Part shown: positions 1-61,626 of the stretch, piece after piece | Layout of the letters: each line of letters opens with the position of its first letter | Numbering within the stretch: position 1 is the stretch's first letter | Virus record (IMG/VR): IMGVR_UViG_3300046167_000317 | Location: 1-61,626 of that record | Source: a virus | Reading direction: 5' to 3' (one strand) | Length of the DNA stretch: 61,626 nt | Translations under genes and position numbers: made by a program | Notes under the pieces: model-generated | What the model was told of the DNA's origin: nothing | The model's input: only the letters and a program-made list of their open reading frames with translations | Databases searched by the model: none

Positions 1-447
1 TTCGTTACTATTTCGTACTGTATGCTTTTCGTTTTCATAATAATTCCAGTACGCATCAACACTGCAATCAGATTTATATTCGTCGGGCATGCACTGAGGA
101 GGCTGTACAAAAGCTTGATAACCAATAGCTTTAGGAAAGTTATATAATACGTCGCGGCATTTTAGTATTGTTAAATGTGTTTTACCGTATCGCTTTGTAT
201 ACTCTTTGCCTAATGCTATCATATGCTCGTATGCCCACATATAATTTTCAGCAGACTCACGCACCCATATAGCTGAAGGATGATTTTTGTGTGTAGCTTT
301 GTAAGGCACATCTGCAGCTTCGCCATCTAATATAATATGAGCAGTACATAATAATTGAGCAGTCTCAAGGATCATTTTTACTACATGCTTATTATATTGA
401 TATTGTGCAGCCTTCTCAGGGCAGTGTGACAAATAAAATATATTCAT
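1..447 (-). CDS. Conserved phage protein, cut by the window edge (N-terminal 149 residues)
   Basis: The gene starts at the ATG at 447 and is still open at base 1. The start begins MNIFYLSHCPEKAAQY and is followed by a NKHVVKMILETAQLL segment and a THKNHPSAIWVRES segment. This looks like a widespread phage family of about 150 residues that I recognise by pattern but whose function I cannot state. Its ATG overlaps the TAA of the upstream KTSC gene (TAATG), so the two are translationally coupled. If the window is a closed circle, the gene ends seven codons later at 61603-61626. Confidence 0.85.
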   Translation of the reverse strand, partial: MNIFYLSHCPEKAAQYQYNKHVVKMILETAQLLCTAHIILDGEAADVPYKATHKNHPSAIWVRESAENYMWAYEHMIALGKEYTKRYGKTHLTILKCRDVLYNFPKAIGYQAFVQPPQCMPDEYKSDCSVDAYWNYYENEKHTVRNSNE

Positions 448-668
448 TAGCTTAATTGTTTATAGTCAAACTTTTTAAATATAAAGTTGTTTAAGAATTT
501 GCCTTTAGAGGCAGAATCGAATAAACCTCGCCAGTAAAACAAAGGCACGCTAGAATATTTGTATATACTTTGGTTGTTAAAGTATACGATCATAGACTTG
601 TCTTCGATATTGTATTCTGCACTTGATATTGCGGTTGAGTCAACCATTACTGTTTCAATTTTGTTCAT
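447..668 (-). CDS. KTSC domain protein
   Basis: This 73-residue protein shows the KTSC-domain pattern: a Ser-Ser near the N-terminus (AISSAEY), a central strand (MIVYFNNQSIYKY), then VP and a closing SKGKFLNNFI. KTSC proteins are small single-domain proteins common in phages and next to RNA-related genes; their biochemical role is unsettled. It is the first gene after the promoter-like element at 691-726, and its stop overlaps the start of the next gene. Confidence 0.8.
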   Translation of the reverse strand: MNKIETVMVDSTAISSAEYNIEDKSMIVYFNNQSIYKYSSVPLFYWRGLFDSASKGKFLNNFIFKKFDYKQLS

Positions 669-690
669 AAGTTTAATTGTTTTAATTTAT

Positions 691-726
691 TATATTATCG
701 TTTATTATTCGTATTACGTTTGCAAA
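691..726 (-). promoter_or_regulatory. 36-bp early/middle promoter element, copy 1
   Basis: On the minus strand this reads TTTGCAAAC, five bases, ACGA, nine bases, GATAATATA. The same three blocks with identical spacing occur nine times in the minus-strand arm. This copy begins 1 nt after the stop of the 728-922 gene, and its GATAATATA block ends 22 nt before the ATG of the KTSC gene at 668. The AT-rich last block is a plausible -10 region. Confidence 0.8.
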
Positions 727-727
727 T

Positions 728-922
728 TTATAACCCTGATTTTTTTAAGAAATAGTTATAAACTTCTGGTATATGCTTTTTGTAATAAGGCTGTTCTTGT
801 GCTACCCAACGCTTAAGATGTTGTTTATCATAAAACGGAGCACACATATTAAATGTAACTTCTACATCATCTATAAAATCACCGACTGTCCAGCCTTCCC
901 ATATGTGTTTATCTCTATTCAT
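728..922 (-). CDS. Small conserved phage protein of unknown function (64 aa)
   Basis: The 64-residue product contains an IWEGWTVGDFIDDVE N-terminus and a C-terminal QPYYKKHIPEVYNYF segment. That combination recurs in small phage proteins; no function is known to me. It is rich in aromatic residues and has no membrane segment. It sits one base downstream of the 924-1529 gene and is followed at once by a promoter element, so it closes a two-gene unit. Confidence 0.7.
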   Translation of the reverse strand: MNRDKHIWEGWTVGDFIDDVEVTFNMCAPFYDKQHLKRWVAQEQPYYKKHIPEVYNYFLKKSGL

Positions 923-923
923 A

Positions 924-1529
924 TTAGTGGTATATTAATCCTACTTTATTTGTGTTATTGTACCATTTAGTTGCATACAGATCTACCTTACTCGCATTAG
1001 CATAGCCAGCTTCTTCAAGCTCAGCTTCGCTTTTAAAGATACGAGTATGGCGATCGTGTATAGCATCAATGTGGTGTTTTTGCTTACCGCTGTCGCTAAA
1101 GATAATGTCAAAGTTATCCGGCAACGTAGCTTTTTTAAGTAGCAACACCGAGTTAGTATAACTATAGAATCTAACCTCAGGGAACAGTAACGCAATGTCG
1201 ATCCACTTATTTAGATATGCTTTGGAATAATAGTCGCCGCTATCATGAACCCTTACGTAGTCTGGCTTTTTCTTAACAATCTCGTTGTACATCTTATCAA
1301 CGAATTTATCAGTTTTAGACAGTTCGTAACGCTTTTCGAATGCAGGTTGTACATTGCTCCATACATATGCACCTTTACGGGCGTAACAAAACTTAACACA
1401 GGCATCAGCGAAAGGGCAGGTTAGTTTGCCGTTGGCAGATTTATAAGCTGGTATACCGAAGTTGAATACTCTTACGCCTAGTTCTTTGCTTGTTTTCTTA
1501 AGTTTACTGTTTTGAGTTAATAGATTCAT
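924..1529 (-). CDS. Gp88-like phage protein with a Cys cluster
   Basis: The 201-residue protein resembles the phage Gp88-like family. It has a start with SKELGVRVFNFGIPAYKS, then the cysteine motif CPFADACVKFCYARKG (Cys at about residues 38, 44 and 48), then a conserved VRVHDSGDYYSKAYL segment and a SYTNS segment. The cysteine spacing suggests metal or iron-sulfur binding, but the activity is unknown. A 36-bp promoter element ends 14 nt before the start codon, so this is the first gene of its transcript. Confidence 0.65.
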   Translation of the reverse strand: MNLLTQNSKLKKTSKELGVRVFNFGIPAYKSANGKLTCPFADACVKFCYARKGAYVWSNVQPAFEKRYELSKTDKFVDKMYNEIVKKKPDYVRVHDSGDYYSKAYLNKWIDIALLFPEVRFYSYTNSVLLLKKATLPDNFDIIFSDSGKQKHHIDAIHDRHTRIFKSEAELEEAGYANASKVDLYATKWYNNTNKVGLIYH

Positions 1530-1543
1530 AGTTATTTGTTTAT

Positions 1544-1579
1544 TATATTATCGTTGTTTGTTCGTGTTATGTTTGTAAA
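1544..1579 (-). promoter_or_regulatory. 36-bp early/middle promoter element, copy 2
   Basis: Minus strand: TTTACAAAC, N5, ACGA, N9, GATAATATA, exactly the shared spacing. It abuts the stop codon of the 1580-1855 gene and lies 14 nt before the start of the Gp88-like gene, the shortest leader of the nine copies. Confidence 0.8.
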
Positions 1580-1855
1580 TTAATCAAGTAACACCATATA
1601 AGCTTCAATATTATTTTTTCTAAACCAAGTTAACGCTTTATGGAAGTCATTAACCTGTTTAGTTGTTACAGATTTTGGAGCTACCTCGAATACATATTGC
1701 ATTCCCATTATAAAATCGTATATAGATAACTCTAAACCATTTAGTTCGTACTCTTCTTTGCTGAAAGGGTTCACAACAGTGTCACCTTTATCATAGATCA
1801 TTCCTTTAAACCATTTAGGTATTTTTTGTTCTTTAGTCTTCGTTTTCATACTCAT
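1580..1855 (-). CDS. Small phage protein of unknown function (91 aa)
   Basis: The 91-residue protein starts with a Lys-rich stretch (MSMKTKTKEQKIPKWF) and continues with NPFSKEEYELNGLELSIYDF, a pattern seen in small phage proteins of unknown role. Its start lies 23 nt inside the end of the upstream gene. It ends immediately before promoter copy 2. Confidence 0.65.
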   Translation of the reverse strand: MSMKTKTKEQKIPKWFKGMIYDKGDTVVNPFSKEEYELNGLELSIYDFIMGMQYVFEVAPKSVTTKQVNDFHKALTWFRKNNIEAYMVLLD

Positions 1856-2297
1856 AACCTTGTTCTTTTAATTCGTCAATAACTTCTTCTTCAAATCTTT
1901 CAGCTAGATACTCGAATAACTGGGTGATAGCATCGTCAATGAATTGCTGGTAAAGATCATCTACATATATAATTTCAGGGTATTCTTCGTCACCGTTAGA
2001 ATATCTAATATGCTCCTCAAGGGCATCGCCTAGATCGCTGTCATAATAGTATACGTTTTCGTTTACATTAACAGAGTTCTGGTCATGCGTAGCTATAAAC
2101 ACTGAGTAGCCATCAGCTGTTGACTCTTCGTATATATAAAAGTCTGCGTTGCTAGTCCATTGATCTGTGAATTCTACATTGAAGTGTTTCAACACTGCTT
2201 CTTTAGCTAGATCTTCGTCATTGATCTGCTTTTCACCGAAGCCTTTAGCTTCTAGTCTTTCATTGATTAGTTCGTCTGTAATTAGTTTTTTGCTCAT
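1833..2297 (-). CDS. Acidic phage protein of unknown function (154 aa)
   Basis: The product has 154 residues and is strongly acidic, especially in the last third (ERFEEEVIDELKEQG). I see no catalytic motif, signal peptide or membrane segment. The gene lies 11 bases downstream of the 2309-2518 gene and overlaps the next one by 23 nt. Acidic proteins of this size in early phage regions are sometimes DNA mimics or inhibitors of host enzymes, but nothing specific supports that here. Confidence 0.65.
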   Translation of the reverse strand: MSKKLITDELINERLEAKGFGEKQINDEDLAKEAVLKHFNVEFTDQWTSNADFYIYEESTADGYSVFIATHDQNSVNVNENVYYYDSDLGDALEEHIRYSNGDEEYPEIIYVDDLYQQFIDDAITQLFEYLAERFEEEVIDELKEQGYEYENED

Positions 2298-2308
2298 AAT
2301 ATATAGTT

Positions 2309-2518
2309 TTAATTGTTTTTTTCTATTGTTTCAGCGATATATTGCCATACTTTTAATTCTTTTTTAGTACCGTTAAGCACTAGCTCCAGCTCTTCTGTAG
2401 TTATGCCGCCTGTGTTACCGTGCTTTAGATCTTTTTTTAGTCGTTCGATATCAAAACCTAACATAGTTATTTTTGCGAAAGCTTTATCGATAGCTTGCGA
2501 GTGTATAGCACTATTCAT
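2309..2518 (-). CDS. Small hypothetical protein (69 aa)
   Basis: I place the start at the ATG at 2518 (MNSAIHSQAIDKAF). A longer version from 2539 would run far into the upstream gene; the chosen start overlaps it by only 8 nt. The 69-residue product is predicted mostly helical, with a Gly-Gly turn at HGNTGGITTEEL. No family recognised. Confidence 0.6.
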   Translation of the reverse strand: MNSAIHSQAIDKAFAKITMLGFDIERLKKDLKHGNTGGITTEELELVLNGTKKELKVWQYIAETIEKNN

Positions 2519-2732
2519 CAGGGTTGGGATTAAACGCATCGCCGAAGAACGCTAGGTTACAAGCACACATTATATCGTGAACAATACCGTACTTAACTTC
2601 AGTGAAGAAGAACTCGGTGTGTAACACTTCTACAATGCACTCATGCGAGTAAGGGCGATCGGCAAAATCTTTTTTTAATAGTTGTTTGTACTCTGGTTTG
2701 AGACGTGCCCATAGTGTTAATGATCTTTTCAT
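2511..2732 (-). CDS. Small hypothetical protein (73 aa)
   Basis: This 73-residue protein begins MKRSLTLWARLKPEYKQLL and contains the dipeptide-rich segment FFFTEVKYGIVHDIMCAC. I do not recognise the family. It is first in its transcript: promoter copy 3 ends 24 nt upstream of the ATG. The stop overlaps the start of the 2309-2518 gene by 8 nt. Confidence 0.65.
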   Translation of the reverse strand: MKRSLTLWARLKPEYKQLLKKDFADRPYSHECIVEVLHTEFFFTEVKYGIVHDIMCACNLAFFGDAFNPNPDE

Positions 2733-2755
2733 AGTGTTATATTTATTTGTTACAT

Positions 2756-2911
2756 TTATATTATCGATTGATGTTCGTGTTTTGTTTGCAAATCGCGTTT
2801 CTTATTCTTGTACTGTCTATTCGCTTTACAATGAGGACAACTCCCGTTGTTTCTACAAGTTTTATCAAACCTTTTTGATCCGGTATAAGGCTTTTTTTTA
2901 GTCCTGCTCAT
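2756..2911 (-). CDS. Small basic protein with a Cys cluster (51 aa)
   Basis: The 51-residue ORF starts at the ATG at 2911, inside the last codons of the upstream gene. It is basic (MSRTKKKPYTGSKRF) and carries CRNNGSCPHCKANRQYKNKK, a Cys-x5-Cys-x2-Cys cluster that could bind zinc. Very similar small proteins occur in marine phages as I recall. The 3' part of the coding sequence contains the whole of promoter copy 3, and the TAA stop is formed by the end of its GATAATATAA block, so coding and regulatory sequence are superimposed. Confidence 0.7.
   Translation of the reverse strand: MSRTKKKPYTGSKRFDKTCRNNGSCPHCKANRQYKNKKRDLQTKHEHQSII
2757..2792 (-). promoter_or_regulatory. 36-bp early/middle promoter element, copy 3 (inside a coding sequence)
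   Basis: Minus strand: TTTGCAAAC, N5, ACGA, N9, GATAATATA. It lies completely within the 3' end of the 2756-2911 gene yet keeps every conserved base, and precedes the start at 2732 by 24 nt. Confidence 0.78.
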
Positions 2912-3152
2912 CTATTTCTTCATTTATACACCGCGCTATTTCGTAATAGTTTACGTCACTTAAAAACGATCGAGCGTAATTAGCTACTAGACTTCCTTTA
3001 CACCCGCAGTTATCAAATACTACGTTTTCTACTATTTCTTTTAGGTAATCTGCAGTAACTGTTTCATCACTAGCCCATTGAATGTCACCTAATATTTCTA
3101 AGTTTACTCGCCACGTAGCGTAGTTTGTCCATCCGTTGTATTCTTTATTCAT
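2898..3152 (-). CDS. Conserved phage protein with an NYATWRVNLE motif (84 aa)
   Basis: The 84-residue protein opens with YNGWTNYATWRVNLEI, a signature of a common phage protein family of unknown function. The middle has a VENVVFDNCGCKGS segment and the C-terminus is acidic. It lies directly downstream of the tRNA-like RNA at 3169-3278 and overlaps the start of the small Cys-cluster gene by 14 nt. Confidence 0.75.
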   Translation of the reverse strand: MNKEYNGWTNYATWRVNLEILGDIQWASDETVTADYLKEIVENVVFDNCGCKGSLVANYARSFLSDVNYYEIARCINEEIDEQD

Positions 3153-3168
3153 AATTTATTTGTTTTAG

Positions 3169-3278
3169 TGGACATGGCAGGAATCGAACCTGCGTTTGAA
3201 CCGAACCAGCCTCAGTAGTAACGCTTGCTGGAAGCATTAAGTTACCTTGAGTGTGGGTTCACTAACCATATCATGCCC
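3169..3278 (-). ncRNA. tRNA-like RNA with alanine-type acceptor stem and T-arm, no anticodon arm (tmRNA-like domain)
   Basis: The 110-nt minus-strand RNA folds by eye as follows. The 7-bp acceptor stem GGGCATG (3278-3272) pairs with CATGTCC (3176-3170), with a G-U pair at the 3-70 position and an A at the discriminator, the identity elements of alanine tRNA and tmRNA. The T-arm is canonical: GCAGG, TTCGATT, CCTGC (3193-3177). Between them the D-region has no stem (ATATGGTTAGT), and one long interrupted arm replaces D and anticodon arms: 3260-3256 with 3207-3203, 3251-3248 with 3214-3211, 3245-3241 with 3222-3218, 3235-3232 with 3226-3223. This is the layout of the tmRNA tRNA-like domain with helix P2, but capped by a short hairpin and without a tag frame. 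CCA is not encoded. Confidence 0.65.
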
Positions 3279-3527
3279 AATTGAGAGGCGGATAGCACTG
3301 GAATGTTAGGGATGCACGCCATTTAATAGTATGCCCTGACTTATACCCTTTTCTCTGTTTATACTATCTTTCGCTGTCATCGTTCGCACAATTACAGGTG
3401 ATCAAACCTTAGTGCCGTCAATATCTTGGCTTCCAGACTTAAACCTCTCCGCTAGCAATTCACTTATGTGTTAAAGAGTTACGGGCTGTATACGGCCACC
3501 TTCAACCTAATTAAGCTACTCGTCTAG
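3279..3527 (-). ncRNA. Candidate structured non-coding RNA upstream of the tRNA-like RNA
   Basis: The 249 bases between the stop at 3528 and the tRNA-like RNA have no ORF of note and look richer in G+C than the flanking genes. Nested complementary segments are visible on the minus strand: 3449-3444 with 3288-3283 (6 bp), 3416-3411 with 3299-3294 (6 bp, one G-U), and 3367-3361 with 3332-3326 (7 bp). Small hairpins such as AGGT-TTGATC-ACCT lie between. It could be part of one longer RNA with the tRNA-like domain, or a leader that is trimmed away. No Rfam-type family recognised. Confidence 0.4.
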
Positions 3528-3701
3528 CTATATTTCTTTTACCATTTCTGCGATCACACGGCGCATAAGTTCGCTGTGTATAGCATTGAAGTCATCATTG
3601 TTTACATCAAGATTGTTTAGTTGCCAGTCACAAGTTTTATATAGTGCTTGCATTGTTACTTCAGTTACTTGTGTTACGTGATCGTCTAAGTTCATATTCA
3701 T
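3528..3701 (-). CDS. Small hypothetical protein (57 aa)
   Basis: The 57-codon ORF starts at the ATG at 3701 (a second ATG follows two codons later) and ends with VIAEMVKEI and TAG. The composition is acidic and helical, with LDDHVTQVTEVTMQAL near the start. No family recognised. It is the last coding gene before the structured RNA region, 12 nt downstream of the 3714-3881 gene. Confidence 0.65.
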   Translation of the reverse strand: MNMNLDDHVTQVTEVTMQALYKTCDWQLNNLDVNNDDFNAIHSELMRRVIAEMVKEI

Positions 3702-3713
3702 CTGAGTTTTTTG

Positions 3714-3881
3714 TTAGTATATTGTTTTATCATAGTGACTCATCCACTCAATATTACTTAGGCTAAAACCTTTAGATATTATGAAATCTATTAAGTCTTG
3801 ATGTCTTTCATATTGGTCTTCTTGTATCTCATATTGGTGTACATGTCCCATTGAGAAATCTAGTATTGTTATATATTTCAT
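3714..3881 (-). CDS. Small conserved phage protein (55 aa)
   Basis: The 55-residue ORF has the pattern MKYITILDFSMGHVHQY at the start and KGFSLSNIEWMSHYD at the end. This start-and-end combination is frequent in small proteins of marine phages; function unknown. One base separates it from the stop of the 3883-4095 gene. Confidence 0.7.
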   Translation of the reverse strand: MKYITILDFSMGHVHQYEIQEDQYERHQDLIDFIISKGFSLSNIEWMSHYDKTIY

Positions 3882-3882
3882 A

Positions 3883-4095
3883 TTAATCGCCTTTATAGTT
3901 TAGTGTTTTATAGAATTCGCCAGCCGCTTTAAAACTTAGCTCTTCGCATTCTTTGTAATATGCTTCGTTTTTTATTTGGTCGTCGCGCCAAGCGGTTACT
4001 TCTTCAAGTGTACCATATTGCGTAGTGTAACGAATAGTACATTTGTATATTTCTTGATCCGGTTTGTACGGGTTGTCGTGTCTTATTATATCCAT
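3883..4095 (-). CDS. Small hypothetical protein (70 aa)
   Basis: I chose the ATG at 4095 (MDIIRHDNPYKPDQ), whose A overlaps the TAA of the upstream gene (TAATG), the usual coupling in this arm. A longer reading from 4134 would overlap that gene by 40 nt. The 70-residue product contains a strand-rich middle (EIYKCTIRYTTQYGTLEEV). No family recognised. Confidence 0.65.
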   Translation of the reverse strand: MDIIRHDNPYKPDQEIYKCTIRYTTQYGTLEEVTAWRDDQIKNEAYYKECEELSFKAAGEFYKTLNYKGD

Positions 4096-4277
4096 TATTC
4101 CTGTATGTAAGTTAAACCTTTGTAATTGAACCACTCAATGATACCGTCGCGGTCGTTGTCTTCGTCGTATTTAAAAGCGAATAGATTTGGTAGTTCGCCG
4201 ATCATATACGGTTTGTATAGCATACCGTTTAGTTTGATTTTTTTGCCGTTATTGATAAATTTAATTGAGTTAGTCAT
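4095..4277 (-). CDS. Small hypothetical protein (60 aa)
   Basis: The 60-residue protein has an N-terminal Lys-rich beta stretch (KFINNGKKIKLNGMLYKPY) and an acidic turn (KYDEDNDRDG). No family recognised. It is first behind promoter copy 4, with a 25-nt leader. Confidence 0.65.
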   Translation of the reverse strand: MTNSIKFINNGKKIKLNGMLYKPYMIGELPNLFAFKYDEDNDRDGIIEWFNYKGLTYIQE

Positions 4278-4302
4278 AGTATTATTTTTTATTTGTTACA
4301 TT

Positions 4303-4338
4303 ATTATTATCTTAGAGTGGTCGTATTATGTTTGTAAA
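4303..4338 (-). promoter_or_regulatory. 36-bp early/middle promoter element, copy 4
   Basis: Minus strand: TTTACAAAC, N5, ACGA, N9, GATAATAAT. The last three bases deviate from the common ATA, the largest departure in this arm. It abuts the stop codon of the 32-codon ORF at 4339-4437. Confidence 0.75.
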
Positions 4339-4437
4339 TTAAAACACTTCTTCCGATATCCACAATCTATCTTGTTCATCTAGTTCGTCGTAAGTTACAC
4401 CGTGATAGTGTAAAGCTACTATATTTAAGTCGTACAT
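4339..4437 (-). CDS. Very small ORF (32 aa)
   Basis: The ORF reads MYDLNIVALHYHGVTYDEL and ends ISEEVF, a LTxDEQ-like tail similar in style to other small proteins here. It ends exactly at promoter copy 4 and sits 14 nt after the 4452-4748 gene, which supports it as a real gene despite its size. Function unknown. Confidence 0.5.
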   Translation of the reverse strand: MYDLNIVALHYHGVTYDELDEQDRLWISEEVF

Positions 4438-4451
4438 ATTATTTGGTTTTA

Positions 4452-4748
4452 TTAGTTATATTCATCATAGATCACCCCAGCTTCGTGGAATGCCCACATT
4501 ACTTTGTTTATAAATTCTATTGTATTGCACTTTGCTTTTTCAATTGGAAAGGTATATACCATTGCATTATAGAATTCCATTAAAGCTTCATTATTATATG
4601 CCCAATTTTTCTTAAAATACTCATACTCGTCACCTTGCATGAAGTTTAATCCTACTACTTTTCGTAGTTCGTTGTATTCAACATATATCCATCGATCGTC
4701 TTTTTCACACCATTCGTGTAATACTCTATCTATTCTATTTGCTTTCAT
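4452..4748 (-). CDS. Hypothetical protein (98 aa)
   Basis: The start is set at the ATG at 4748 (MKANRIDRVLHEWCEKD); a GTG-initiated version from 4784 would overlap the upstream gene by 26 nt, whereas this start leaves a 10-nt gap. The protein is rich in Trp, Tyr and Phe (EYEYFKKNWAYNNEAL). No motif or family recognised. Confidence 0.65.
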   Translation of the reverse strand: MKANRIDRVLHEWCEKDDRWIYVEYNELRKVVGLNFMQGDEYEYFKKNWAYNNEALMEFYNAMVYTFPIEKAKCNTIEFINKVMWAFHEAGVIYDEYN

Positions 4749-4758
4749 ATTTATAATT

Positions 4759-4920
4759 TTATATTGATTTCCAAAATAATTCACGTTGCTCGTCGGTTAA
4801 ACCTTTTAAGTTTTCTTGACCGAACATTTCAAGGCATATTTTAGTTCGTCTTTCGGATTCTTTAAAGTTGCGAGTTACCTCGTCCCACGCTTGTTGATTT
4901 GTTTGATATTGTCGGTACAT
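4759..4920 (-). CDS. Small hypothetical protein (53 aa)
   Basis: The 53-residue ORF is polar and helical, starts MYRQYQTNQQAWDEVTRNF, and ends GLTDEQRELFWKSI. It follows promoter copy 5 with a 22-nt leader. The LTDEQRELF pattern recurs in small phage proteins; function unknown. Confidence 0.65.
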   Translation of the reverse strand: MYRQYQTNQQAWDEVTRNFKESERRTKICLEMFGQENLKGLTDEQRELFWKSI

Positions 4921-4942
4921 AGTTATTTATTTTTTATTCAAT

Positions 4943-4978
4943 TATATTATCGTTTAGTGTTCGTTTTTTGTTTGTAAA
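4943..4978 (-). promoter_or_regulatory. 36-bp early/middle promoter element, copy 5
   Basis: Minus strand: TTTACAAAC, N5, ACGA, N9, GATAATATA, 22 nt before the start at 4920. Unlike the other copies it is not next to an upstream stop codon; about 145 bp of non-coding DNA with a palindromic element (5067-5113) precedes it. Confidence 0.8.
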
Positions 4979-4996
4979 AAGTATATTATCTATTTG

Positions 4997-5024
4997 TTGG
5001 TAAAATTAGTGATACAGGTATAAT
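4997..5024 (+). promoter_or_regulatory. Sigma-70-like promoter on the opposite strand
   Basis: TTGGTA, a 16-bp spacer and a perfect TATAAT point rightward, antisense to the surrounding minus-strand genes. The -10 box is embedded in the palindrome GGTATAATACC (5017-5027). No plus-strand gene follows for 1.3 kb, so a transcript would be non-coding or antisense to the 5124-5962 genes. This could be chance in AT-rich DNA. Confidence 0.3.
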
Positions 5025-5066
5025 ACCACTCCTCTAAGTACTCAACTACTTTTTTTTTCTAAAAGT

Positions 5067-5113
5067 GTGACGTTAGCTAGTTATATTATTACTAATAAGA
5101 GGCTATTGTCGCA
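5067..5113 (-). promoter_or_regulatory. Palindromic operator-like element, copy A
   Basis: On the minus strand the element opens TGCGACAATAGCCTCTTATT and closes CTAACGTCAC. The same ends, the same order and nearly the same length occur at 6249-6294 (same orientation) and 61262-61307 (opposite orientation). The arms are inverted repeats (GTGAC / GTCRC). It lies 11 nt after the stop of the 5124-5255 gene. A binding site for a dimeric regulator is the simplest reading. Confidence 0.6.
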
Positions 5114-5123
5114 TTTTACTTAA

Positions 5124-5255
5124 TTATTTATTTGTACTTATAAATCGTTTTATTATTTCCTCTAGTTTGAAAGTGTCTTCGGGAGATAGGTCCCCTGAGT
5201 TTAGTTGGTGATCTTTACAAATTTCGCTAAAGTTAATGTAGTCTAATAATTCCAT
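5124..5255 (-). CDS. Small acidic protein (43 aa)
   Basis: The 43-codon ORF begins MELLDYINFSEICKDHQ and ends KLEEIIKRFISTNK. Promoter copy 6 lies 24 nt upstream of its ATG, the same arrangement as for longer genes, which supports it as a translated gene. No family recognised. Confidence 0.6.
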   Translation of the reverse strand: MELLDYINFSEICKDHQLNSGDLSPEDTFKLEEIIKRFISTNK

Positions 5256-5279
5256 TTTATTTCTTATTTTAAATTCATA

Positions 5280-5315
5280 TATATTATCATTGGGTGATCG
5301 TATTACGTTTGCAAA
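5280..5315 (-). promoter_or_regulatory. 36-bp early/middle promoter element, copy 6
   Basis: Minus strand: TTTGCAAAC, N5, ACGA, N9, GATAATATA, 24 nt before the ATG at 5255. Upstream it is followed by a short repeat-rich non-coding stretch. Confidence 0.8.
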
Positions 5316-5397
5316 ATGCTATACATTAAAAACTAAAGTTACCTAACGTACTTCGTTTGCAAAGTGCTATACGCGTTGCTATACACGCTCCGCGTGT
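5316..5397. repeat. Short repeats and a hairpin between two genes
   Basis: The segment GTTTGCAAA-RTGCTATAC occurs at 5307-5324 and again at 5355-5372, and GCTATAC a third time at 5378. The second GTTTGCAAA has no ACGA or GATAATATA partner at promoter spacing, so it is a partial duplicate. A hairpin ACACGC-TCC-GCGTGT (about 5382-5396) sits 20 nt beyond the stop of the 5417-5737 gene and may help end its transcript, although no T-run follows. Confidence 0.45.
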
Positions 5398-5416
5398 TTG
5401 GGGAAGTTAAGGAACC

Positions 5417-5737
5417 TTATTTAGATTCCTCAACATCTAGATCAACAAACTCACCTAAGTGTCTTACATTAACCGGTAGATTAGTTGATTGTGACCAATA
5501 CCCTCGTTTGATCCAACATGGCATGATATTTAATTTAGGTAACATTACTTTAAGCACCTCATCGTGGTTGTACGTTACTTGTTGGTTTTTGTTATTGATG
5601 AAAGTTATTACTTGATTTCTACCTAACCATGATTTACGTACTACAAAGTTCTTTCTTGTAATAGGTGGGAAGATTAAAGACTTCTCTTCGTTTGACATGT
5701 TAGTTAATGCTTGGGTAATTAATTCTTGATTTGACAT
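5417..5737 (-). CDS. Hypothetical protein (106 aa)
   Basis: The 106-residue protein has a helical start (MSNQELITQALTNMSNEEKS) and a basic, aromatic middle (RKSWLGRNQVITFINNKNQQ, then IKRGYWSQST), ending in an acidic tail DLDVEESK. No family recognised. It has its own promoter copy 34 nt upstream. Confidence 0.65.
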   Translation of the reverse strand: MSNQELITQALTNMSNEEKSLIFPPITRKNFVVRKSWLGRNQVITFINNKNQQVTYNHDEVLKVMLPKLNIMPCWIKRGYWSQSTNLPVNVRHLGEFVDLDVEESK

Positions 5738-5771
5738 AATTTTATTTATTTAGTTATTATTTATTTTCATT

Positions 5772-5807
5772 TATATTATCGAATACTATTCGTATTAAGT
5801 TTGCAAA
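5772..5807 (-). promoter_or_regulatory. 36-bp early/middle promoter element, copy 7
   Basis: Minus strand: TTTGCAAAC, N5, ACGA, N9, GATAATATA. It has the longest leader of the set, 34 nt to the start at 5737, and begins 5 nt after the stop of the 5813-5962 gene. Confidence 0.8.
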
Positions 5808-5812
5808 TTTGT

Positions 5813-5962
5813 TTATTTATTTATAAAAATTCCATCGAGTGCAAGTTGACACTCCTCCAACGTATCGCGTAGACTGTCGGTCGTTACGTTACCGTTTAGA
5901 TACTGGTTTAATTCGTCGATCGTAGTTAGTATTTCGATTCGTAATCTGGTATTTAATTTCAT
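5813..5962 (-). CDS. Small hypothetical protein (49 aa), first gene of the leftward arm
   Basis: The 49-codon ORF starts at the ATG at 5962 (MKLNTRLRIEILTTIDELNQ) and ends LALDGIFINK. It is the minus-strand gene closest to the divergent region and follows promoter copy 8 by 23 nt, so it is likely among the first transcribed. No family recognised. Confidence 0.6.
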   Translation of the reverse strand: MKLNTRLRIEILTTIDELNQYLNGNVTTDSLRDTLEECQLALDGIFINK

Positions 5963-5985
5963 AGTTATTATATTTATTATTCGTA

Positions 5986-6021
5986 TATATTATCGTAAAC
6001 CGATCGTACTACGTTTGCAAA
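5986..6021 (-). promoter_or_regulatory. 36-bp early/middle promoter element, copy 8 (head of the leftward arm)
   Basis: Minus strand: TTTGCAAAC, N5, ACGA, N9, GATAATATA. It is the outermost leftward promoter next to the divergent region, 23 nt before the start at 5962. Confidence 0.8.
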
Positions 6022-6350
6022 AAGGTGAAACGTTATACACAAAATTCGGAAATTAGTTGCGATAGTCGATCGAGTTATTGACAACAAAACGTACGAAACG
6101 TCGAATAAAACGTAAAAACGATACGGGGGCTGGTAAAAAAAAAGTAAATTCCCGTTCGGGGGCCGAAAATTGTATAGCGTAGCGTAACCCTTTAGTTCCA
6201 TATATCTAACAAAAAATTTTTTAATATTTTTTTTTGGTCCAGTAAAACGTGACATTAGGTAGTTATATATAAATAGTAGTAGGCTATCGTCGCATTTATA
6301 TAATTGGGGTCTATGTTAGTATTATATAATTGTGCGTAATCATACATGGT
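6022..6350. other. Divergent gene-free region; candidate replication origin and control region
   Basis: About 330 bases without a credible gene separate the leftward and rightward arms. They hold TTATACACA at 6033-6041, a match to the DnaA-box consensus TTATNCACA; five copies of AAACGT (6028, 6087, 6096, 6108, 6245); a hairpin-like CCCG-TT-CGGG at 6151-6160; an AT-rich tract around 6205-6240; and palindromic element B at 6249-6294. These are features expected of a phage origin or master control region, but none proves it. Confidence 0.4.
6249..6294 (-). promoter_or_regulatory. Palindromic operator-like element, copy B
   Basis: Minus strand: opens TGCGACGATAGCCTACTACT and closes CTAATGTCAC, matching copies A and C. 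It lies 57 nt before the first rightward gene, so it is well placed to control the switch to the rightward (late) arm. Both A and B are preceded by a run of eight or more T. Confidence 0.6.
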
Positions 6351-6605
6351 ATGAGACAACAACTTTCCCCATCTGCTAGAAGAGCTAAAGCTGCTAGAGA
6401 TAAAGCTTATGCAATGACTCCTGACAGGAAGGCTAAAAAAGCGCATGCTCAGAGAGAGCGTAGTGCGGCTAAAAAGAAAGGTCAAAACCTAGACGGTCAA
6501 GATTACGATCACAAAAGACAGAAGTTCGTTTCTATTAAATCAAACAGAGGAAACGAGGGACTAGGTACTCAGCAAGAATCAGGACAAACTTACAACACAA
6601 AATAA
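6351..6605 (+). CDS. Small basic protein, first gene of the rightward arm (84 aa)
   Basis: I use the ATG at 6351 (MRQQLSPSARRAKAARDKAY); an upstream TTG would add seven codons. The protein is very basic in its first half and ends DHKRQKFVSIKSNRGNEG followed by GTQQESG, a pattern I recall from small phage proteins of unknown role. Its charge suggests nucleic-acid or capsid association. It is followed after one base by a tail-fibre gene. Confidence 0.65.
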   Translation: MRQQLSPSARRAKAARDKAYAMTPDRKAKKAHAQRERSAAKKKGQNLDGQDYDHKRQKFVSIKSNRGNEGLGTQQESGQTYNTK

Positions 6606-6606
6606 C

Positions 6607-7551
6607 ATGGCAAGAATTACCACATACGCATTAGATTCTAATATATCTTTAAATGATAAATTAGTGGGCACTGATGCTGACGACAATAGTATAACTAAGA
6701 ATTATTCTATAGACGCTCTCGGCGATGGTTTAATATCACTTAAGGATATTATAACTGGAACTGGCACATTAAACACAATACCTATGTTTACCCCAGACGG
6801 GCAAATTATAGGTGATTCCACTATAACCCAGGACGTAGGCGGTAATATTACAGTTGGAGTAAATTTAACTGTAGTAGATGATTTAACTGTGGAAGGTAAT
6901 ATTGATGTTGATAACAGCATAACTGTTGGCGGTGTTGGGAGTGTGTTTAATGGCACCGTAACTTTTAATGATAATATTACAATTAATGCAGACACCACAT
7001 TTGAGGGTGAGGCAAATTTTCAGAATATAGTTAAAGATGAAAATAGCCAGCCTGGTATACTTGGCCAGGTGCTTACATCAACAGGTAATGCAGTCTTATG
7101 GAAAAATCTTAATGCCATATCAGAAGTAAAAACCGCTACAGTTACAGTTACAGATGCTCAAATACGAACGCTAGGCACAGTACCGGTTGAAATAATACCT
7201 TCAACAACCGATGCTAGTATTCAAATAATAGGTTTAACCATCCAAAATATCGGAAACGGAGATCTTGGAGATTCATATGATTGGTCTGCGTCTGGTAACG
7301 GAGTTTTTTATGGCCAAGGATTTACATCAACACAACATAGAGTAGAAATAAATAATTCTCTTTTGCCAGAAGGAGGGGCTTCTTTAGCACCGGAAATATA
7401 TGTAGCTAGTATAACACCTGGAGGTATGAAATCTGGCGCTAGTATACAGCTTAGCACAACAACAGGAGTTAATCCTTCAATACCTATTGGTGAATCGCCT
7501 AGCGCAGAAATGATTGTCAATGTTACATATAGAATAATACCTACAACATAA
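6607..7551 (+). CDS. Tail fibre or tail-fibre-associated protein (314 aa)
   Basis: The protein begins MARITTYALDSNISLNDKLV, nearly the same start as the next gene, then GTDADDNSITKNYS. Residues of about 75-150 are short Thr/Val/Asn-rich repeats (NITVGVNLTVVDDLTVEGNI) typical of beta-helical fibre shafts. The C-terminal part is a separate beta-rich domain. The shared N-terminus probably docks the fibre on the tail; the variable C-terminus would face the host. The receptor is unknown. Confidence 0.65.
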   Translation: MARITTYALDSNISLNDKLVGTDADDNSITKNYSIDALGDGLISLKDIITGTGTLNTIPMFTPDGQIIGDSTITQDVGGNITVGVNLTVVDDLTVEGNIDVDNSITVGGVGSVFNGTVTFNDNITINADTTFEGEANFQNIVKDENSQPGILGQVLTSTGNAVLWKNLNAISEVKTATVTVTDAQIRTLGTVPVEIIPSTTDASIQIIGLTIQNIGNGDLGDSYDWSASGNGVFYGQGFTSTQHRVEINNSLLPEGGASLAPEIYVASITPGGMKSGASIQLSTTTGVNPSIPIGESPSAEMIVNVTYRIIPTT

Positions 7552-7554
7552 TAC

Positions 7555-8274
7555 ATGGCAAGAATAAGTACATATGGTATAGACGCAAAGCCCGAGTTAA
7601 GTGACAAGGTTATTGGAACTGACACTGCTCCGGGTGCAGACTTAAGAACAAAGAATTATTCTTTAGGTGAAATAATTGATTTATTTAACCAGTCTAATGA
7701 GTTAGGTGTAGCGGATCAGTCCATATTCTTATTTCAAAATGATATATCATTAGGAAGAGAATCCGGCACAATTAGTTTTGCAGCAGGTGGAGGCGTTGGA
7801 ACTCTATTTAGTGATATAACACAGGTATTAATAAGTAAAACAGCTCCAGGTAATAAATCGGTCGCTCAATATCTACCTTTATTTATAGGTAAAGATATAA
7901 TATTAGCCGAAGCGGGAAACATTAACGAATTTGGAACGTATAAGGTGGCATCGATAACAACGGATGTCGCGGAACCTAACTTCTTTTTAGTAACATTAGA
8001 GAATTACGCTTCTAACGGAGTAATTTCACTTGATGGTTACTATATATTTAGTGAATTTGTAGATTCTAACTCCGCGGGCGACAAAAATTATGTACATAAT
8101 CAAGCTGTAGCATCTGCTACGTGGAACGTGCAACACAATTTAAACAAATTTCCATCATGCACTATGGTTTTGTCTACAGGACAGCAAGGATATGGAGATG
8201 TAACTTTTATAGACGAAAATAACTTAACAATAACATTTGCCGGCGCAGAGTCTGGTAAAGCATATATCAACTAA
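7555..8274 (+). CDS. Tail fibre protein with receptor-binding-type C-terminus (239 aa)
   Basis: The N-terminus (MARISTYGIDAKPELSDKVI, GTD, TKNYSLGEI) is a paralogue of that of the preceding gene. The last 65 residues (NYVHNQAVASATWNVQHNLN, then KFPSCTMVLSTG, ending LTITFAGAESGKAYIN) match a small C-terminal domain common in marine phage fibres. The body between is not recognised. It lies 3 nt after its neighbour in the fibre cluster. Confidence 0.7.
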   Translation: MARISTYGIDAKPELSDKVIGTDTAPGADLRTKNYSLGEIIDLFNQSNELGVADQSIFLFQNDISLGRESGTISFAAGGGVGTLFSDITQVLISKTAPGNKSVAQYLPLFIGKDIILAEAGNINEFGTYKVASITTDVAEPNFFLVTLENYASNGVISLDGYYIFSEFVDSNSAGDKNYVHNQAVASATWNVQHNLNKFPSCTMVLSTGQQGYGDVTFIDENNLTITFAGAESGKAYIN

Positions 8275-8276
8275 CT

Positions 8277-9731
8277 ATGGCAATACCATTTTTAAATAAC
8301 ATTACTCTCAATAATAACGAGATACAAAATGTAAGACTTCAGAACGCAACTTCTCCACCACTAAACTTTGGCCCAGGTCAAATATATTTTGATAGCACTC
8401 AATCACCCGCTATTGTAGATACAGCTAAGTATTACGCAAACAGCACAGATACTTGGGTAAGTCTAAAAGAATACTCTTTTCCAGCAGTTGCTCAAGCTGA
8501 TGGTTATATAACTAGTACTATAACAGGTACTACAGCTAAGCCTATTGTAAAGTTTAATCTTAATGCTACAGGAACTGCAGATTCTACAACATATTTAAGA
8601 GGTGATAACCAATGGCAACCAATTAGTGCAATACCTGGTACTTATAAGTTTACTCTAAGTGATAACGCGCCTTCTCCAGGACCAGTAAGTGGAATTGTAG
8701 CAGAAAATGACACTGTTACAATAGCAGCGAACAGTGATTTAACTTCTAATTTAACAGGTCAAGCGTCTACATCTAAAACCCTTACTATAGGTTTAAAAGT
8801 AGACGGGGGTGTTGGTGTTTCTGATAACTATGTGGTTAATCAAGCAGTTGCTGTAGCTGACGCTGATGATAGTATACCTTTTAACCAAAATACTGATTAT
8901 GGCAATCCTTCTCTTGACACTGACATAGTTAAGAAAACAACATTTGGTACTATACCTGTTAACGCATTGGCTCTTGTAAAACAATATATAGATAATTCCG
9001 TTGCTGGCGGTTTAATATATCAAGGCGGATATAACGCTTCAACTGATACAACCTCGCCTGGTGGTTATGGATTACAAACCCCGCCAAACCCTAATATTAT
9101 AAAGAAAGGTTGGACTTATACAGTTACAGCTGATGGTACTTTTTTCACCACAGAGCAGTTAAGAGTAGGTGATGTTCTTATTGCGGAAGTAGATGCTCCG
9201 ACTGTTTTAGATGATTGGACAACTGTTCAAAACAATGTTGATTTAGCTAGTTTAACTCAAGTTGGTATTGGTAATGTTAATTCTTCAACTGGTCAAGAAG
9301 AACTGGGTATATCCGTGTCATATTCTTCAGGTACTGCGGCAGTTGGTTTAAATATTGATGGACTTTCAGCTGTAACTACTACTGAAGATGATTCTTCTGT
9401 TGCTATTCATGACAATGCTAACGGCGTAAACAAAAAAATAGAATTAGGAGATTTAGCGCCAGTGTTAAATAGCTTTATATCATTTTCAGGAACTATAGGT
9501 GATGGCTCTGCTACTTCTATAGATTTACAAGATTCTGGAGCTGTAGCGCCAAATATAAATCACGGTCTTGGAGAAGATTCAAGCTCTTTTATGATTCAAC
9601 TAGTTGATACATCTTCAGGCGAAACAGTTTACGCAGATGTTACAAGAGGTGCTAGTGGCTTAGTTACTATCGATTTCGCGAGTGCGCCAGCTGCAAATGG
9701 TATTAGAGTTCTAATACAAAAAATAGGATAA
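8277..9731 (+). CDS. Tail fibre protein (484 aa)
   Basis: It starts MAIPFLNNITLNNNEIQNVR, sharing FLNNI with the next gene. The rest is Ser/Thr/Asp-rich and beta-strand-like, with a DADDSIPFNQNTDYGN segment in the middle. The C-terminal domain contains a GLGEDSSSFMIQLVDTSSGE pattern and ends NGIRVLIQKIG, as in other phage fibre tips. It starts 2 nt after the previous gene. Confidence 0.65.
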   Translation: MAIPFLNNITLNNNEIQNVRLQNATSPPLNFGPGQIYFDSTQSPAIVDTAKYYANSTDTWVSLKEYSFPAVAQADGYITSTITGTTAKPIVKFNLNATGTADSTTYLRGDNQWQPISAIPGTYKFTLSDNAPSPGPVSGIVAENDTVTIAANSDLTSNLTGQASTSKTLTIGLKVDGGVGVSDNYVVNQAVAVADADDSIPFNQNTDYGNPSLDTDIVKKTTFGTIPVNALALVKQYIDNSVAGGLIYQGGYNASTDTTSPGGYGLQTPPNPNIIKKGWTYTVTADGTFFTTEQLRVGDVLIAEVDAPTVLDDWTTVQNNVDLASLTQVGIGNVNSSTGQEELGISVSYSSGTAAVGLNIDGLSAVTTTEDDSSVAIHDNANGVNKKIELGDLAPVLNSFISFSGTIGDGSATSIDLQDSGAVAPNINHGLGEDSSSFMIQLVDTSSGETVYADVTRGASGLVTIDFASAPAANGIRVLIQKIG

Positions 9732-9749
9732 TAAAATAAAATATAATTT

Positions 9750-12188
9750 ATGGCAAATCGTTTTTTAAATAACATAAAAATAAACGATTCGTATGAACTG
9801 CCCCCGGCAGATGGTACTGAAGATCAGATAATAACAACAGACGGAACAGGACAACTTAGCTTTGTAGACCAAAGTACAATAAATGCCGGTAACGCTGAAC
9901 ACGTCGTTATATATGCAAAAAATACTTCAGGTTCACAAATAAACAAAGGAACTCCTGTTTATATTACTGGTACTGTCGGTGCTACTGATACAGTACAAAT
10001 TGCACCAGCAGACGCGGGCAACGCATCTCATATGCCAGCAGTTGGACTTCTTGATGACACGTTGTTAAATAATGAGTTTGGATATGTTATTACTGGTGGT
10101 TTTATGGATAACGTAACAACTGATCCTATTGATGGTGCTCAACCTGCTTCAAATGATACGGTGTATGTAAAAGTAGGTGGTGGATTAACATTAGATAAAC
10201 CTACAGGTCCAACCGGGCTTATACAAAATATAGCTAAAGTTGGTAAAGTATCTGGTGGAAACTCTGGATCACTTATTGTTTCTTCTATCCTCAGAACAAA
10301 TGACGTACCTAACCTTACAACCGGTAAAATATGGGTTGGTAATAGTAATACGGTAGAATCTACTGTTGTTCACTTAGATGAGACTAATGGCCGTATGGGT
10401 ATAGGAACTGATTCTCCAAATGAGCTTCTTGAAATAAAAAGTACAACTATACCTAGCATAAGACTTAATAGTACAGATGCTAGTTTTCCTACTTTCGGCA
10501 AAATCGACGCATATAACAACACAACGTATAGAGGAGGAATAACTTGGGCATCAAACCCAGTTCAAAATGGAGCTAGAATAACTTATGTTGGTTTTCCTAG
10601 CGGCGTGCAAACAACAAGCACGTTTGAAGTTGGTTCTAATTTTGTAGATACTTCTATAAATAATGGCTCTATGGTTACAAGACTAAACACAACTGGTCTT
10701 GGCATCGGAACAACTAGCCCAAGCTATAAACTAGATGTTTCCGGAGATGCTTACATAGATGAAACTTTAAATATAGAAAGCACAATATCTGGAACTCTAC
10801 TCTACGGGTACTCTGGCGTAGGCGCTGGAAACTTAGTTGTTGGAGGGCTTAATTTTGCGTCATTTACACCTGGTGTAATAACACTGATAAACCAAGATAC
10901 CACCATAAGTGCTGGTCAAGATCTAGGTGTTTTACAATTCGGTGGTAAAGACGATCAAACAAATGCTTATGCTAACGGTCAAATAATATGCACTACAGCT
11001 GTAGGCGCGGGTAGTGGAAATACTGGAGGTGGTATATTTAGATTTTTACTTTCAGGTAATACTACTGGAAGTGGTCCAACTGAAAGAATGCGTATCACAA
11101 ACACTGGCAACGTCGGAATCGGAACAACTAGTCCAAATGAAAAACTAGAAGTAGCAGGCACAGTTAGAATAACAGGTAATGGTTTAGATGTTGGTTACAA
11201 TAATAACGGTACTAATTTTATTCAAGTTGGAAATGGAAGAACTACAAATGGCTATGCTTACATTGATCTAGTTGGTGATTCTACTTATACTGATTATGGT
11301 CTTAGAGTAATTAGAGGCAACGGTGGCGCTAATACTACTTCTGAAATAATTCATAGAGGAACAGGGATATTTAATATTAACGCTACGCAGGCGGCATCTA
11401 TGACTTTTAGAACGTCTAACATTGAAAGAATACGTATTACTTCTACAGGCGAAGTTGGTATTGGAACAACTAGTCCGTCTACAAAACTTCACGCTCTTGG
11501 AACTAGTATTTCAATGCCGGCTTTAGGAGAAGCTCCATCAGCTGCTCAATTTGGCGGTAGTTCTTATGGAACTTTGTTTAGCACTTTAACAACCGGAAGA
11601 GGTGTAATACAGCAAGGAAGGGTAGATGGGACAGCTACTTCTTATGATCTTTTATTACAACCAGTAGGTGGAAACGTTGGGATTGGAACGACTAGTGCAA
11701 ATGAAAAACTAGAAGTAAATGGTTCTGTAAAAGCAACGGCGTCAACTGACGCTTATAAAGGATATATCAAACAGACTATAGCTACTATTGCTAATGAAAA
11801 AGGTACTGCAACTGCTAATTATAACCTTATTCCATATAACACTCTTACTACAACGACTAGCAATCAATACTACAATAGAATGGCTGCTGCTTATGATGGT
11901 AGAATTAAAAAAGTATATATTGTAGATACCGGAGGTACTACACCAGATGCAACCGTAGTTAATCTTAAGAAGCAAGTAAATAACGTAACATCATCAACAG
12001 TATATAGTGCCACCGTGACGGGTTCAGGTTCGGGTATGTCGGCAGTTTATAACTTCGCAGATAATGATTTTACTTTTAACGCAGGAGATACTTTTGGTAT
12101 TTTATACCAAACAACAGATTCCGGTGGTGGTGCTAGAACAATGGGAGGTGTTGCTATAAACATAATTATTGAATATAATATAACTTAA
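9750..12188 (+). CDS. Long tail fibre with repeated GIGTTSP motifs (812 aa)
   Basis: The N-terminus [19 protein letters not shown] resembles that of the previous gene. From about residue 214 the motif (M/V/L)GIGT(T/D)SPxxKLxV recurs five times (around 214, 319, 456, 572 and 648), separated by 80-140-residue beta-rich modules. Such repeats are typical of trimeric fibre shafts. The C-terminal 150 residues after [20 protein letters not shown] form a distinct tip domain. It is the largest fibre and a likely determinant of host range. Confidence 0.75.
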
Positions 12189-12189
12189 T

Positions 12190-12705
12190 ATGGCTAATAT
12201 AAACGACAACATAAGAACAAAAAAGCTTTATAAAAGCGGAGATACTTCAAAAGCATATAAAGATTCTAATGGAGAAATAGTTGTACCCTCAAGTGTAGCG
12301 TCGGAGATAGCTGCGGTATCAGATATAACAGAACTTCTTAATGACCATGATAACTACTCAAAGTCAATATATCTTTTAAAAGAAATAGAAAATATTAGAT
12401 TAGACCTGGAAGAGCTGCATGCGTTTATTAAAACTGCTTTTGGTAAAGATTCAACAACAGCTGCATCAAAAGGTGAAACCGGTGCCACTGGACCACAAGG
12501 ACCTCAAGGGCCAAAAGGAGATACGGGTAGTACAGGACCGCAAGGACCTCAGGGGGCAACTGGTGTAGCTGGTCCAGCTGGATCTAATGGTAAAGATGGA
12601 AACAGTCATTTAAGTAACGTAGGTTCTATCCAATTTAACAGTAAAGCAAATCAACTAGAAATAACAATAGATAAAACAACTTATAGAATTAATACAGCAA
12701 AATAA
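12190..12705 (+). CDS. Collagen-like tail fibre protein (171 aa)
   Basis: Residues of about 95-136 form 14 uninterrupted Gly-x-y triplets ([20 protein letters not shown] and onward), a collagen-like triple helix. A coiled-coil-like stretch precedes it ([20 protein letters not shown]) and a short beta-rich tip follows ([17 protein letters not shown]). The architecture fits a slender trimeric fibre or head decoration. It starts 1 nt after the long fibre gene. Confidence 0.8.
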
Positions 12706-12710
12706 AAAAA

Positions 12711-13031
12711 ATGATAACATACGATTGGAATTGTAAAACAGTAGACGTACACCCTCAAGAAGAAGGTGAAAAAAATGTAGTATATAACGTACACTGGATT
12801 GTTACGGGAAATAAAGAAGATTATTCAGTTGATAATATTGGAACTCAAATAGTAACTTTAAATCCTGAAACACCTTTTGTGCCTTTTGAAGATTTAACCA
12901 ATGATATAATTGTTGGGTGGACGAAAGAAGCGATGGGTGAAGAACAAGTTAAAGCTATTGAAGACAGTATTGCTTCACAAATAGCTGAACTAGAAAACCC
13001 AACTTCTTTAACTATGACAATAGAAGAGTAA
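12711..13031 (+). CDS. Conserved phage protein of unknown function (106 aa)
   Basis: The start MITYDWNCKTVDVHPQEEGE and the segment VVYNVHWIVTG are characteristic of a small protein family found mainly in marine myoviruses and podoviruses, function unknown. The C-terminal third is acidic. It sits between the fibre cluster and the chaperonin genes. Confidence 0.7.
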   Translation: MITYDWNCKTVDVHPQEEGEKNVVYNVHWIVTGNKEDYSVDNIGTQIVTLNPETPFVPFEDLTNDIIVGWTKEAMGEEQVKAIEDSIASQIAELENPTSLTMTIEE

Positions 13032-13106
13032 ATATTAATATTTATACGTAATAATATAACCATACTGCAAAGGTATAAAACCAATAGTAATTTAAAACCA
13101 AAACCA

Positions 13107-13397
13107 ATGACACTATTTTACCAGACTGAATCGTGGAGTAGTCAACCACAACCAGGCAAAAGCCAAGTTAAACTATGGAAACACATAGCTGAAAAAGAAA
13201 ACTGGAGAATTGTCCAGCTTGTTAACGGCTTTTATCAAACAGAATACCAAGACATCAAAGATCCAGAAACATGGCATGATGTAACTAGGCGCGAAACTTT
13301 AGAAGGAGCCGAAACGGCTATCGATCAAACAGTAGCGCACTACTTAAAAAAAGTTGAATTTATAAACGGACCAAAAGTAGTAAAAACATTCAAGTAA
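13107..13397 (+). CDS. Conserved phage protein of unknown function (96 aa)
   Basis: The protein contains ENWRIVQLVNGFYQTEYQD and WHDVTRRETLEGAETAIDQT, and ends GPKVVKTFK, a pattern I recall from several marine phages. No enzyme motif is visible. The 75-base gap before it is AT-rich, with a GTAATAATATAAC stretch that could serve as a -10 region. The GroEL gene starts 21 nt downstream. Confidence 0.7.
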   Translation: MTLFYQTESWSSQPQPGKSQVKLWKHIAEKENWRIVQLVNGFYQTEYQDIKDPETWHDVTRRETLEGAETAIDQTVAHYLKKVEFINGPKVVKTFK

Positions 13398-13418
13398 AAA
13401 TCAATCAAATTTAATTTA

Positions 13419-14972
13419 ATGGAATTTAATAATCCTAACGAAATCGTTAAAACCCTTACTTTTGGTAGTGAGGCAAATAGTCAAATTATATCAGGAGTAG
13501 AAAAATTAGCAAGCGCAGTAAAGAGCACTTTAGGTGCGTCTGGAAAATGCGTAATATACGAAGATGCTCTTGGAAGACCGGTAATAACAAAAGACGGTGT
13601 AACCGTTGCAGAAAGCGTAGTCTTATTACATCCGGTTGAAAACATAGGCGCTACCTTGATAAAAGAAGCGGCTAGAAATACAGTAAGAGAAGCAGGTGAC
13701 GGCACAACAACATCAACCGTGCTTGCTCATTCTCTATTAAAAATTGCAAACAAACATTTAGATGAAGAAAAAGTTAGAGAACTTAAAAGTGGCATTATTA
13801 GTGGTGCTGATAAAGTTAAGGTATATCTTGATAAAACCAGCACTGAAGTTAAAGGCGAAATGTTACGGAGCGTTGCTATCATTAGCTGCAATAACGATAT
13901 CGAGCTTGGAACCAAAATTGGCGAAGCTTACGAGCAAGTTGGAAAAAATGGAGTTGTACTAATGGAGGAGTCTGATACAAATGAAACTTATGTTGATTTT
14001 GTTGAAGGCGTCCAATTTGATAGTGGATTAAAATCCCCGCACTTAGTAACAGACAAAGACAAAGGTACGGCTGTTTTAGACGATCCTTATGTGCTTATTG
14101 TTTCTTCTCCTATTCCTAATATAAGAAAAATACAAAGTGTCTTAGAACACGTTATAAAAAGCAAAAGAAGTTTGCTTATAGTTGCAACTGTTGAGCAGCA
14201 GCCGTTCGCTACATTATTGTCAAATAAAGTTAAAGGTAATATAAAAGTAAATATAGTTGATGCCCCAGGCTTTGGGCCAACAAGGCAAGAAACTATAGAG
14301 GATCTGGCTTTACTTACAGGTGCTACAATTATAAACGAAGAGCTAGGGGATGATTTAGATTTAATTGATCCAAATGTATTAGGTTCTGCTATTAAATCTG
14401 TAACTGATGATAAATCAACTGTATTGCAAATATCTGATGAAATTGATATTACAGATCGAGTAGCTGATGTTAATAAGAAAATAGAAACAGAAACAAACCC
14501 GTTTTTTAGAAAGAAGTTAGAGCAGCGTTTGTCAATGCTAACAGGCAAAGTAGGTCTTGTTTATGTTGGAGCAGATTCAGCTGTAGAGTTAAAAGAAAAG
14601 AAAGATAGAGTTGAAGATGCGATCCATGCTACTAAAGCAGCTTATAAAGAAGGTATCGTAGCTGGAGGTGGAATTGCATTGCTTAATGCAGCAAATACTT
14701 TAAAGCCTAAGAATAAAGGAGAAGAGATATTATTTGAATCAATCAAAGCTCCTTATTACACAATACTAGACAACGCTGGGATTGTTGAAATCAAAAAGCC
14801 TTCGGTTAAAAACAGAGGTATTGACGTTAAAACCGGCAAAGAAGTTAATATGATTAAAGCAGGTATTATAGATCCTGTTTTAGTTACTAAGTCAGCTCTT
14901 AAAAACGCTGTAAGTGTAGTAACAACTATTATCTCTGCAGATTGTGTAATTAGTAATAAAAGATTAGCATAA
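13419..14972 (+). CDS. groEL: Chaperonin GroEL (phage-encoded)
   Basis: This 517-residue protein is a full-length HSP60/GroEL homologue. It has the ATP-site motifs KDGVTVAESV (about 58-67) and GDGTTTSTVLA (93-103), the conserved VEDAIHATKAAYKEGIVAGG hinge with the Asp needed for ATP hydrolysis, and a C-terminal IIDPVLVTKSALKNA. It lacks the GGM-rich tail of bacterial GroEL and ends SNKRLA. The GroES gene overlaps its stop (TAATG). Phage chaperonins fold phage capsid or other virion proteins, alone or with host subunits; which client is used here is unknown. Confidence 0.95.
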   Translation: MEFNNPNEIVKTLTFGSEANSQIISGVEKLASAVKSTLGASGKCVIYEDALGRPVITKDGVTVAESVVLLHPVENIGATLIKEAARNTVREAGDGTTTSTVLAHSLLKIANKHLDEEKVRELKSGIISGADKVKVYLDKTSTEVKGEMLRSVAIISCNNDIELGTKIGEAYEQVGKNGVVLMEESDTNETYVDFVEGVQFDSGLKSPHLVTDKDKGTAVLDDPYVLIVSSPIPNIRKIQSVLEHVIKSKRSLLIVATVEQQPFATLLSNKVKGNIKVNIVDAPGFGPTRQETIEDLALLTGATIINEELGDDLDLIDPNVLGSAIKSVTDDKSTVLQISDEIDITDRVADVNKKIETETNPFFRKKLEQRLSMLTGKVGLVYVGADSAVELKEKKDRVEDAIHATKAAYKEGIVAGGGIALLNAANTLKPKNKGEEILFESIKAPYYTILDNAGIVEIKKPSVKNRGIDVKTGKEVNMIKAGIIDPVLVTKSALKNAVSVVTTIISADCVISNKRLA

Positions 14973-15229
14973 TGAAAGCGATTAATTATTACATAGTTAT
15001 AGACAAGATAAAAGAAGCTCCTAAAAAAGTTGGGGGTATCGAATTAACCGAAAAGCAGGATAGCGACATTAGGTACTTAAAAGGTAAAGTTATAAGTGCT
15101 GGAGATAAAGTTACAGGAATCAAAGAAGGTGATATTATTAGATACGATAAACACGCGGGATTCGGTATAGAGTGGAAAGATAATTTTCATGTTGTTATAA
15201 CTGTTAAAGATGTTGTTATTGTTGAATGA
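14972..15229 (+). CDS. groES: Co-chaperonin GroES (phage-encoded)
   Basis: The 85-residue product is slightly shorter than bacterial GroES. It has the mobile-loop pattern GGIELTEKQDSD followed by the beta-barrel signature YLKGKVISAGD, IKEGDIIRYDKHAG and a C-terminal DVVIVE. It is translationally coupled to GroEL upstream (TAATG) and to the next gene downstream (ATGA). The two together can form a complete chaperonin system. Confidence 0.9.
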   Translation: MKAINYYIVIDKIKEAPKKVGGIELTEKQDSDIRYLKGKVISAGDKVTGIKEGDIIRYDKHAGFGIEWKDNFHVVITVKDVVIVE

Positions 15230-15666
15230 GACTAACAGGAAAAGATCTTAGGGAAATAAATTTATTTAAGTATTACAGGCTCGTCAGGCGATGGGCTTGT
15301 AAGACTTATGATCTTAAAGACGCTGATCTTGAGCTGCTCATATACCTAGATTGTAAAAAGTTGTTTACACGTAATGATTTTATTAATGGCGTATACACCT
15401 ACAGCTGGGATAAAAACCGGTGGGAAAGATTACGAAGAAATGGCTGGATCGATGTTTTTAAAGAACGTAATAGAACAACTTCTAAGTATGCTGTTTATAA
15501 AGTTTCTTCAAAGTCAAAAAGATTAATAAATAGAATATACAGAATACTGCTTGCGGAAGAGGATTTACCCACAGCCACAACAAGTGTTTTTTATAATAAT
15601 AAGTCATATACAGATAAAGTTTTTAATAAAGCAATTGATGATATGATTAACGACAAAGATAGATAA
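15226..15666 (+). CDS. Winged-helix-like DNA-binding protein (146 aa)
   Basis: The sequence pattern LFKYYRLVRRWACKTYDLKD, a helix pair LELLIYLDCKKLFTRNDF, then NRWERLRRNGWIDVFKER with a basic wing (NRTTSKYAVYKVSSKSKRLI) resembles a MarR-type winged helix. The segment VFYNNKSYTDKVFNKAIDDM follows. A role in late-gene control or DNA packaging is possible. It overlaps GroES by 4 nt (ATGA) and the next gene by 1 nt. Confidence 0.5.
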   Translation: MRLTGKDLREINLFKYYRLVRRWACKTYDLKDADLELLIYLDCKKLFTRNDFINGVYTYSWDKNRWERLRRNGWIDVFKERNRTTSKYAVYKVSSKSKRLINRIYRILLAEEDLPTATTSVFYNNKSYTDKVFNKAIDDMINDKDR

Positions 15667-16046
15667 TGGGATTTAGATTAAAAGACTTTTCAGACCTTGT
15701 TGGAATAGACAAAGAAACTTCTACTTATAATACACCTGTTTTTAAGAAAACATTAGAAGGTGGAATTTTAGGTGAAGCTAATAACGACGGCACTATTTTT
15801 ATAGACAAGTCATTAAAAGGTAAAAAGAAACAAGAGGCTGTAAATCACGAAAAAGTACATTTAGATCAAATGGCTCAGGGTAGATTGCAGTATGATGATA
15901 ACACTGTTACTTGGAAAAAAGATACTAAATCACCGGCTAGAGTTTACAAAAGAATAAACGGACAATTAATAGATGAAAAAACCGGCAAAGGTGCTGAAGA
16001 AGGAGGCGACTTTGAATGGGAAAGAGAAGCATATAAAAATTCATAA
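15666..16046 (+). CDS. Putative zinc metallopeptidase-like protein (126 aa)
   Basis: The protein has an HEKVH motif at residues 61-65 within AVNHEKVHLDQMAQGRL, the zinc-binding HExxH signature, and a downstream WEREAY (about 117-122) whose Glu could be the third ligand. The small size is compatible with a compact protease or with an inactive metal-binding protein. It lies between the DNA-binding gene and a run of Lys-rich small genes; a role in virion maturation is a guess. Confidence 0.5.
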   Translation: MGFRLKDFSDLVGIDKETSTYNTPVFKKTLEGGILGEANNDGTIFIDKSLKGKKKQEAVNHEKVHLDQMAQGRLQYDDNTVTWKKDTKSPARVYKRINGQLIDEKTGKGAEEGGDFEWEREAYKNS

Positions 16047-16048
16047 TT

Positions 16049-16315
16049 ATGACATATAAAGCAAAATCAATAACTAGTAAAGCGTCCAGCGCGTGCAAAA
16101 TGAATATGGGCTTAGTACAAGGAGCCGCAGATGTAGCTGCTTCAAAAAAGTTTGTAGACCAGGGAAAAGGAATGGCTGAAAAGTTTTCTGGAGGCCAAAG
16201 CACTCCCGCAGGTGGGAGCGACACTAGTAAAGACTCAGAAGAGAAACCTGAAGAAAAAAAAGGCCAAGCAGACGCAGCAATAACTATTGACGCAACAGAG
16301 ACCTCAAAAGTATAA
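16049..16315 (+). CDS. Small hypothetical protein (88 aa)
   Basis: The first half is Lys/Ala/Ser-rich (MTYKAKSITSKASSACKMNM), with a GAADVAASKKFVDQGKGMAE segment whose start resembles VKGAAQVAASKRS at the beginning of the 39646-41076 virion protein. The second half is acidic and low-complexity (DTSKDSEEKPEEKKGQADAA). It is probably an accessory virion or scaffold-type protein; no family recognised. Confidence 0.6.
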   Translation: MTYKAKSITSKASSACKMNMGLVQGAADVAASKKFVDQGKGMAEKFSGGQSTPAGGSDTSKDSEEKPEEKKGQADAAITIDATETSKV

Positions 16316-16336
16316 AAAAAAACTAACTTAACTAAG

Positions 16337-17335
16337 ATGCAAAAACCAATAACTAGTAGAGTAAAAAGATCACCTCTTTTAAAGTACTCTCCAGCAAAAG
16401 AAACAGAAGACGGAAACGTTGAGGCTATAGGGTCTCAGACCACTGAAGGCGATGATATAACCACAACTGAAACAAAAGAAAAAGAACAGGTTGGTGGGTA
16501 CCGTCGAGCCTGCGGGAGTAAAACAGACGGCTCTACTGGAACCGACCCTAAAACAGGTAAAACTTTTAAATGCGCTCAAGCTCCAAAAGGCGAAGAGCCT
16601 AAGGAAACAGAAACTGTTACTACTACAGAAAAAGGTGAAGATAAAACGGTTGACGCTACGCTTTACAGGAAAGACTACCAAGATGTAAAAGAACCTTGGG
16701 AAGTACGTAGATCTAATAGAGCTGCTAAAATCGCAGGTAGAGCACAGAGACGAGCTCAAAACAAAGCAGATAAAGTTAAAAGACAATTAGCAAAGCTTGC
16801 TGAAAAAGGTGTAACTTCTGGTAGAAAATATGACAACTTAAAAGCTAAAGAGACTGAAACAACTCAGGAGTTAGAAAACATGAAGATGGGTTCCGCGAAT
16901 GTTGCTGAAAGCCGAAGATCTGGTAAGCTAGCTGGCGAGAGAGTTAGAAGAAGTAAAGATGTTGTTAAAACAATGGGCGATTACGAAAGCGATGATGCTG
17001 CTCAGGTTAGAATGCAGGCTAGACGCGCTGAAATTGCGGCACAATCAGGCATGACAACTAGCCAAGCTGCAAATGCCCCAATGCCAGGTCAAACCCCTTT
17101 TTCTGGAATGATGGAAACAGCTAAAGAATTAGGTGAGCTTGATTATAAAGCCGGTCAGTATTCTCAAGGCATAACTATGAAGCCTTCTGCTTTTAAAATG
17201 AAAGCTAAAAGTCCCGCTGTAAAAAAACTACAGGGTAACCAACATAAATTACCTCAGCATTTGCAAGACGCAATTAAAGCGGCCCCAGGCAAAATGAGAT
17301 CTGGATTTAAAATGAAAGGTTACGGTAAAAAATAA
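16337..17335 (+). CDS. Low-complexity, Lys/Arg-rich protein, probably virion-associated (332 aa)
   Basis: The first 120 residues are Thr/Glu/Lys-rich with a conserved-looking RRACGSKTDGSTGTDPKTGK. The middle is a long basic helix (NRAAKIAGRAQRRAQNKADK onward), and the C-terminus has two copies of an xFKMK motif (SAFKMKAKSP, SGFKMKGYGKK). The same AFKMKPSPFK start occurs in the 49370-49597 gene. Basic, repeat-like proteins in this position may be packaged with the genome. Confidence 0.6.
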   Translation: MQKPITSRVKRSPLLKYSPAKETEDGNVEAIGSQTTEGDDITTTETKEKEQVGGYRRACGSKTDGSTGTDPKTGKTFKCAQAPKGEEPKETETVTTTEKGEDKTVDATLYRKDYQDVKEPWEVRRSNRAAKIAGRAQRRAQNKADKVKRQLAKLAEKGVTSGRKYDNLKAKETETTQELENMKMGSANVAESRRSGKLAGERVRRSKDVVKTMGDYESDDAAQVRMQARRAEIAAQSGMTTSQAANAPMPGQTPFSGMMETAKELGELDYKAGQYSQGITMKPSAFKMKAKSPAVKKLQGNQHKLPQHLQDAIKAAPGKMRSGFKMKGYGKK

Positions 17336-17340
17336 TAGCT

Positions 17341-17685
17341 ATGGCATATATACAAAATAACCCCTTTAAAAAAAATAACTGTGGTTGTGATTCGCCTTTA
17401 AAGAAAAAAGGCGATGCACCGTCTAGAAAAAAATCAAAAGGGTACTATAACGAAGCAAAACCTACCGGAACAGGAGCAGCTGCAGGTGGTGGTATGTCTG
17501 AAAAAGGGGTAAAGAAGTATAAAGCTGATAATCCTGGCAGCAAGCTTAAAACGGCTGTTACTAAGGATCCTTCTAAATTAAAAAAAGGCAGTAAAGCTTG
17601 GAAACGTAGAAAATCATTTTGTGCTAGATCAAAAAGCTGGACTTCAGAAAGAGGTAGAGCAGCTAGACGTAGATGGAACTGTTAA
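17341..17685 (+). CDS. Small basic Cys-containing protein (114 aa)
   Basis: The start has NNPFKKNNCGCDSPLKKKGD and the end KAWKRRKSFCARSKSWTSER followed by GRAARRRWNC. The C-terminal RRKSFCARS...RRRWNC pattern occurs in a family of small marine-phage proteins of unknown function. The very high charge suggests nucleic-acid binding or packaging into the particle. Confidence 0.65.
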   Translation: MAYIQNNPFKKNNCGCDSPLKKKGDAPSRKKSKGYYNEAKPTGTGAAAGGGMSEKGVKKYKADNPGSKLKTAVTKDPSKLKKGSKAWKRRKSFCARSKSWTSERGRAARRRWNC

Positions 17686-17689
17686 TATT

Positions 17690-17833
17690 ATGGAATCAAA
17701 AGGACTAGGGGATTCAGTAGAAAAATTTACAAAAGCAACAGGCATTAAAAAATTAGCCGATAAAATCCCCGGCGGCTGTGGTTGCAAAAAAAGAAAAGAA
17801 AAATTAAACAAAATATTCCCATATAAAAAATAA
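17690..17833 (+). CDS. Very small protein with GCGCKKRKE motif (47 aa)
   Basis: I place the start at the ATG at 17690 (MESKGLGDSVEKFTKATGIK); a longer frame from 17621 would overlap the upstream gene by 65 nt. The segment GDSVEKFTKATGIKKLADKI, then GGCGCKKRKEKLNKIFPYK, recurs in small marine-phage proteins. Its closely spaced cysteines could bind a metal. It lies 4 nt behind its neighbour in the cluster of basic small genes. Confidence 0.65.
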   Translation: MESKGLGDSVEKFTKATGIKKLADKIPGGCGCKKRKEKLNKIFPYKK

Positions 17834-17837
17834 AACA

Positions 17838-18491
17838 ATGGCTTACAAATCAAATGGTGGTTGCACCCCTATAACAGCTAAAATTAAACGCACTGCCAAA
17901 GGCGGTATTACGCAGCCTCTACTTAATGTAGGAGCTCCGGTAAAAATGAAAGCACCTGCTCCGGCTAAAAAAACTAAGTCACATCCAAGCGCGGAAGATA
18001 CTTTTGGTATAGGCAATAAAAAAGCTAAGACAGGATTCGCAGGCGACACACCGTATTCAGTGCAAGATGGCAAAGGTACAATTCATGGTCCTAAAAGCAG
18101 TTATGATACCGCTTATAAAAAAAGAGATAGAAAGGTTTATGGAGAAATGTCTAAAGCTGAATATATCAAAGAGGCTAAAAGACAAACAAAATCTTTTGAA
18201 AGCACCGGAAAATTCGACGCACCTAAAGCTAAAAAAGCAAAACCAGTTTCTGCAATTAAGCCTAAAGTTACAATTGAATCTAAAAAACCTACGGCTGATG
18301 TAACTATTACAGTTAAGCCTAAAGCTAAAGTAACACCTAAAACAAAAGCTGAAGTTAGAAAAACAGCTAAGGTAAATAAAAAATTATCACAAGCAGCAAA
18401 GGCTAGAGCGGCCGGCAACGAAAAGAAAGCTTTAAGAAAAGAAAGAGCAGCACAAAGAAAAGCAGCTAGATTAGCTAAAAAGAAAAAATAA
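17838..18491 (+). CDS. Lysine-rich histone-H1-like protein (217 aa)
   Basis: The protein is rich in Lys, Ala, Pro and Thr. The C-terminal half (KPKAKVTPKTKAEVRKTAKV, ending RKERAAQRKAARLAKKKK) resembles histone H1 or other nucleic-acid-condensing tails. The N-terminal part has Gly/Pro-rich low complexity with KMKAPAPAKK. A role in condensing or packaging DNA is plausible; no domain is recognised. Confidence 0.6.
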   Translation: MAYKSNGGCTPITAKIKRTAKGGITQPLLNVGAPVKMKAPAPAKKTKSHPSAEDTFGIGNKKAKTGFAGDTPYSVQDGKGTIHGPKSSYDTAYKKRDRKVYGEMSKAEYIKEAKRQTKSFESTGKFDAPKAKKAKPVSAIKPKVTIESKKPTADVTITVKPKAKVTPKTKAEVRKTAKVNKKLSQAAKARAAGNEKKALRKERAAQRKAARLAKKKK

Positions 18492-18893
18492 GTGAAGAAA
18501 ATTTGGGAATGGCTTACAGGCTCCGTCATAAAAGAAGTTGGCGAGGTTTTAGATAATCTTACAACTACTAAAGAAGAGAAACTAGAAGCTCAGCGCCTTA
18601 TTACAGAAATTCTTGAAAAAGCTGATAAAGAAGCGCAAGAGCAAGTAACGGCAAGATGGCAGTCAGATATGCAATCTGATTCTTTCTTGTCTAAAAACAT
18701 TCGCCCAATGGTACTTATATACTTAACGTTTATATTTACAGTTTGTGCGTTTTTTGACGGTAACGTTGGAGAATTTGTAATAGCAGAAGAATATATACCA
18801 ATATTTCAAACTTTATTAGTTACTGTTTATGGAGCTTATTTTGTAGGAAGATCTTGGGAAAAAGGAAAATCAATAATAAATAACAAAAAATAA
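18492..18893 (+). CDS. Holin of the 3-TM type
   Basis: The 133-residue protein starts at a GTG directly behind the previous stop. It has an amphipathic N-terminal helix, a coiled-coil-like acidic stretch (EEKLEAQRLITEILEKADKE), the conserved RWQSDMQSDSFLSKNIRP segment, then two or three membrane segments (MVLIYLTFIFTVCAFF; IFQTLLVTVYGAYFVG) and a basic tail. This matches the 3-TM phage holin family, which opens the cytoplasmic membrane for lysis. It lies apart from the endolysin at 48.8 kb. Confidence 0.75.
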   Translation: MKKIWEWLTGSVIKEVGEVLDNLTTTKEEKLEAQRLITEILEKADKEAQEQVTARWQSDMQSDSFLSKNIRPMVLIYLTFIFTVCAFFDGNVGEFVIAEEYIPIFQTLLVTVYGAYFVGRSWEKGKSIINNKK

Positions 18894-18896
18894 ATA

Positions 18897-19145
18897 ATGG
18901 GACAATTTAACAATCAACCAGACTTTGGAACAAACGCATTTCCAGTGGTTGCAGGAACTACAAATGTTAGAAACTGTGCTTTGTATTTAGGCAGTGGAGG
19001 TGACATAGAAGTTACTTTAATGGGCTCGCCTAATACTCCTGTAGTATTTAAAAACATTCCAAACGGTAGCTTTTTACCTTGCATAGTTAATACTATTGTA
19101 ACAGGAGTTAACACTACGGTTGCGGATATTGTAGCTATTCAATAA
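18897..19145 (+). CDS. Small structural-type protein (82 aa)
   Basis: The beta-rich pattern NVRNCALYLGSGGDIEVTLM, then TPVVFKNIPNGSFLPCIVNT, recurs in short marine-phage proteins encoded near structural genes, as I recall. Its stop overlaps the start of the next gene (TAATG). It may be a small head-decoration or tail-associated protein; the function is unknown. Confidence 0.6.
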   Translation: MGQFNNQPDFGTNAFPVVAGTTNVRNCALYLGSGGDIEVTLMGSPNTPVVFKNIPNGSFLPCIVNTIVTGVNTTVADIVAIQ

Positions 19146-19672
19146 TGAATTGGTCTGCAATATTAAACGGCGTTTGGTGGCCAGATAGAAATGATACAGG
19201 TCTTCCTTGCAGCGCGGTAGCTTTACCTGGAGGTGTAGGCATAACAGATAACACTATAGCTTTAGATCCTTCAGGTGGAGTAATAACTATAATGTTTACA
19301 GCTTACGGTGTACCAGATAAATTAGAAATAATTCACGGAAACGCCAGCGGAACAAAAGTAGCAACAACAGGGATGACAACCGCAAATGCTGGTCCTTTTG
19401 ATAATACATATGGTACTGAACCATCCAACGTGGTACCTACCGTAGCCCAAACAAATGCTGTAGATCAATTTATAGGTACGGACAAAGGCGCTGTACCAAC
19501 TAGGGCAGCTGCTTATACTTTAGAAACAGGTAATCCAAACCCTTTAGTAGCTCCTTATCAACAGCTAATTTGGTGGGTTTATACTACAGCTGACTACCAA
19601 GCTTCACCATTCGTTACCGTTAGGGTAACAGGGCCGTCAGGTACACAGTGGCAATTTCAAAGGGCTTGTTAA
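19145..19672 (+). CDS. Protein paralogous to the C-terminal domain of the 36553 structural protein (175 aa)
   Basis: From about residue 35 onward it follows the same course as the last 150 residues of the protein encoded at 36553-38622: LDPSGGVITIMFTAYGVPDK, IIHGNASGTKVATTGM, GPFDNTYGT, VDQFIGTDKGAVPTR, QQLIWWVYTTADYQASPF and TGPSGTQWQF. The shared domain is beta-rich with conserved Trp and Gly residues and is presumably a virion adhesin or decoration domain. Here it stands nearly alone behind a short N-terminus. Confidence 0.65.
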   Translation: MNWSAILNGVWWPDRNDTGLPCSAVALPGGVGITDNTIALDPSGGVITIMFTAYGVPDKLEIIHGNASGTKVATTGMTTANAGPFDNTYGTEPSNVVPTVAQTNAVDQFIGTDKGAVPTRAAAYTLETGNPNPLVAPYQQLIWWVYTTADYQASPFVTVRVTGPSGTQWQFQRAC

Positions 19673-19738
19673 AGAAAAGTAGGTATTAGCTATAATGCGT
19701 AATTAATAATATAAGTAATAACAATTAAATTAAATCAA

Positions 19739-19981
19739 ATGTCAAAAAAATTAACACAAGAAGAATTAAAAGAGTTACAGGAAGCTGTCAACACTATGAA
19801 TAATTTACAATTGCAAATAGGTGGGTTGGAAGCTCAAAAGCATGAAGTATTGCATTCTATGGAGACGGCAAAAGTAACTTTATCTGAAGTACAGAAAAAA
19901 TTAGAAGATATTTATGGCCAAGTATCAGTAGATATTTCAACTGGAGATATAAAAGAAAATGAGTCTAGTACGGAAGATTAG
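19739..19981 (+). CDS. Coiled-coil protein (80 aa)
   Basis: Almost the whole protein is a predicted coiled coil (TQEELKELQEAVNTMNNLQL, then LEAQKHEVLHSMETAKVTLS). Similar short coiled-coil proteins are common in marine phages upstream of terminase genes. The 66-base gap before it contains AT-rich -10-like sequence (GCTATAATG, TAATAATATAAG). It overlaps the next gene by 23 nt. Confidence 0.65.
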   Translation: MSKKLTQEELKELQEAVNTMNNLQLQIGGLEAQKHEVLHSMETAKVTLSEVQKKLEDIYGQVSVDISTGDIKENESSTED

Positions 19982-20177
19982 TATAGGAAGAGACTATAAA
20001 AATGACGCCATGCACTATGCTGTTGGACAGGAAGTGTATGGCGGTCATACTATAGCTAATATAATAGAAGAAGAAGATAAGTATTCTATATATATAAAAA
20101 AAGGAGATGAGTTATTGCCGTGGAAAGATTTTAATAAAAATATGGCAATTGCAGTTGAATATGATTTGCAATACTAA
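19959..20177 (+). CDS. Small conserved phage protein (72 aa)
   Basis: The pattern SLVRKISIGRDYKNDAMHYA, then GGHTIANIIEEEDKYSIYI, ending AIAVEYDLQY, is familiar from marine phages, always as a short gene of unknown function. The start at the ATG at 19959 lies inside the previous gene. The stop overlaps the next start (TAATG). Confidence 0.65.
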   Translation: MSLVRKISIGRDYKNDAMHYAVGQEVYGGHTIANIIEEEDKYSIYIKKGDELLPWKDFNKNMAIAVEYDLQY

Positions 20178-20767
20178 TGAAAGCTTTATTTGATTTTATT
20201 ATAGAACCCGCAGGGGATAGATATAATAACAAAAAAAAAGTAGAAGGCTCAGAGCTTATTTTAAATACAGAACTTCATAACCATAATTATTCAAACAGGA
20301 TAGCTAAAGTTATAGCTGTACCTTCTGAGATAGAAACAGAAATTGAAGTAGGCGATAAAGTAATAGTGCATCATAATGTTTTTAGGCGATTTAAAGACAT
20401 TAGAGGTATTGAAAAAAACAGTAGGTCATATTATAAAGATAACATATATTTTGCAGGTGAAGACCAAATATATGCTTACAAAAGACGCGGTGATTGGATG
20501 GCTTGCAAAGGTTTTAATTTTGTTAAACCTATTAAAGAAACAAAAATGTTTTCAATTAACTTTGAAAAAGAAGGCGTAGGTGTTTTGTACACAAAAGATC
20601 CAGAACTTAAAGCGTTATCAGAAGGCAACCTAGTAGGCTTTAAGCCAGGGGCAGAGTATGAATTTATTATCGGTAACGATAGAGTTTATAGAGTACCCAC
20701 TAATTCAATTACAATTAAATATGAATATCAAGGAAACGAAGCTGAATATAATCCAAGCTGGACATAA
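20177..20767 (+). CDS. GroES-fold-like conserved phage protein (196 aa)
   Basis: The middle (SNRIAKVIAVPSEIETEIEV, GDKVIVHHNVFRRFKDIRG) has the spacing of the GroES beta-barrel (short strands, then xVGDKVI). A conserved GIEKNSRSYYKDNIYFAGED and a lysine-rich tail domain follow. It could be a second, divergent co-chaperonin, or simply share the fold. It lies directly before the terminase genes and overlaps the next gene by 47 nt. Confidence 0.5.
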   Translation: MKALFDFIIEPAGDRYNNKKKVEGSELILNTELHNHNYSNRIAKVIAVPSEIETEIEVGDKVIVHHNVFRRFKDIRGIEKNSRSYYKDNIYFAGEDQIYAYKRRGDWMACKGFNFVKPIKETKMFSINFEKEGVGVLYTKDPELKALSEGNLVGFKPGAEYEFIIGNDRVYRVPTNSITIKYEYQGNEAEYNPSWT

Positions 20768-20996
20768 AGCAGTTGAAGAATTAATAAAAGTGGCAGGCGA
20801 AAAGATCGTTGACTCAGGAGATGATATATCAGCTGACAGGCTTAAGAATGCTGCTGCTACAAAAAAGCTAGCTATATTTGATGCCTTTGAAATATTAAAC
20901 AGGATCAAAGAGGAAGAAGATTTATTAAATAACAAGCCTAAGGAAGAAGTTGAAAAAAAAGCTTTTAAAGGTTTTGCGGAAAAAAGATCTAGGTAA
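20721..20996 (+). CDS. Small protein upstream of the terminase, possible small terminase-like subunit (91 aa)
   Basis: I choose the ATG at 20721 (MNIKETKLNIIQAGHKAVEE) because the rest of the protein forms one coherent helical domain. The longer reading from 20658 looks like antisense-style hydrophobic filler. Conserved-looking features are DDISADRLKNAAATKKLAIF and EILNRIKEEED, ending GFAEKRSR. It is immediately upstream of the large terminase (TAATG overlap), where the small subunit usually lies, but no HTH is evident. Confidence 0.55.
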   Translation: MNIKETKLNIIQAGHKAVEELIKVAGEKIVDSGDDISADRLKNAAATKKLAIFDAFEILNRIKEEEDLLNNKPKEEVEKKAFKGFAEKRSR

Positions 20997-23209
20997 TGTA
21001 CGAACAATCATTATATAGCGTAATAACGCCAATAAGATCTAATACTATAGCTCGGCTTAATAAATCTAAAAAATGGAAGTATGGGTATAACAAGGAGCAT
21101 GACGTAGTTGTTATAAGTAAGACGGGGCAAATTGGAGAGATATACAATATACAAGGCCTCAAAATAGCACTTCCTAAGCAACCTAGTAAAATTAATAAAT
21201 CCACAAATAAATGGACAGCAGAGGAATATCCTAAAGAGCTAAAGTCAATAACAAGTGTTTTTGATTGGCGGGACTACCCTGAAGAGTTTCAAAACAAGTG
21301 GGAACCATATATAGATGAACAATTTAAAAGAAGAGACGAAGGCCATTGGTTCAATAATAAGGGCGTGGCTACTTACATTACTGGTACTCATTTTATGTAC
21401 TTGCAGTTCAGCAAGATTGACATTGGGAAGCCAGACTTTAGGGAAGCAAACAGATTATTCTTTATATTCTGGGAAGCTTGTAAAGCAGACTCACGATCTT
21501 ACGGAATGTGCTATCTTAAAAACCGTCGTTCAGGATTTTCATTTATGTCATCAGCAGAAACCGTTAACTTGGCGACAATTACGTCAGATGCACGGTACGG
21601 TATCTTGTCTAAGTCTGGAGCTGATGCTAAGAAAATGTTCACAGACAAGGTCGTCCCTATATCCGTCAACTACCCGTTCTTTTTCAAACCAATCCAGGAC
21701 GGTATGGACCGGCCAAAAACCGAACTTGCCTATAGAATACCGGCCAGTAGACTCACTAGGAAATCCATACAAAATAAAAAAGATCAGGAATTATTGGAAG
21801 GGCTCGATACTACTATTGACTGGAAAAACACAGGAGACAACTCCTACGACGGGGAAAAACTTAAGTTACTCGTCCATGATGAATCGGGCAAATGGGAAAA
21901 GCCAGATAACATCCTCAACAACTGGAGGGTTACAAAAACTACGTTAAGACTAGGAGCAAGAATTATCGGTAAGTGCATGATGGGATCAACGTCAAATGCT
22001 TTAGATAAGGGTGGCGAAAATTTTAAAAAGCTTTATAATAATTCTGATGTTAGCAAAAGAAACAGAAATGGGCAAACAGCTTCTGGTTTATATTCTTTAT
22101 TTATTCCTATGGAATGGAATTATGAAGGCTTTATTGATGAGTACGGAATGCCCGTATTTAATACGCCTGAAGAAGAAACCTTTGGTCCATATGGAGACGT
22201 TATAGACGTTGGAGTAATAGAGCATTGGGATAATGAAGCAGAAGGATTAAAAGGCGACCAGGATGCTTTAAACGAGTTTTATAGACAGTTTCCGCGCACG
22301 GAAGAACACGCTTTTAGAGATGAAACAAAAAATAGTATATTCAACTTAGTTAAGATATACGAGCAAATAGACTATAATGAAGACTTAGGTAATACTAATG
22401 TATTAACTACCGGTAATTTTCAGTGGGCTAACGGGGTTAAGGATTCTACAGTTGTATTTACGCCAAATCCTAATGGGAGATTTAAAGTTTCTTGGGTACC
22501 AGGTGTTGCTTTGCAAAACAGGCAAATAGTAAAAAATGGATTAAAAAGCCCAGGTAATGAGCATATGGGCGCATTTGGATGTGATAGCTATGATATATCA
22601 GGCACAACAGATGGACAAGGCTCAAAGGGAGCTTTACACGGGTTAACTAAATTTAGTATGGAGGATGCTCCTGCTAATACATTTTTTTTAGAATATATAG
22701 CTAGACCACAAACTGCTGAAATATTTTTCGAAGATGTGCTTATGGCTTGCGTATTTTACGGAATGCCCATACTAGCTGAAAATAATAAACCTAGATTGTT
22801 GTACTACTTTAAAAGAAGGGGATATAGAGGTTACTCAATGAACCGCCCTGACAAAGTTTGGAATAAGCTGTCTGTAACCGAAAGAGAAATCGGGGGTATG
22901 CCTAACTCAAGTGAGGATATAAAACAAGCACACGCAGCCGCTATTGAAAGTTATATAGACAGGCACGTTGGTTTACAGGAAGACGGAAGTTATGGTACTA
23001 TGTACTTTAATACTACCCTAAACGAATGGTCAAAATTTGATATAAATAAAAGAACAAAATTTGATGCTGCTATTAGCTCAGGTTTAGCCATTATGGCATG
23101 TAACAGACATTTATATCACCCTAAGCCTAAAGTAGAAAGAAATAAAATAAATTTAAAAATAGCTAAATACACCAATTCTGGTGGTTTATCAAAACTAATA
23201 GAAAAATAA
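20996..23209 (+). CDS. terL: Terminase large subunit
   Basis: The 737-residue protein is the DNA-packaging motor ATPase and nuclease. The N-terminal ATPase domain has a deviant Walker A at about 175-182 (KNRRSGFS) and a Walker B at 291-297 (LLVHDES). The C-terminal nuclease domain begins near AFGCDSYDISG (around 545), where the first Asp is a metal ligand, and continues with EYIARPQTAEIFFEDVLMAC. It couples ATP hydrolysis to translocation of DNA into the prohead and cuts the concatemer. It precedes the portal gene by 4 nt. Confidence 0.85.
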   Translation: MYEQSLYSVITPIRSNTIARLNKSKKWKYGYNKEHDVVVISKTGQIGEIYNIQGLKIALPKQPSKINKSTNKWTAEEYPKELKSITSVFDWRDYPEEFQNKWEPYIDEQFKRRDEGHWFNNKGVATYITGTHFMYLQFSKIDIGKPDFREANRLFFIFWEACKADSRSYGMCYLKNRRSGFSFMSSAETVNLATITSDARYGILSKSGADAKKMFTDKVVPISVNYPFFFKPIQDGMDRPKTELAYRIPASRLTRKSIQNKKDQELLEGLDTTIDWKNTGDNSYDGEKLKLLVHDESGKWEKPDNILNNWRVTKTTLRLGARIIGKCMMGSTSNALDKGGENFKKLYNNSDVSKRNRNGQTASGLYSLFIPMEWNYEGFIDEYGMPVFNTPEEETFGPYGDVIDVGVIEHWDNEAEGLKGDQDALNEFYRQFPRTEEHAFRDETKNSIFNLVKIYEQIDYNEDLGNTNVLTTGNFQWANGVKDSTVVFTPNPNGRFKVSWVPGVALQNRQIVKNGLKSPGNEHMGAFGCDSYDISGTTDGQGSKGALHGLTKFSMEDAPANTFFLEYIARPQTAEIFFEDVLMACVFYGMPILAENNKPRLLYYFKRRGYRGYSMNRPDKVWNKLSVTEREIGGMPNSSEDIKQAHAAAIESYIDRHVGLQEDGSYGTMYFNTTLNEWSKFDINKRTKFDAAISSGLAIMACNRHLYHPKPKVERNKINLKIAKYTNSGGLSKLIEK

Positions 23210-23213
23210 AAAT

Positions 23214-25640
23214 ATGGCTGAGTCAGTTGTAACAAGTTATTTTCCGAGTCAAATAGCAAGCGATGCCGAGAAAATGTCCAAAGATTATGGTAACACCATT
23301 GGTAGAGCTATTGAAAATGAATGGTTTAGTTCCGATAATGGAAATAGCAGATTCAAAAGTAATCAAGCTACTTTTCATAATCTAAGATTATATGCTCGAG
23401 GAGAGCAAGGAATACAAAAATATAAAGATGAACTGTCTATTAATGGCGATTTATCTTATTTGAATTTAGACTGGAAGCCAGTGCCAATTATACCAAAATT
23501 TGTTGATATAGTTGTTAATGGTATTTCAGATAGACAATTTGATATAAAAGCATACTCGCAAGATCCATACGGAGTTGAAAAACGAACTAAGTACATGGAA
23601 GCTATAATACGTGATATGCAAACAAAAGAACTTAATGAGTTTGCTCAAAAAGAATTTGGTGTAAATTTATTTGAAAGCGATGTAGATGTATTACCTAAAA
23701 ATAAAGAGGAACTTGATTTGCATATGCAACTAAGCTATAAGCAGGAAGTTGAATTAGCAGAAGAGCAAGCTATAACTGTCTTATTAGATGGTAACAACTA
23801 CGATTTGATTAGGCGTAGATGCAATTATGACTTAACCACTATAGGTATTGGAGCAGTTAAAAATACGTTTAGTAAAGCAGAAGGAGCAACCGTTGAATAT
23901 GTTGATCCGGTAAATTTAGTTTGGTCATATACAGACTCCCCTTATTTTGAGGATATATATTACGTAGGGGAGGTAAAAGCCGTACACTTAAACGAGCTTA
24001 AAAAACAATTTCCTTGGCTTACTAATGATGACCTGCAAAAAATAGCAGGCCAAAACACAAGCAACAATGGGTTTTATGACAGGACTCTTAGCAATTCGGA
24101 TTATGACGATTCAAATACTGTTCAAGTTCTTTACTTTAATTACAAAACTTTTACAAACGAAGTTTACAAAGTTAAAGAAACAGCGACGGGAGCAGCTAAA
24201 ATAATACCTAAAACTGATGAGTTTAATCCGCCAGAAGAAATGTATGAAGAGTATGGCATATCTAAATTGTCAAAATCTTTAGAGGTTGTTTACGAAGGCG
24301 TAAAAGTACTAGGTGGGCAATTGCTTAAATGGGAGTTAGCTAAAAATATGATACGTCCTAAAAGTGATTATACTAAAGTTAAAATGAACTATAGTATTGT
24401 AGCCCCAAGAATGTATAGAGGTAGAATTGAATCTATAGTAAGCCGTATAACTGGTTTTGCAGATATGATTCAACTTACACACTTAAAGTTGCAACAAGTA
24501 ATGTCAAGGATGGTTCCAGATGGGGTTTATCTTGACGCTGATGGCTTAGCTGAGGTTGATTTAGGCAACGGAACAAACTATAATCCGCAAGAAGCATTAA
24601 ATATGTTTTTTCAAACAGGGTCTGTTATTGGGAGGTCATTTACGCAAGATGGCGATATGAATCCTGGTAAAGTGCCTATTCAAGAAATTACAACAGGTGC
24701 GGGTGGTCAAAAAATGCAAAGCTTAATCGCTAATTATAATTACTATATGCAAATGATCCGTGATGTGACGGGTCTGAATGAAGCCAGGGATGGTAGCACT
24801 CCAGATGCTAGAGCATTAGTAGGAGTACAAAAACTTGCGGCGGCAAATTCAAATGTAGCTACACGCCATATATTAGAAGGTAGTTTATTTTTAACTGCCG
24901 ATTTGTGCGAAGGATTGTCATTAAGAATATCCGATATATTAGAATATTCGCCAACAAAAGAAGCGTTTATACATAAGATAGGTAATCAAAATGTAGCAGT
25001 GCTAGAGGAAATGAGCGATTTATATTTATATGACTTTGGTATATTTATTGAACTTCAACCAGACGAAGAAGAAAGAGCTGTATTAGAAAATAATATACAA
25101 GCTGCTGTTCAAAGCGGACTTATTGATTTATCTGATGCTATTGACTTAAGAGAAATTAAAAATATAAAATTAGCTAATCAATTGCTCAAGATACGAAGAA
25201 ACGAAAAGCAATTAAGAGATCAGCAGATGCAACAGCAAAATATTCAAGCTCAGGCTGACGCTAACGCTCAAGCACAACAAGTAGCAGCGCAAGCAGAAGT
25301 TCAAAAGCAGCAAGCTTTGATACAACAAAAAATTGCATTAGAACAAGCAAAAGCTCAAATAGATTCTCAAAAGCTGATACAAGAGGCTTCGCTGAAGAAA
25401 GAATTAATGTCTTTAGAATTCGAAATGAATATGCGTTTAAAAGGTATTGAGGTTAAAGGCAAGAAAGAGGAAATAGCGGAAAAAGAAGACCGTAAAGACG
25501 AGCGAACAAAATTACAAGCTACGCAACAGAGTGAATTAATAAATCAAAGACAAAACGATTTGCCTCCTAAAAACTTCGAATCCAGCGGAAACGATATACT
25601 TAGCGGCAACTTTAACTTAGGTTCCTTCGAGCCTAGGTAA
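23214..25640 (+). CDS. Portal protein
   Basis: This is a large portal (808 residues) of the podovirus type. The N-terminal part contains DIVVNGISDRQFDIKAYSQD and RDMQTKELN; the middle has the conserved PRMYRGRIESIVSRITGFAD and QMIRDVTGLNEARDGSTPDA; the last 150 residues are a Gln-rich coiled coil (QMQQQNIQAQADANAQAQQV). Portals form the dodecameric channel through which DNA is packaged and ejected. Terminase, portal, scaffold and capsid follow each other in the canonical order. Confidence 0.85.
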   Translation: MAESVVTSYFPSQIASDAEKMSKDYGNTIGRAIENEWFSSDNGNSRFKSNQATFHNLRLYARGEQGIQKYKDELSINGDLSYLNLDWKPVPIIPKFVDIVVNGISDRQFDIKAYSQDPYGVEKRTKYMEAIIRDMQTKELNEFAQKEFGVNLFESDVDVLPKNKEELDLHMQLSYKQEVELAEEQAITVLLDGNNYDLIRRRCNYDLTTIGIGAVKNTFSKAEGATVEYVDPVNLVWSYTDSPYFEDIYYVGEVKAVHLNELKKQFPWLTNDDLQKIAGQNTSNNGFYDRTLSNSDYDDSNTVQVLYFNYKTFTNEVYKVKETATGAAKIIPKTDEFNPPEEMYEEYGISKLSKSLEVVYEGVKVLGGQLLKWELAKNMIRPKSDYTKVKMNYSIVAPRMYRGRIESIVSRITGFADMIQLTHLKLQQVMSRMVPDGVYLDADGLAEVDLGNGTNYNPQEALNMFFQTGSVIGRSFTQDGDMNPGKVPIQEITTGAGGQKMQSLIANYNYYMQMIRDVTGLNEARDGSTPDARALVGVQKLAAANSNVATRHILEGSLFLTADLCEGLSLRISDILEYSPTKEAFIHKIGNQNVAVLEEMSDLYLYDFGIFIELQPDEEERAVLENNIQAAVQSGLIDLSDAIDLREIKNIKLANQLLKIRRNEKQLRDQQMQQQNIQAQADANAQAQQVAAQAEVQKQQALIQQKIALEQAKAQIDSQKLIQEASLKKELMSLEFEMNMRLKGIEVKGKKEEIAEKEDRKDERTKLQATQQSELINQRQNDLPPKNFESSGNDILSGNFNLGSFEPR

Positions 25641-25672
25641 TAATAATAGTAATAATTATATAATATTTTATC

Positions 25673-26860
25673 ATGTCAGAAGAACAAGAAAAAGAAGCGC
25701 CTGTAGTTGAAGAAGCTACTGCGCAAGAAGAAAAACCTATGTCGTTCGAAGACGGCATTATCAAGGTTGATTTATCAGAATTAAATAAACCAACAGAAGA
25801 TGCCATTCCAGAGCAAGAAACAAATGCAAGCGATGTTCCTGTCGAACAACCCGAAGACACGCCAAGTAGCGAAGAAGTGGTTGAAGAAGTACGGGAGCCC
25901 GTCCAAAATGAGGAAACCTCCGTTCAAGCTGAAGAATCAGTTCTTCAAGAAATAACAGAAGAAGAGGTACAAGAAAAAACAGAAGAGCTTGAGGAGCAAG
26001 TAGAGCAGGCCTTGGTGGAGGCTGATGCAGGAATTGAATTACCTGAAAACATACAGAAGGTAGTTGAATTTATGAATGAAACGGGAGGATCTTTAGAGGA
26101 TTACGTTAAACTTAATACCGATTATGCTTCATTAAATGAAACACAATTATTAAGAGAATATTACGAAACAACACGACCCCATTTAGACTCAGAAGAAATT
26201 TCTTTCTTAATGGAAGATAATTTTTCTTATGACGAAGAGTTAGATGAAGATCGAGATGTACGTAGAAAAAAATTAGCCCGTAAAGAAGAATTAGCAAAAG
26301 CTAAAAATTATTTAGAAGGGTTAAAAACAAAATATTACGACGAAGTAAAAGCTGGATCAAAATTAAATCCAGAACAACAAAAAGCGGTTGAGTTTTTTAA
26401 CCGTTATAAAAAAGAAAACGAACAGGCAACTAAAATAGCTGAACAGCAAGTGTCTACATTTAAAAACAAAACAGAAAAGCTTTTTTCTAATGATTTCAAA
26501 GGTTTTGATTTCAATGTTGGAGAAAAGAAATTTAGGTTTAAAGTCAATAATGTAGATCAAGTTAAAGAAACACAAAGCGACATCAATAATTTGGTCAAGA
26601 AGTTCTTGAACGATAAAAATGAAATGAATGACGCTGCAGGTTATCACAAATCTTTATTTACAGCTATGAATCCAGATGCAATTGCAAACCACTTTTACGA
26701 GCAGGGCAAAGCCGATGCGATGAAAAGCAGTGTTGAAAAAGCCAAGAATATTGATATGAGCCCAAGAGGTACTCATGAGAAAGTCAGTATGCCGGGCGGT
26801 TTTACGGTTAAGTCAATTAAATCTTCTAGTTCGCCTAGGTTTGGAATTAAAAGAAAATAA
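25673..26860 (+). CDS. Probable scaffolding protein (395 aa)
   Basis: The first 140 residues are extremely Glu-rich (TEEEVQEKTEELEEQVEQAL), followed by a helical, Lys/Glu-rich core (RKKLARKEELAKAKNYLEGL) and a C-terminal section SPRGTHEKVSMPGGFTVKSI ending basic. Composition and position between portal and major capsid fit an assembly scaffold, whose C-terminus usually binds the capsid protein. No protease domain is visible. Confidence 0.65.
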   Translation: MSEEQEKEAPVVEEATAQEEKPMSFEDGIIKVDLSELNKPTEDAIPEQETNASDVPVEQPEDTPSSEEVVEEVREPVQNEETSVQAEESVLQEITEEEVQEKTEELEEQVEQALVEADAGIELPENIQKVVEFMNETGGSLEDYVKLNTDYASLNETQLLREYYETTRPHLDSEEISFLMEDNFSYDEELDEDRDVRRKKLARKEELAKAKNYLEGLKTKYYDEVKAGSKLNPEQQKAVEFFNRYKKENEQATKIAEQQVSTFKNKTEKLFSNDFKGFDFNVGEKKFRFKVNNVDQVKETQSDINNLVKKFLNDKNEMNDAAGYHKSLFTAMNPDAIANHFYEQGKADAMKSSVEKAKNIDMSPRGTHEKVSMPGGFTVKSIKSSSSPRFGIKRK

Positions 26861-26885
26861 AACAACAACTTAAAACTTAAAAATT

Positions 26886-28310
26886 ATGGCCGCAGCAGGT
26901 TCATTTACGGGTAGCGCAGGTGCATTAGCACACTTAACGCCACGCCCAACACAAACATTATTTAACGACAACTATCTAACTCTTGCAGATTTAGATTTTA
27001 CACAGCAGTTTTTACCAGAAGTATATGAAAAAGAAGTAGAGCGTTACGGAAACCGTACGATCTCAGGATTCTTACGTATGGTAGGTGCTGAAATGCCTAT
27101 GGCTTCTGACCAAGTAGTTTGGTCTGAGCAAGGAAGATTACACGTTGCATACGACCCGGTAGTAACAACTACAACTACAGTAACAATCCCAGCTGGTGCA
27201 GGGGGCGTTAACCAAAATGTTATTGGCCCAGGAGCTACAATTGTAGTATCTTCAGCTGATGGACTAGTTGTAGAGAAAGCTTATGTTCAAGCAGTAGCTG
27301 CTCCAGTAGCAGGCGCTGTAGAATTAACAGTAGTTGGTTATGCCGCTGCAACAATCACAGCTCACGCTGCTGGTAAAGTATTTGTATATGGTTCTGAATA
27401 TGCGAAAGGAACTTCTAACGCAGGTACTTCTATTGATGCTGCTTTCGAACAGTTTAATAACAAACCAATTATCCTTAGAGATAAGTACAATGTAAGCGGT
27501 TCTGATACTGCTCAAATTGGATGGGTTGAAGTTACTACTGAAGCTGGAACATCTGGTTACTTATGGTACTTAAAATCTGAGCACGAAGCACGTATTCGTT
27601 TTGAAGATCAATTAGAAATGGCTATGATCGAAGCTGAAAAAGCTGCTACTCCAATTACTCCAGCTGCTGGACTAGGTGGTGGAACTGAGCTTACAGGTTC
27701 TGACGGACTTTTTGCTGCTCTTGAAAATAGAGGCCTTGTTTATACAGACGCTAACTTTGGAGGCGCTGCTGGATTAGACGATTTTGACCTTATCTTACAG
27801 GAGCTTGACAAGCAAGGAGCTATTGAAGAAAACATGCTCTTCCTAGATCGTGGAACTTCTTTGGGTATTGACAATATGTTGGCACAGCAAAATTCTTATG
27901 GTACTGACGGTACTTCTTATGGAGTATTTGATAACTCTTCAGATATGGCGCTTAACTTAGGGTTTAGCGGATTCCGTAGAGGATCTTACGATTTCTATAA
28001 GACTGACTGGAAATACTTAAACGATGCTACTACTCGTGGATTAGTTGGAGATGTTGAGGGTGTTATTGTACCAGCAGGAACTTCTACAGTTTACGATCAG
28101 CAATTAGGAAAAAATATTTCACGACCATTCTTACACATCCGTTATAGAGCTTCTGAAGCTGACGACCGTAAGATGAAGTCTTGGATTACTGGATCCGTTG
28201 GTGGAAACTATACAAGCGACGAAGATGCAATGAACGTTCATTTCTTATCAGAAAGATGTTTATGCGTACAAGGAGCTAACAACTTTGTATTGTTGAAAAA
28301 AGCAAGCTAA
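26886..28310 (+). CDS. Major capsid protein
   Basis: The 474-residue protein lies between scaffold and connectors and starts MAAAGSFTGSAGALAHLTPR. It has QQFLPEVYEKEVERYGNRTI early, which resembles the capsid proteins of related marine phages, an inserted Val/Gly/Ala-rich domain (about 95-170), and a C-terminal part with RGLVGDVEGVIVPAGTSTVY. Codons are clearly more uniform here (GCT, GGA, ACT), as expected for the most abundant protein. A stem-loop follows its stop. Confidence 0.8.
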   Translation: MAAAGSFTGSAGALAHLTPRPTQTLFNDNYLTLADLDFTQQFLPEVYEKEVERYGNRTISGFLRMVGAEMPMASDQVVWSEQGRLHVAYDPVVTTTTTVTIPAGAGGVNQNVIGPGATIVVSSADGLVVEKAYVQAVAAPVAGAVELTVVGYAAATITAHAAGKVFVYGSEYAKGTSNAGTSIDAAFEQFNNKPIILRDKYNVSGSDTAQIGWVEVTTEAGTSGYLWYLKSEHEARIRFEDQLEMAMIEAEKAATPITPAAGLGGGTELTGSDGLFAALENRGLVYTDANFGGAAGLDDFDLILQELDKQGAIEENMLFLDRGTSLGIDNMLAQQNSYGTDGTSYGVFDNSSDMALNLGFSGFRRGSYDFYKTDWKYLNDATTRGLVGDVEGVIVPAGTSTVYDQQLGKNISRPFLHIRYRASEADDRKMKSWITGSVGGNYTSDEDAMNVHFLSERCLCVQGANNFVLLKKAS

Positions 28311-28330
28311 GAGTAAATTAATGTAATTTT

Positions 28331-28355
28331 TACCCTCGTTGTACTGACGGGGGTA
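28331..28355 (+). terminator. Stem-loop behind the capsid gene, probable terminator
   Basis: TACCCTCG and CGGGGGTA (8 bp, one G-U) enclose a 9-nt loop 20 nt beyond the capsid stop. A T-rich stretch (ACTTTTTAT) follows 7 bases later. Such hairpins after capsid genes typically end or attenuate transcription and stabilise the abundant mRNA. Confidence 0.6.
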
Positions 28356-28393
28356 ATTATTACTTTTTATCAATTATTTAATTATATTATATC

Positions 28394-29221
28394 ATGGCTA
28401 AAAAAGCTACAGCAGAAACAGTTGAGGTTGCGCCTCAAAAAGCAGCGGTTAAAACCGCACCAGTTCAAAAAGCACCGGCTAAACCAGTGTTTGAATTTAA
28501 AGATAGAACTTATTATATTGCTACAGGAAAATCACCTTTAGTATATACCATACCTTCTAGGCACAGTCAGCGAAAACCTTTACTGTATTTTGACAACGAA
28601 TTAGGTTATGCACGGGAGCTTCGCTATGCAACTAACCAGCCTTCTCCATTAGTTGATGAACAAAAAGGAGAAGTTACATTAGGTAGAATTGTTTTTAGAA
28701 ACGGTACGTTAACGGTAAGAAAAGAAGACGTTGCTTTACAAAAGTTGTTATCTATATATCACCCTTTTAAAGACAAGATATACAAAGAACTAGATCCGGT
28801 ACAAGATTCTGTTAATGAATTAGATTGGATTGAATACGAATTAGAAGCTTTAACAGCTGCTAAAAGTATGGATATTGATTACGCGGAAGCAATATTAAGA
28901 TCTGAGTTTGGAGAAAAAGTTACAAAATTATCTTCAAGCGAATTAAAAAGAGATTTGATGATCTTTGCAAAAAGAAATCCTATCTTATTTATGGAATTAG
29001 CTAACGATGATTCAATCGAGCTAAGAAACATAGGAGCTAAAGCCGTTGAAGCCGGCATATTAAAACTTTCTGGAGATCAACGTACATTTACATACGGCGA
29101 TGGAAACAGAAAATTAATGACAGTTCCTTTTGATGAGCATCCTTATTCTGCATTAGCATCTTTCTTTAAGACTGATGATGGAATGGAAGTTTACAAAACA
29201 ATTTTAAAAAGACTTAAATAA
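28394..29221 (+). CDS. Structural-region protein of unknown function (275 aa)
   Basis: The protein begins with an Ala/Lys/Pro/Val-rich linker (MAKKATAETVEVAPQKAAVK), then a folded beta-rich domain starting FEFKDRTYYIATGKSPLVYT, and a helical C-terminus. Its place directly after the capsid gene fits a head-associated or decoration protein. It also resembles proteins seen at this position in other marine phages, none with a known role. Confidence 0.65.
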   Translation: MAKKATAETVEVAPQKAAVKTAPVQKAPAKPVFEFKDRTYYIATGKSPLVYTIPSRHSQRKPLLYFDNELGYARELRYATNQPSPLVDEQKGEVTLGRIVFRNGTLTVRKEDVALQKLLSIYHPFKDKIYKELDPVQDSVNELDWIEYELEALTAAKSMDIDYAEAILRSEFGEKVTKLSSSELKRDLMIFAKRNPILFMELANDDSIELRNIGAKAVEAGILKLSGDQRTFTYGDGNRKLMTVPFDEHPYSALASFFKTDDGMEVYKTILKRLK

Positions 29222-29229
29222 GTCACTAA

Positions 29230-29272
29230 TTATAGTAGCTAGGCCGCTATAATGGTGGCCTAATTACTATAA
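29230..29272 (+). other. Long hairpin between two structural genes
   Basis: TTATAGTA (29230-29237) pairs perfectly with TACTATAA (29265-29272), and AGGCC (29241-29245) with GGCCT (29257-29261), with a small internal mismatch and an 11-nt loop. No T-run follows, so it is more likely an mRNA processing or stability element than a strong terminator. Confidence 0.4.
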
Positions 29273-29291
29273 ATAATAAAAAAATATACAA

Positions 29292-30023
29292 ATGGCAATA
29301 AGCGTGGATAGTGTTTACCAGCGGGTGCTTGGCATACTTAATAAAGAACAAAGAGGCTATGTAACAGCTCAGGAATTTAACTTATTTGCTAACCAAGCGC
29401 AAGAAGATTTATTCGAACAATACTTTTACGATATAAACCAATTTGGTAGAATACCAGGTAATAGTACGGAGTATTCAGACATGCTAAATTTACTTAACGA
29501 AAAGATTAACATATTTGAAACTTCAGCGCAACCAACTCGTACAGGAAACTTTTTTGACGAGCCAACTGATCTATATAGATTAGGAACAGTGGTATATAAA
29601 AATACAACAACAAATTCCTTCGGTGTATCATCTACAGAAAGCATTGAAGCAGAGCGTATTAACGCTAACGAGTTTTTATATATAAACTCATCCCCATTAA
29701 CAAAACCTAAAAACGTCAGACCTGTATTTGTAGCAAACACAAATGGAATCAGAGTTTATGGTAACAGCGAGATAACAGATGTTGCTGAAGTAGAGTTTCA
29801 ATATATAAAGAAACCATCTAAGGTTCAATGGGCTTACCAAATAGTATTTGACGAACCATTATATGATGCAGCTAATTCAGTTAATTTTGAATTGCACCCG
29901 TCAGATGAAACAGAGCTTGTGATTAAAATATTAGAATTATCAGGCATATTAATAAAAGATCTTAACTTGTATCAAGTTATGAATCAAGAAGAGCAAGAAA
30001 CTATCCAACAAGAAAAATCATAA
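29292..30023 (+). CDS. Head-tail connector-type protein (243 aa)
   Basis: The pattern ISVDSVYQRVLGILNKEQRG, YVTAQEFNLFANQAQEDLFE and a C-terminal helix is that of short structural proteins found between capsid and tail genes in marine podoviruses, where head-tail connectors usually lie. The fold cannot be confirmed by eye. It is followed 3 nt later by another structural gene of similar style. Confidence 0.6.
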   Translation: MAISVDSVYQRVLGILNKEQRGYVTAQEFNLFANQAQEDLFEQYFYDINQFGRIPGNSTEYSDMLNLLNEKINIFETSAQPTRTGNFFDEPTDLYRLGTVVYKNTTTNSFGVSSTESIEAERINANEFLYINSSPLTKPKNVRPVFVANTNGIRVYGNSEITDVAEVEFQYIKKPSKVQWAYQIVFDEPLYDAANSVNFELHPSDETELVIKILELSGILIKDLNLYQVMNQEEQETIQQEKS

Positions 30024-30026
30024 CAT

Positions 30027-30947
30027 ATGGGTTTAATAAATCAAACAGACGAACAATACTACTTAGGCCCAGATAATGTTTGGAACAGTTGGGATGAAGA
30101 TTATGGTAACTACCAATTTACCAGTATTAAAGATATTATAAATAACTTTATTATATCATATGTAGGTGAAGAAAAAATAATACCTAAAGTTAAAAGAACA
30201 GACGTAGCGTTTCATGCGCAACGAGGCATACAAGAGTTCAGCTTTGATATACTGCCTTCAGTTAAATCTGCTGAGATTGAAATAGGACCTAATTTAAACT
30301 TCGTATTACCTAAAGACTATGTAAACTATGTAAAACTAGTTTGGGTTGATTCTAACGGTATAGAACGCGTTGTATATCCAGCTCAGCACACTAGCAATCC
30401 ATTCCCAATACTACAAGACAATAATTACGAATATCTTTTTGACGAACAAGATCAAGAAATAATATCTGCACAGTCTTCGGAAACAAAGAAAAGATTTGAA
30501 TCTACAAGCCGTAATGAAGTTAATAATAACCTAGATAATTTAGACAATAAATTAGATGGAGGATATTACTTTAATCACTTCGGCAGACGCTATGGCCTTT
30601 CGCCACAACAAGCTCAAACTAATGGGGTTTTTTATATAGATCAACTTCAGGGAATTATATTCTTTGATTCTTCATTTGTTGGAAAAATAGTTACATTAAA
30701 ATATATCTCAGACGGCCTTGGCACTGACGAAGAAATGGTTGTGCATAAATTTGCGGAAGAAGCTTTATATAAATATATAGCTTACGCTGTTTTATCTACA
30801 AGAGCAAACACACCTGAATATTTAGTATCACGCTTTAAGAGAGAAACCTCTGCAGCTAAAAGAAATGCTAAAATAAGATTATCAAATATTAAAATTGAGG
30901 AGATTACACAAGTTATGCGTAATAAATCCAAAGTAATAAAACACTAA
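30027..30947 (+). CDS. Structural protein, probable tail/neck component (306 aa)
   Basis: The protein contains TSIKDIINNFIISYVGEEKI, RTDVAFHAQRGIQEFSFDIL, and a C-terminal helix-rich part (VVHKFAEEALYKYIAYAVLS, KRETSAAKRNAKIRLSNIKI). This arrangement resembles neck or tail-tube proteins in related marine phages. It lies between a connector-like gene and the very large 1861-residue protein. Confidence 0.6.
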   Translation: MGLINQTDEQYYLGPDNVWNSWDEDYGNYQFTSIKDIINNFIISYVGEEKIIPKVKRTDVAFHAQRGIQEFSFDILPSVKSAEIEIGPNLNFVLPKDYVNYVKLVWVDSNGIERVVYPAQHTSNPFPILQDNNYEYLFDEQDQEIISAQSSETKKRFESTSRNEVNNNLDNLDNKLDGGYYFNHFGRRYGLSPQQAQTNGVFYIDQLQGIIFFDSSFVGKIVTLKYISDGLGTDEEMVVHKFAEEALYKYIAYAVLSTRANTPEYLVSRFKRETSAAKRNAKIRLSNIKIEEITQVMRNKSKVIKH

Positions 30948-30950
30948 TAT

Positions 30951-33900
30951 ATGGCAGAGTTTGTGCATGTTTTCCAAGCAGGGAGAATGAACAAAGACCT
31001 TGACGAACGTTTAGTTCCGAATGGAGAATATAGAGACGCTTTAAATTTAGACTTAGCAAATTCCGACGCAAGTGATGTTGGCGCTATGCAAAATATTGCG
31101 GGCACAATAGAACTTAGAGATAAGGTTGGGACAGGTGCTACTTGGACTGGTGGCTATATAGACGCTATGACAAACCCTGTTTGTATTGGATCTTATAGAG
31201 ATGATATAAACGAAAGAATATATTGGTTTATAGCAAGTGATGGTATTAGCGCAATTGCAGAATACGATCAAACAAAAAATGAAGTTAGCCCTGTATTAGT
31301 AGACACTGCAGGTATTTTAAATTTTTCATCTGATTATTTAATTACAGGTATAAATATACTTGATAAGTTTTTATTTTGGACAGACGATCAAACTGAGCCA
31401 AAGAAAATTAATATTGAAAAGTTTAAAACAGGTTCTACTAATTTTGTTACTCAAACTAAAATCCCTAAGTGGGATGCAGAGCAAAATAATTACAACGTAA
31501 ACCTGTCAGGACAACCCGACTTTGTTGAAACAGATATCACTGTTATTAAACTATCTCCATTAGATGCTCCTACTTTTAATGCGGCAAATTCTAAATTTGG
31601 AAATAATGTTATTGGAACTGGCACTACGCCTGCAACGACTAGATTTAATAACGAGGATTTATATAACTTTACCTATGTTCCAGACACAATATCTTTTCCT
31701 ACAAGATATGCTTCTTATCCTACATATGGTGAATATTTAGAACAAATAGAATCTGGCGGTAATTATTTAGATAGTTCCTTTAATGACCCCGTTAACAATC
31801 CAAATTATGACGCTACATATGGTTGGAATGGATTAATTACTTTTGTTACAGATCAATTAGTCACTGTTTGGGACACTGAAGATAATGATATATTAGTACT
31901 AGAGGGCGAATTTAATAATGAATTTGGGCAAGTTGAAAACTATGCTTTACAAATAAAAATAACCCAAATAAACAATACGGAAATAACGGGTCAAATACAA
32001 GCTATATCTACTGATATAATTAGAAGCATAGACGCCGAAGGCGTTAGCACTCCTCTGCAATGGGAAGTTACCTTGCAAGAAAAAGACCCTATGTTTGAAT
32101 ATGTTTTTCCTAGATTTGCTTATAGATGGAAATATATTGATGGTGAATATTCTTGTTTTTCTCCTTTTTCGGAAGTTGCTTTTATTGGAGATGAGTTTGA
32201 ATACGTTTCTTCCGATGGGTACAATATAGGCATGACTAATAACATCAGGAAACTTGCAATAGAATCCCTGCAATGGGGATCTGAGGAAGTTGATGAGCTT
32301 GATATATTATATAAAGAATCAAACAGCACAGCTGTATATGTCGTAGATACTTTAAAGCTGAAAGATTACACCCCGTATACTTTAACGCCTCTACCTACTT
32401 CTTATAATGTTAAAACTGAACTAATCACAAAATTAGTTGAATCTAATCAAATATTAAGACCATGGGATAATGTTCCGCGCAAAGCTAAAGCTCAGGAAAT
32501 AATTGGCAATAGAATAGTTTATGGCAATTATTTGCAAAACTATACTTTAAATAATACGATTAAGCTTGGTTTAACATTGTTTTCTAATATTCATCCCGGC
32601 ACGCTACCTTCTGAAATCGATCCTGCTACTGGGATTGGAACGCCAAATCCAAATATAAGAATGCCTTACAAGTCTTTAAAGTCTATACGAACCTACCAGC
32701 TAGGAGTATTATTTAAAGATCAATACGGAAGAGAAACACCTATATTTACAAGTGAAGAAGCTGGCTTGCAGATAGACGCAAATGAAGCCTCTTCTATAAC
32801 TCAGCTACAAGCAACCCCTATATCACCTCCCCCGTTTCCTGAAGCAACTCATTATAAGTTTTTTATAAAAGAAACAGCAAATGAATATTATAACTTAGCT
32901 TTAGATAGATTTTACTTAGCAGAAGACGGTAATGTTTGGCTGTCTTTCCCTTCTTCTGAAAGAAATAAAGTTGACGAAGAAACATATCTGATATTAAAAA
33001 AGCAGCACGATAATGATGTTGCTGTAACGTCTGAAAATAGATACAAAATACTATCTATAGCAAATGAAGCACCGGATTTTATATCAAGATTTGATGCTTT
33101 CGTAGCGTCATCTTCTGTTACGCTGCTCAACGAAATAGAGCCTGGTTTTTTACAAATTAAATTTACAGGGCCTAATAATGAAACAAATTCTAGTTTTAGA
33201 GAAAACTTAAACTCTTCCGCTAAAATAGTTATAAAATACTTAGGGCAAAGTACTCAAAAATATGATTTACAATCCGCAGAAATTAGCGGTTCAGGTGGAA
33301 CAACTTATACTTTAAGATTTGAAGCAGCATTGGGAGCTGAAGTTCCCGTAATTGCAGACGGCACATCTAATGTAATTATAGAGATATACCAAGAAGAAAC
33401 TAAAAATTTGCCAGAATTTGAAGGAAGATTTTTCGCAAAAATAAATAGAAACTTTGGTTTTGATACAAATATTATATCATCTTTTAAAGCTTTAGCTCCT
33501 CAATACGCTGTTAAAGACGAAATAGATTTTACAAAAGCTTTGCAGCCATTAACTAGCGGCGCTGGCGGTGTTGATGGCTATTATTATGGAGACGAAGGGA
33601 GTAATCACGTAAAAGGTGACTTAAGCGGTGTAACAGGATGTAATGGAAATGCTAGTGCAAGGTACTTAAAGGGTGTTAATGGTTGGGGAGGCCAGGGAAT
33701 TAGCGCTTACGCTAATGATGGCTATCAGCCCCCCACTAATGGATCTAATGTTTTTGGTTTTCAGTATTTGAATGCCCCAATAAACAGTCGTATAGATGAT
33801 ATGGTAGGTGTATCGGCAGCAATGTGGGGAACGCGCTCGCCTCTTAGCGGATATATAGCCCCCGGGGCCCAAATTAGGTTTAAATTTAAAAACGGGTCTT

Positions 33901-36536
33901 ACTCTGATATATATATAGTAGATCAATCTATAGGTAGATCCACGTATAGAGGGGCTGAGTCTCCTAAATTTGTAAATCCACTTGAGGGGTTTACTTGTAA
34001 TGATCGAAATGCACAATGGAATTATAGATACGGCTGTACAGTTACTCTTACAAAGCCATTAAATGAACCTTTAATGCCGTCAGCGGGAGATTGGGCTCAT
34101 CTTCAAGAGGTTTTGCCTAGCATACAAGTGGTTGAAGCAATAACCAGCGATAATAACAAGCTTTTATCTTCTTCAAACCCAGCTATATTTGAAACGGAAC
34201 CTAAAGAAGCTGTTGATTTAAACTTGTTTTATGAGGCAAGCAACGCTATTCCAATAGCAAACTATAATACACCAAACCAGTTAATAAATTGGTTTAACTG
34301 TTATTCTTATGGAAATGGGGTTGAATCAAACAGAATTAGAGATGACTATAACGCTGTTACTATAGATAAAGGACCTAAAGTGTCTACTGTATTGGATGAG
34401 CCATATGCAGCTGAACGGAGAGGTAGTGGATTTATATTTTCACAAATATACAACTCTACATCTGGAATAAATAGATTAAACCAGTTTATACAAGCAGAGC
34501 CAATTACTAAAGACCTTAATCCTATATATGGAACAATACAGAAGCTACACGCTAGAGATACTGATTTAATATCTTTATGTGAAGACAAGTGCTTGCGCGT
34601 ATTAGCTAATAAGGACGCTTTATTCAACGCGGATGGTAATTCTAATGTAACATCTAATCAAGCGGTGTTAGGTCAAGCTGTGCCTTACGCAGGGGAGTTT
34701 GGTATATCTAAAAACCCAGAATCTTTTGCGTCTTATGGCTTTAGAGTATACTTTACTGATAAGAACAGAGGAGCCGTAATAAGATTATCCAGAGACGGAA
34801 TTACTAATATTGCTGATAAAGGTATGTCAAGTTTCTTTGCGGACAACTTAAGAACATCTACTACTGCTGTAGGCAGCTATGACGATGATAAGGATATATA
34901 CAACCTTACATTGAATAATTTATCTAACTATTGGCAGAAAAGGTTAAGCCTTGACGCTAATTACCAACTAGACCCAGACTGCGAAGATGCTCCCAATAGC
35001 TTAGTACCTAGCACAACGGTATCGTTTAAAGAAAGCGTTGATGGTTGGACAAGCAGAAAAAGCTTTATACAAGAATCAGGTGTAACTTTAAATAACATAT
35101 ATTATACATTTAAAAACGGTCGCGTGTGGGCGCACGGGTTCAATACTCTTTATAATAATTTTTACGGCGTTCAATATGATAGTTCATTTAATGTTTTAAT
35201 AAATGAAATGCCACAGGTAGTAAAAGGCTTTAGTACTTTAAATTATACAGGTACAACCTCTAGAGTACTTGAGTACGAAGGGCCAAATGAAAAATGGTAT
35301 TCTATAGCAGAAGTTAATGCTAATCAAATAATACCTATAGCAGAACAAATAAAAACCCACGGCTGGTACACAAGCTTTATTAGAACAGATCTTGAAGCAG
35401 GCGAGGTTAAAGAGTTTCAAAAGAAAGAAGGCAAATATTTTAATTATATAAAAGGAACCTTAATTGGTTGTGAGCCAAAAGGAAATGGAATAGGGCCTTG
35501 TTTAGACTGCGGGGATGATACGCCTCAAGACTATTTATTGACTGTTACGATAGATGAAACTTGTAGTAGCTCTGGAACAGTAACTCCAGATACATTATTT
35601 ACTGGTTGGTACAATTGGAATTATAAAGGAGCCGTCGACGGCAATATAGTAAATGAGATAACCGCACAAAATGCAAAGTGTATTATAGATAATTTTTATA
35701 CACTTCCTAGCGGGAGTTCCGTTACTTATTCAGCAGTAACTGTTGATAATGAAGATTTTATGTATGTTTTTGCAGACGGAATCAACCCAGGTACACAAAT
35801 ATATGACAATAATACTTTAGAACCTTTAGCTAGATCAGGTACTTATTTATATATAAAAAATCCTCCCGGAGCTATTCCTAATCACCCAGCCCTTGATCCA
35901 AATAACCCGGCTGATGTTCCAGGCTCATATTTTATAGTGATATGGGGTAATGACGGGATTATAACCTCCGTTACACAGTATAACACACTCTCAGCCTGTC
36001 TTCCAGAGCCTGATGTAACAGGCGTAATGACGTTGCAGTCAGTTTTTGCTGATTTAGGTGACCCTCCGGTCCCACCCGGTGATTGGAATCTATACCTTAC
36101 TTTTGACACAGACACTGAAGCTCCCATTGCCACTAGACTAGCTAATTTAGTGTGTTTATATAAAAATAGAAACGCAGAGGTTAGTGCAGTACTAGCAAGC
36201 CCCACCGGAGATCTTGGAGGGTTTGGAGGATCAACAATGTACTTTGGTTTGTTTTCAAATCAAAATCCACACGGGAACCAAGTAGGCATAGGTACTAGAT
36301 TATACCACAAACCGTCGAGTACAGCAGATTATGAACCTTGGTCTAGGAATTTTCGTTATTTAGCTATTCATGACGCCTCTAACAACCTTGCCCCTTCTGC
36401 TGGTTTTTATAATCTTCAACCTCCGCAATCTGGAACGGTATCAGATGATATTAAAATTTTAGAAATAGATGAAAATGGATATGTAATAAGCATAACCCAA
36501 TGGAATACCTTAACTGATTGCCCAACCCCTCCTTAA
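30951..36536 (+). CDS. Large tail/stabilisation protein (1861 aa)
   Basis: The N-terminus VFQAGRMNKDLDERLVPNGE, then YRDALNLDLANSDASDVGAM, is the signature of a large structural protein common in marine podoviruses, often called stabilisation protein or tail tube-type protein. The body is beta-rich and probably contains several propeller- or fibronectin-like modules. The last about 340 residues are two related modules ending SVTQYNTLSAC (near 1670) and VISITQWNTLTDC (near 1850). It probably forms part of the tail or its surface. Confidence 0.7.
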   Translation: MAEFVHVFQAGRMNKDLDERLVPNGEYRDALNLDLANSDASDVGAMQNIAGTIELRDKVGTGATWTGGYIDAMTNPVCIGSYRDDINERIYWFIASDGISAIAEYDQTKNEVSPVLVDTAGILNFSSDYLITGINILDKFLFWTDDQTEPKKINIEKFKTGSTNFVTQTKIPKWDAEQNNYNVNLSGQPDFVETDITVIKLSPLDAPTFNAANSKFGNNVIGTGTTPATTRFNNEDLYNFTYVPDTISFPTRYASYPTYGEYLEQIESGGNYLDSSFNDPVNNPNYDATYGWNGLITFVTDQLVTVWDTEDNDILVLEGEFNNEFGQVENYALQIKITQINNTEITGQIQAISTDIIRSIDAEGVSTPLQWEVTLQEKDPMFEYVFPRFAYRWKYIDGEYSCFSPFSEVAFIGDEFEYVSSDGYNIGMTNNIRKLAIESLQWGSEEVDELDILYKESNSTAVYVVDTLKLKDYTPYTLTPLPTSYNVKTELITKLVESNQILRPWDNVPRKAKAQEIIGNRIVYGNYLQNYTLNNTIKLGLTLFSNIHPGTLPSEIDPATGIGTPNPNIRMPYKSLKSIRTYQLGVLFKDQYGRETPIFTSEEAGLQIDANEASSITQLQATPISPPPFPEATHYKFFIKETANEYYNLALDRFYLAEDGNVWLSFPSSERNKVDEETYLILKKQHDNDVAVTSENRYKILSIANEAPDFISRFDAFVASSSVTLLNEIEPGFLQIKFTGPNNETNSSFRENLNSSAKIVIKYLGQSTQKYDLQSAEISGSGGTTYTLRFEAALGAEVPVIADGTSNVIIEIYQEETKNLPEFEGRFFAKINRNFGFDTNIISSFKALAPQYAVKDEIDFTKALQPLTSGAGGVDGYYYGDEGSNHVKGDLSGVTGCNGNASARYLKGVNGWGGQGISAYANDGYQPPTNGSNVFGFQYLNAPINSRIDDMVGVSAAMWGTRSPLSGYIAPGAQIRFKFKNGSYSDIYIVDQSIGRSTYRGAESPKFVNPLEGFTCNDRNAQWNYRYGCTVTLTKPLNEPLMPSAGDWAHLQEVLPSIQVVEAITSDNNKLLSSSNPAIFETEPKEAVDLNLFYEASNAIPIANYNTPNQLINWFNCYSYGNGVESNRIRDDYNAVTIDKGPKVSTVLDEPYAAERRGSGFIFSQIYNSTSGINRLNQFIQAEPITKDLNPIYGTIQKLHARDTDLISLCEDKCLRVLANKDALFNADGNSNVTSNQAVLGQAVPYAGEFGISKNPESFASYGFRVYFTDKNRGAVIRLSRDGITNIADKGMSSFFADNLRTSTTAVGSYDDDKDIYNLTLNNLSNYWQKRLSLDANYQLDPDCEDAPNSLVPSTTVSFKESVDGWTSRKSFIQESGVTLNNIYYTFKNGRVWAHGFNTLYNNFYGVQYDSSFNVLINEMPQVVKGFSTLNYTGTTSRVLEYEGPNEKWYSIAEVNANQIIPIAEQIKTHGWYTSFIRTDLEAGEVKEFQKKEGKYFNYIKGTLIGCEPKGNGIGPCLDCGDDTPQDYLLTVTIDETCSSSGTVTPDTLFTGWYNWNYKGAVDGNIVNEITAQNAKCIIDNFYTLPSGSSVTYSAVTVDNEDFMYVFADGINPGTQIYDNNTLEPLARSGTYLYIKNPPGAIPNHPALDPNNPADVPGSYFIVIWGNDGIITSVTQYNTLSACLPEPDVTGVMTLQSVFADLGDPPVPPGDWNLYLTFDTDTEAPIATRLANLVCLYKNRNAEVSAVLASPTGDLGGFGGSTMYFGLFSNQNPHGNQVGIGTRLYHKPSSTADYEPWSRNFRYLAIHDASNNLAPSAGFYNLQPPQSGTVSDDIKILEIDENGYVISITQWNTLTDCPTPP

Positions 36537-36552
36537 AATAAAATAATATATT

Positions 36553-38622
36553 ATGCCATCAATAAATAATTACACTTTTACTAATGTCCAGTTTACTATA
36601 CCAGAGGGTGATAACGTTTCAGCGTTATACCCCACGGCTGAAATAACAATTGTGCCAAATGAAGGTTATACAGCAGTTGCTACAGATTTTTTAATAGACC
36701 CTAGCTTTTCTGATAATGCTGTGCAAAATGTATTTTTCACTCAAATCGGATTAAATGTCCAATGCAATGTAATCTTTAATGCAAACTTTGTGATGCCATC
36801 AGGCAACTACACAATACCCTTATGTATTATAGGGCAATCAGAAGTAGCTTCAATTACTATAGGTGGAACATTTATTGCTAATATTGGGGCTAATATCTCA
36901 GGAGGTGTAAGCGAAAGCACACCTTATACAAATTCTGGAAACGCAGGAGAGGAGCAGCTGCTTTTTACTAGAAATTATAATGCTAACTCTGGCTATTATT
37001 TAGAGTCAACTGGGCTGCAGGTTGTTGTAGGTAATCAATCGCATTATTCAATAGGAACGACAACCAACTATGACCCAGACGGTAATTTAACAGGCTTAGG
37101 GTATACCGTTAATTACATATACCCTACTCAAAGTGTTGCTGACAATGTGTTAAGAATTAATCAACTTTCAGCAAAAGAAATATATACTAACCCCAGCCCT
37201 GTAGTTACTGGTTATGGCCCAATAAGGACTGTTATACCGGCTGGAGGTTCTGAAATTGTTAATTGGAAAATTATTGGTCAACCGGGAGCTGAGTTTTCTG
37301 TTGTAATGACAGATACCTCTGGTAATACTTGGAATTTAGTAACTAATGGGGTTATTAGAGAGTGCTGCGGAGATTATTATGTACAAATATCAATTCCTGA
37401 TATAATTGGCTCTTGCAATGGACCTTGCAGCGAAGAGTATACTATTACTTTATCGGGTGATTTAGCAAGCCCTTTTGAGCAAAATAATCCTATAGTTCTT
37501 TATCAAACCGGCTTTTCTCCAAGAATAGAATTTACAGGCACATCAACAAACGGTATAACTGGCTATACTCCTGTAATAACAGAGAGAAGCGCATATACTA
37601 GACTAGCGGGAGGATCTAATTTAATAACTATTGATTGGGATATATCAACACCTAATGGTTTATTGCAATACCCTAATACTGTAGATACAACTATTATCAC
37701 GAGCATGAATTCAGTATTACAGACTTATAATACTTCTGTAGTTACAAATAACACTTCTTTAGATTTAAACACTACCACTGGCCTTACTGTAGGAGATAAA
37801 TTTAATTTACCAACAACCGCTTTTGAAAAAACAGAGGATAGTGGCTTTGCTCCTTTCCAATACGAGGTAACTGCCATTAATTCTGCTACAAATATAACTA
37901 TTTCCCCGGCTATATCCATGATAGCAAACAACGAAATAGTATTTTGGAGAAATAATGGTAACGTATCTAATATTAATAATATATCATACACCCCTACTAC
38001 GGACTCTTCTGGTAAATTAACATTAACATTTGACGTTACCGGATACGGAAATACAGATTCAACTTTTATAGTTGATTTAGACACTATATTTAACTTTGTT
38101 CCAAATTTAGCCTGCGGATCAGCTGCTATTAGTGGAGGAGAAGGCGTAACAGACTATTCTTTAGGCTTAGATCCAGCGGGAGGGACTATAGCGTTCCTAG
38201 TTAATGGTCAAGGTTTGCCTGATAAGTTTGAAATATTCCACGGCTTACCTTTTGATAATGATAAAAAAGCAACCTCTGGTATGGTGGCATCTGAAAACTT
38301 TGGTCCATTTGAAAATGATTTTGGTACATCTCCATTAAATGCAATACCAACTTCGTCGCAGCTAAACGCAAATCAATTTATAGGCTCTAACAAAGGAACA
38401 ATTCCAAATAGGACTACAGAGTTTAACTCAGACACAGGGTTTACTATACCAAGCATGACTGTAGGTGGAACAACTTATCAACAGGTTGTTTGGTGGCAAT
38501 ATACAGCAGCCGATTATACTAGTAACCCAAATGCAACAATAAGAATAACAGGCCCTTCTGGAACAGGATGGGACATCCTAAGGCTATGCTGCCTAGACCC
38601 GTCTGATCCTAATTGTACTTAA
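36553..38622 (+). CDS. Structural adhesin-like protein (689 aa)
   Basis: The protein consists of beta-sandwich-like Thr/Asn/Val-rich modules. Cys-rich stretches occur at VIRECCGDYYVQISIPDIIG and the C-terminal LRLCCLDPSDPNC. The final about 150 residues (LDPAGGTIAFLVNGQGLPDK, GSNKGTIPNRTTEF, QQVVWWQYTAADYTSNP) are a paralogue of the protein at 19145-19672. It is likely displayed on the virion and may bind carbohydrate or receptor. Confidence 0.6.
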   Translation: MPSINNYTFTNVQFTIPEGDNVSALYPTAEITIVPNEGYTAVATDFLIDPSFSDNAVQNVFFTQIGLNVQCNVIFNANFVMPSGNYTIPLCIIGQSEVASITIGGTFIANIGANISGGVSESTPYTNSGNAGEEQLLFTRNYNANSGYYLESTGLQVVVGNQSHYSIGTTTNYDPDGNLTGLGYTVNYIYPTQSVADNVLRINQLSAKEIYTNPSPVVTGYGPIRTVIPAGGSEIVNWKIIGQPGAEFSVVMTDTSGNTWNLVTNGVIRECCGDYYVQISIPDIIGSCNGPCSEEYTITLSGDLASPFEQNNPIVLYQTGFSPRIEFTGTSTNGITGYTPVITERSAYTRLAGGSNLITIDWDISTPNGLLQYPNTVDTTIITSMNSVLQTYNTSVVTNNTSLDLNTTTGLTVGDKFNLPTTAFEKTEDSGFAPFQYEVTAINSATNITISPAISMIANNEIVFWRNNGNVSNINNISYTPTTDSSGKLTLTFDVTGYGNTDSTFIVDLDTIFNFVPNLACGSAAISGGEGVTDYSLGLDPAGGTIAFLVNGQGLPDKFEIFHGLPFDNDKKATSGMVASENFGPFENDFGTSPLNAIPTSSQLNANQFIGSNKGTIPNRTTEFNSDTGFTIPSMTVGGTTYQQVVWWQYTAADYTSNPNATIRITGPSGTGWDILRLCCLDPSDPNCT

Positions 38623-38632
38623 AAATAAAAAT

Positions 38633-38971
38633 ATGGCAAATATAACTTTAACATTTTCAAACCCCTTACCCGAAGGAATTCAAGTAGGAGACATCGCTTG
38701 GTATTTAGACGTTGATGCTGAACCCGCTCCTGCGGAAATTGAAATGGGGCCAATACTTTCAATAACTAATAATCCAGTTTCTATAGTTGTAGACGCAGCA
38801 GTGGGAGTTCCTTCGCCTTCACAGAGTGATTTTATTTTCTACGCTGAAAATCCTATTGGATATTTAGGACAACTCAAAGGTTACTATGCTGAGGCTCAAT
38901 TTAGAAATAGCTCAACAAGTTATGCGGAGTTGTTTTCTGTAGGTTCAGAAATATTTGAGAGTAGCAAATAA
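38633..38971 (+). CDS. Small structural-region protein (112 aa)
   Basis: The protein is beta-rich and acidic: NITLTFSNPLPEGIQVGDIA, WYLDVDAEPAPAEIEMGPIL, SIVVDAAVGVPSPSQSDFIF. It resembles small cement- or decoration-like proteins by composition only. No family recognised. An AT-rich stretch with TAATAATAATATATAA follows its stop. Confidence 0.6.
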   Translation: MANITLTFSNPLPEGIQVGDIAWYLDVDAEPAPAEIEMGPILSITNNPVSIVVDAAVGVPSPSQSDFIFYAENPIGYLGQLKGYYAEAQFRNSSTSYAELFSVGSEIFESSK

Positions 38972-39002
38972 CATGTAATAATAATATATAAAACTTAATA
39001 CA

Positions 39003-39632
39003 ATGGTAGGTCAAGTAGTCGGCGGATTAACTAGTATAGCTAGTGGTATAATCGGCAGTAGAAAAAGAAAAAGAGAGGCTAGAGCAGCGGCCGCAGAGTT
39101 AGCTAAGCGGAAAAGTCAATACGAAATGCTAGATACATCTAATGTGTATCAAAACATGCAAAATACCATGGAAGACTTAACGGTTAACCAGCAAGCTGCG
39201 CAATTTCAAGCAGAGCAGGAACAACAGGGGCTTTCTAATATAATGGGTCAAATGCAAGGAGCAGCTGGTGGATCTGGTATTGCGGCGTTAGCTCAATCAT
39301 TAGCAGGGCAACAATCTCAAAATTTAAGACGCGCATCAGCAGATATTGGTAGACAAGAACAAGCTAACCAAATGGCTGAAAGGCAACAAGCCGGGAACTT
39401 ACAGCTTTATGAAAGAAAGGGAGAATTAATATCAAGAGACGCGGAAAGAGATAAAGTATCAACCTTAATGGGTATGGCTCAACAAAGATCAGCAGCTGCA
39501 AATCAGGCAAGACAAGACGCTACAAATGCTATTGTTGGCGGAATAGGCGGTGTTGTAGGTGGAGCTGCGGGTATAATTGGCGGATTACCAAGTATGGCCG
39601 GTTCTCCTGTCGGTGATATATTAAATTCTTAA
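39003..39632 (+). CDS. Internal virion protein, T7 gp14-like (209 aa)
   Basis: The protein is Ala/Gln-rich and helical: VGQVVGGLTSIASGIIGSRK, a long polar helix (QQAAQFQAEQEQQGLSNIMG), and a Gly/Ala-rich C-terminal membrane-like segment (NAIVGGIGGVVGGAAGIIGG). Size, composition and position before two larger internal proteins match the ejection-channel proteins of T7-like podoviruses, which leave the head to span the cell envelope. Confidence 0.65.
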   Translation: MVGQVVGGLTSIASGIIGSRKRKREARAAAAELAKRKSQYEMLDTSNVYQNMQNTMEDLTVNQQAAQFQAEQEQQGLSNIMGQMQGAAGGSGIAALAQSLAGQQSQNLRRASADIGRQEQANQMAERQQAGNLQLYERKGELISRDAERDKVSTLMGMAQQRSAAANQARQDATNAIVGGIGGVVGGAAGIIGGLPSMAGSPVGDILNS

Positions 39633-39645
39633 TAAAATATAAATT

Positions 39646-41076
39646 ATGAATCAACAATTAGTAAAAGGAGCAGCTCAAGTAGCCGCTAGCAAAAGATCCA
39701 CATGGAACCAAGCTTTCCAAAAGAATCTTAATGCTTCATTGGCAGTAGCGGCTAAAAGATCTATGCAGCGCAAGGCTGAAAAAGCTAGAGCTAACGCAAA
39801 AACAGCTTCTTATATAAATAGCTTAAATTCAAATGTAGATACTACTAGCCTAACTGCTTCACAGCAAAGCGCTGTTTCAAATTATCTTACCGAGCAGAAA
39901 ATGACTTATGCTAATGCTGCAAAAAGAATAGCAAAACTAGAGCCTACTCACCCTGCATACATGCGTCTTAGAGACGAGATGAACGGAGTTCAAATGAACT
40001 TTACAAATTTAGCTAATTCGTTAAATCAATACAAAGAAGACAAGATTAATTATCTAAAAGACTTTGATAATAGTTTGTTATCTGCTGGTAATGAAACAGG
40101 CGCATTTGTTGAGGCTTCTAAAATATATACTGATGAAGGATTTATTGGTATTGGACAAGGAGGCTCCTTAAACTTTTACGATGAAAATAAAGGAGAATAT
40201 CGAAAATACAATGAAATAACTAAACCTTTTTTGAAAGACACTGCGGCAGGTAATTCTATACTACAAATGAACGAGCAAGTTTATAACTCAGGTAAAGAAT
40301 TAACAGGCACTAGACGTAATATGGTTCGGCAAAGATTAAATAATATGATAAGTGCCGGCGGCCGGGACACTTTATTGTCTTTAGCTTCTGATGATTTTGT
40401 TATTGAAGGAGGATTAGGATTGCAAGATCCTTCTTTGTTCGATAAAGAAAACGAAGCTCTATTAAAACAAGCCGTGCTAGATGGTTATATGAGTGTATTA
40501 GAAGACTCTGCAGCACAAGGAGCTATTGACAATAGACCCAAAGTTTCTGGAGGTGGGAGTGGAGATAGAGGTAGAAAAACCTTAGACGAAGAAATCCCAG
40601 TTGTTGAAGACGCATTTGAATTTTCGCAAGTGTATAGCACAAATGTTGAACCAGGATTAAGGGAGGATAAAACTTTATTACTAGTTCAAGAATTGAACGC
40701 AATAGACCCTACTAAATCAGGTAATTACATAAGTAGAGGTACGTTGTACGACATGTACCTTCGAGATTTTAAAGGAGATGACTACGAATTAGATGATGAC
40801 GAAGAAACTCGAGCTAACTTTATAAATGATTACGGAGACTCTCAGATTTACATATTCAATGAAGACGATCCAAGCCAGCCAATGCCAGTGCTAATAAATA
40901 CAGATAATCCCCAAGATCTTTACGAGTTTTATCTAAAAAATTCTAATCTTACCACCAAGGCTCAAAATTATCACATAGGACAATACGAAGGCTACATAGC
41001 AAATTCTGAAAAACCAAAAGAAAACAATACCACTTCTTCTACAGGAGGAGGAATAGATACTTCAAAATATAATTAA
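39646..41076 (+). CDS. Internal virion protein (476 aa)
   Basis: A helical protein starting NQQLVKGAAQVAASKRSTWN. It has basic helices in the first 100 residues (SMQRKAEKARANAKTASYIN) and a large acidic middle part, and it ends Ser/Thr/Gly-rich. It is encoded between the gp14-like protein and the giant protein, the position of T7 gp15, with which it may form the ejection complex. No enzyme motif seen. Confidence 0.6.
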   Translation: MNQQLVKGAAQVAASKRSTWNQAFQKNLNASLAVAAKRSMQRKAEKARANAKTASYINSLNSNVDTTSLTASQQSAVSNYLTEQKMTYANAAKRIAKLEPTHPAYMRLRDEMNGVQMNFTNLANSLNQYKEDKINYLKDFDNSLLSAGNETGAFVEASKIYTDEGFIGIGQGGSLNFYDENKGEYRKYNEITKPFLKDTAAGNSILQMNEQVYNSGKELTGTRRNMVRQRLNNMISAGGRDTLLSLASDDFVIEGGLGLQDPSLFDKENEALLKQAVLDGYMSVLEDSAAQGAIDNRPKVSGGGSGDRGRKTLDEEIPVVEDAFEFSQVYSTNVEPGLREDKTLLLVQELNAIDPTKSGNYISRGTLYDMYLRDFKGDDYELDDDEETRANFINDYGDSQIYIFNEDDPSQPMPVLINTDNPQDLYEFYLKNSNLTTKAQNYHIGQYEGYIANSEKPKENNTTSSTGGGIDTSKYN

Positions 41077-41078
41077 AT

Positions 41079-44000
41079 ATGAACGAACAAGCTTTACAAG
41101 ACTCGTTTAAGTTATTTCAATCACAAGGTTACTCAGGTGATATAAATGCTTATAAAGAATTAATATCAACTAATGATGAGGCATTTAACGATGCCTATTC
41201 ATTATTTAGCAATAGCGGATATAAAGGCGGCGAAGGTGCTTTTAAAGGCCTTATGGGTATTAATGTAGTGGGAAAGACAAACGACTCTGCGGTTGCGGAT
41301 CCAAATGCGGAGTCAAGCCAAGAAGGTACGGGATCCAAATCGGGAGATGGTTCATTGGAATCAGCTCAAGAGGATAAAGGTTTTTTAGCGGGATTAAAAA
41401 ATTACGGCGAAATTGGCAATAAAATATTTGAACTCACAGGAGGTCCTGCTGGTTTTATAGCTGGGACTGTAGTAGATGGAGGAAAAAAAGCTGTAAAATT
41501 TTTAAGTGGGGCAATAGACAATATACAGGAGCGCGTAGTGGATGAGCCTGTAGAGGTGCCAACAGATGCAAGTTCAGAATACCTTATGGGTAGAGGATTT
41601 GCTTCTAATCCAAGCGGGTTTTTTGAAAGCGCCTATGACGGAATACCAGGAGCTGCAAATACTACCATAAATTTGTTGTATGGTAACATGAAAGACATAG
41701 AGGAAGCTTCTGCTATAATAGGAGCGGGTCTTTATTTACAGGCTAAAAAAGGTGAACTTGGTTTGTCTAGCGAGGAAAGAATAGAGGTAGCTAACTCTGT
41801 AAAAGCTGCTATTAAAGTGAAAGACTCTATAATTGATAAAAAAAATAAAGAATTATTAGAATCTGTAGGAATGAGCGGCATATCTCCTTACATATATGCT
41901 TCTAGAGAAAACCTTCAAGAAATAGAAGATAAGTTGTTAAAAAACCAAAAGCAATATGACACTGCTATATCTGAAGAAATACTAAAAGGAACAGATGCTA
42001 ATTGGGCTGAAATCGGAGGAAGAACTTTAGGTGGTGCTTTAACAAGTGCTCCTTACAGTCTTATGTCTATGAATCCATACTCTGCTGCCTATATGGGTGT
42101 TGGTATTGCTGCAGATAAATTTGTAGAAGAAATTGATGAAAACCCTGATAGAGCATTTTGGAAACTATCAGGAGCAGCTGCAACTACAGGGGGAATTGAA
42201 ATGGCTGACGCTTGGGTTTCAAGAAGGTTACTAAGAGCCAAAGGTTTTTTACCTAAAGGCAAAGGAGCTGAAAAAGCAATTGAGCAAATGAATAGGGGTA
42301 TTGGCGGAAAGCTTAAAGATATTATTGGTATTGGAGCAAAAGAAGGTCTTACAGAAGTAGGGCAGGCTATTGGGACTAAAATAAGCGATTACCTTTGGCT
42401 AGACGAATTGCCAGGTCAAGATGAAGAAGGAAATGTAACTAAAAAAGGGTTGCTCAAAACAGCATATGAAATAGTAGACGAAGGTATAATCGGAGCATTT
42501 TCAGGCGGTGGTATGGCTTCTGTTGGAGCGGCAGTTCAAGGCAATGACGCTTTGAACGAAAGAGCTAAATTTTTACTTACGCCTGAGTATATAAAAGATG
42601 ATCGTAAAAAACTTTATGACGAATATATTGGTAGGGCAGCAAAGATAAAAGAGGCTAGAGACAGCGGCAACAACAGAAGAGCTGGTGCTTTACAGGACAT
42701 TAATGACAGGCTTGGAATAAAAATTAATAAATTAGACATAACTAGTTCTTTGGTTTTAGATAATCTTACTCAAGAAGAGCTTACTGAATATGCTAGAAAT
42801 GTAGATAAAATAAATGCCCTTCTTGACGGAAAAGTAGATAACGCATTACAAAATGACGTACAAACTTTACAAGATCAAAACAATGATATATTTGACAAAG
42901 CCTTAAAAAGAAATTTTGGCGAGAATATGTCGTTTGCTCAAGCAGCGGCCGCTCAAGTTGGACTAACTACTACTGTTGTTGACAATGCAGCAGATTTTAA
43001 TAAGTTAATAAAAGATCCAAAAACAGGAAAATTCATAACTAATAAAGACGGAGTTGCCGGGGCTTTTATTGGCGGAGGGCAGCTTATAATAAATAAAGAA
43101 ATTGCTTTACAACAAGGAGATGTTACTGTAGGTAGCCATGAAGTATTACACCCTATTTTAAACGCTATGATTGGTGATATAAACCAACAAATGCCTATTG
43201 TAGAGGAATTTAAAAAGCAATTAAACTCTAGAGAAAAAAAATGGGTTGAAAATGAGTTAAAGAGAAAAGGTAAGAAAAAAGGAACCGCGGAATACTACGG
43301 GGAATATTTAACCGTTTACTCAGAAGGCTTAGTAAATAACAATATAAACTTTGACAATACAACTTTTGAAAACTTAAAACAATTTTTTACAAGATTGTAC
43401 AAAGGCAAAGGATTTGATAATATAGATTTTAAAACAGGTAGAGGAGTTTATAACTTCATGTCGGCTTACGGTAAAAGTGTGCAAGAAGGCAAATTATCTG
43501 AAGACGTTTTAAGCGCTATAGACGCAAAAAAGGTAGCAACTGTAGAAGCCGTAGATGACACTCAGTTTTCAAAAACATTATCAGACGACGTTAAGGCTAC
43601 CTTATCAGATAACATAACAGAAATAAAAAATCTTGCAAAAGAAAACGCTGAAATAGCTGCTAAGTTTAATAAAGAGCCTATTAAAGGAGCTAAACAAATA
43701 AGATTAGAAAGAGAAGTTATTGAAGGGGTAAAGCCTTTGGTTGAAAAGATTGTTACAAATCGTACAAAAGCGTTGTATGACAAAATAGCAGATGATGCTA
43801 AAAGAGGCGTTACAAGAGAACAGTTTCAAGAATCAATGCGAGCTGATATTGAAACAATGATCCTTAATGAATACGACGCCACTAAGCAAGACCTTGAAAA
43901 GTTTACGGTAAGCAGAGCGTATTTAAGAGCTAACAATTTAGCTAAACGTTTAGGAATAGAATCGGTAGAAGAAGGCGGTATCAAGCAAGATATAGACACT

Positions 44001-47000
44001 GCTAAAGGCATTACAGAAGAAAAAACTACAACTACAAAACCTAAAGAACCTTCTGTAGAAAGAGGGCAAGCTACATTTGACGAGCTTGACATTGTTGATG
44101 ATGCTTTAATTGAAGATATTAAATCTGAGCTTGAAAAAGAAATAAGGACTAGGGTTCAAAAGGGTACATTAGCAGAAACTGTTTCTGTTAAAAAAGGTAG
44201 AGAAACTTATATTGTTTCTTGGCTAGAAAATTATGTTAACAAGCAGCTATTTAAAAAGCTTCTTAAGAAAGTAGGTGCAATTAAAGGAACATACCCCAAT
44301 ACTATAATACCTACCGCATACATTGACTTTTTACAAGACCCTAAAACTTTTGATATTATAACAAAAGCTTTACCTATTAAAAGTATAAAGAAAAGTTACG
44401 GTAAGCTATTTGAAATAGAGCGTATAGGCAGAGAGGTTACTGCAGAAGGTAATCCTGTATTTAGAATAAAGAAAATTAATAAGACTAAGTTTTTTAAATA
44501 TTTTGTTGAAGGAAAAAAATCAACTGTATTAGAAAGGCAAAAACAATTATTCAGAGAAATATTAACACCTATAGCAAAACAAGCAGTGGCTGATTATGCG
44601 ACCCCTGAAAATCTTGCAAATCTTAATGAAATAAAAAACTTAGCACCTGATGCTTCTTTGGATGTTCAAGCAGATATTATTTTGGAAGCACAATTAGAAA
44701 ATCTTGAAAGTCAATTAGATAGGTATAAAGGCGAAAAAACAGGTTTTGACATTATACAATTTTCTAAAACTGTTACCGCTGAGCAAAAACAAAAAATATC
44801 TAATGCTTTAAATCCTTTATTAGATACGCCTTCTAATAATGATTTTAAATATTCTGTTGTATTAGATATATTAAATGGATTAAATGATGTTAAAACATTT
44901 GAAGATTTAGCCGATTTAATTTGGAATGCAGGAAATACCACACTTAGTGTTACGTCGTTAAGAGAATATAGAGTTGAGCTATTGAGCTTATTAGCTAATA
45001 AGTTAAACTATACTGATACAGTTAAGTTTTTAATTAGTGCAATTAATAAATATCAAAAAGTTTATAAATATCAACAAAAAGTTATTGGCTATGATTATTC
45101 TTTAGCTAACTTTAAATCTGATTTTTCAACAGCAAACAATATTGAAGCAAAAGTTAAAGTTGTAGAGGAATTTTTAAAATACATCAGCAGGTCTATACGT
45201 ACTTTAAAAATTAACGATATTACTAAAAACTCTGATGTATATAACAAAATAATAAAACCAGTTCTTGGAGATCCTAAAAAGTACCGTATTACTTTAGAAA
45301 TAGACAAGCAAAAAAATAGATCTTATATATTAAAAAATAATATTAGATTACAAGGGCTAACTGATATTACAAGAATTAAATCAGATTTTAGCAAAAATGT
45401 TGCTGCTATAAATAAAGAAGCAGTTGAAGTGCGTGAATGGCTTTTAAATGAAGCTAAAAAAGCACAAACTAATAATGACGTAGATTCTTTTGTAGGTCAA
45501 CTTTCTTTAATGTCTGCAGACCAACGTGGTGTAATACGTAAAATGAACAACGCGGGGTTTGCTTTTAAAAACGTTAAAGTAGCCGATGCTATATTAGAGC
45601 ATGAGACTGAAGCTTTTGAAGTATTTAATGCCTGGAAAGATTTTGCTGAAGGTAAAATAACAGAAAATAAATTAAATAAATTTTTAGACGGAGCTAAAGT
45701 GAATCTTGTTCCAAAAAGTTTTGATAATTTACTTAAAAAAGTACAAAAAGAAAAAGGTTGGCGCGGCAAAGCTAGGTACTCTGATCCGCGGGTTAAAAAA
45801 TATATTGCAAAAGCAAAACAAAACGGAGATATAATACAGTTTTCTAAAACAAATAGAGATTTTGACACTTTTGGTATGGCTGATATTATTAGTCGACAAA
45901 TGTTTCCTAATGCTTTTGTAAATAAACCCAGTTATGCTCAGGGTTATGACTATTTAACCCCAAAACAACAAGACGCCGTTAAAGCTGAAATGAAAAATGC
46001 TAATCTTATTCAATTTAGCAAAACACTAAATAAAGCTAAAGCTATGGTCAACAGACCTGACGCCCCTGTTAAAGGTATTAGTGTTTGGGATTTTGACGAT
46101 ACATTAGCTACAACTAAAAGCAATGTATTGTACACAATGCCTGATGGCACCAAAGGAAAGATAGACGCTACTGAGTTTGCTTTAAATAGTGAAGCATTAG
46201 CGGCTCAGGGTGCTGAGTTTGATTTCAGCGAATTTAGCAAGGTTATGGAGGGCGCTAAAGGCCCTCTGTTCGATAAAGCCATTGCTCGTAATAAAAAATT
46301 CGGCAACGATAACGTATTTATTTTAACTGCCCGACCTGCGAATTCAAAATATGCTATACACGAATTTTTAAAAGGTATTGGCTTAGATATTAAATTAGAA
46401 AATATATTTGGACTAGGCGATGGCACAGCTATTGCTAAAGCTAAGTGGGTAATTGGGAAAGTAGCTGAAGGTTACAATGATTTTTACTTTGCAGATGACG
46501 CATATAAAAACGTACAAGCGGTACAAGAAGTTTTAGAGCAAGCGGATGTTAAGTCTAAAGTTCACCAAGCTAAAGTACAATTTTCTAAAAACTTAAACAA
46601 AGAGTTTAATAACATAATAGAAGATGTCACAGGTATTGAATCCTTTAAAACTTTTTCAGAAGCTAAAGGCAAAGTAAGAGGTCAAGGTAAAGGTAAGTTT
46701 AAATTCTTTATTCCGCCATCTGCAGATGATTTTGCAGGTTTATTATATAAGCTCACGGGTAAAGGTAAAACAGGTGAGGCACAGCAGGCTTGGTTTAAAG
46801 AGTCTCTGTTTGATCCGTTCGCTAAAGCTATGCGTGAATTCGAAAGCTATAAACAAAACGTGACAGGGATCGTTAATCAGCTTAAAAAAGATATTAAAAA
46901 CGTTCCTTCTGGATTGAAAAAAGTTAATGAAACCGGATTTACAAATGAAGTTGCCGTAAGAGTTTATTTATGGGCAAAGAATGGTTATGATATTAATGGC

Positions 47001-48632
47001 TTATCTGAAACAGATAAAAAAGAGTTAATCGCTGTAGTACAAGCTAATCAAGATTTATTAGATTTTGCTGACCAAATGGATTCTGTTTTAGAAGGATATC
47101 CGGAGCCGCAAAATGACTGGCTAGCCGGTACAATTACTACTGATGCCATTAACATGATTAATACCGTTAAGAGAGCTGAGTTTTTAGAGGCATGGCAAAA
47201 TAACGCTGACGCAATATTTACTAAAGAAAACTTTAATAAGCTTAGGGCAGCATTTGGTGATAATTATGTAGAAGCAATGCAGGATATGCTCTATAGAATG
47301 AAGACTGGTAGAAACAGACCTTCAGGAGCTAACAAGCTAACAAATAAATTTATGAACTGGGTTAACGATTCAGTTGGTACAATAATGTTCTTTAATACTA
47401 GATCAGCATTGTTACAAACGTTATCTATTGTTAACTTTATAAACTGGGGTGATAATAATCCTATGGCTGCGGCTAAAGCTTTTGCAAATCAAAAACAATT
47501 CTGGAGTGACTTCGCAATGTTGTTTAACTCTGATTTCTTAAAGCAAAGAAGATCAGGATTAAAGAATGATGTAAATGCCGATGACATCGCTAACGCTGCA
47601 GAAACTGCTACTAATAAAACAAAAGCCGTATTATCCTCTATACTTAAAATGGGATTCTTGCCCACGCAGATAGCTGATAGTTTTGCTATTGCAATAGGTG
47701 GCGCTAGTTTTGTTAGAAACAGAATAAATAAATATGTTTCTGAAGGAATGGACAAACAAGCTGCAGAAGAGCAAGCGTTTTTAGATTTTCAAGAAGTAGC
47801 TGAAGAGACTCAGCAGTCTTCAAGACCTGACAGAGTATCGCAGCAGCAAGCAAGTCCATTAGGTCGTATCATATTAGCTTTTGCAAATACACCTATGCAG
47901 TACATGCGATTAACTAAAAAAGCCTTTTTAGACCTTAAGAATGGCCGAGGAGATGCTAAAACTAATATAACAAAGATAGCTTATTATATGGCTGTTCAGA
48001 ATATTATATTTTCAGCTTTACAATCCGCGTTGTTTGCTGGTTTATTTGACGACGACGAAGAAGCTTTAGATAACAAGAAAACTAGAGTGGCTAACTCTAT
48101 GTTAGATTCTATATTAAGAGGTGTTGGTGTTTATGGTGCTATTGCTTCTACCCTTAAAAATATAGCTATAGAAATCAAAACTCAAGCAGAAAAAGATAGG
48201 CCAGACTTTACAGTAGCAGCTCAAAGAGCATTAAGCATATCTCCTCCAATTGATTCTAAAATGCGTAAATTAATGGGAGCAGGTAGAGCATTTAGTTATA
48301 AAACTACTCGCGAAAAAATGGTAGGTTACGGATTAGATAATCCAGCTTTTTATGCAGGCGGTCAAATTGTATCTGCTTTAACTAACGTGCCTTTAGATAG
48401 AGCTATTAGAAAAGCGGATAACCTTAGAGTCGCGGTTGATAACGATACAAAATACTGGCAATCATTAGCATTGCTACTAGGTTATAGCCAATGGGATTTA
48501 GGGCTTATAGAACCAAGTAAAAGCAAAAGTAAAAGTAAAGGTAAAAGTAAAAGACCATTTGGAGGTACCTTAAAATACAAGCCTTCCAGATTAACAAGAA
48601 AAGATCTTATAAAAATAAAAAGAAAAAAATAA
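41079..48632 (+). CDS. Giant multidomain virion protein with HExxH and HAD-like segments (2517 aa)
   Basis: The N-terminus has two copies of a LFQSQGYSGDINAYKELI-type repeat. A zinc-protease-like HEVLH lies at 687-691 (VGSHEVLHPILNAMIG). Five QFSK motifs follow at about 829, 1227, 1587, 1645 and 1834. Between the last two lies an HAD-phosphatase-like domain: DFDDT (1671-1675), ILTARP (about 1747) and FYFADDAYKN (about 1805). The C-terminal third is helical with hydrophobic stretches (NIIFSALQSALFAGLF) and ends Lys/Ser-rich. This resembles the large polyvalent or ejection proteins carried inside podovirus heads and injected with the DNA. Confidence 0.75.
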   Translation: MNEQALQDSFKLFQSQGYSGDINAYKELISTNDEAFNDAYSLFSNSGYKGGEGAFKGLMGINVVGKTNDSAVADPNAESSQEGTGSKSGDGSLESAQEDKGFLAGLKNYGEIGNKIFELTGGPAGFIAGTVVDGGKKAVKFLSGAIDNIQERVVDEPVEVPTDASSEYLMGRGFASNPSGFFESAYDGIPGAANTTINLLYGNMKDIEEASAIIGAGLYLQAKKGELGLSSEERIEVANSVKAAIKVKDSIIDKKNKELLESVGMSGISPYIYASRENLQEIEDKLLKNQKQYDTAISEEILKGTDANWAEIGGRTLGGALTSAPYSLMSMNPYSAAYMGVGIAADKFVEEIDENPDRAFWKLSGAAATTGGIEMADAWVSRRLLRAKGFLPKGKGAEKAIEQMNRGIGGKLKDIIGIGAKEGLTEVGQAIGTKISDYLWLDELPGQDEEGNVTKKGLLKTAYEIVDEGIIGAFSGGGMASVGAAVQGNDALNERAKFLLTPEYIKDDRKKLYDEYIGRAAKIKEARDSGNNRRAGALQDINDRLGIKINKLDITSSLVLDNLTQEELTEYARNVDKINALLDGKVDNALQNDVQTLQDQNNDIFDKALKRNFGENMSFAQAAAAQVGLTTTVVDNAADFNKLIKDPKTGKFITNKDGVAGAFIGGGQLIINKEIALQQGDVTVGSHEVLHPILNAMIGDINQQMPIVEEFKKQLNSREKKWVENELKRKGKKKGTAEYYGEYLTVYSEGLVNNNINFDNTTFENLKQFFTRLYKGKGFDNIDFKTGRGVYNFMSAYGKSVQEGKLSEDVLSAIDAKKVATVEAVDDTQFSKTLSDDVKATLSDNITEIKNLAKENAEIAAKFNKEPIKGAKQIRLEREVIEGVKPLVEKIVTNRTKALYDKIADDAKRGVTREQFQESMRADIETMILNEYDATKQDLEKFTVSRAYLRANNLAKRLGIESVEEGGIKQDIDTAKGITEEKTTTTKPKEPSVERGQATFDELDIVDDALIEDIKSELEKEIRTRVQKGTLAETVSVKKGRETYIVSWLENYVNKQLFKKLLKKVGAIKGTYPNTIIPTAYIDFLQDPKTFDIITKALPIKSIKKSYGKLFEIERIGREVTAEGNPVFRIKKINKTKFFKYFVEGKKSTVLERQKQLFREILTPIAKQAVADYATPENLANLNEIKNLAPDASLDVQADIILEAQLENLESQLDRYKGEKTGFDIIQFSKTVTAEQKQKISNALNPLLDTPSNNDFKYSVVLDILNGLNDVKTFEDLADLIWNAGNTTLSVTSLREYRVELLSLLANKLNYTDTVKFLISAINKYQKVYKYQQKVIGYDYSLANFKSDFSTANNIEAKVKVVEEFLKYISRSIRTLKINDITKNSDVYNKIIKPVLGDPKKYRITLEIDKQKNRSYILKNNIRLQGLTDITRIKSDFSKNVAAINKEAVEVREWLLNEAKKAQTNNDVDSFVGQLSLMSADQRGVIRKMNNAGFAFKNVKVADAILEHETEAFEVFNAWKDFAEGKITENKLNKFLDGAKVNLVPKSFDNLLKKVQKEKGWRGKARYSDPRVKKYIAKAKQNGDIIQFSKTNRDFDTFGMADIISRQMFPNAFVNKPSYAQGYDYLTPKQQDAVKAEMKNANLIQFSKTLNKAKAMVNRPDAPVKGISVWDFDDTLATTKSNVLYTMPDGTKGKIDATEFALNSEALAAQGAEFDFSEFSKVMEGAKGPLFDKAIARNKKFGNDNVFILTARPANSKYAIHEFLKGIGLDIKLENIFGLGDGTAIAKAKWVIGKVAEGYNDFYFADDAYKNVQAVQEVLEQADVKSKVHQAKVQFSKNLNKEFNNIIEDVTGIESFKTFSEAKGKVRGQGKGKFKFFIPPSADDFAGLLYKLTGKGKTGEAQQAWFKESLFDPFAKAMREFESYKQNVTGIVNQLKKDIKNVPSGLKKVNETGFTNEVAVRVYLWAKNGYDINGLSETDKKELIAVVQANQDLLDFADQMDSVLEGYPEPQNDWLAGTITTDAINMINTVKRAEFLEAWQNNADAIFTKENFNKLRAAFGDNYVEAMQDMLYRMKTGRNRPSGANKLTNKFMNWVNDSVGTIMFFNTRSALLQTLSIVNFINWGDNNPMAAAKAFANQKQFWSDFAMLFNSDFLKQRRSGLKNDVNADDIANAAETATNKTKAVLSSILKMGFLPTQIADSFAIAIGGASFVRNRINKYVSEGMDKQAAEEQAFLDFQEVAEETQQSSRPDRVSQQQASPLGRIILAFANTPMQYMRLTKKAFLDLKNGRGDAKTNITKIAYYMAVQNIIFSALQSALFAGLFDDDEEALDNKKTRVANSMLDSILRGVGVYGAIASTLKNIAIEIKTQAEKDRPDFTVAAQRALSISPPIDSKMRKLMGAGRAFSYKTTREKMVGYGLDNPAFYAGGQIVSALTNVPLDRAIRKADNLRVAVDNDTKYWQSLALLLGYSQWDLGLIEPSKSKSKSKGKSKRPFGGTLKYKPSRLTRKDLIKIKRKK

Positions 48633-48787
48633 TGAGCTTATCAGACATTAAACTTTATGCAATGAACGGAGGTACACTCGGTGTTACAACATTTACGCAA
48701 ATAGAAGACTGGTTAAAAATAATACTATTAGTAGTCACTATAGGGTATACTATTGCTAAATGGTCAAAAGTAAAAGAGGAAGACTAA
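48632..48787 (+). CDS. Small single-span membrane protein, possibly lysis-related (51 aa)
   Basis: The 51-codon ORF starts at an ATG whose A is the last base of the giant gene's TAA. It has an N-terminal LSDIKLYAMNGGTLGVTTFT, then one membrane segment (WLKIILLVVTIGYTIAKW) and a charged tail. It overlaps the endolysin start by TAATG. Small one-span proteins directly before an endolysin are often holin or pinholin-like, so this could be a second membrane lysis protein besides the 3-TM holin at 18.5 kb. Confidence 0.65.
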   Translation: MSLSDIKLYAMNGGTLGVTTFTQIEDWLKIILLVVTIGYTIAKWSKVKEED

Positions 48788-49140
48788 TGAGGTATTTTAA
48801 GTTAGAAGAATTTGATTCGCCTGACGAAAAAGGCAGCGGCAGTAAAATGAGTGAAGAGCTTTTAAGCATGCTTGACATTGCCCGTAAAAAGTTTGGAAAA
48901 CCTATAAAAATAAACTCAGGCTATCGAACAATTGCACACAATAAAAAAGTAGGTGGAAAACCTTCCTCGTCGCACCTTAAAGGTTTAGCTGTAGATATAT
49001 CCTGTACTAACTCTGTTGACAGATTTAAGCTGCAAGACATATTAAGAGAGGTAGGATTTAATAGATTAGGCGTGGCTGGTACGTTTATTCACGTAGATAT
49101 AGATAAAAACAAATCGCCCAATGTAATGTGGGTATATTAA
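48787..49140 (+). CDS. Endolysin, peptidase M15 type
   Basis: I place the start at the ATG at 48787 (MRYFKLEEFDSPDEKGSGS), overlapping the upstream stop. The 117-residue protein has the M15 (D-Ala-D-Ala carboxypeptidase/VanY-like) zinc-site pattern: INSGYRT, SSSHLKGLAVDI with His63 and Asp70, and FIHVDI with His102. Enzymes of this kind cut peptide bonds in the peptidoglycan stem. There is no signal peptide, so it depends on a holin for release. Confidence 0.8.
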   Translation: MRYFKLEEFDSPDEKGSGSKMSEELLSMLDIARKKFGKPIKINSGYRTIAHNKKVGGKPSSSHLKGLAVDISCTNSVDRFKLQDILREVGFNRLGVAGTFIHVDIDKNKSPNVMWVY

Positions 49141-49155
49141 AAACATACATAGCAT

Positions 49156-49368
49156 ATGAGAACAAAAGGAACAGGGCCGCAAGGCTTAGGTGTTAAAGGC
49201 AATAATGGTTACAAAATAGGATCTGAAGACGCGCCTACTAAAAAGAAAGATGCCTGTTACAGTAAGGTAAAAAGCAGATATAAAAAATGGCCATCAGCTT
49301 ATGCTAGTGGAGCTTTAGTTAAATGTAGAAAAGTTGGCGCTGCTAACTGGGGAAATAAATCTAAATAG
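49156..49368 (+). CDS. Small basic conserved phage protein (70 aa)
   Basis: The pattern KKKDACYSKVKSRYKKWPSA, then YASGALVKCRKVGAANWGNK, is well known in marine phages, with unknown function. Two cysteines 27 residues apart flank a basic, aromatic helix-like region. Together with the next gene it belongs to the same class of small Lys-rich proteins as the 16-18 kb cluster. Confidence 0.7.
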   Translation: MRTKGTGPQGLGVKGNNGYKIGSEDAPTKKKDACYSKVKSRYKKWPSAYASGALVKCRKVGAANWGNKSK

Positions 49369-49369
49369 T

Positions 49370-49597
49370 ATGGCATTTAAAATGAAGCCCTCTCCGTTTA
49401 AAAATTTAAACAGATGGTTTAAAGAAGAGTGGGAAACGCCGCGAGGCAATAAAGATTATAGCAAAGGCGAGAATACATTCAGACCTACTAAAAAAATAAG
49501 TAAAGACACTCCTAAAACCTGGAGCGAAGTAACGCCTGCTTCAAAAGCTAAAGCTCAAAAAGAAAAAAACACAAAAGGCAGAGTAACTAAATACTAA
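49370..49597 (+). CDS. Small basic conserved phage protein, DUF5872-like (75 aa)
   Basis: The ATG at 49370 (MAFKMKPSPFKNLNRWFKEE) is preferred over an upstream in-frame ATG that lies inside the previous gene. The product has SKGENTFRPTKKISKDTPKT, then WSEVTPASKAKAQKEKNTKG, matching a family I recall as DUF5872. The N-terminal AFKMK also occurs twice in the 332-residue protein at 16.3 kb. It is the last rightward gene. Confidence 0.7.
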   Translation: MAFKMKPSPFKNLNRWFKEEWETPRGNKDYSKGENTFRPTKKISKDTPKTWSEVTPASKAKAQKEKNTKGRVTKY

Positions 49598-49628
49598 ATA
49601 AAAAAAGGGGTGCCATTTCTGACGCCCC
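49598..49628 (-). terminator. Terminator at the point where the two arms converge
   Basis: GGGGTGCC (49607-49614) and GACGCCCC (49621-49628) form a GC-rich stem with one mismatch. On the minus strand the stem is followed by seven T, then ATTT, a classic intrinsic terminator for the leftward transcript, which ends its last gene at 49658. For rightward transcripts the stem is followed by AATTTTC, weaker but possibly also functional. Confidence 0.75.
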
Positions 49629-49635
49629 AATTTTC

Positions 49636-49662
49636 AACTAACTAACTAACTAACTAACTAAC
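49636..49662. repeat. Tandem tetranucleotide repeat overlapping the nrdA stop codon
   Basis: AACT is repeated nearly seven times, 27 bp in total. On the minus strand it reads (GTTA)n and contains TAG stop codons in all frames, including the true stop of the ribonucleotide reductase large subunit at 49658-49660. Confidence 0.8.
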
Positions 49663-51376
49663 CATCACACGCAATACAATCTTCACTCATTGCTTGCTGT
49701 GCAATATCTCCACGTAGAACGCTTTCTGTTCTCGTATAATATAAAGTCTTAACTCCGTTTTTCCAAGCATCAAAGTGTACTTTGTTAAGCCACTTAGGTG
49801 TTGCTTCACTAGGAAAAGCTAAATTCAAACTAACTGATTGATCTATATACTGCTGTCGCAGTCCAGCTTGATTGACTAACTCTAATTGGTTAATCTCTTT
49901 AAACGTTTTAAACACTTCCTTCGCAGGTATATCGTGTCCCATAGTAATCCCATCAAGCTCAGGTATATCTTGAACGCTACCGCCATCGGCAAGTATTTTA
50001 TTCCATATTTCATTATTATTAATTTTATGTTTTCTTAATAATTTTAAAAGCGTAGGATTCTTTCTAATAAAAGTTCCTTTAGCCGATTGTTCAGTAAATA
50101 CATTAGCAGCCCAAGGTTCAATACCCGCGCTTACGTTTCCAGAGAGCTTACTATTAGAGACAGTAGGAGCAACGGCGCGCAAATGAGTATTGCGGTAGCC
50201 AGTGCCAGCACACCACAAAGGCTCACCATAAGTTTCAGCAAGCGCCATGGAAGCTCTTTCGCTTTCAATTTTAATTTGCGAAAATATTTTCCTAGTCTCA
50301 AACTGAGATAATAGACCTTCGAAAGGAATACCCTTCTCTTGTAAGTAAGTGTGCCAGCCGAGGACTCCCAATCCCAATGCTCTCCCTTTCTGTGCAGATC
50401 GTATAGAATTCTCGAATCCGCGTAATCCCTTCGCCCTTTGAATAAATTCTTCCATAACACCGTCAAGAAACCATATGGCGTCGTAAATAAGGTTAGTGTC
50501 TTTCCATTCTTCATATTTTGCTAAGTTTAATGATGATAAGCAACAGACAAAGCTGTGATTCTCATCGGTGTGTAATGCAATTTCTGAACATATGTTCGTC
50601 ATATGTACTTTTAATCCGTTTTCTTTATATGCTTTTGGATTTGCTTTGTTAACATTGCCTTTAAACATGATATACGGTTCTCCAGTTGCTTTTCGCTTTC
50701 TAAGTAGTTTACTCCATCTATTTCTAGCATCCTTATCTCCTTGTTCAAGCTTACGCATAAACTTGTCACCAACAACTGCGCATTGATGTAAATTAAGCGA
50801 CTGTCTGTTAACATCTCCTTTTGGCTCTCTGATTTCAAGCCATTCTTCAAAATCGTCGTGCTCAATATTAATGTTAACTGAAGCAGCTCCTCTTCTGACA
50901 GATCCTTGATTAGTTGCAAGAATTGTTGAGTCGTATATCTTGCAGAATGGGACGACCCCATCTGATGTTCCATTACCTGTAATTTTAGCGCCAGCGGGTC
51001 TAATTTGATTAACTCCAATACCAACTCCACCGCCGTGCTTAGCGAGTAGCATCATCTCTAAATTCTTTTGTCCTATGTCTTGTATACTATCAGCCACGTC
51101 AATACCAAAGCAACTGATAGGCAAACCGCGATCAGTGCCTGTATTAGATAATACTGGGCTAGCGAGGCAAAGCCACCCATTCCAGATGTACTCGAAGAAA
51201 GTTTCTGCCATTTCTGGCTTATATAATCTACGAGCAACTGTTTTACTGACGCGCATGTATGCTTCTCTAGGTGACTCTCCGTCAAATAAATATCCCCCGG
51301 ATATTGTCTTCTTGTATACGTCCGTATTACCCCACGCAGGGTAATCTTCTCCTTTTTTCCAATTTTCATTCCACAT
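49658..51376 (-). CDS. nrdA: Ribonucleotide reductase, class I large subunit
   Basis: The 572-residue protein carries the catalytic residues of class I alpha subunits. They are Cys89 in LPISCFG, Asn261/Cys263/Glu265 in MTNICSEIALHT, a partner Cys in FVCCLSSLNL, and a C-terminal Cys pair (CIACDG) for re-reduction. It reduces ribonucleoside diphosphates to deoxyribonucleotides with NrdB. It is about 190 residues shorter than E. coli NrdA and has no N-terminal ATP-cone, so overall activity control by dATP is probably absent. It is the last gene of the leftward arm. Confidence 0.9.
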   Translation of the reverse strand: MWNENWKKGEDYPAWGNTDVYKKTISGGYLFDGESPREAYMRVSKTVARRLYKPEMAETFFEYIWNGWLCLASPVLSNTGTDRGLPISCFGIDVADSIQDIGQKNLEMMLLAKHGGGVGIGVNQIRPAGAKITGNGTSDGVVPFCKIYDSTILATNQGSVRRGAASVNINIEHDDFEEWLEIREPKGDVNRQSLNLHQCAVVGDKFMRKLEQGDKDARNRWSKLLRKRKATGEPYIMFKGNVNKANPKAYKENGLKVHMTNICSEIALHTDENHSFVCCLSSLNLAKYEEWKDTNLIYDAIWFLDGVMEEFIQRAKGLRGFENSIRSAQKGRALGLGVLGWHTYLQEKGIPFEGLLSQFETRKIFSQIKIESERASMALAETYGEPLWCAGTGYRNTHLRAVAPTVSNSKLSGNVSAGIEPWAANVFTEQSAKGTFIRKNPTLLKLLRKHKINNNEIWNKILADGGSVQDIPELDGITMGHDIPAKEVFKTFKEINQLELVNQAGLRQQYIDQSVSLNLAFPSEATPKWLNKVHFDAWKNGVKTLYYTRTESVLRGDIAQQAMSEDCIACDG

Positions 51377-51575
51377 TTGTACTATTGTTATTACTTGTTA
51401 TTGTCCATTTAGGTTGCTCTTCCGGTCTATAAGTCCAGTCAATATATGGCTTATATATTGGTGTATTATAACAAAAATCTCTACCAACTATAGCATTCAA
51501 TAAAACATCAACTTCGTCTTTTGCTATTTTGTCTTCTTTGTATAATTTTAAAATTACATTTCTTGCTTTGTTCAT
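51366..51575 (-). CDS. Small hypothetical protein between nrdA and nrdB (69 aa)
   Basis: The 69-residue protein has a helical, Lys-rich first half (NVILKLYKEDKIAKDEVDVL) and a Tyr/Pro-rich second half (NTPIYKPYIDWTYRPEEQP). No family recognised. Its ATG overlaps the TAA of the upstream gene and its end overlaps the nrdA start by 11 nt, so it is part of the reductase operon. Confidence 0.6.
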   Translation of the reverse strand: MNKARNVILKLYKEDKIAKDEVDVLLNAIVGRDFCYNTPIYKPYIDWTYRPEEQPKWTITSNNNSTNVE

Positions 51576-51853
51576 TATGATAAATATAATATTGTGTAGG
51601 CTATTGCTACGTTTAAATTAACTGCTACTAAGTTCCATTGTTTTGCTACAAACACTTGAGGTATTGATATAACACCAGCTATTATGTATGTAATCATTCC
51701 CATTTTGTCAGGTAAAATATGGGGAGACATCATCATAAATGCCGTCCCCATATATCCTAATCTACTAGACAGTCTTTCAATCGGCGTTAATCTCTTCTGC
51801 CTTACTAGACTTTTCAGCCATTTTCTTTTTAAGGTCTTCGATCGCTTGCTCAT
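51575..51853 (-). CDS. Small membrane protein (up to 92 aa)
   Basis: The protein has a basic N-terminus (KRSKTLKRKWLKSLVRQKRL) and three hydrophobic segments (YMGTAFMMMSPHIL; MITYIIAGVISIPQVFV; LVAVNLNVAIAYTILYL). A phage family with RLSSRLGY at this place is known to me by pattern. The start at 51853 makes a 77-nt overlap with the upstream gene. A start at the Met at 51751 would avoid it but would lose the basic region and RLSSRLGY; I keep the longer form with reservations. Confidence 0.55.
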   Translation of the reverse strand: MSKRSKTLKRKWLKSLVRQKRLTPIERLSSRLGYMGTAFMMMSPHILPDKMGMITYIIAGVISIPQVFVAKQWNLVAVNLNVAIAYTILYLS

Positions 51854-51992
51854 AATCGTCCATCTGTTTAATTGTTTCTAATGTTCCTACAGCTAAATCT
51901 TTCAGCTGAGGCACTTCTCTCATTAAAAATTGAACAGCCTTTCCAAGCGTTTCAATTTTGTTTTTCATTTCTATTAAAGTCTGTTCTTTCAT
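51777..51992 (-). CDS. Coiled-coil protein (71 aa)
   Basis: The protein is helical throughout, with heptad-like spacing (IEMKNKIETLGKAVQFLMRE, AIEDLKKKMAEKSSKAEEIN). No family recognised. It starts 40 nt after the nrdB stop; its ATGA start overlaps the TGA of a frame that runs antisense-free through the nrdB end (see the 51989-52219 finding). Confidence 0.6.
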   Translation of the reverse strand: MKEQTLIEMKNKIETLGKAVQFLMREVPQLKDLAVGTLETIKQMDDYEQAIEDLKKKMAEKSSKAEEINAD

Positions 51993-52031
51993 TTATATAG
52001 TTGTTCGTATATTTCGTCTTCAGTTATAACA

Positions 52032-53000
52032 TTACCAAATGTCTTCAAAGTCTTCGCCTTCCCCAGCTTTCGAGTAATCCGTTGGCCTAGTGGCGAAAAA
52101 ATCAGTATGAGTGACCCCGCCGGTAAGATGATAGAACCAATCAAGATTGCCTGCTGCTTTGGTGTCATACGCAAAATACGAACCCAAGTCAACGTAACCA
52201 AGTTCCACAAGTTTTTCATTTGTTCTCTTTTTTATAAAGTGTTTTAAATCATTAGCTGATATACCTTCAATATCACCAGCTTCAAACATTTTGTCAATAT
52301 ATTTAGTTTCTAACTTAATCATAGTTTCCGCGGCTTTTATTATATCTTCTCGACATAAGTTCAGCAATTGTCCATTTTCACTGCACATATCGCGAAATAG
52401 TTTACAACCCATTTTACTATGTAAGCTTTCATCCCTTACGGACCATTTCATTTGCTGTCCAATACCTTTAAGCAAATTGCGTAGCTGAAAAGAATAAAGC
52501 ACTGCAAAAGCAGAATACAAGCTAACTCCTTCAGCGAATGCAGAGAAGACAGCAAGCGACTTAGCAATGCCAATTGGATCATTGCCATCGTAAGCAACAA
52601 GATTATCAAAACGAGCAGCCGTAGCAGGCTCATGTAAAAATGCCTCATAATCTTCTAGTTTTAATGTTTCGTTTAAATAACTATACGCTACCGCGTGAAT
52701 AGTTTCTTGTGATCCGAACATCATAGCCATTTGTTGTATTTCATGCTTAGGGAACCAACCAACTACTTTCTGTGTCCAATAATCCGATACCGCACACTCC
52801 GTCTGTGCAAAGCCAAGTAAAATGTTACCGACCAGGTTTTTTTCTTTATCATCTAATTTTTCGTTCCAATCTTTAATATCACTTTGCATCGATATTTCGG
52901 TGTGCAACCAAAATGCCTGTGCTTGTTTTAACCAACCTTCTGTGTAGTACTCAGGGTACTCAAAAGGCTTATAAGCTACTCTTTCGTCAAATAATCCCAT
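52032..53000 (-). CDS. nrdB: Ribonucleotide reductase, class I small subunit
   Basis: The 322-residue beta subunit has the diiron ligands Glu68 (AQTECAV), Glu99 and His102 (GSQETIHAVAY), Glu157 (FAEGVSLY), and Glu191 and His194 (RDESLHSKMG). It also has a Tyr106 at the radical position, so a tyrosyl-radical enzyme is expected. The first ligand is Glu instead of the Asp of E. coli NrdB. It ends with the acidic tail EGEDFEDIW, which in this family docks the large subunit. Its ATG overlaps the TAA of the preceding small gene. Confidence 0.9.
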   Translation of the reverse strand: MGLFDERVAYKPFEYPEYYTEGWLKQAQAFWLHTEISMQSDIKDWNEKLDDKEKNLVGNILLGFAQTECAVSDYWTQKVVGWFPKHEIQQMAMMFGSQETIHAVAYSYLNETLKLEDYEAFLHEPATAARFDNLVAYDGNDPIGIAKSLAVFSAFAEGVSLYSAFAVLYSFQLRNLLKGIGQQMKWSVRDESLHSKMGCKLFRDMCSENGQLLNLCREDIIKAAETMIKLETKYIDKMFEAGDIEGISANDLKHFIKKRTNEKLVELGYVDLGSYFAYDTKAAGNLDWFYHLTGGVTHTDFFATRPTDYSKAGEGEDFEDIW

Positions 53001-53167
53001 TATAAATTTATTATGTGTTGTATAGTTTTTAATTCACTCCTCCAGGCGTCCATATAAGCTATCATATCAGCTTTTTTTGTAGATCTTGATACATTACGCA
53101 TATCATCTAAAATGGATCGCACAAACAGGTCTATTGTGTGTAATTGTGTTTCTTTATCTTCTTCCAT
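53000..53167 (-). CDS. Small hypothetical protein (55 aa)
   Basis: The 55-codon ORF starts MEEDKETQLHTIDLFVRSIL and ends AWRSELKTIQHIINL. It is a charged helical protein. Start and stop both overlap their neighbours as TAATG, which argues that it is translated. No family recognised. Confidence 0.65.
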   Translation of the reverse strand: MEEDKETQLHTIDLFVRSILDDMRNVSRSTKKADMIAYMDAWRSELKTIQHIINL

Positions 53168-53322
53168 TAATTATAAGTTGTTAACGCTAAGTCAATAAAC
53201 GGCATGTATAGCACATAAGAGGTTTGCTCTGGCTCTTCATAGGTTCTTGCTCCTAGTAATATTCCAGGGTAAAACCCTAACTCAATTGACCATAATGGTT
53301 TGTTTTCTTCTTTTTTACTCAT
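53167..53322 (-). CDS. Small conserved phage protein (51 aa)
   Basis: The 51-codon ORF has the pattern KPLWSIELGFYPGILLGART, then SYVLYMPFIDLALTTYN. This looks like a small phage family that I recognise by pattern and whose role is unknown. It starts 1 nt after the next upstream ORF and ends in a TAATG overlap with the downstream gene. Confidence 0.65.
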   Translation of the reverse strand: MSKKEENKPLWSIELGFYPGILLGARTYEEPEQTSYVLYMPFIDLALTTYN

Positions 53323-53323
53323 A

Positions 53324-53479
53324 TTATATATTTTTGCTTAATATTAATGGGGATTCGTCATTGTTTCTTTTTATTAAATAAAAGCTTTGATTTTCTGTTA
53401 TATTCAAAGGTTCGTCTTTAAAAGTTTTAGGATATTTATCTCTTACGTATTTTTCAATTCTCGCTACATCTAATTCCAT
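53324..53479 (-). CDS. Small hypothetical protein (51 aa)
   Basis: The ORF reads MELDVARIEKYVRDKYPKTF, then NITENQSFYLIKRNND and SPLILSKNI. Its start lies 26 nt inside the end of the 53454-53630 gene. No family recognised. It continues the tight operon between nuclease and reductase genes. Confidence 0.55.
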   Translation of the reverse strand: MELDVARIEKYVRDKYPKTFKDEPLNITENQSFYLIKRNNDESPLILSKNI

Positions 53480-53630
53480 ATTGTTCTTGTAATTCTATTA
53501 ATTCATTATATTTAACTTTACCTCGTATTTCCCAGCTCCATTTGACAAACTTATCAATTTGACGCTCGGCATACTTTTGTCTAGCTATTCTTTTCTTTTC
53601 GAAAGGATTATGCTTATTGTCTCGTCGCAT
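53454..53630 (-). CDS. Small basic protein (58 aa)
   Basis: The 58-codon ORF is basic and helical (HNPFEKKRIARQKYAERQID, KFVKWSWEIRGKVKYNELIE). It overlaps the upstream nuclease gene by 46 nt and the downstream gene by 26 nt. The strong overlap lowers confidence, but the composition is that of a real protein. Confidence 0.5.
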   Translation of the reverse strand: MRRDNKHNPFEKKRIARQKYAERQIDKFVKWSWEIRGKVKYNELIELQEQYGIRCSEN

Positions 53631-54055
53631 TCTTTTTGATTTTGTGGTTTGTATAATGTAGTTCCTGGAAATTGTTTAACAATTAATTGTTTAAATAACT
53701 TCCAGCGCATAGGAAAACTTTCGTTTGCTCTACCTTTAGTTTCTATAATAAAATCATCGCCAATAAAATCAGGAGTGTATTTAATAGGTAAGATACGTTT
53801 GCAACCCCTATTTTTGTAATCGCCTTTTCCATTAGCCTGTCTTTCGTATACTTCGTTATCAAAATGAAAGCCGTTAAGTAAAACAAAAGTTTCTCCTTCA
53901 TATTTAGCTTTTATTTTAGCCTTCTTTAAAGCCATATACATATAACGTTCTAGCCCTGAGGCGAAGTTGATGCCATCATATGACACCTTCTTCGACTGCA
54001 CTGGGCCTCGTTTTTTGCTTTTTCTTTTATAAGGTTTCCGTCTCATGTACTTCAA
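53585..54055 (-). CDS. Endonuclease with a PD-(D/E)xK fold, DUF1064-like
   Basis: The 156-residue protein has a basic N-terminus (KYMRRKPYKRKSKKRG), then SGLERYMYMALKKAKIKAKY, YTPDFIGDDFIIETKGRANE and a helix with MRWKLFKQLIVKQF. The Glu of GLERY, Asp of TPDF and ETKG are the spaced acidic and Lys residues of a restriction-type nuclease, as in DUF1064 or Holliday-junction nucleases. It may resolve recombination or packaging intermediates, or degrade host DNA. A second Met three codons on is an equally good start. Confidence 0.7.
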   Translation of the reverse strand: MKYMRRKPYKRKSKKRGPVQSKKVSYDGINFASGLERYMYMALKKAKIKAKYEGETFVLLNGFHFDNEVYERQANGKGDYKNRGCKRILPIKYTPDFIGDDFIIETKGRANESFPMRWKLFKQLIVKQFPGTTLYKPQNQKECDETISIILSKRKE

Positions 54056-54290
54056 TATTTTTTAAAGCTGCCTCTTGAATATCCTCTGTATAAACTTCTT
54101 TAGCTTTTTGAAGATACAACACAGCATCCATTAATTCTTCTTGTAAATGATTAAGCCAAGCAAACATATTAGATGGGTCGTCTCTTAGTGTTACACCATA
54201 TTTTGCAAAGCCTACATCAGATCTTGATACAAACTTATCAACAACACGTTCAACAACTGGATCTCTAAATTCTATTTGTTTTTTACTCAT
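54027..54290 (-). CDS. Conserved helical phage protein, possibly NTP-pyrophosphohydrolase-like (87 aa)
   Basis: The protein shows DPVVERVVDKFVSRSDVGFA, KYGVTLRDDPSNMF and AWLNHLQEELMDAVLYLQKA. The EELMDAVLYL helix resembles the metal-binding helix of all-alpha NTP pyrophosphatases, but the second helix motif is not evident. The family is common in marine phages. Its start overlaps the stop of the MazG-fusion gene (ATGA). Confidence 0.6.
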   Translation of the reverse strand: MSKKQIEFRDPVVERVVDKFVSRSDVGFAKYGVTLRDDPSNMFAWLNHLQEELMDAVLYLQKAKEVYTEDIQEAALKNIEVHETETL

Positions 54291-55060
54291 AGTGTTTCTT
54301 TTACAAATGTTCCGTTAATCATTTTACCTTTGCGATTAGCTATTTCATTGTATGCTGAATCAATACAGTTTTCTATATCAAAACCTTCTAGCTTTGCTAG
54401 GTTTGTTAATACAACAACAATATCGCCAATTGCATCTACAATTTCTGGTTTATCATCATTAAGCAATGCAGCTGCTAGTTCACCAGCCTCTTCCATTAGT
54501 TTAACATATTGCGTTTGAGAATTACCTTTGTCGTATATACCTCTTTCATTAGCCCAAGATCTTATAAGATCAAATCGCGAGGGTAAAGGATAAGGTTGAG
54601 GCGTATGCTTAGGATTAAAAAATGCTTCATAGAAAGCTTTGTTGTAAATGTAGCTTCGGTTTTCGTTAAACATTGAAGTTCTAGCATTAGCCATTATCCA
54701 AGGTATGTTTTCTTTAGTTATTTTGAACTTACCGTTAGATGTTTCCCAACTTAAGTCTAAATTGTCCATTAATCTACCTTTCAGTTTATCTAATGGACAC
54801 GGGAATGTTGACGTCTGCTCTGTAGCGTTTATTTTCATTTTTTTGTTTTTATTAATTAAATTTGTATAAGATTGTCGGTCGACTTTATAGCCGTAAGACT
54901 TTTGAAGTTCTAACTCCATAGCTGACACATAATCAATGTCATCACTAGTAAGTAGAACTTCGTATTCGCCTGGTGCATAACCTTGTTGCACTGTAACTCT
55001 TTTATTAAGATTACGTGTAACGCCAATTTTTTTACCAGGAATGTGATAAATGTTGTACAT
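54287..55060 (-). CDS. Fusion of a GIY-YIG-like domain and a MazG-like NTP pyrophosphohydrolase (257 aa)
   Basis: Residues 1-70 (YNIYHIPGKKIGVTRNLNKR, then SDDIDYVSAMELELQ) have the layout of a GIY-YIG nuclease, but the two triplets are degenerate (IYH and KIGVT), so catalysis is uncertain. The middle part (about 95-150) is unknown. The C-terminus (185-257) is MazG-like: EEAGELAAAL with Glu190, Glu191 and Glu194, then EIVDAIGD with Glu206 and Asp209 as Mg ligands. MazG enzymes hydrolyse NTPs or ppGpp-type signals in infected cells. Confidence 0.65.
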   Translation of the reverse strand: MYNIYHIPGKKIGVTRNLNKRVTVQQGYAPGEYEVLLTSDDIDYVSAMELELQKSYGYKVDRQSYTNLINKNKKMKINATEQTSTFPCPLDKLKGRLMDNLDLSWETSNGKFKITKENIPWIMANARTSMFNENRSYIYNKAFYEAFFNPKHTPQPYPLPSRFDLIRSWANERGIYDKGNSQTQYVKLMEEAGELAAALLNDDKPEIVDAIGDIVVVLTNLAKLEGFDIENCIDSAYNEIANRKGKMINGTFVKETL

Positions 55061-55068
55061 AATTGTTT

Positions 55069-55917
55069 TTATTTACCAACACTCAGCTCTGCTTTTATTG
55101 CAGGATAAGGATTGTAGTTAATTAATTTAATTGTATTAGCTGTAGGTATATATATTTCTCCGCCATATTGGGTACATGAATATATGCCTGGTGTTTTATA
55201 TATGCCTTGGTCTAATTGTAATTTAGGCAGTATTCTTTTTGGTCTATCTAAATATACTTGAGCTTGTTCTAAATGATTATTATACAAATGACAATCACCA
55301 AGCTGACCTATAAGCTGTCCTGCTTTTAATCCAGCGCCCTTAGCTAACATTTCTAATAGTAAGCCGTACATAGTTATATCATAAGGCAAACCTAAAAACA
55401 CATCAGCTGAACGTTGCTGCCACATTAAATCTAAAACACCGTTGTTAATGTAAACTTGAAATCCATAATGACACGGCGGTAAAGCCATATCAGGCATATC
55501 AGCCGGGTTCCAAGCGTTGATCATAAGACGTCTAGAATTTGGATTAGTAGTTATGCTATACACAAGTTGTTCAAGCTGATCTACGCCGTTAAAATCGCGC
55601 CATTGCTTGCCATATACAGGACCAAGCGTTTCATCTGTTCTGCCTGAACGTTCATAATCAGGTCTCCAGTATTTAACACCATTATCTTCTAAATACTTAA
55701 GATCAGTCCTACCATTCAATATCCAAAGCAGTTCAGTTCTTGCTGCATTGAAGCTTATCTTCTTTCCTGTAAGTATAGGGAAGCCCAGTGACATATCGTG
55801 TCTAATCGTTCTTCCGAAGACAGACTTCGTCCCCGTGCCTGTTCGATCTTCTTTATCCAATCCTCTGTCGAGTATTTCTGATATAAGTCTTTTGTATTCA
55901 TTTTCTATGTTTGTCAT
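55069..55917 (-). CDS. thyA: Thymidylate-synthase-family enzyme with Asp at the dUMP/dCMP selector position
   Basis: I place the start at the Met at 55917 (MTNIENEYKRLISEILDRGL), where ThyA homology begins; this overlaps the upstream gene by 20 nt. The 282 residues include the folate/dUMP-site motifs DRTGTGTKSVFG, GPVYGKQWR, the nucleophile Cys149 (LPPCHYG), Arg169 and Asp172 (QQRSADVFLG) and LGDCHLYNNH. The residue corresponding to E. coli Asn177 is Asp180 (GLPYDITMYG). Asn there contacts the uracil; Asp is found in dCMP hydroxymethylase and turns ThyA toward dCMP, so the natural product may be 5-methyl- or 5-hydroxymethyl-dCMP. Confidence 0.85.
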   Translation of the reverse strand: MTNIENEYKRLISEILDRGLDKEDRTGTGTKSVFGRTIRHDMSLGFPILTGKKISFNAARTELLWILNGRTDLKYLEDNGVKYWRPDYERSGRTDETLGPVYGKQWRDFNGVDQLEQLVYSITTNPNSRRLMINAWNPADMPDMALPPCHYGFQVYINNGVLDLMWQQRSADVFLGLPYDITMYGLLLEMLAKGAGLKAGQLIGQLGDCHLYNNHLEQAQVYLDRPKRILPKLQLDQGIYKTPGIYSCTQYGGEIYIPTANTIKLINYNPYPAIKAELSVGK

Positions 55918-56158
55918 AATAGTATTTACAATATTCAAATATTTTTGTCCATATTTCTGTTTTGCCATATGTTTCTGGGCTGGTGTGAGTTCTATCTTTG
56001 CTCCGTATATCAATATACCATTGCGTTGGGGAATAAGCCTTAGGGGCAATAGCTATTTGATTTCTAACACACCATCTATATGCTTTCCATAATTCAGGAT
56101 CCATTGAGGGTTTACCCATATCAATAGCGCCTTTCTTTTTTTTAGATCCACTACCCAT
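55898..56158 (-). CDS. Small phage protein of unknown function (86 aa)
   Basis: After a Lys-rich start (GSGSKKKKGAIDMGKPS) the protein continues MDPELWKAYRWCVRNQIAIA, PKAYSPTQWYIDI, and ends TEIWTKIFEYCKYYYDKHRK. The body resembles a small phage family I have seen only as hypothetical. It begins one base after the primase-helicase stop and overlaps ThyA by 20 nt. Confidence 0.65.
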   Translation of the reverse strand: MGSGSKKKKGAIDMGKPSMDPELWKAYRWCVRNQIAIAPKAYSPTQWYIDIRSKDRTHTSPETYGKTEIWTKIFEYCKYYYDKHRK

Positions 56159-57868
56159 TTATTCCCACGGCATTTTTTCACCAGATACGTTTATCTGTTC
56201 GTGAGGTATAAAGCATCCTGATTTTGGTTCCCACTTGAAGTGAGCTTCAGCTCCATTCTCGCCAAGGTTTTGAAACTTAACTTTTAAAACTTTAGCTTTA
56301 ACTGTTTTAGCTTCGTAATCCCTGTGGACTAATAAACCATGATAGCTAGCGTCATACCATTCGCCGCCTCCTTTGATATTATACATTGTAGGCTCTTCAA
56401 TTTTACCATCACTACCTTTGTACATTTTAGTTGGATGAGCTACCACGAATACAAGCACATCGTACTTTTTAGCAAAGATTTCAATCTTGCTTAAGTACTC
56501 CATAGTATAACGATTAACATCTTCAGTCTTACAATCAACATCTCTTACTTTGTTAAATGGATCAATAACTAAGCATTTAATACCTTTACGCTTAACCAGC
56601 TCAGCCCCTTTACGCAACACAGAATCTAATGTGTAACGTTCCATATCAATGTGAAAGTAGTTACTATTACAATGATCTGCTACTTGATTCCATTTATCTC
56701 CTCCGATATCATCTCTAGTTGGCATACCTTGCCAATGCTTACGCATTAACTTATGAGCGTGTAAATAAGTCGGTACATTTTCTGGCGACGCAAACGCTGT
56801 TTTCCATCCGTAGTTATTATTATATCCGACAACCATCTGATCGACGAAATCACTCTTACCGGAACTAGGAATACCAGTAACAGTAATGAATTGACCAGTG
56901 TAAGTTGAGAAGATATCATCAAAATTTTCAAGGCCAACTTGGAATCCTGGTTTAAAGCCATTCTTAACAAAGTCGGTAACTTCATCTTCAATATCCCTGA
57001 ATGTTGTAACATTCTCAAGCGGTACTGGTCTTGCTCCCGAAATACGCTCTGATAATTTTTCTTTTCCATACTTTTGTAAATATTCATTTGCATCTTTACA
57101 GTCTTCAAACGATGCCAAGTAGCATACTTCAGATCCTAGTCTTCTAACTAGCTCTGCTTGTAAAGCCATACCAGCTTCGTCTGTGTCTACAGCCAATATG
57201 ATTTTTTCTTTGTCTTCGAAATAATCTATACAAGCATCTAAATAATCAAGGTTATTACTATTTAATGTAGCTCCGTTTGGAACTGATATCGCATTTGTTA
57301 TGCCAGCTTCATGGAGCGCAAGCACATCCATTTCGCCTTCAACAATAACACAATACTCATAACCTATTATACTATTTATATTATAAAATACTTTTTCAGC
57401 ACCCTTATATAATTTAAAGTTCTTTCGTCCATCGCGATACTTAACGTTGATAAGTTGATCGCCCATGAAGTAATTAAACTTTATAACGTTCTCGGTTTTA
57501 CCGGTCTGGGGCATATACTCAGGACCCTCACCAATCTTAAGATCAGTGAGAGTTTGCTGAGATATTCCTCTAGTTTTAAACCACTCAACTACTTTGCTAG
57601 CTGGAGGTTTATGTACAACCTCTGCAGGTCTTACATATACCTTTTCACTAGCACCTTTACGCTGATACGTATGTAGTTGAAATGATGTATTACAGTTGTG
57701 ACAAGTACCGAGACCCCGATCCCAATCATAAGACGCACATTTAGCCTTTTGATTCTTGGGTTTTCTATCAGGGGAACAAAGAGGACATATGCCCTGCTTC
57801 TTTCCCTCTTCAAGCTTATGTTGATTGAACTCGTCAATCAAAAATCCATTGATCTCTGTTGTCTGCAT
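56159..57868 (-). CDS. Primase-helicase, T7 gp4/Twinkle type
   Basis: The 569-residue protein has, in order, a zinc-binding primase domain (CPLC at 28-31, CHNC at 56-59), a TOPRIM domain (VIVEGEMDVLAL at about 174-185; VDTDEAG at 227-233), and a RecA-type DnaB-like helicase domain with Walker A GIPSSGKS (332-339) and Walker B LVIDPFNKV (about 430). It unwinds DNA and lays down primers at the replication fork. It is expressed with SSB and nucleotide genes from promoter copy 9. Confidence 0.9.
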   Translation of the reverse strand: MQTTEINGFLIDEFNQHKLEEGKKQGICPLCSPDRKPKNQKAKCASYDWDRGLGTCHNCNTSFQLHTYQRKGASEKVYVRPAEVVHKPPASKVVEWFKTRGISQQTLTDLKIGEGPEYMPQTGKTENVIKFNYFMGDQLINVKYRDGRKNFKLYKGAEKVFYNINSIIGYEYCVIVEGEMDVLALHEAGITNAISVPNGATLNSNNLDYLDACIDYFEDKEKIILAVDTDEAGMALQAELVRRLGSEVCYLASFEDCKDANEYLQKYGKEKLSERISGARPVPLENVTTFRDIEDEVTDFVKNGFKPGFQVGLENFDDIFSTYTGQFITVTGIPSSGKSDFVDQMVVGYNNNYGWKTAFASPENVPTYLHAHKLMRKHWQGMPTRDDIGGDKWNQVADHCNSNYFHIDMERYTLDSVLRKGAELVKRKGIKCLVIDPFNKVRDVDCKTEDVNRYTMEYLSKIEIFAKKYDVLVFVVAHPTKMYKGSDGKIEEPTMYNIKGGGEWYDASYHGLLVHRDYEAKTVKAKVLKVKFQNLGENGAEAHFKWEPKSGCFIPHEQINVSGEKMPWE

Positions 57869-57928
57869 TTAATTTAATTTAATTTATCTAATAACATTCT
57901 TCTAAACATTCAGGACATATGTATAGCA

Positions 57929-58240
57929 TTAGAATGGTAGATCGTCTGCAGGTTCTGGTACTGCCGGTGCTGCTTGTTGAGGTTGGCCATCACGAGGCGC
58001 TGCTGCAACGTTGTCTCCATTAGTCCATACTACTTTAACATTACCTAAATAAACCTTGTCAGCTTTGGCCTCACGCTCTTCTTTAGTTTGTTCTACTATT
58101 ATCGGACCATTGTTTCCAAATTGGTCAAGCTCATCATTAAGAGTAATAGTGATGGGTAAATACTTGCCTTTCTTTCCAACATAGATTTTATCTTTAGGAA
58201 TTTTGTTTAGGTCAATACTTGTTTTAATTATACTAGCCAT
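57929..58240 (-). CDS. Probable single-stranded DNA-binding protein (103 aa)
   Basis: A short OB-like beta-rich domain (VGKKGKYLPITITLNDELDQ; DKVYLGNVKVVWTNGD) is followed by a Pro/Ala/Gln-rich linker (AAPRDGQPQQAAPAVPEP) and the acidic tip DDLPF at residues 99-103, the signature by which SSB recruits partner proteins. It lies directly upstream of the primase-helicase gene. It is half the size of bacterial SSB, and its core is not recognisable beyond composition. Confidence 0.7.
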   Translation of the reverse strand: MASIIKTSIDLNKIPKDKIYVGKKGKYLPITITLNDELDQFGNNGPIIVEQTKEEREAKADKVYLGNVKVVWTNGDNVAAAPRDGQPQQAAPAVPEPADDLPF

Positions 58241-58241
58241 A

Positions 58242-58418
58242 TTAGTATGCGTTTAATTGGTTAAACATTCTTTGCATTTGGGATTTTGTTGCGCCTGTTG
58301 TACGGCGTAAGTTATCTACAGCTTTTACATGATTTTGATTTGTATAGAAGTTATCTACACTAGTTTCTAATCCTGATACTGTACATACTTTTGTTTGGTT
58401 TTTTCTGGTTCTTGCCAT
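58242..58418 (-). CDS. Small conserved phage protein (58 aa)
   Basis: The 58-codon ORF reads MARTRKNQTKVCTVSGLETS, VDNFYTNQNHVKAVDNLRRT, ending TKSQMQRMFNQLNAY. The VDNFYTNQNHVKAVDN pattern is well conserved in marine phages beside SSB genes, as I recall. It is the first gene after promoter copy 9 and may act in replication; the function is unknown. Confidence 0.7.
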   Translation of the reverse strand: MARTRKNQTKVCTVSGLETSVDNFYTNQNHVKAVDNLRRTTGATKSQMQRMFNQLNAY

Positions 58419-58451
58419 TGGTTTTAAATTTAATTGTTATTAATATTCATG

Positions 58452-58487
58452 TTTATTATCAATACTGCTTCGTGTTATGTTTGTAAA
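58452..58487 (-). promoter_or_regulatory. 36-bp early/middle promoter element, copy 9 (replication operon)
   Basis: Minus strand: TTTACAAAC, N5, ACGA, N9, GATAATAAA. This copy, 13.4 kb from the nearest other copy around the circle, keeps all three blocks and the exact 36-bp length. It sits immediately after the exonuclease stop at 58488 and 33 nt before the start at 58418. It probably drives SSB, primase-helicase, ThyA and reductase genes. Confidence 0.78.
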
Positions 58488-59219
58488 TTACAAAGTCTGA
58501 TTAATAAAATAGTTTTCCGGTTTAAAGTCCGGGTTTTCGTAGAATAATTTATATGCTTCTACAGCTTTTTCAACTTTATCCTCTCCTTTAGAATAGAACT
58601 CAGGTGAACAGTCATATATACCTATCTGGTGTGTTGTTTTATCTATTACAATAAAAACCATTTCATAACCAAATAACTCTCTGTATATATAAGCTTGACT
58701 GTTATAATTGTACTTCTGAGCAGAGTATCTAAACTTAGAAATATCAGCCGTTGTTTTTAAATCAATAATTAACTTTTCGTCGTGATTAACAATATCGGCT
58801 TTGCCTTTCCATAGTTTACCTTTAATCTCTGCAATCCCAGGCACTTCGTATTCTACATTACCATCCCGTATTAAACCTCTACATACTTCGTTAGACATCA
58901 TAACATCTATAAGTACTTCGAGCTTATCTACTTCTGATTGTAGAAGACACATCTCACCTCCTGAGATCTCTTTGTAAGCTTTTGTATTTCTAGTAGAAGC
59001 TTCTATCACTTTGTATTTCTTAAGCTTATCTGGCTCAAGTATTGCAGTATGAAAGTAGCCTCCAACTAAAAATGCAGGGATTTGTTTTTGCTTTTCCCTA
59101 AGCGACAAAGGATTAGTTAATAGTTTTGAGATATCTGAATTACTTAGGAATTGTTTTCCAAACTTACCATAGTAATGTTCATCTTCTCTTAACTTCTTTA
59201 ACTCATCTTTTCTTGTCAT
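58488..59219 (-). CDS. PD-(D/E)xK exonuclease of the RecE/DUF3799 type (243 aa)
   Basis: The protein has a helical N-terminal domain (ISKLLTNPLSLREKQKQIPA, then FLVGGYFHTAILEPDKL) and the nuclease motifs GKADIVNHDEKLIIDLKTTA, giving a D-x(n)-D-L-K pattern with Asp and Lys in place. Such exonucleases resect DNA ends to 3' tails for annealing recombination. It is encoded next to an ERF-family annealase, so the two form a phage recombination pair. Start and stop overlap their neighbours. Confidence 0.75.
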   Translation of the reverse strand: MTRKDELKKLREDEHYYGKFGKQFLSNSDISKLLTNPLSLREKQKQIPAFLVGGYFHTAILEPDKLKKYKVIEASTRNTKAYKEISGGEMCLLQSEVDKLEVLIDVMMSNEVCRGLIRDGNVEYEVPGIAEIKGKLWKGKADIVNHDEKLIIDLKTTADISKFRYSAQKYNYNSQAYIYRELFGYEMVFIVIDKTTHQIGIYDCSPEFYSKGEDKVEKAVEAYKLFYENPDFKPENYFINQTL

Positions 59220-59737
59220 TATAACGTTTTTAATGTTGCAGCAGGTATATCGTATTTACTTTTTATTGCTTCTAAGCTTCCCCCCGCTTTTAAGAAAGCC
59301 TTAGCTTTTGTTAACGCTGCTCCTTCTAATTTCGGCTTGGCAGTTTTACCGTGTCCATTCGTTGCATCACTGTCAGCTGTGTCATCAATTAAGAATAAAT
59401 TACCGAGTGAATACTTTTTACCGTAGCTTGATGCGCTACCAAACTTCTGGGGCATTTGCATACCTTTTTGATCTAAATCAACGCCAACTAAAGCTGTTGC
59501 GTGTATAGCACTTTTGCCGTCAGAAATAGTCGAAGTTGAACAAATAATAGGAAAGCCTTGGGCTTCAACCAATTGCTCGCTGATTGTTACTGTAACTCCT
59601 AACTCTAATAGAAAGGGCTTTGTTGCTTCTAGGATATCTTCGGCTGATCTGAAGTTATATTTGCCGAATGAATTAAATCTACTTTTCTTCGATTTAAACT
59701 TTGTCTGGATCGTTGCCAGTTTCTCATTTAAGGTCAT
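59219..59737 (-). CDS. ERF-family single-strand annealing protein (172 aa)
   Basis: The core YNFRSAEDILEATKPFLLEL, then SDGKSAIHATALVGVD and FGSASSYGKKYSLGNLFLID, matches the ERF recombinase superfamily (single-strand annealing). A Thr/Ala/Lys-rich C-terminal helix-turn-helix-like segment (AAALTKAKAFLKAGG-type) ends the protein. It anneals complementary strands during concatemer formation and repair, working with the adjacent exonuclease. Confidence 0.7.
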   Translation of the reverse strand: MTLNEKLATIQTKFKSKKSRFNSFGKYNFRSAEDILEATKPFLLELGVTVTISEQLVEAQGFPIICSTSTISDGKSAIHATALVGVDLDQKGMQMPQKFGSASSYGKKYSLGNLFLIDDTADSDATNGHGKTAKPKLEGAALTKAKAFLKAGGSLEAIKSKYDIPAATLKTL

Positions 59738-59784
59738 ATGGTTTGTGGTTTGTTATTAATATAATTACGTATTTTGTTCATAAA

Positions 59785-60534
59785 TTAAAGATAATCAATT
59801 ACTTGGGTGGGATCGGTGTTAGCTATCAACTTGTCAATTGCCTCTCTTTTGATCTGCGAAACACGTACATTTGCAGTGTTTACGTTTATTTTTAGCTTGT
59901 TTGCTATATAGTTAGCAGAATGCTTATCACAATCTAAACCAAAAGATAATCTTAATACTTCGTATTCAATAGGCGTTAAATGCTCTTTCATTAATCCTAA
60001 CAAATAAATATTTAATAAATCTATATTATAAGGTGTTGACTTATCTTCTATTTGATATATAGGATTTTCTTCGTCATTATAATTTTCATCATAGCTTGAA
60101 AATACTGAATTAAAAAATAGTGATACCATTTTATCATCATCAGGGTTTTTACGTATTTGATTTAGCTTATGCTCAGGTATTTTAACATCACCCCGGTTAA
60201 TATCTATTGCGCGTCTTATAGCTCCTTTAATTCTTTTGCTTAAAAAAGATTTTAAAGTTTTTTCAACATCAGACGATTCGTCTATCATTAGCCAATCTAT
60301 TTTATCTACAGCTTTAACTAAGCCTGAGTTACCTTCTTGTATTAAATCGTTAATACTTAATACGCCTGAGGCTTGCTGGGTTGTTGAAAATTTTCTAGCT
60401 AGATTTTCTACCAGTGGCATAAACTTTATTATTAGCTCATCTCTGGTATATTCATCGTAGAACTTTTCAGAAGGTATAGATTTTTTAAGATCCTCTTTGT
60501 ATCTTATGTAATTCTGTACATTATATTTCTTCAT
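59785..60534 (-). CDS. Phage sigma-70-family RNA polymerase sigma factor (249 aa)
   Basis: The N-terminal half has a region-2 layout (ELIIKFMPLVENLARKFSTT, NDLIQEGNSGLVKAVDKIDW, LSKRIKGAIRRAIDINRGDV) and the C-terminal half a region 4 with a helix-turn-helix (LTPIEYEVLRLSFGLDCDKH, then SANYIANKLKINVNTANVRV). It lacks regions 1.1 and most of 3. It should direct host RNA polymerase to phage promoters, possibly the nine 36-bp elements of the leftward arm. Confidence 0.8.
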   Translation of the reverse strand: MKKYNVQNYIRYKEDLKKSIPSEKFYDEYTRDELIIKFMPLVENLARKFSTTQQASGVLSINDLIQEGNSGLVKAVDKIDWLMIDESSDVEKTLKSFLSKRIKGAIRRAIDINRGDVKIPEHKLNQIRKNPDDDKMVSLFFNSVFSSYDENYNDEENPIYQIEDKSTPYNIDLLNIYLLGLMKEHLTPIEYEVLRLSFGLDCDKHSANYIANKLKINVNTANVRVSQIKREAIDKLIANTDPTQVIDYL

Positions 60535-60634
60535 TATTGTTTAGTTTTTCAAATGCCTGTGACATTAGGTTGTTATCTGCATAGTATATATTACCTATAC
60601 TCGCCATCCATTCATTAAAATTATTTGCTATCAT
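60521..60634 (-). CDS. Very small ORF between regulator and sigma factor (37 aa)
   Basis: The 37-codon ORF starts MIANNFNEWMASIGNIYYAD and ends EKLNNNEEI. Its ATG overlaps the TGA of the regulator gene (ATGA), and it runs 14 nt into the sigma-factor gene. The double coupling suggests translation, possibly to adjust sigma-factor synthesis. No family recognised. Confidence 0.55.
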   Translation of the reverse strand: MIANNFNEWMASIGNIYYADNNLMSQAFEKLNNNEEI

Positions 60635-61248
60635 ATTTGTTGATTTAAAAGTGCTTTTTCTTTTTTAAGTTCATTACTCATATTTCTGTATATTGTTCTT
60701 GTTGAACACCCTAATACTATTGCTAATTTTGATATACTTATTTTTTCTGCTTCGTCGTGCATTATTAGCATTGCGTCATATATTTCAGACTCAGATAATT
60801 TTTTTCTGCCTACCATTTGCCCCACTATAGAAAGCTTTTGTCGCATATCTAATCTTGTGTGCTCTTTAAATATAATTTTACGTAATTTATTTGGAGGCTG
60901 TCTATCAAGGTCACTCATGCTAACCTCATATATTATATTGTTTATTGCTGAATCAGATATAGTAAAAGTTACAAAGCCATTTTTTTTATCACACATAAAC
61001 ATACACATGCCTGAGAACTCGTCTGGATCCATTTCAGGATTAAGATACCATAATACATATAAATGCCATCTAAGTGATTTATACGTGTTTATTTTGGCTC
61101 GGCTATTGAACAGTGTATAGCATTCGTAAGTGCCTGCTTCGTAATAGTTTCCCCATGAGTGCACTTCTGTAGGTTTATCATTAACAGGATTTCTTCTATA
61201 TATTATTCGTCTTCGATTAAAATAATCGAGTTGCCGTTCGTATTCCAT
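60631..61248 (-). CDS. Helix-turn-helix DNA-binding regulator (205 aa)
   Basis: The C-terminal 50 residues (KISISKLAIVLGCSTRTIYR, then NMSNELKKEKAL) form a clear helix-turn-helix. The rest (QLDYFNRRRIIYRRNPVNDK; DPDEFSGMCMFMCDKKNG) is not recognised and may sense or bind another phage protein. It is the upstream gene of the sigma-factor operon, and palindromic element C lies 14 nt before its start, an arrangement typical of autoregulation. Confidence 0.65.
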   Translation of the reverse strand: MEYERQLDYFNRRRIIYRRNPVNDKPTEVHSWGNYYEAGTYECYTLFNSRAKINTYKSLRWHLYVLWYLNPEMDPDEFSGMCMFMCDKKNGFVTFTISDSAINNIIYEVSMSDLDRQPPNKLRKIIFKEHTRLDMRQKLSIVGQMVGRKKLSESEIYDAMLIMHDEAEKISISKLAIVLGCSTRTIYRNMSNELKKEKALLNQQI

Positions 61249-61261
61249 TGTGTTTGTTTTA

Positions 61262-61307
61262 TGTGACGTTAGCCTCTTACTATTATATACTACATGCTAT
61301 TGTCACA
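61262..61307 (+). promoter_or_regulatory. Palindromic operator-like element, copy C
   Basis: On the plus strand the element opens TGTGACGTTAGCCTCTTACT and closes CTATTGTCAC, matching the minus-strand reading of copies A and B. Its arms TGTGAC and GTCACA are perfect inverted repeats. It sits between the stop at 61319 and the regulator start at 61248, over the presumed promoter of the regulator-sigma operon (TATAAT-like ATATAATAG within it on the minus strand). Confidence 0.62.
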
Positions 61308-61318
61308 GTTTTTATTAA

Positions 61319-61606
61319 TTATAATTTATACTTAGCTTTAAGTTGAATTAATTTTTGTTTTATTTTTTCCGCCATATTATAATCTTCATTAACTACAGCT
61401 TCATCAAGTTCAAGTTCAAGTTTAATTAATTGATCTTTAATAAGATCTGTTTGACTAATCATACCAAATGATATATTTGCTTCTTCTTGGCTTTGTTCTA
61501 TCATGCTTTGCATATCAGCTTGAAAAGCTTTATCATATTCTTCCTGTTTTGCAGATAACTTTTCTACTATTAAATCTGCTAATTTATTGATTTCTTGTTC
61601 TGTCAT
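61319..61606 (-). CDS. Coiled-coil protein upstream of the regulator operon (95 aa)
   Basis: The 95-residue protein is helical throughout (MTEQEINKLADLIVEKLSAK, LIKLELELDEAVVNEDYNMA, EKIKQKLIQLKAKYKL). The latter part resembles a UVR-like two-helix motif (LDEAVVNEDYNMAEKIKQKL). Its ATG overlaps the TGA of the gene that crosses the window junction. It ends 11 nt before element C. Confidence 0.65.
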   Translation of the reverse strand: MTEQEINKLADLIVEKLSAKQEEYDKAFQADMQSMIEQSQEEANISFGMISQTDLIKDQLIKLELELDEAVVNEDYNMAEKIKQKLIQLKAKYKL

Positions 61607-61626
61607 TGTGGTCTTGTTATTAATTG
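61603..61626 (-). CDS. C-terminal end of the gene cut at base 1 (if the genome is circular)
   Basis: Continuing the frame of the 1-447 gene across the window ends gives seven codons (QLITRPQ) and a TGA at 61605-61603. That TGA overlaps the ATG at 61606 as ATGA. The complete protein would have 156 residues. Confidence 0.75.
   Translation of the reverse strand, partial: QLITRPQ

Follow-up and report, generated by a model that had tools for sequence, protein, structure and literature searches.

The occurrence in a phage of a tmRNA reduced to the tRNA-like domain (TLD) is already known in principle, from one mycobacteriophage. The TLD-only tmRNA of phage DS6A (Mao et al. 2009, as cited by PMC4131195 and PMC11915505) is reported to be an inhibitor of endogenous tmRNA, charged or not, perhaps acting through SmpB titration. 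Reduced molecules are found in organelles as well. The tag-less mitochondrial tmRNAs of jakobids and other organisms and the roughly 65-bp plastid tmRNAs of Mallomonadaceae retain the TLD and have lost the mRNA-like part; they are encoded by organelle genes and carry no variable module, and the mitochondrial ones co-occur with SmpB (PMC11915505). Full-length or two-piece tmRNAs, which carry a tag frame, are encoded by phage ssrA genes in Melnitz (PMC9004378), in the Bxz1 group and in Bacillus phage G (PMC4131195), and all have an alanine TLD. G3-U70 and A73 are the bacterial determinants of alanine identity (PMC9976931). The engineered tRNA scaffold used for recombinant RNA (PMC3753655) is an artificial counterpart, in which a foreign module is placed on a tRNA-like body.

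The window analysed in this work is the whole 61,626-nt stretch of the IMG/VR virus record IMGVR_UViG_3300046167_000317. Two small phage genes are separated by 375 nt, and in this gap lies an RNA that an earlier note had likened to an isolated tmRNA TLD with alanine identity, devoid of anticodon arm and tag reading frame. Its parts and the adjoining gene, all on the minus strand, are the following.

3169-3278, minus strand: TLD RNA, 110 nt, G1 at 3278 and A73 at 3169; identified by cmscan with RF00023, by the TLD model and by the structural finder
3272-3278, minus strand: 5' strand of the acceptor stem, GGGCATG, G3 at 3276; 7 bp with 3170-3176
3262-3271, minus strand: D-region ATATGGTTAG, without a D-stem, aligned by cmscan to the tmRNA D-region
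3256-3261, minus strand: 5' strand of P2, TGAACC, pairing with 3197-3202
3203-3255, minus strand: variable arm (module) of 53 nt, occupying the position of the mRNA-like domain; varies among relatives
3197-3202, minus strand: 3' strand of P2, GGTTCA, pairing with 3256-3261
3177-3193, minus strand: T-arm GCAGG-TTCGATT-CCTGC, with compensatory T-stem changes in relatives
3170-3176, minus strand: 3' strand of the acceptor stem, CATGTCC, U70 at 3172; the discriminator A73 (3169) is followed by C
2898-3152, minus strand: 84-aa protein of the phrog_871 type (PHROGs), directly downstream of the TLD

The 7-bp acceptor with G3-U70, the A73, the T-arm and the stem-less D-region thus hold at the positions first assigned to them. 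The order of the parts (5' TLD strand, arm, 3' TLD strand) is uninterrupted and not permuted, and the two-piece tmRNA model RF04321 yields only 16.7 bits. Acceptor, D-region, start of P2 and T-arm are common to the window family and to the Rfam tmRNA family RF00023, and relatives have A8 and the GG of the D-region too. Neither an anticodon arm nor a tag frame is found in the RNA. Like the DS6A molecule, it is an isolated phage-encoded TLD without a tag frame; unlike the tmRNAs of Melnitz, Bxz1 and phage G, it has both TLD strands in one arm-closed RNA. DS6A, compared here by its published description, is a single actinobacteriophage, and neither a cassette arm nor a multi-RNA array is described for it. 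The predicted fold has a minimum free energy of -36.5 kcal/mol (z -2.67), equalled by 2 of 200 shuffles. A CCAGC/GCUGG pseudoknot may form in the arm, and shows no covariation.

The assignment to tmRNA was evaluated by covariance models. As the earlier note had proposed, an Rfam/Infernal search was carried out: the RNA matches RF00023 end to end (positions 1-374, mRNA part deleted; E 1.1e-11), but the score, 33.6 bits, is under the curated cut-off of 47. Since RF00023 gives 33-40 bits to 75-76-nt sites of Bacteroidota genomes which are probably ordinary tRNAs, this match alone is no evidence for a tmRNA, and the score fits equally an ordinary tRNA, either intron-bearing or decayed to a pseudogene. 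Such an origin is nonetheless very improbable. ARAGORN, run with or without introns (-i, -io), finds no tRNA or tmRNA in the RNA, so that the intron-containing tRNA that had been named as the refuting alternative is not found; the D-stem and the anticodon arm of a cloverleaf are missing. A TLD covariance model built from 47 TLDs, from which the window was excluded and in which relatives of the window type were included, assigns 50.6 bits to the window RNA vs 40.6 bits to the best match in ten Bacteroidota genomes, a gap of 10 bits; and the stems are intact and covarying in the relatives, at least 139 in number. Close relatives reach 53-69 bits with RF00023 although about 300 of the 374 model positions are missing. 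Relatives from arrays of the same kind score 60-69 bits, those of 80-81 nt at a similar location 64-65 bits. The cut-off of 47 is exceeded in 11 of 35 related virus records, with a maximum of 69.4 bits, always by matches of 80-82 nt. Relatives, covariation and controls are therefore in agreement with the earlier claim, and settle that the window RNA is the tRNA-like domain of a tmRNA without the mRNA part.

The family is large. At least 139 distinct TLD-like RNAs, a handful of which have odd acceptors and may be due to chance, were collected by pattern scans of viral contigs followed by a structural finder accepting any 7-bp acceptor; 173 of 545 viral loci are positive vs none of the shuffled loci, and all counts are lower bounds. 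Syntenic arrays were retrieved by using the 84-aa phrog_871-type protein as a marker. A first pattern scan (TGATNTGG...) had mostly matched other tRNAs, and BLAST of the TLDs against named phages returned T-arm matches only. TLD-like RNAs are 67-145 nt long, with a median of 79 nt. In 80% of 143 TLDs, vs 29% of shuffles, P2 forms a helix of 5 bp or more. The covariation looked for in related phages is present: two-sided, compensatory changes occur in the acceptor at pairs 4 and 5, and in the T-stem at four of its five pairs. In bacterial genome contigs the acceptor-fixed pattern detected 120 stretches, only 21 of which were accepted by the finder, some on clearly phage-like contigs in MAGs; hence, as sampled here, the RNA is mainly viral. 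TLD-like RNAs were also noticed in L354, L364, L385, L394 and L413, labelled as bacterial MAGs or genomes, and may denote either prophages or cellular use (L numbers are our own handles). One phage, L122, hosts two TLDs of different sequence (4740-4819 and 6650-6733).

As the initial pattern had G3-U70 fixed, its counts were kept out of any argument on this pair, and a separate scan was performed with the acceptor left free. Among the 79 distinct RNAs listed, G3-U70 is found in 78 and A73 in all 79, while pairs 4-6 covary freely: five pair types (GC, CG, AU, UA, GU) occur at pair 4, six at pair 5 and five at pair 6. A scan based on the T-arm only gave, among the matches listed, 51 TLD-like calls, one of which was judged false (TAAGAGT, discriminator C); among the 50 genuine calls listed, 49 have G3-U70 and one A3-U70. 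Another 68 of the listed matches failed the structural finder; most of them resemble the ends of ordinary tRNAs, and one, in L450, ends like a TLD. The retention of a wobble pair amid varying neighbours is the strongest sign that these RNAs are charged by alanyl-tRNA synthetase, and the pattern of conservation indicates that alanylation of the TLD is under selection. Acceptors of tmRNAs from the host phylum, Bacteroidota (GGGGGUG/CACCUCC and GGGGAUG/CAUCUCC), are also found in many phage TLDs.

The acceptor in the window is unlike that of the host tmRNA. This weighs against the notion that the RNA is the leftover of a prophage integrated into the host ssrA gene, a scenario suggested by the frequent use of ssrA as an integration site and by the tmRNA fragments left in phages (PMC9004378). 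Both TLD halves are present and closed by P2, and the array is conserved between phage genes in many phages; an integration remnant is thus extremely improbable.

The mRNA-like domain, with tag frame and pseudoknots, is absent from the 110-nt RNA, and a length of 67-145 nt leaves no room for it in the phage TLD RNAs at large. RF00023 detected no full-length tmRNA in 35 carrier records. SmpB was found in none of 75 carrier records (35 + 40, some of which may be fragments) vs 10 of 14 control genomes. The Bacteroidota tmRNAs that were read are 347-379 nt long and carry UCGAC (UUCGAC) in the D-region. This motif is missing from the D-region of the window type, and binding of SmpB by the latter is therefore not assured.

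How these molecules work may be envisaged as follows. The reading we favour, at an even chance, is that the window RNA could be an alanylated decoy which competes with the host tmRNA-SmpB system. According to this model, a phage tmRNA would have been cut down to its tRNA-like domain; the RNA would be matured from a polycistronic transcript by host RNase P, 3' processing and CCA addition, and charged by the host alanyl-tRNA synthetase through G3-U70 and A73. EF-Tu would then bind the acceptor and T-arms and host SmpB the D/T elbow, and the complex would vie with host tmRNA for stalled ribosomes. Lacking a reading frame, the TLD cannot tag proteins, and the proposed outcome is that fewer proteins are tagged and degraded in the infected cell, an effect reported in E. 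coli for the TLD of DS6A. The inhibition described for DS6A needed no charging, however, and pure titration does not account for how strongly G3-U70 is conserved. The strict alanine identity would also fit an active role, in which the alanylated TLD, assisted by host SmpB, accepts the nascent chain and frees stalled ribosomes without tagging, thus aiding phage translation while host mRNAs are destroyed. That evolution has retained frame-less tmRNAs in mitochondria, where they occur with SmpB, and in some plastids (PMC11915505) is in line with such a role. Yet release without a reading frame has no known route, the carrier records yielded no phage SmpB, and the DS6A TLD is reported as an inhibitor. 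We regard tag-less rescue as improbable.

Besides the alanylated decoy, a different function is suggested by the surroundings of the TLD. The earlier note had supposed that a second RNA, made from 3279-3527, could work with the TLD; two structured RNAs are predicted there from the sequence (3528-3451 and about 3450-3283). The additional elements of the array are listed below.

3451-3528, minus strand: scaffold A RNA, closing stem GCUAG...CUAGC, conserved GACGAGTAGCTTAATTAGG...ACATAAGTGAATTG
3506-3472, minus strand: scaffold A module, common to the window and L181
about 3283-3450, minus strand: third RNA, closed by GAGAGGU/GCCUCUC
about 3346-3312, minus strand: module of the third RNA, GTATAAGTCAGGG...GGCGTGCAT, found in other scaffolds too

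RNAs in the array are nearly spacerless, four bases separating the third RNA from the TLD, and each scaffold bears a variable module. The scaffold A motif was identified in 52 viral stretches, mostly beside a TLD, and its closing stems change in a compensatory manner (e.g. GUUAG/CUAAC). The third RNA is 96% identical to its equivalent in L124 and 84% to that in L173, and its module resides also in L147, within scaffold A, and in L138 and L180, within a different scaffold. Scaffold C (L131, L137, L164, L143 and others) is a second tRNA-like RNA: it has a T-arm and lacks an anticodon arm, its acceptor (AACUAG/CUAGUU) is not of the alanine type, and it bears a variable module. Scaffold D (TGTGCAGCGAATAAATAAC...AAATGACTGCACA) and scaffold C have the module CGCGCACCGGT...GTGGTGCACCGCGC in common (L161, L137). 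No Rfam family besides tmRNA was detected in the array loci searched, and nothing relevant on modular phage RNAs was found in the literature searched.

TLD arms take part in the exchange. Recurrence was defined as 85-100% identity over at least 18 nt outside masked TLDs; the TLDs of the flavobacterial-phage type have 31 distinct arms, 21 of which were matched, and two matches, to TLDs that had escaped masking, were dropped. The remaining 19 of 31 recur in other scaffolds or contexts vs 0 of 31 shuffled arms. The module AATAGGTGGGCGAATGC...TACCTAAATT is carried by the TLD of L124 and by scaffold A of L125 and L414, GAAATAGGAGACGAAAGTCACACTAACTT by the TLD of L157 and scaffold A of L539, GAAGTTAGCGCGTAAA...CCCACTAACTC by the TLD of L164 and scaffold A of L141. 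The module ATTGTTGTCAAGCGAAAGCATTGTTGTCAA is found in the TLD of L171 and in scaffold A of L160, where the closing stems are different yet complementary: AGAC[...]GTCT in the former, AAAC[...]GTTT in the latter; modules are thus grafted at helix ends, and their closing stems re-paired. Modules may be nested within modules (L153, L181, L423, L502), GGTGAGGGATCGTTATGAACTC within GAGTAGTAATGCGAGTGATAATGCAAG...CACTCAATAGTTATTACC being an example. The arm of the window itself has a near-identical copy only in the TLD of L470.

The exchange of arms with non-TLD RNAs is not expected from a simple decoy. This cassette behaviour suggests that the TLD may be a natural tRNA scaffold, i.e. a processing and stability handle whose ends would be neatly made by RNase P and the CCA-adding enzyme, while the exchangeable arm would act on a host or defence target. 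The number of recurring arms, the re-pairing of closing stems at graft sites and the presence of such modules on the T-armed, non-alanine scaffold C all point in this direction. In contrast, a mere handle leaves unexplained why the G3-U70 wobble is kept amid pairs that vary, and TLDs outside the flavobacterial-phage group carry a short plain hairpin where the module would be. On balance the handle function looks rather unlikely as the account of the window RNA. It is similar to the engineered tRNA scaffold in concept, and differs in having a TLD as its body and natural modules, exchanged among phage RNAs. The decoy and the handle are mutually compatible. More broadly, phages of Flavobacteria may use a combinatorial RNA system, in which several conserved scaffolds, tRNA-like and other, the alanine TLD being one of them, display a common set of recombining and nested structured modules, joined at helix ends, and so diversify the RNAs directed against host translation or defence; we put this forward tentatively, at somewhat less than an even chance.

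What is new with respect to DS6A is the breadth of the RNAs in viruses, the clear selection for alanine identity, and the exchangeable arms set in a multi-RNA array. The data suggest that interference with the host's ribosome-rescue system, or borrowing of it, occurs in many phages; if TLDs are widespread and selected for alanine charging, this would be a common phage strategy, and standard tRNA and tmRNA finders would miss such RNAs. Arm exchange between TLDs and other RNAs would exemplify natural modular RNA evolution, and the RNAs involved would supply stable scaffolds for RNA display.

The terminase of the window phage is 62.8% identical to that of an uncultured podovirus and 46% identical to those of the Flavobacterium phages elemo, followed by Maribacter and Cellulophaga phages. 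On the basis of these relatives, the host probably belongs to Flavobacteria. No clear TLD was found in the cultured flavobacterial relatives (elemo, phi18:3, phi38:1), where matches do not exceed 31 bits and are probably tRNAs; this negative result counts against the decoy. The podovirus with the nearest terminase, MW202828.1 (L718), encodes two tRNA-like RNAs. The one at 521-633 resembles tRNA-Cys and has an additional helix around its anticodon arm; the one at 634-703 is minimal, with a T-arm and an acceptor of roughly 10 bp. The window also encodes a phage GroEL at 13419-14972 (phrog_5725, E 4.8e-137).

Follow-up and report, generated by a model that had tools for sequence, protein, structure and literature searches.

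Enzymes of the thymidylate synthase (TS) family that act on dCMP, with Asp at position 177 of E. coli ThyA, are already known, and the marine phage enzyme described here is a variant of them. It is encoded in a 61.6-kb virus record of IMG/VR, the whole of which is referred to below as the window. Replacement of Asn177 by Asp has been reported to switch TS from dUMP to the formation of 5-methyl-dCMP (cited in PMC8670742). The engineered dCMP methylases L. casei TS N229D and E. coli TS N177D carry the same backbone change as the window enzyme, with a complete TS site and tail; the latter differs from them in being natural and fixed in a phage clade, in having the additional changes F176Y and S180M, and in being accompanied by a partner gene. 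When the window enzyme was used as a phmmer query, the mutant chain 1njc scored 224.5 bits versus 222.1 bits for the wild-type chain 1lca.

Among natural systems, phage Xp12 has 5-methylcytosine (5mC) in its DNA (PMC7653180). Enzymes of the Xp12 type, represented here by those of AXL1 and Donnerlittchen, resemble the window enzyme in having Asp177, Tyr176, and an adjoining nucleotide pyrophosphohydrolase gene, but they form a distant, separate branch, have Pro147, Asn143, and Val172, and are accompanied by genes for dihydrofolate reductase (DHFR) and dCMP deaminase, neither of which is found here. Of the Xp12 cassette (pyrophosphohydrolase, dCMP deaminase, and DHFR) the window phage thus has a MazG-type gene only, and homology of this gene to the Xp12-type pyrophosphohydrolase was considered and rejected, as no significant profile match was obtained.

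The dCMP hydroxymethylase of phage T4, gp42, shares with the window enzyme Asp at the base-recognition site, and gp42-like enzymes occupy the same gene slot in sister phages. Hydroxymethylation by gp42 is marked by Asp or Glu three residues before the catalytic Cys, a site at which TS has Leu, by Ser or Thr two residues before Tyr, and by the lack of a C-terminal tail, while a D145N variant of gp42 made no 5-hydroxymethyl-dCMP (PMC6400193). gp42 itself has Asp and Ser at these sites, in contrast to the window enzyme, which moreover keeps the TS tail. Finally, in the MetaGPA study the TS-family genes of cytosine-modified environmental contigs mostly had Asp177, with position 147 also changed, and co-occurred with genes of the PRA-PH/MazG type (PMC8670742). 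Asp177 and this co-occurrence are common to both, but the window clade keeps His147. The text of the MetaGPA paper (PMC8670742) mentions neither a GIY-YIG-MazG fusion nor a slot exchange, and in the open-licence literature searched neither a constant GIY-YIG-MazG partner nor an in-place exchange of methylase and hydroxymethylase types was found.

The ThyA-like enzyme and its predicted product

The window enzyme, a protein of 282 aa encoded at positions 55069–55917 on the minus strand, is predicted to be a dCMP-specific C5-methylase. Its membership in the TS superfamily is established by a match to the PF00303 (Thymidylat_synt) profile (289 bits, cut-off 24.3) and by the presence of the catalytic Cys, Arg, Asp, Glu, and Tyr. 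The residues R21, E58, W80, Y94, R126, R127, L143, C146, H147, R166, S167, D169, L172, G173, H207, and Y209 of E. coli ThyA, which serve in catalysis or nucleotide binding, are all kept, while N177 is changed to Asp180, F176 to Tyr179, and W83 to Asp87, with a further change, S180M (E. coli ThyA numbering), near Asp180. The catalytic Cys149, equivalent to C146, is encoded at 55471–55473 (minus strand); His150 (H147) comes directly after it, and Leu146 (L143) stands three residues before it. The alignment of N177 with Asp180 (codon GAT, 55378–55380, minus strand), put forward in the earlier note together with the pairs C146/C149, R166/R169, and D169/D172, was confirmed; of the constant +3 offset also claimed there, the part from R126 to Y209 holds, while the offset is +4 around R21–W80 and +8 at Y94. 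The window enzyme thus departs from canonical dTMP-forming TS, which has Asn at position 177, and carries the Asp of dCMP-specific members of the family. The position of W83 is occupied by Asp or Asn in the clade, and by Asn also in the TS of T5-like phages and phiAS5, which are Asn177 enzymes.

Asp177 is present in all 81 sequences comprising the window enzyme and its 80 nearest IMG/VR relatives, which were retrieved with peptides not overlapping the Asp motif; they share 60–87% of their residues with the query, and the mean pairwise identity is 0.66. It is encoded by GAT in 72 cases and by GAC in nine. Being fixed in the clade, specified by both synonymous codons, and found by a motif-free search, the residue is due neither to chance nor to error. 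Of the 80 bacterial or archaeal matches closest to the enzyme, Asn is present in 77, the remaining three being short contigs with the gene neighbourhood of this phage. The window clade forms a monophyletic group in a tree, with sisters L231 and L293 that retain Asn, while T4 gp42, the Xp12 type, and others are placed elsewhere, which indicates that the change took place within the ThyA lineage and was not inherited from gp42. An ordinary TS that merely tolerates Asp and converts dUMP to dTMP for an AT-rich phage would fit the TS-like character of every other catalytic residue; fixation of Asp in 81 of 81 enzymes, while the nearest Asn relatives keep Asn, makes this reading highly improbable.

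An unbiased scan with a DNA motif permitting Asn or Asp at position 177 and Phe or Tyr at position 176 revealed at least 118 TS loci, with 95 Asn and 23 Asp enzymes among the matches listed. In the alignment Tyr176 accompanies Asp177 in 22 of 22 Asp rows and Phe176 accompanies Asn177 in 86 of 87 Asn rows, position 176 being limited to Phe or Tyr by the scan itself; the two substitutions thus appear as a coupled change at a folate-contacting residue. In a second clade of ThyA-like Asp enzymes (L207, L211, L241, and relatives) residue 147 is Tyr or Phe; the phages concerned differ in other respects but carry the same partner gene. An independent origin of the two clades, which would have lent the partner association more weight, was considered and is not upheld: although the two are apart in the free tree, their union in a single clade is not rejected by the AU test (p 0.706). 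A ThyA-like protein of Microbacterium phage Eden, gp59 (L173:1474–2367), annotated as thymidylate synthase, has Asp177 with Phe176 and Met147, and its gene adjoins a DHFR gene.

Whether the product would be methylated or hydroxymethylated had been left undecided in the earlier note; the sequence now favours methylation over hydroxymethylation of the T4 type. The site three residues before Cys is Leu146 and not Asp or Glu, the site two residues before Tyr is Pro100 (Pro100-Val-Tyr102 in GPVYG) and not Ser or Thr, and the folate-covering C-terminal tail, NPYPAIKAELSVGK, is present. With Leu146, Pro100, and the full tail, hydride transfer in the manner of TS would be expected, giving 5-methyl-dCMP, and W80, L143, and H147 are kept as well. 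A hydroxymethylase like T4 gp42, forming 5-hydroxymethyl-dCMP, would have the same key Asp, and Asp or Asn here takes the place of W83, a residue restricting the access of water in E. coli TS, a point that counts against a methylase; moreover, true gp42-like enzymes stand in the slot of sister phages, and the same product could have been reached by convergence. Such an activity is nevertheless unlikely in view of Leu146, Pro100, and the tail, given that in gp42 the single change D145N already abolished formation of 5-hydroxymethyl-dCMP (PMC6400193). Two further points speak against the methylase: His147 is kept, whereas the modified environmental contigs are changed at 147 too, and neither DHFR nor dCMP deaminase was found in 30 long contigs (records without end repeats, which may be incomplete), unlike in Xp12-type phages. 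On balance, the window enzyme is probably a dCMP C5-methylase built on a ThyA backbone.

The adjoining GIY-YIG-MazG gene

The partner gene, at 54287–55060 on the minus strand, starts 8 nt past the stop codon of the enzyme gene and codes for GIY-YIG-MazG, a 257-aa protein proposed to be a dCTPase. Its C-terminal part scores 30.4 bits with the MazG profile PF03819 (cut-off 22), PRA-PH also being above cut-off, and the acidic residues E190, E191, E194, D209, and D213 are invariant, so that the profile and the acidic motif together place it among the MazG NTP pyrophosphohydrolases. In the N-terminal domain T5orf172 is matched by 27 and MUG113 by 24 of the 35 family members (E-values up to 0.1, the best 1e-6), both domains belonging to the GIY-YIG superfamily; the match of the window protein itself is weak (E 0.084). 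R21 and E49 of this domain are invariant, and the tyrosine of YIG is Lys, making the motif incomplete. The AF2 model of the partner has a mean pLDDT of 90 and a pTM of 0.43, the latter leaving the arrangement of the domains uncertain. Its structure matches are all MazG-like, including S-2L MazZ, RS21-C6, and DR2231, with weak E-values, and no GIY-YIG fold is among the matches listed.

The nearest MazG folds include members acting on dCTP, on dUTP, and on dGTP/dATP. The MazG domain is a candidate dCTPase that most likely splits dCTP to dCMP and PPi; against this it must be said that many phages devoid of such enzymes likewise have a C-terminal MazG domain and that the substrate is not readable from the sequence. 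In phage T4, the dCTPase gp56 removes dCTP and supplies dCMP beside the dCMP-modifying enzyme. The partner is proposed to do the same job, the comparison being one of function, and differs from gp56 in its extra GIY-YIG-type domain. The GIY-YIG-MazG protein is a candidate bifunctional enzyme.

The partner follows the enzyme gene in all 84 loci of the first set. Among the loci listed from the unbiased scan, each of the 23 with Asp has it on its contig (adjoining in 22, and 8.7 kb away in L223), whereas none of the 95 with Asn does, 900 nt or more of downstream sequence being available for 80 of the latter. The nominal Fisher p of 6e-25 overstates independence, given the common ancestry of the loci and the possible unity of the two ThyA-like Asp clades (AU p 0.706), and the 23 cases therefore do not represent 23 independent events. 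The partner was not found in the nearest Asn relatives, L231 and L293. A reverse search leading outward from the partner is a stronger test than this association. It yielded 154 new loci (some of the contigs overlapping the first set), in 147 of which a TS-family gene adjoins the partner, each time of the Asp type (147/147, with 131 distinct enzyme sequences); in the remaining seven the contig ends 0–240 nt upstream of the partner.

In some phages of the second clade (L211, L226, L247) the partner is devoid of the N-terminal domain. The MazG domain alone was considered as a marker and rejected, such domains being present in hundreds of phages; what is specific to the cassette is the full-length partner and its linkage, and no record of the full-length protein was found in the phage collection. 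The GIY-YIG-MazG gene could serve as a cheap metagenome marker for cytosine-modified phage genomes.

Exchange of the enzyme gene in a conserved slot

The gene order around the enzyme is Erf, RecE, g12, primase-helicase, g6, slot, GIY-YIG-MazG, g4, DUF1064, NrdB, and NrdA. In syntenic phages the slot is filled either by an enzyme of the window type or by a gp42-like one, while the partner remains constant. The 147 enzymes adjoining a partner comprise 27 window-like ones (L143, H147, L172, and the YD pair), 51 ThyA-like ones in which residue 147 is Tyr or Phe, and 69 with Asp143, Thr147, and Tyr or Phe at 172. The last class, ca. 35% identical to T4 gp42, mostly has DTPCT around Cys, SNYG before Tyr, and a short C-terminus, and thereby bears the published signature of a dCMP hydroxymethylase.

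The primase-helicase (56159–57868, minus strand), identified by profile search at the flank of the slot, and NrdB, the small chain of ribonucleotide reductase (52032–53000, minus strand; profile search and gene order), were used as vertical markers. At least 14 changes of class are found on the primase-helicase tree, nine of them forced by well-supported branches, and 20 on the NrdB tree, seven of them forced (both FastTree and approximate), and the occupant of the slot has thus switched at least 7–9 times. Single replacements are visible at the DNA level: L413, of the hydroxymethylase type, is 84–87% identical to L414 and L014, of the window type, on both sides of the slot, and homology breaks over the slot gene only. 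The same break, limited to the slot gene, separates L384 from L385. In L390, a ThyA-like Asp enzyme of the second type lies in the slot and gene order of the window type, constituting a third occupant.

No Asn-type enzyme occupies the slot among the 147. This alternation with gp42-like enzymes, never with an Asn-type one, also tells against an ordinary TS, for which the carriage of ThyX by a related podovirus lacking the gene and the 36% GC of the window could be cited. Repeated exchange that always retains Asp is the best evidence available here for dCMP as the substrate of the window enzyme. The earlier prediction of dCMP specificity is well supported by the invariant Asp, the complete association with the partner, and the in-place exchange with gp42-like enzymes, and, whatever the product, dCMP is very likely to be the substrate. 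The residue, the partner association, and the slot exchange are direct observations on sequences; taken together they suggest that these phages chemically disguise their cytosines and exchange one disguise for another.

Proposed pathway and gene neighbourhood

In the proposed pathway the ribonucleotide reductase, composed of NrdB and of the large chain NrdA (49658–51376, minus strand; profile search and gene order in the conserved block), would provide deoxynucleotides, and the partner would convert dCTP to dCMP and PPi, removing the normal nucleotide and feeding the methylase. The ThyA backbone with the Asn-to-Asp change, coupled with Phe176-to-Tyr, would bind dCMP, transfer the methylene group of methylene-tetrahydrofolate to its C5, and reduce it in the TS fashion to yield 5-methyl-dCMP and dihydrofolate, which in the absence of a phage DHFR would need recycling by the host. 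Host kinases would then raise 5-methyl-dCMP to 5-methyl-dCTP, and replication would insert 5-methylcytosine in the DNA of the phage, shielding it from restriction. The presence of 5mC in the virion DNA may be expected with fair confidence. By changing the occupant of the slot and keeping the partner, a lineage would swap 5mC for 5-hydroxymethylcytosine (5hmC).

Genes for a kinase, a glucosyltransferase, or other modification enzymes were not recognised among the window ORFs scanned by profile, in agreement with the earlier note as to the first two; the GIY-YIG-MazG gene and the exchange slot had escaped that note. No second ThyA was found in the window, and neither a second ThyA nor ThyX in the 30 long contigs. 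The lack of a visible kinase or further modification gene would suit a pathway in which 5-methyl-dCMP, a known substrate of dCMP deaminases, is merely a detour to dTMP through the host dCMP deaminase, with no modification of DNA. That reading is barely credible: no dCMP deaminase was found in the 30 contigs, the 5-hydroxymethyl-dCMP of the alternative slot enzyme offers no route to dTMP, and a partner removing dCTP would be pointless.

T4 endonuclease II cuts unmodified DNA. The GIY-YIG-type domain of the partner might do likewise, a speculative role given its incomplete motif and its weak match in the window protein. A tentative and rather doubtful extension joins these elements into a cytosine-disguise cassette, in which a methylase (5mC) and a hydroxymethylase (5hmC) would be repeatedly exchanged beside a constant GIY-YIG nuclease–dCTPase removing dCTP and destroying DNA with unmodified cytosine, the exchange being driven by modification-dependent restriction that sees only one of the two bases. 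An enzyme with such discrimination is CMoRE, which cuts 5hmC DNA and spares 5mC DNA (PMC12923530). Near-identical phages differing in a single gene should carry different cytosine modifications and so constitute a natural experiment, by which the reasons for a phage's use of one or the other base, 5mC or 5hmC, can be addressed.

Two further genes of the block are small. g6 (55898–56158, minus strand; 86 aa), upstream of the enzyme gene and assigned by conserved gene order, lies outside the proposed chemistry. g4 (54027–54290, minus strand), defined by gene neighbourhood, codes for a conserved protein of 87 aa for which the search found no family, and is present also in relatives without the dCMP enzyme.

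The relatives of the window phage by terminase are the Manatee Spring podovirus MW202828 (63%), the Flavobacterium elemo phages (46%), and Cellulophaga phages. MW202828, the nearest of them, carries ThyX, an FAD-dependent thymidylate synthase (L300:29958–30632), and has neither a ThyA-like enzyme nor GIY-YIG-MazG. Adjoining GroEL-like and GroES-like genes were recognised by sequence at 13419–15229 of the window, GroEL and GroES being encoded also by the related elemo phages and MW202828, and a second, longer GroES-like match (phrog_13932) lies at 20177–20767, just upstream of the terminase gene. A sigma-70-like factor (region 2 and a weak region 4) is encoded at 59785–60534 and kept in 34 loci of the clade, and a virion protein of 2517 aa (41079–48632) has in its middle a HAD-like stretch, VWDFDDTLATT, noticed by eye.
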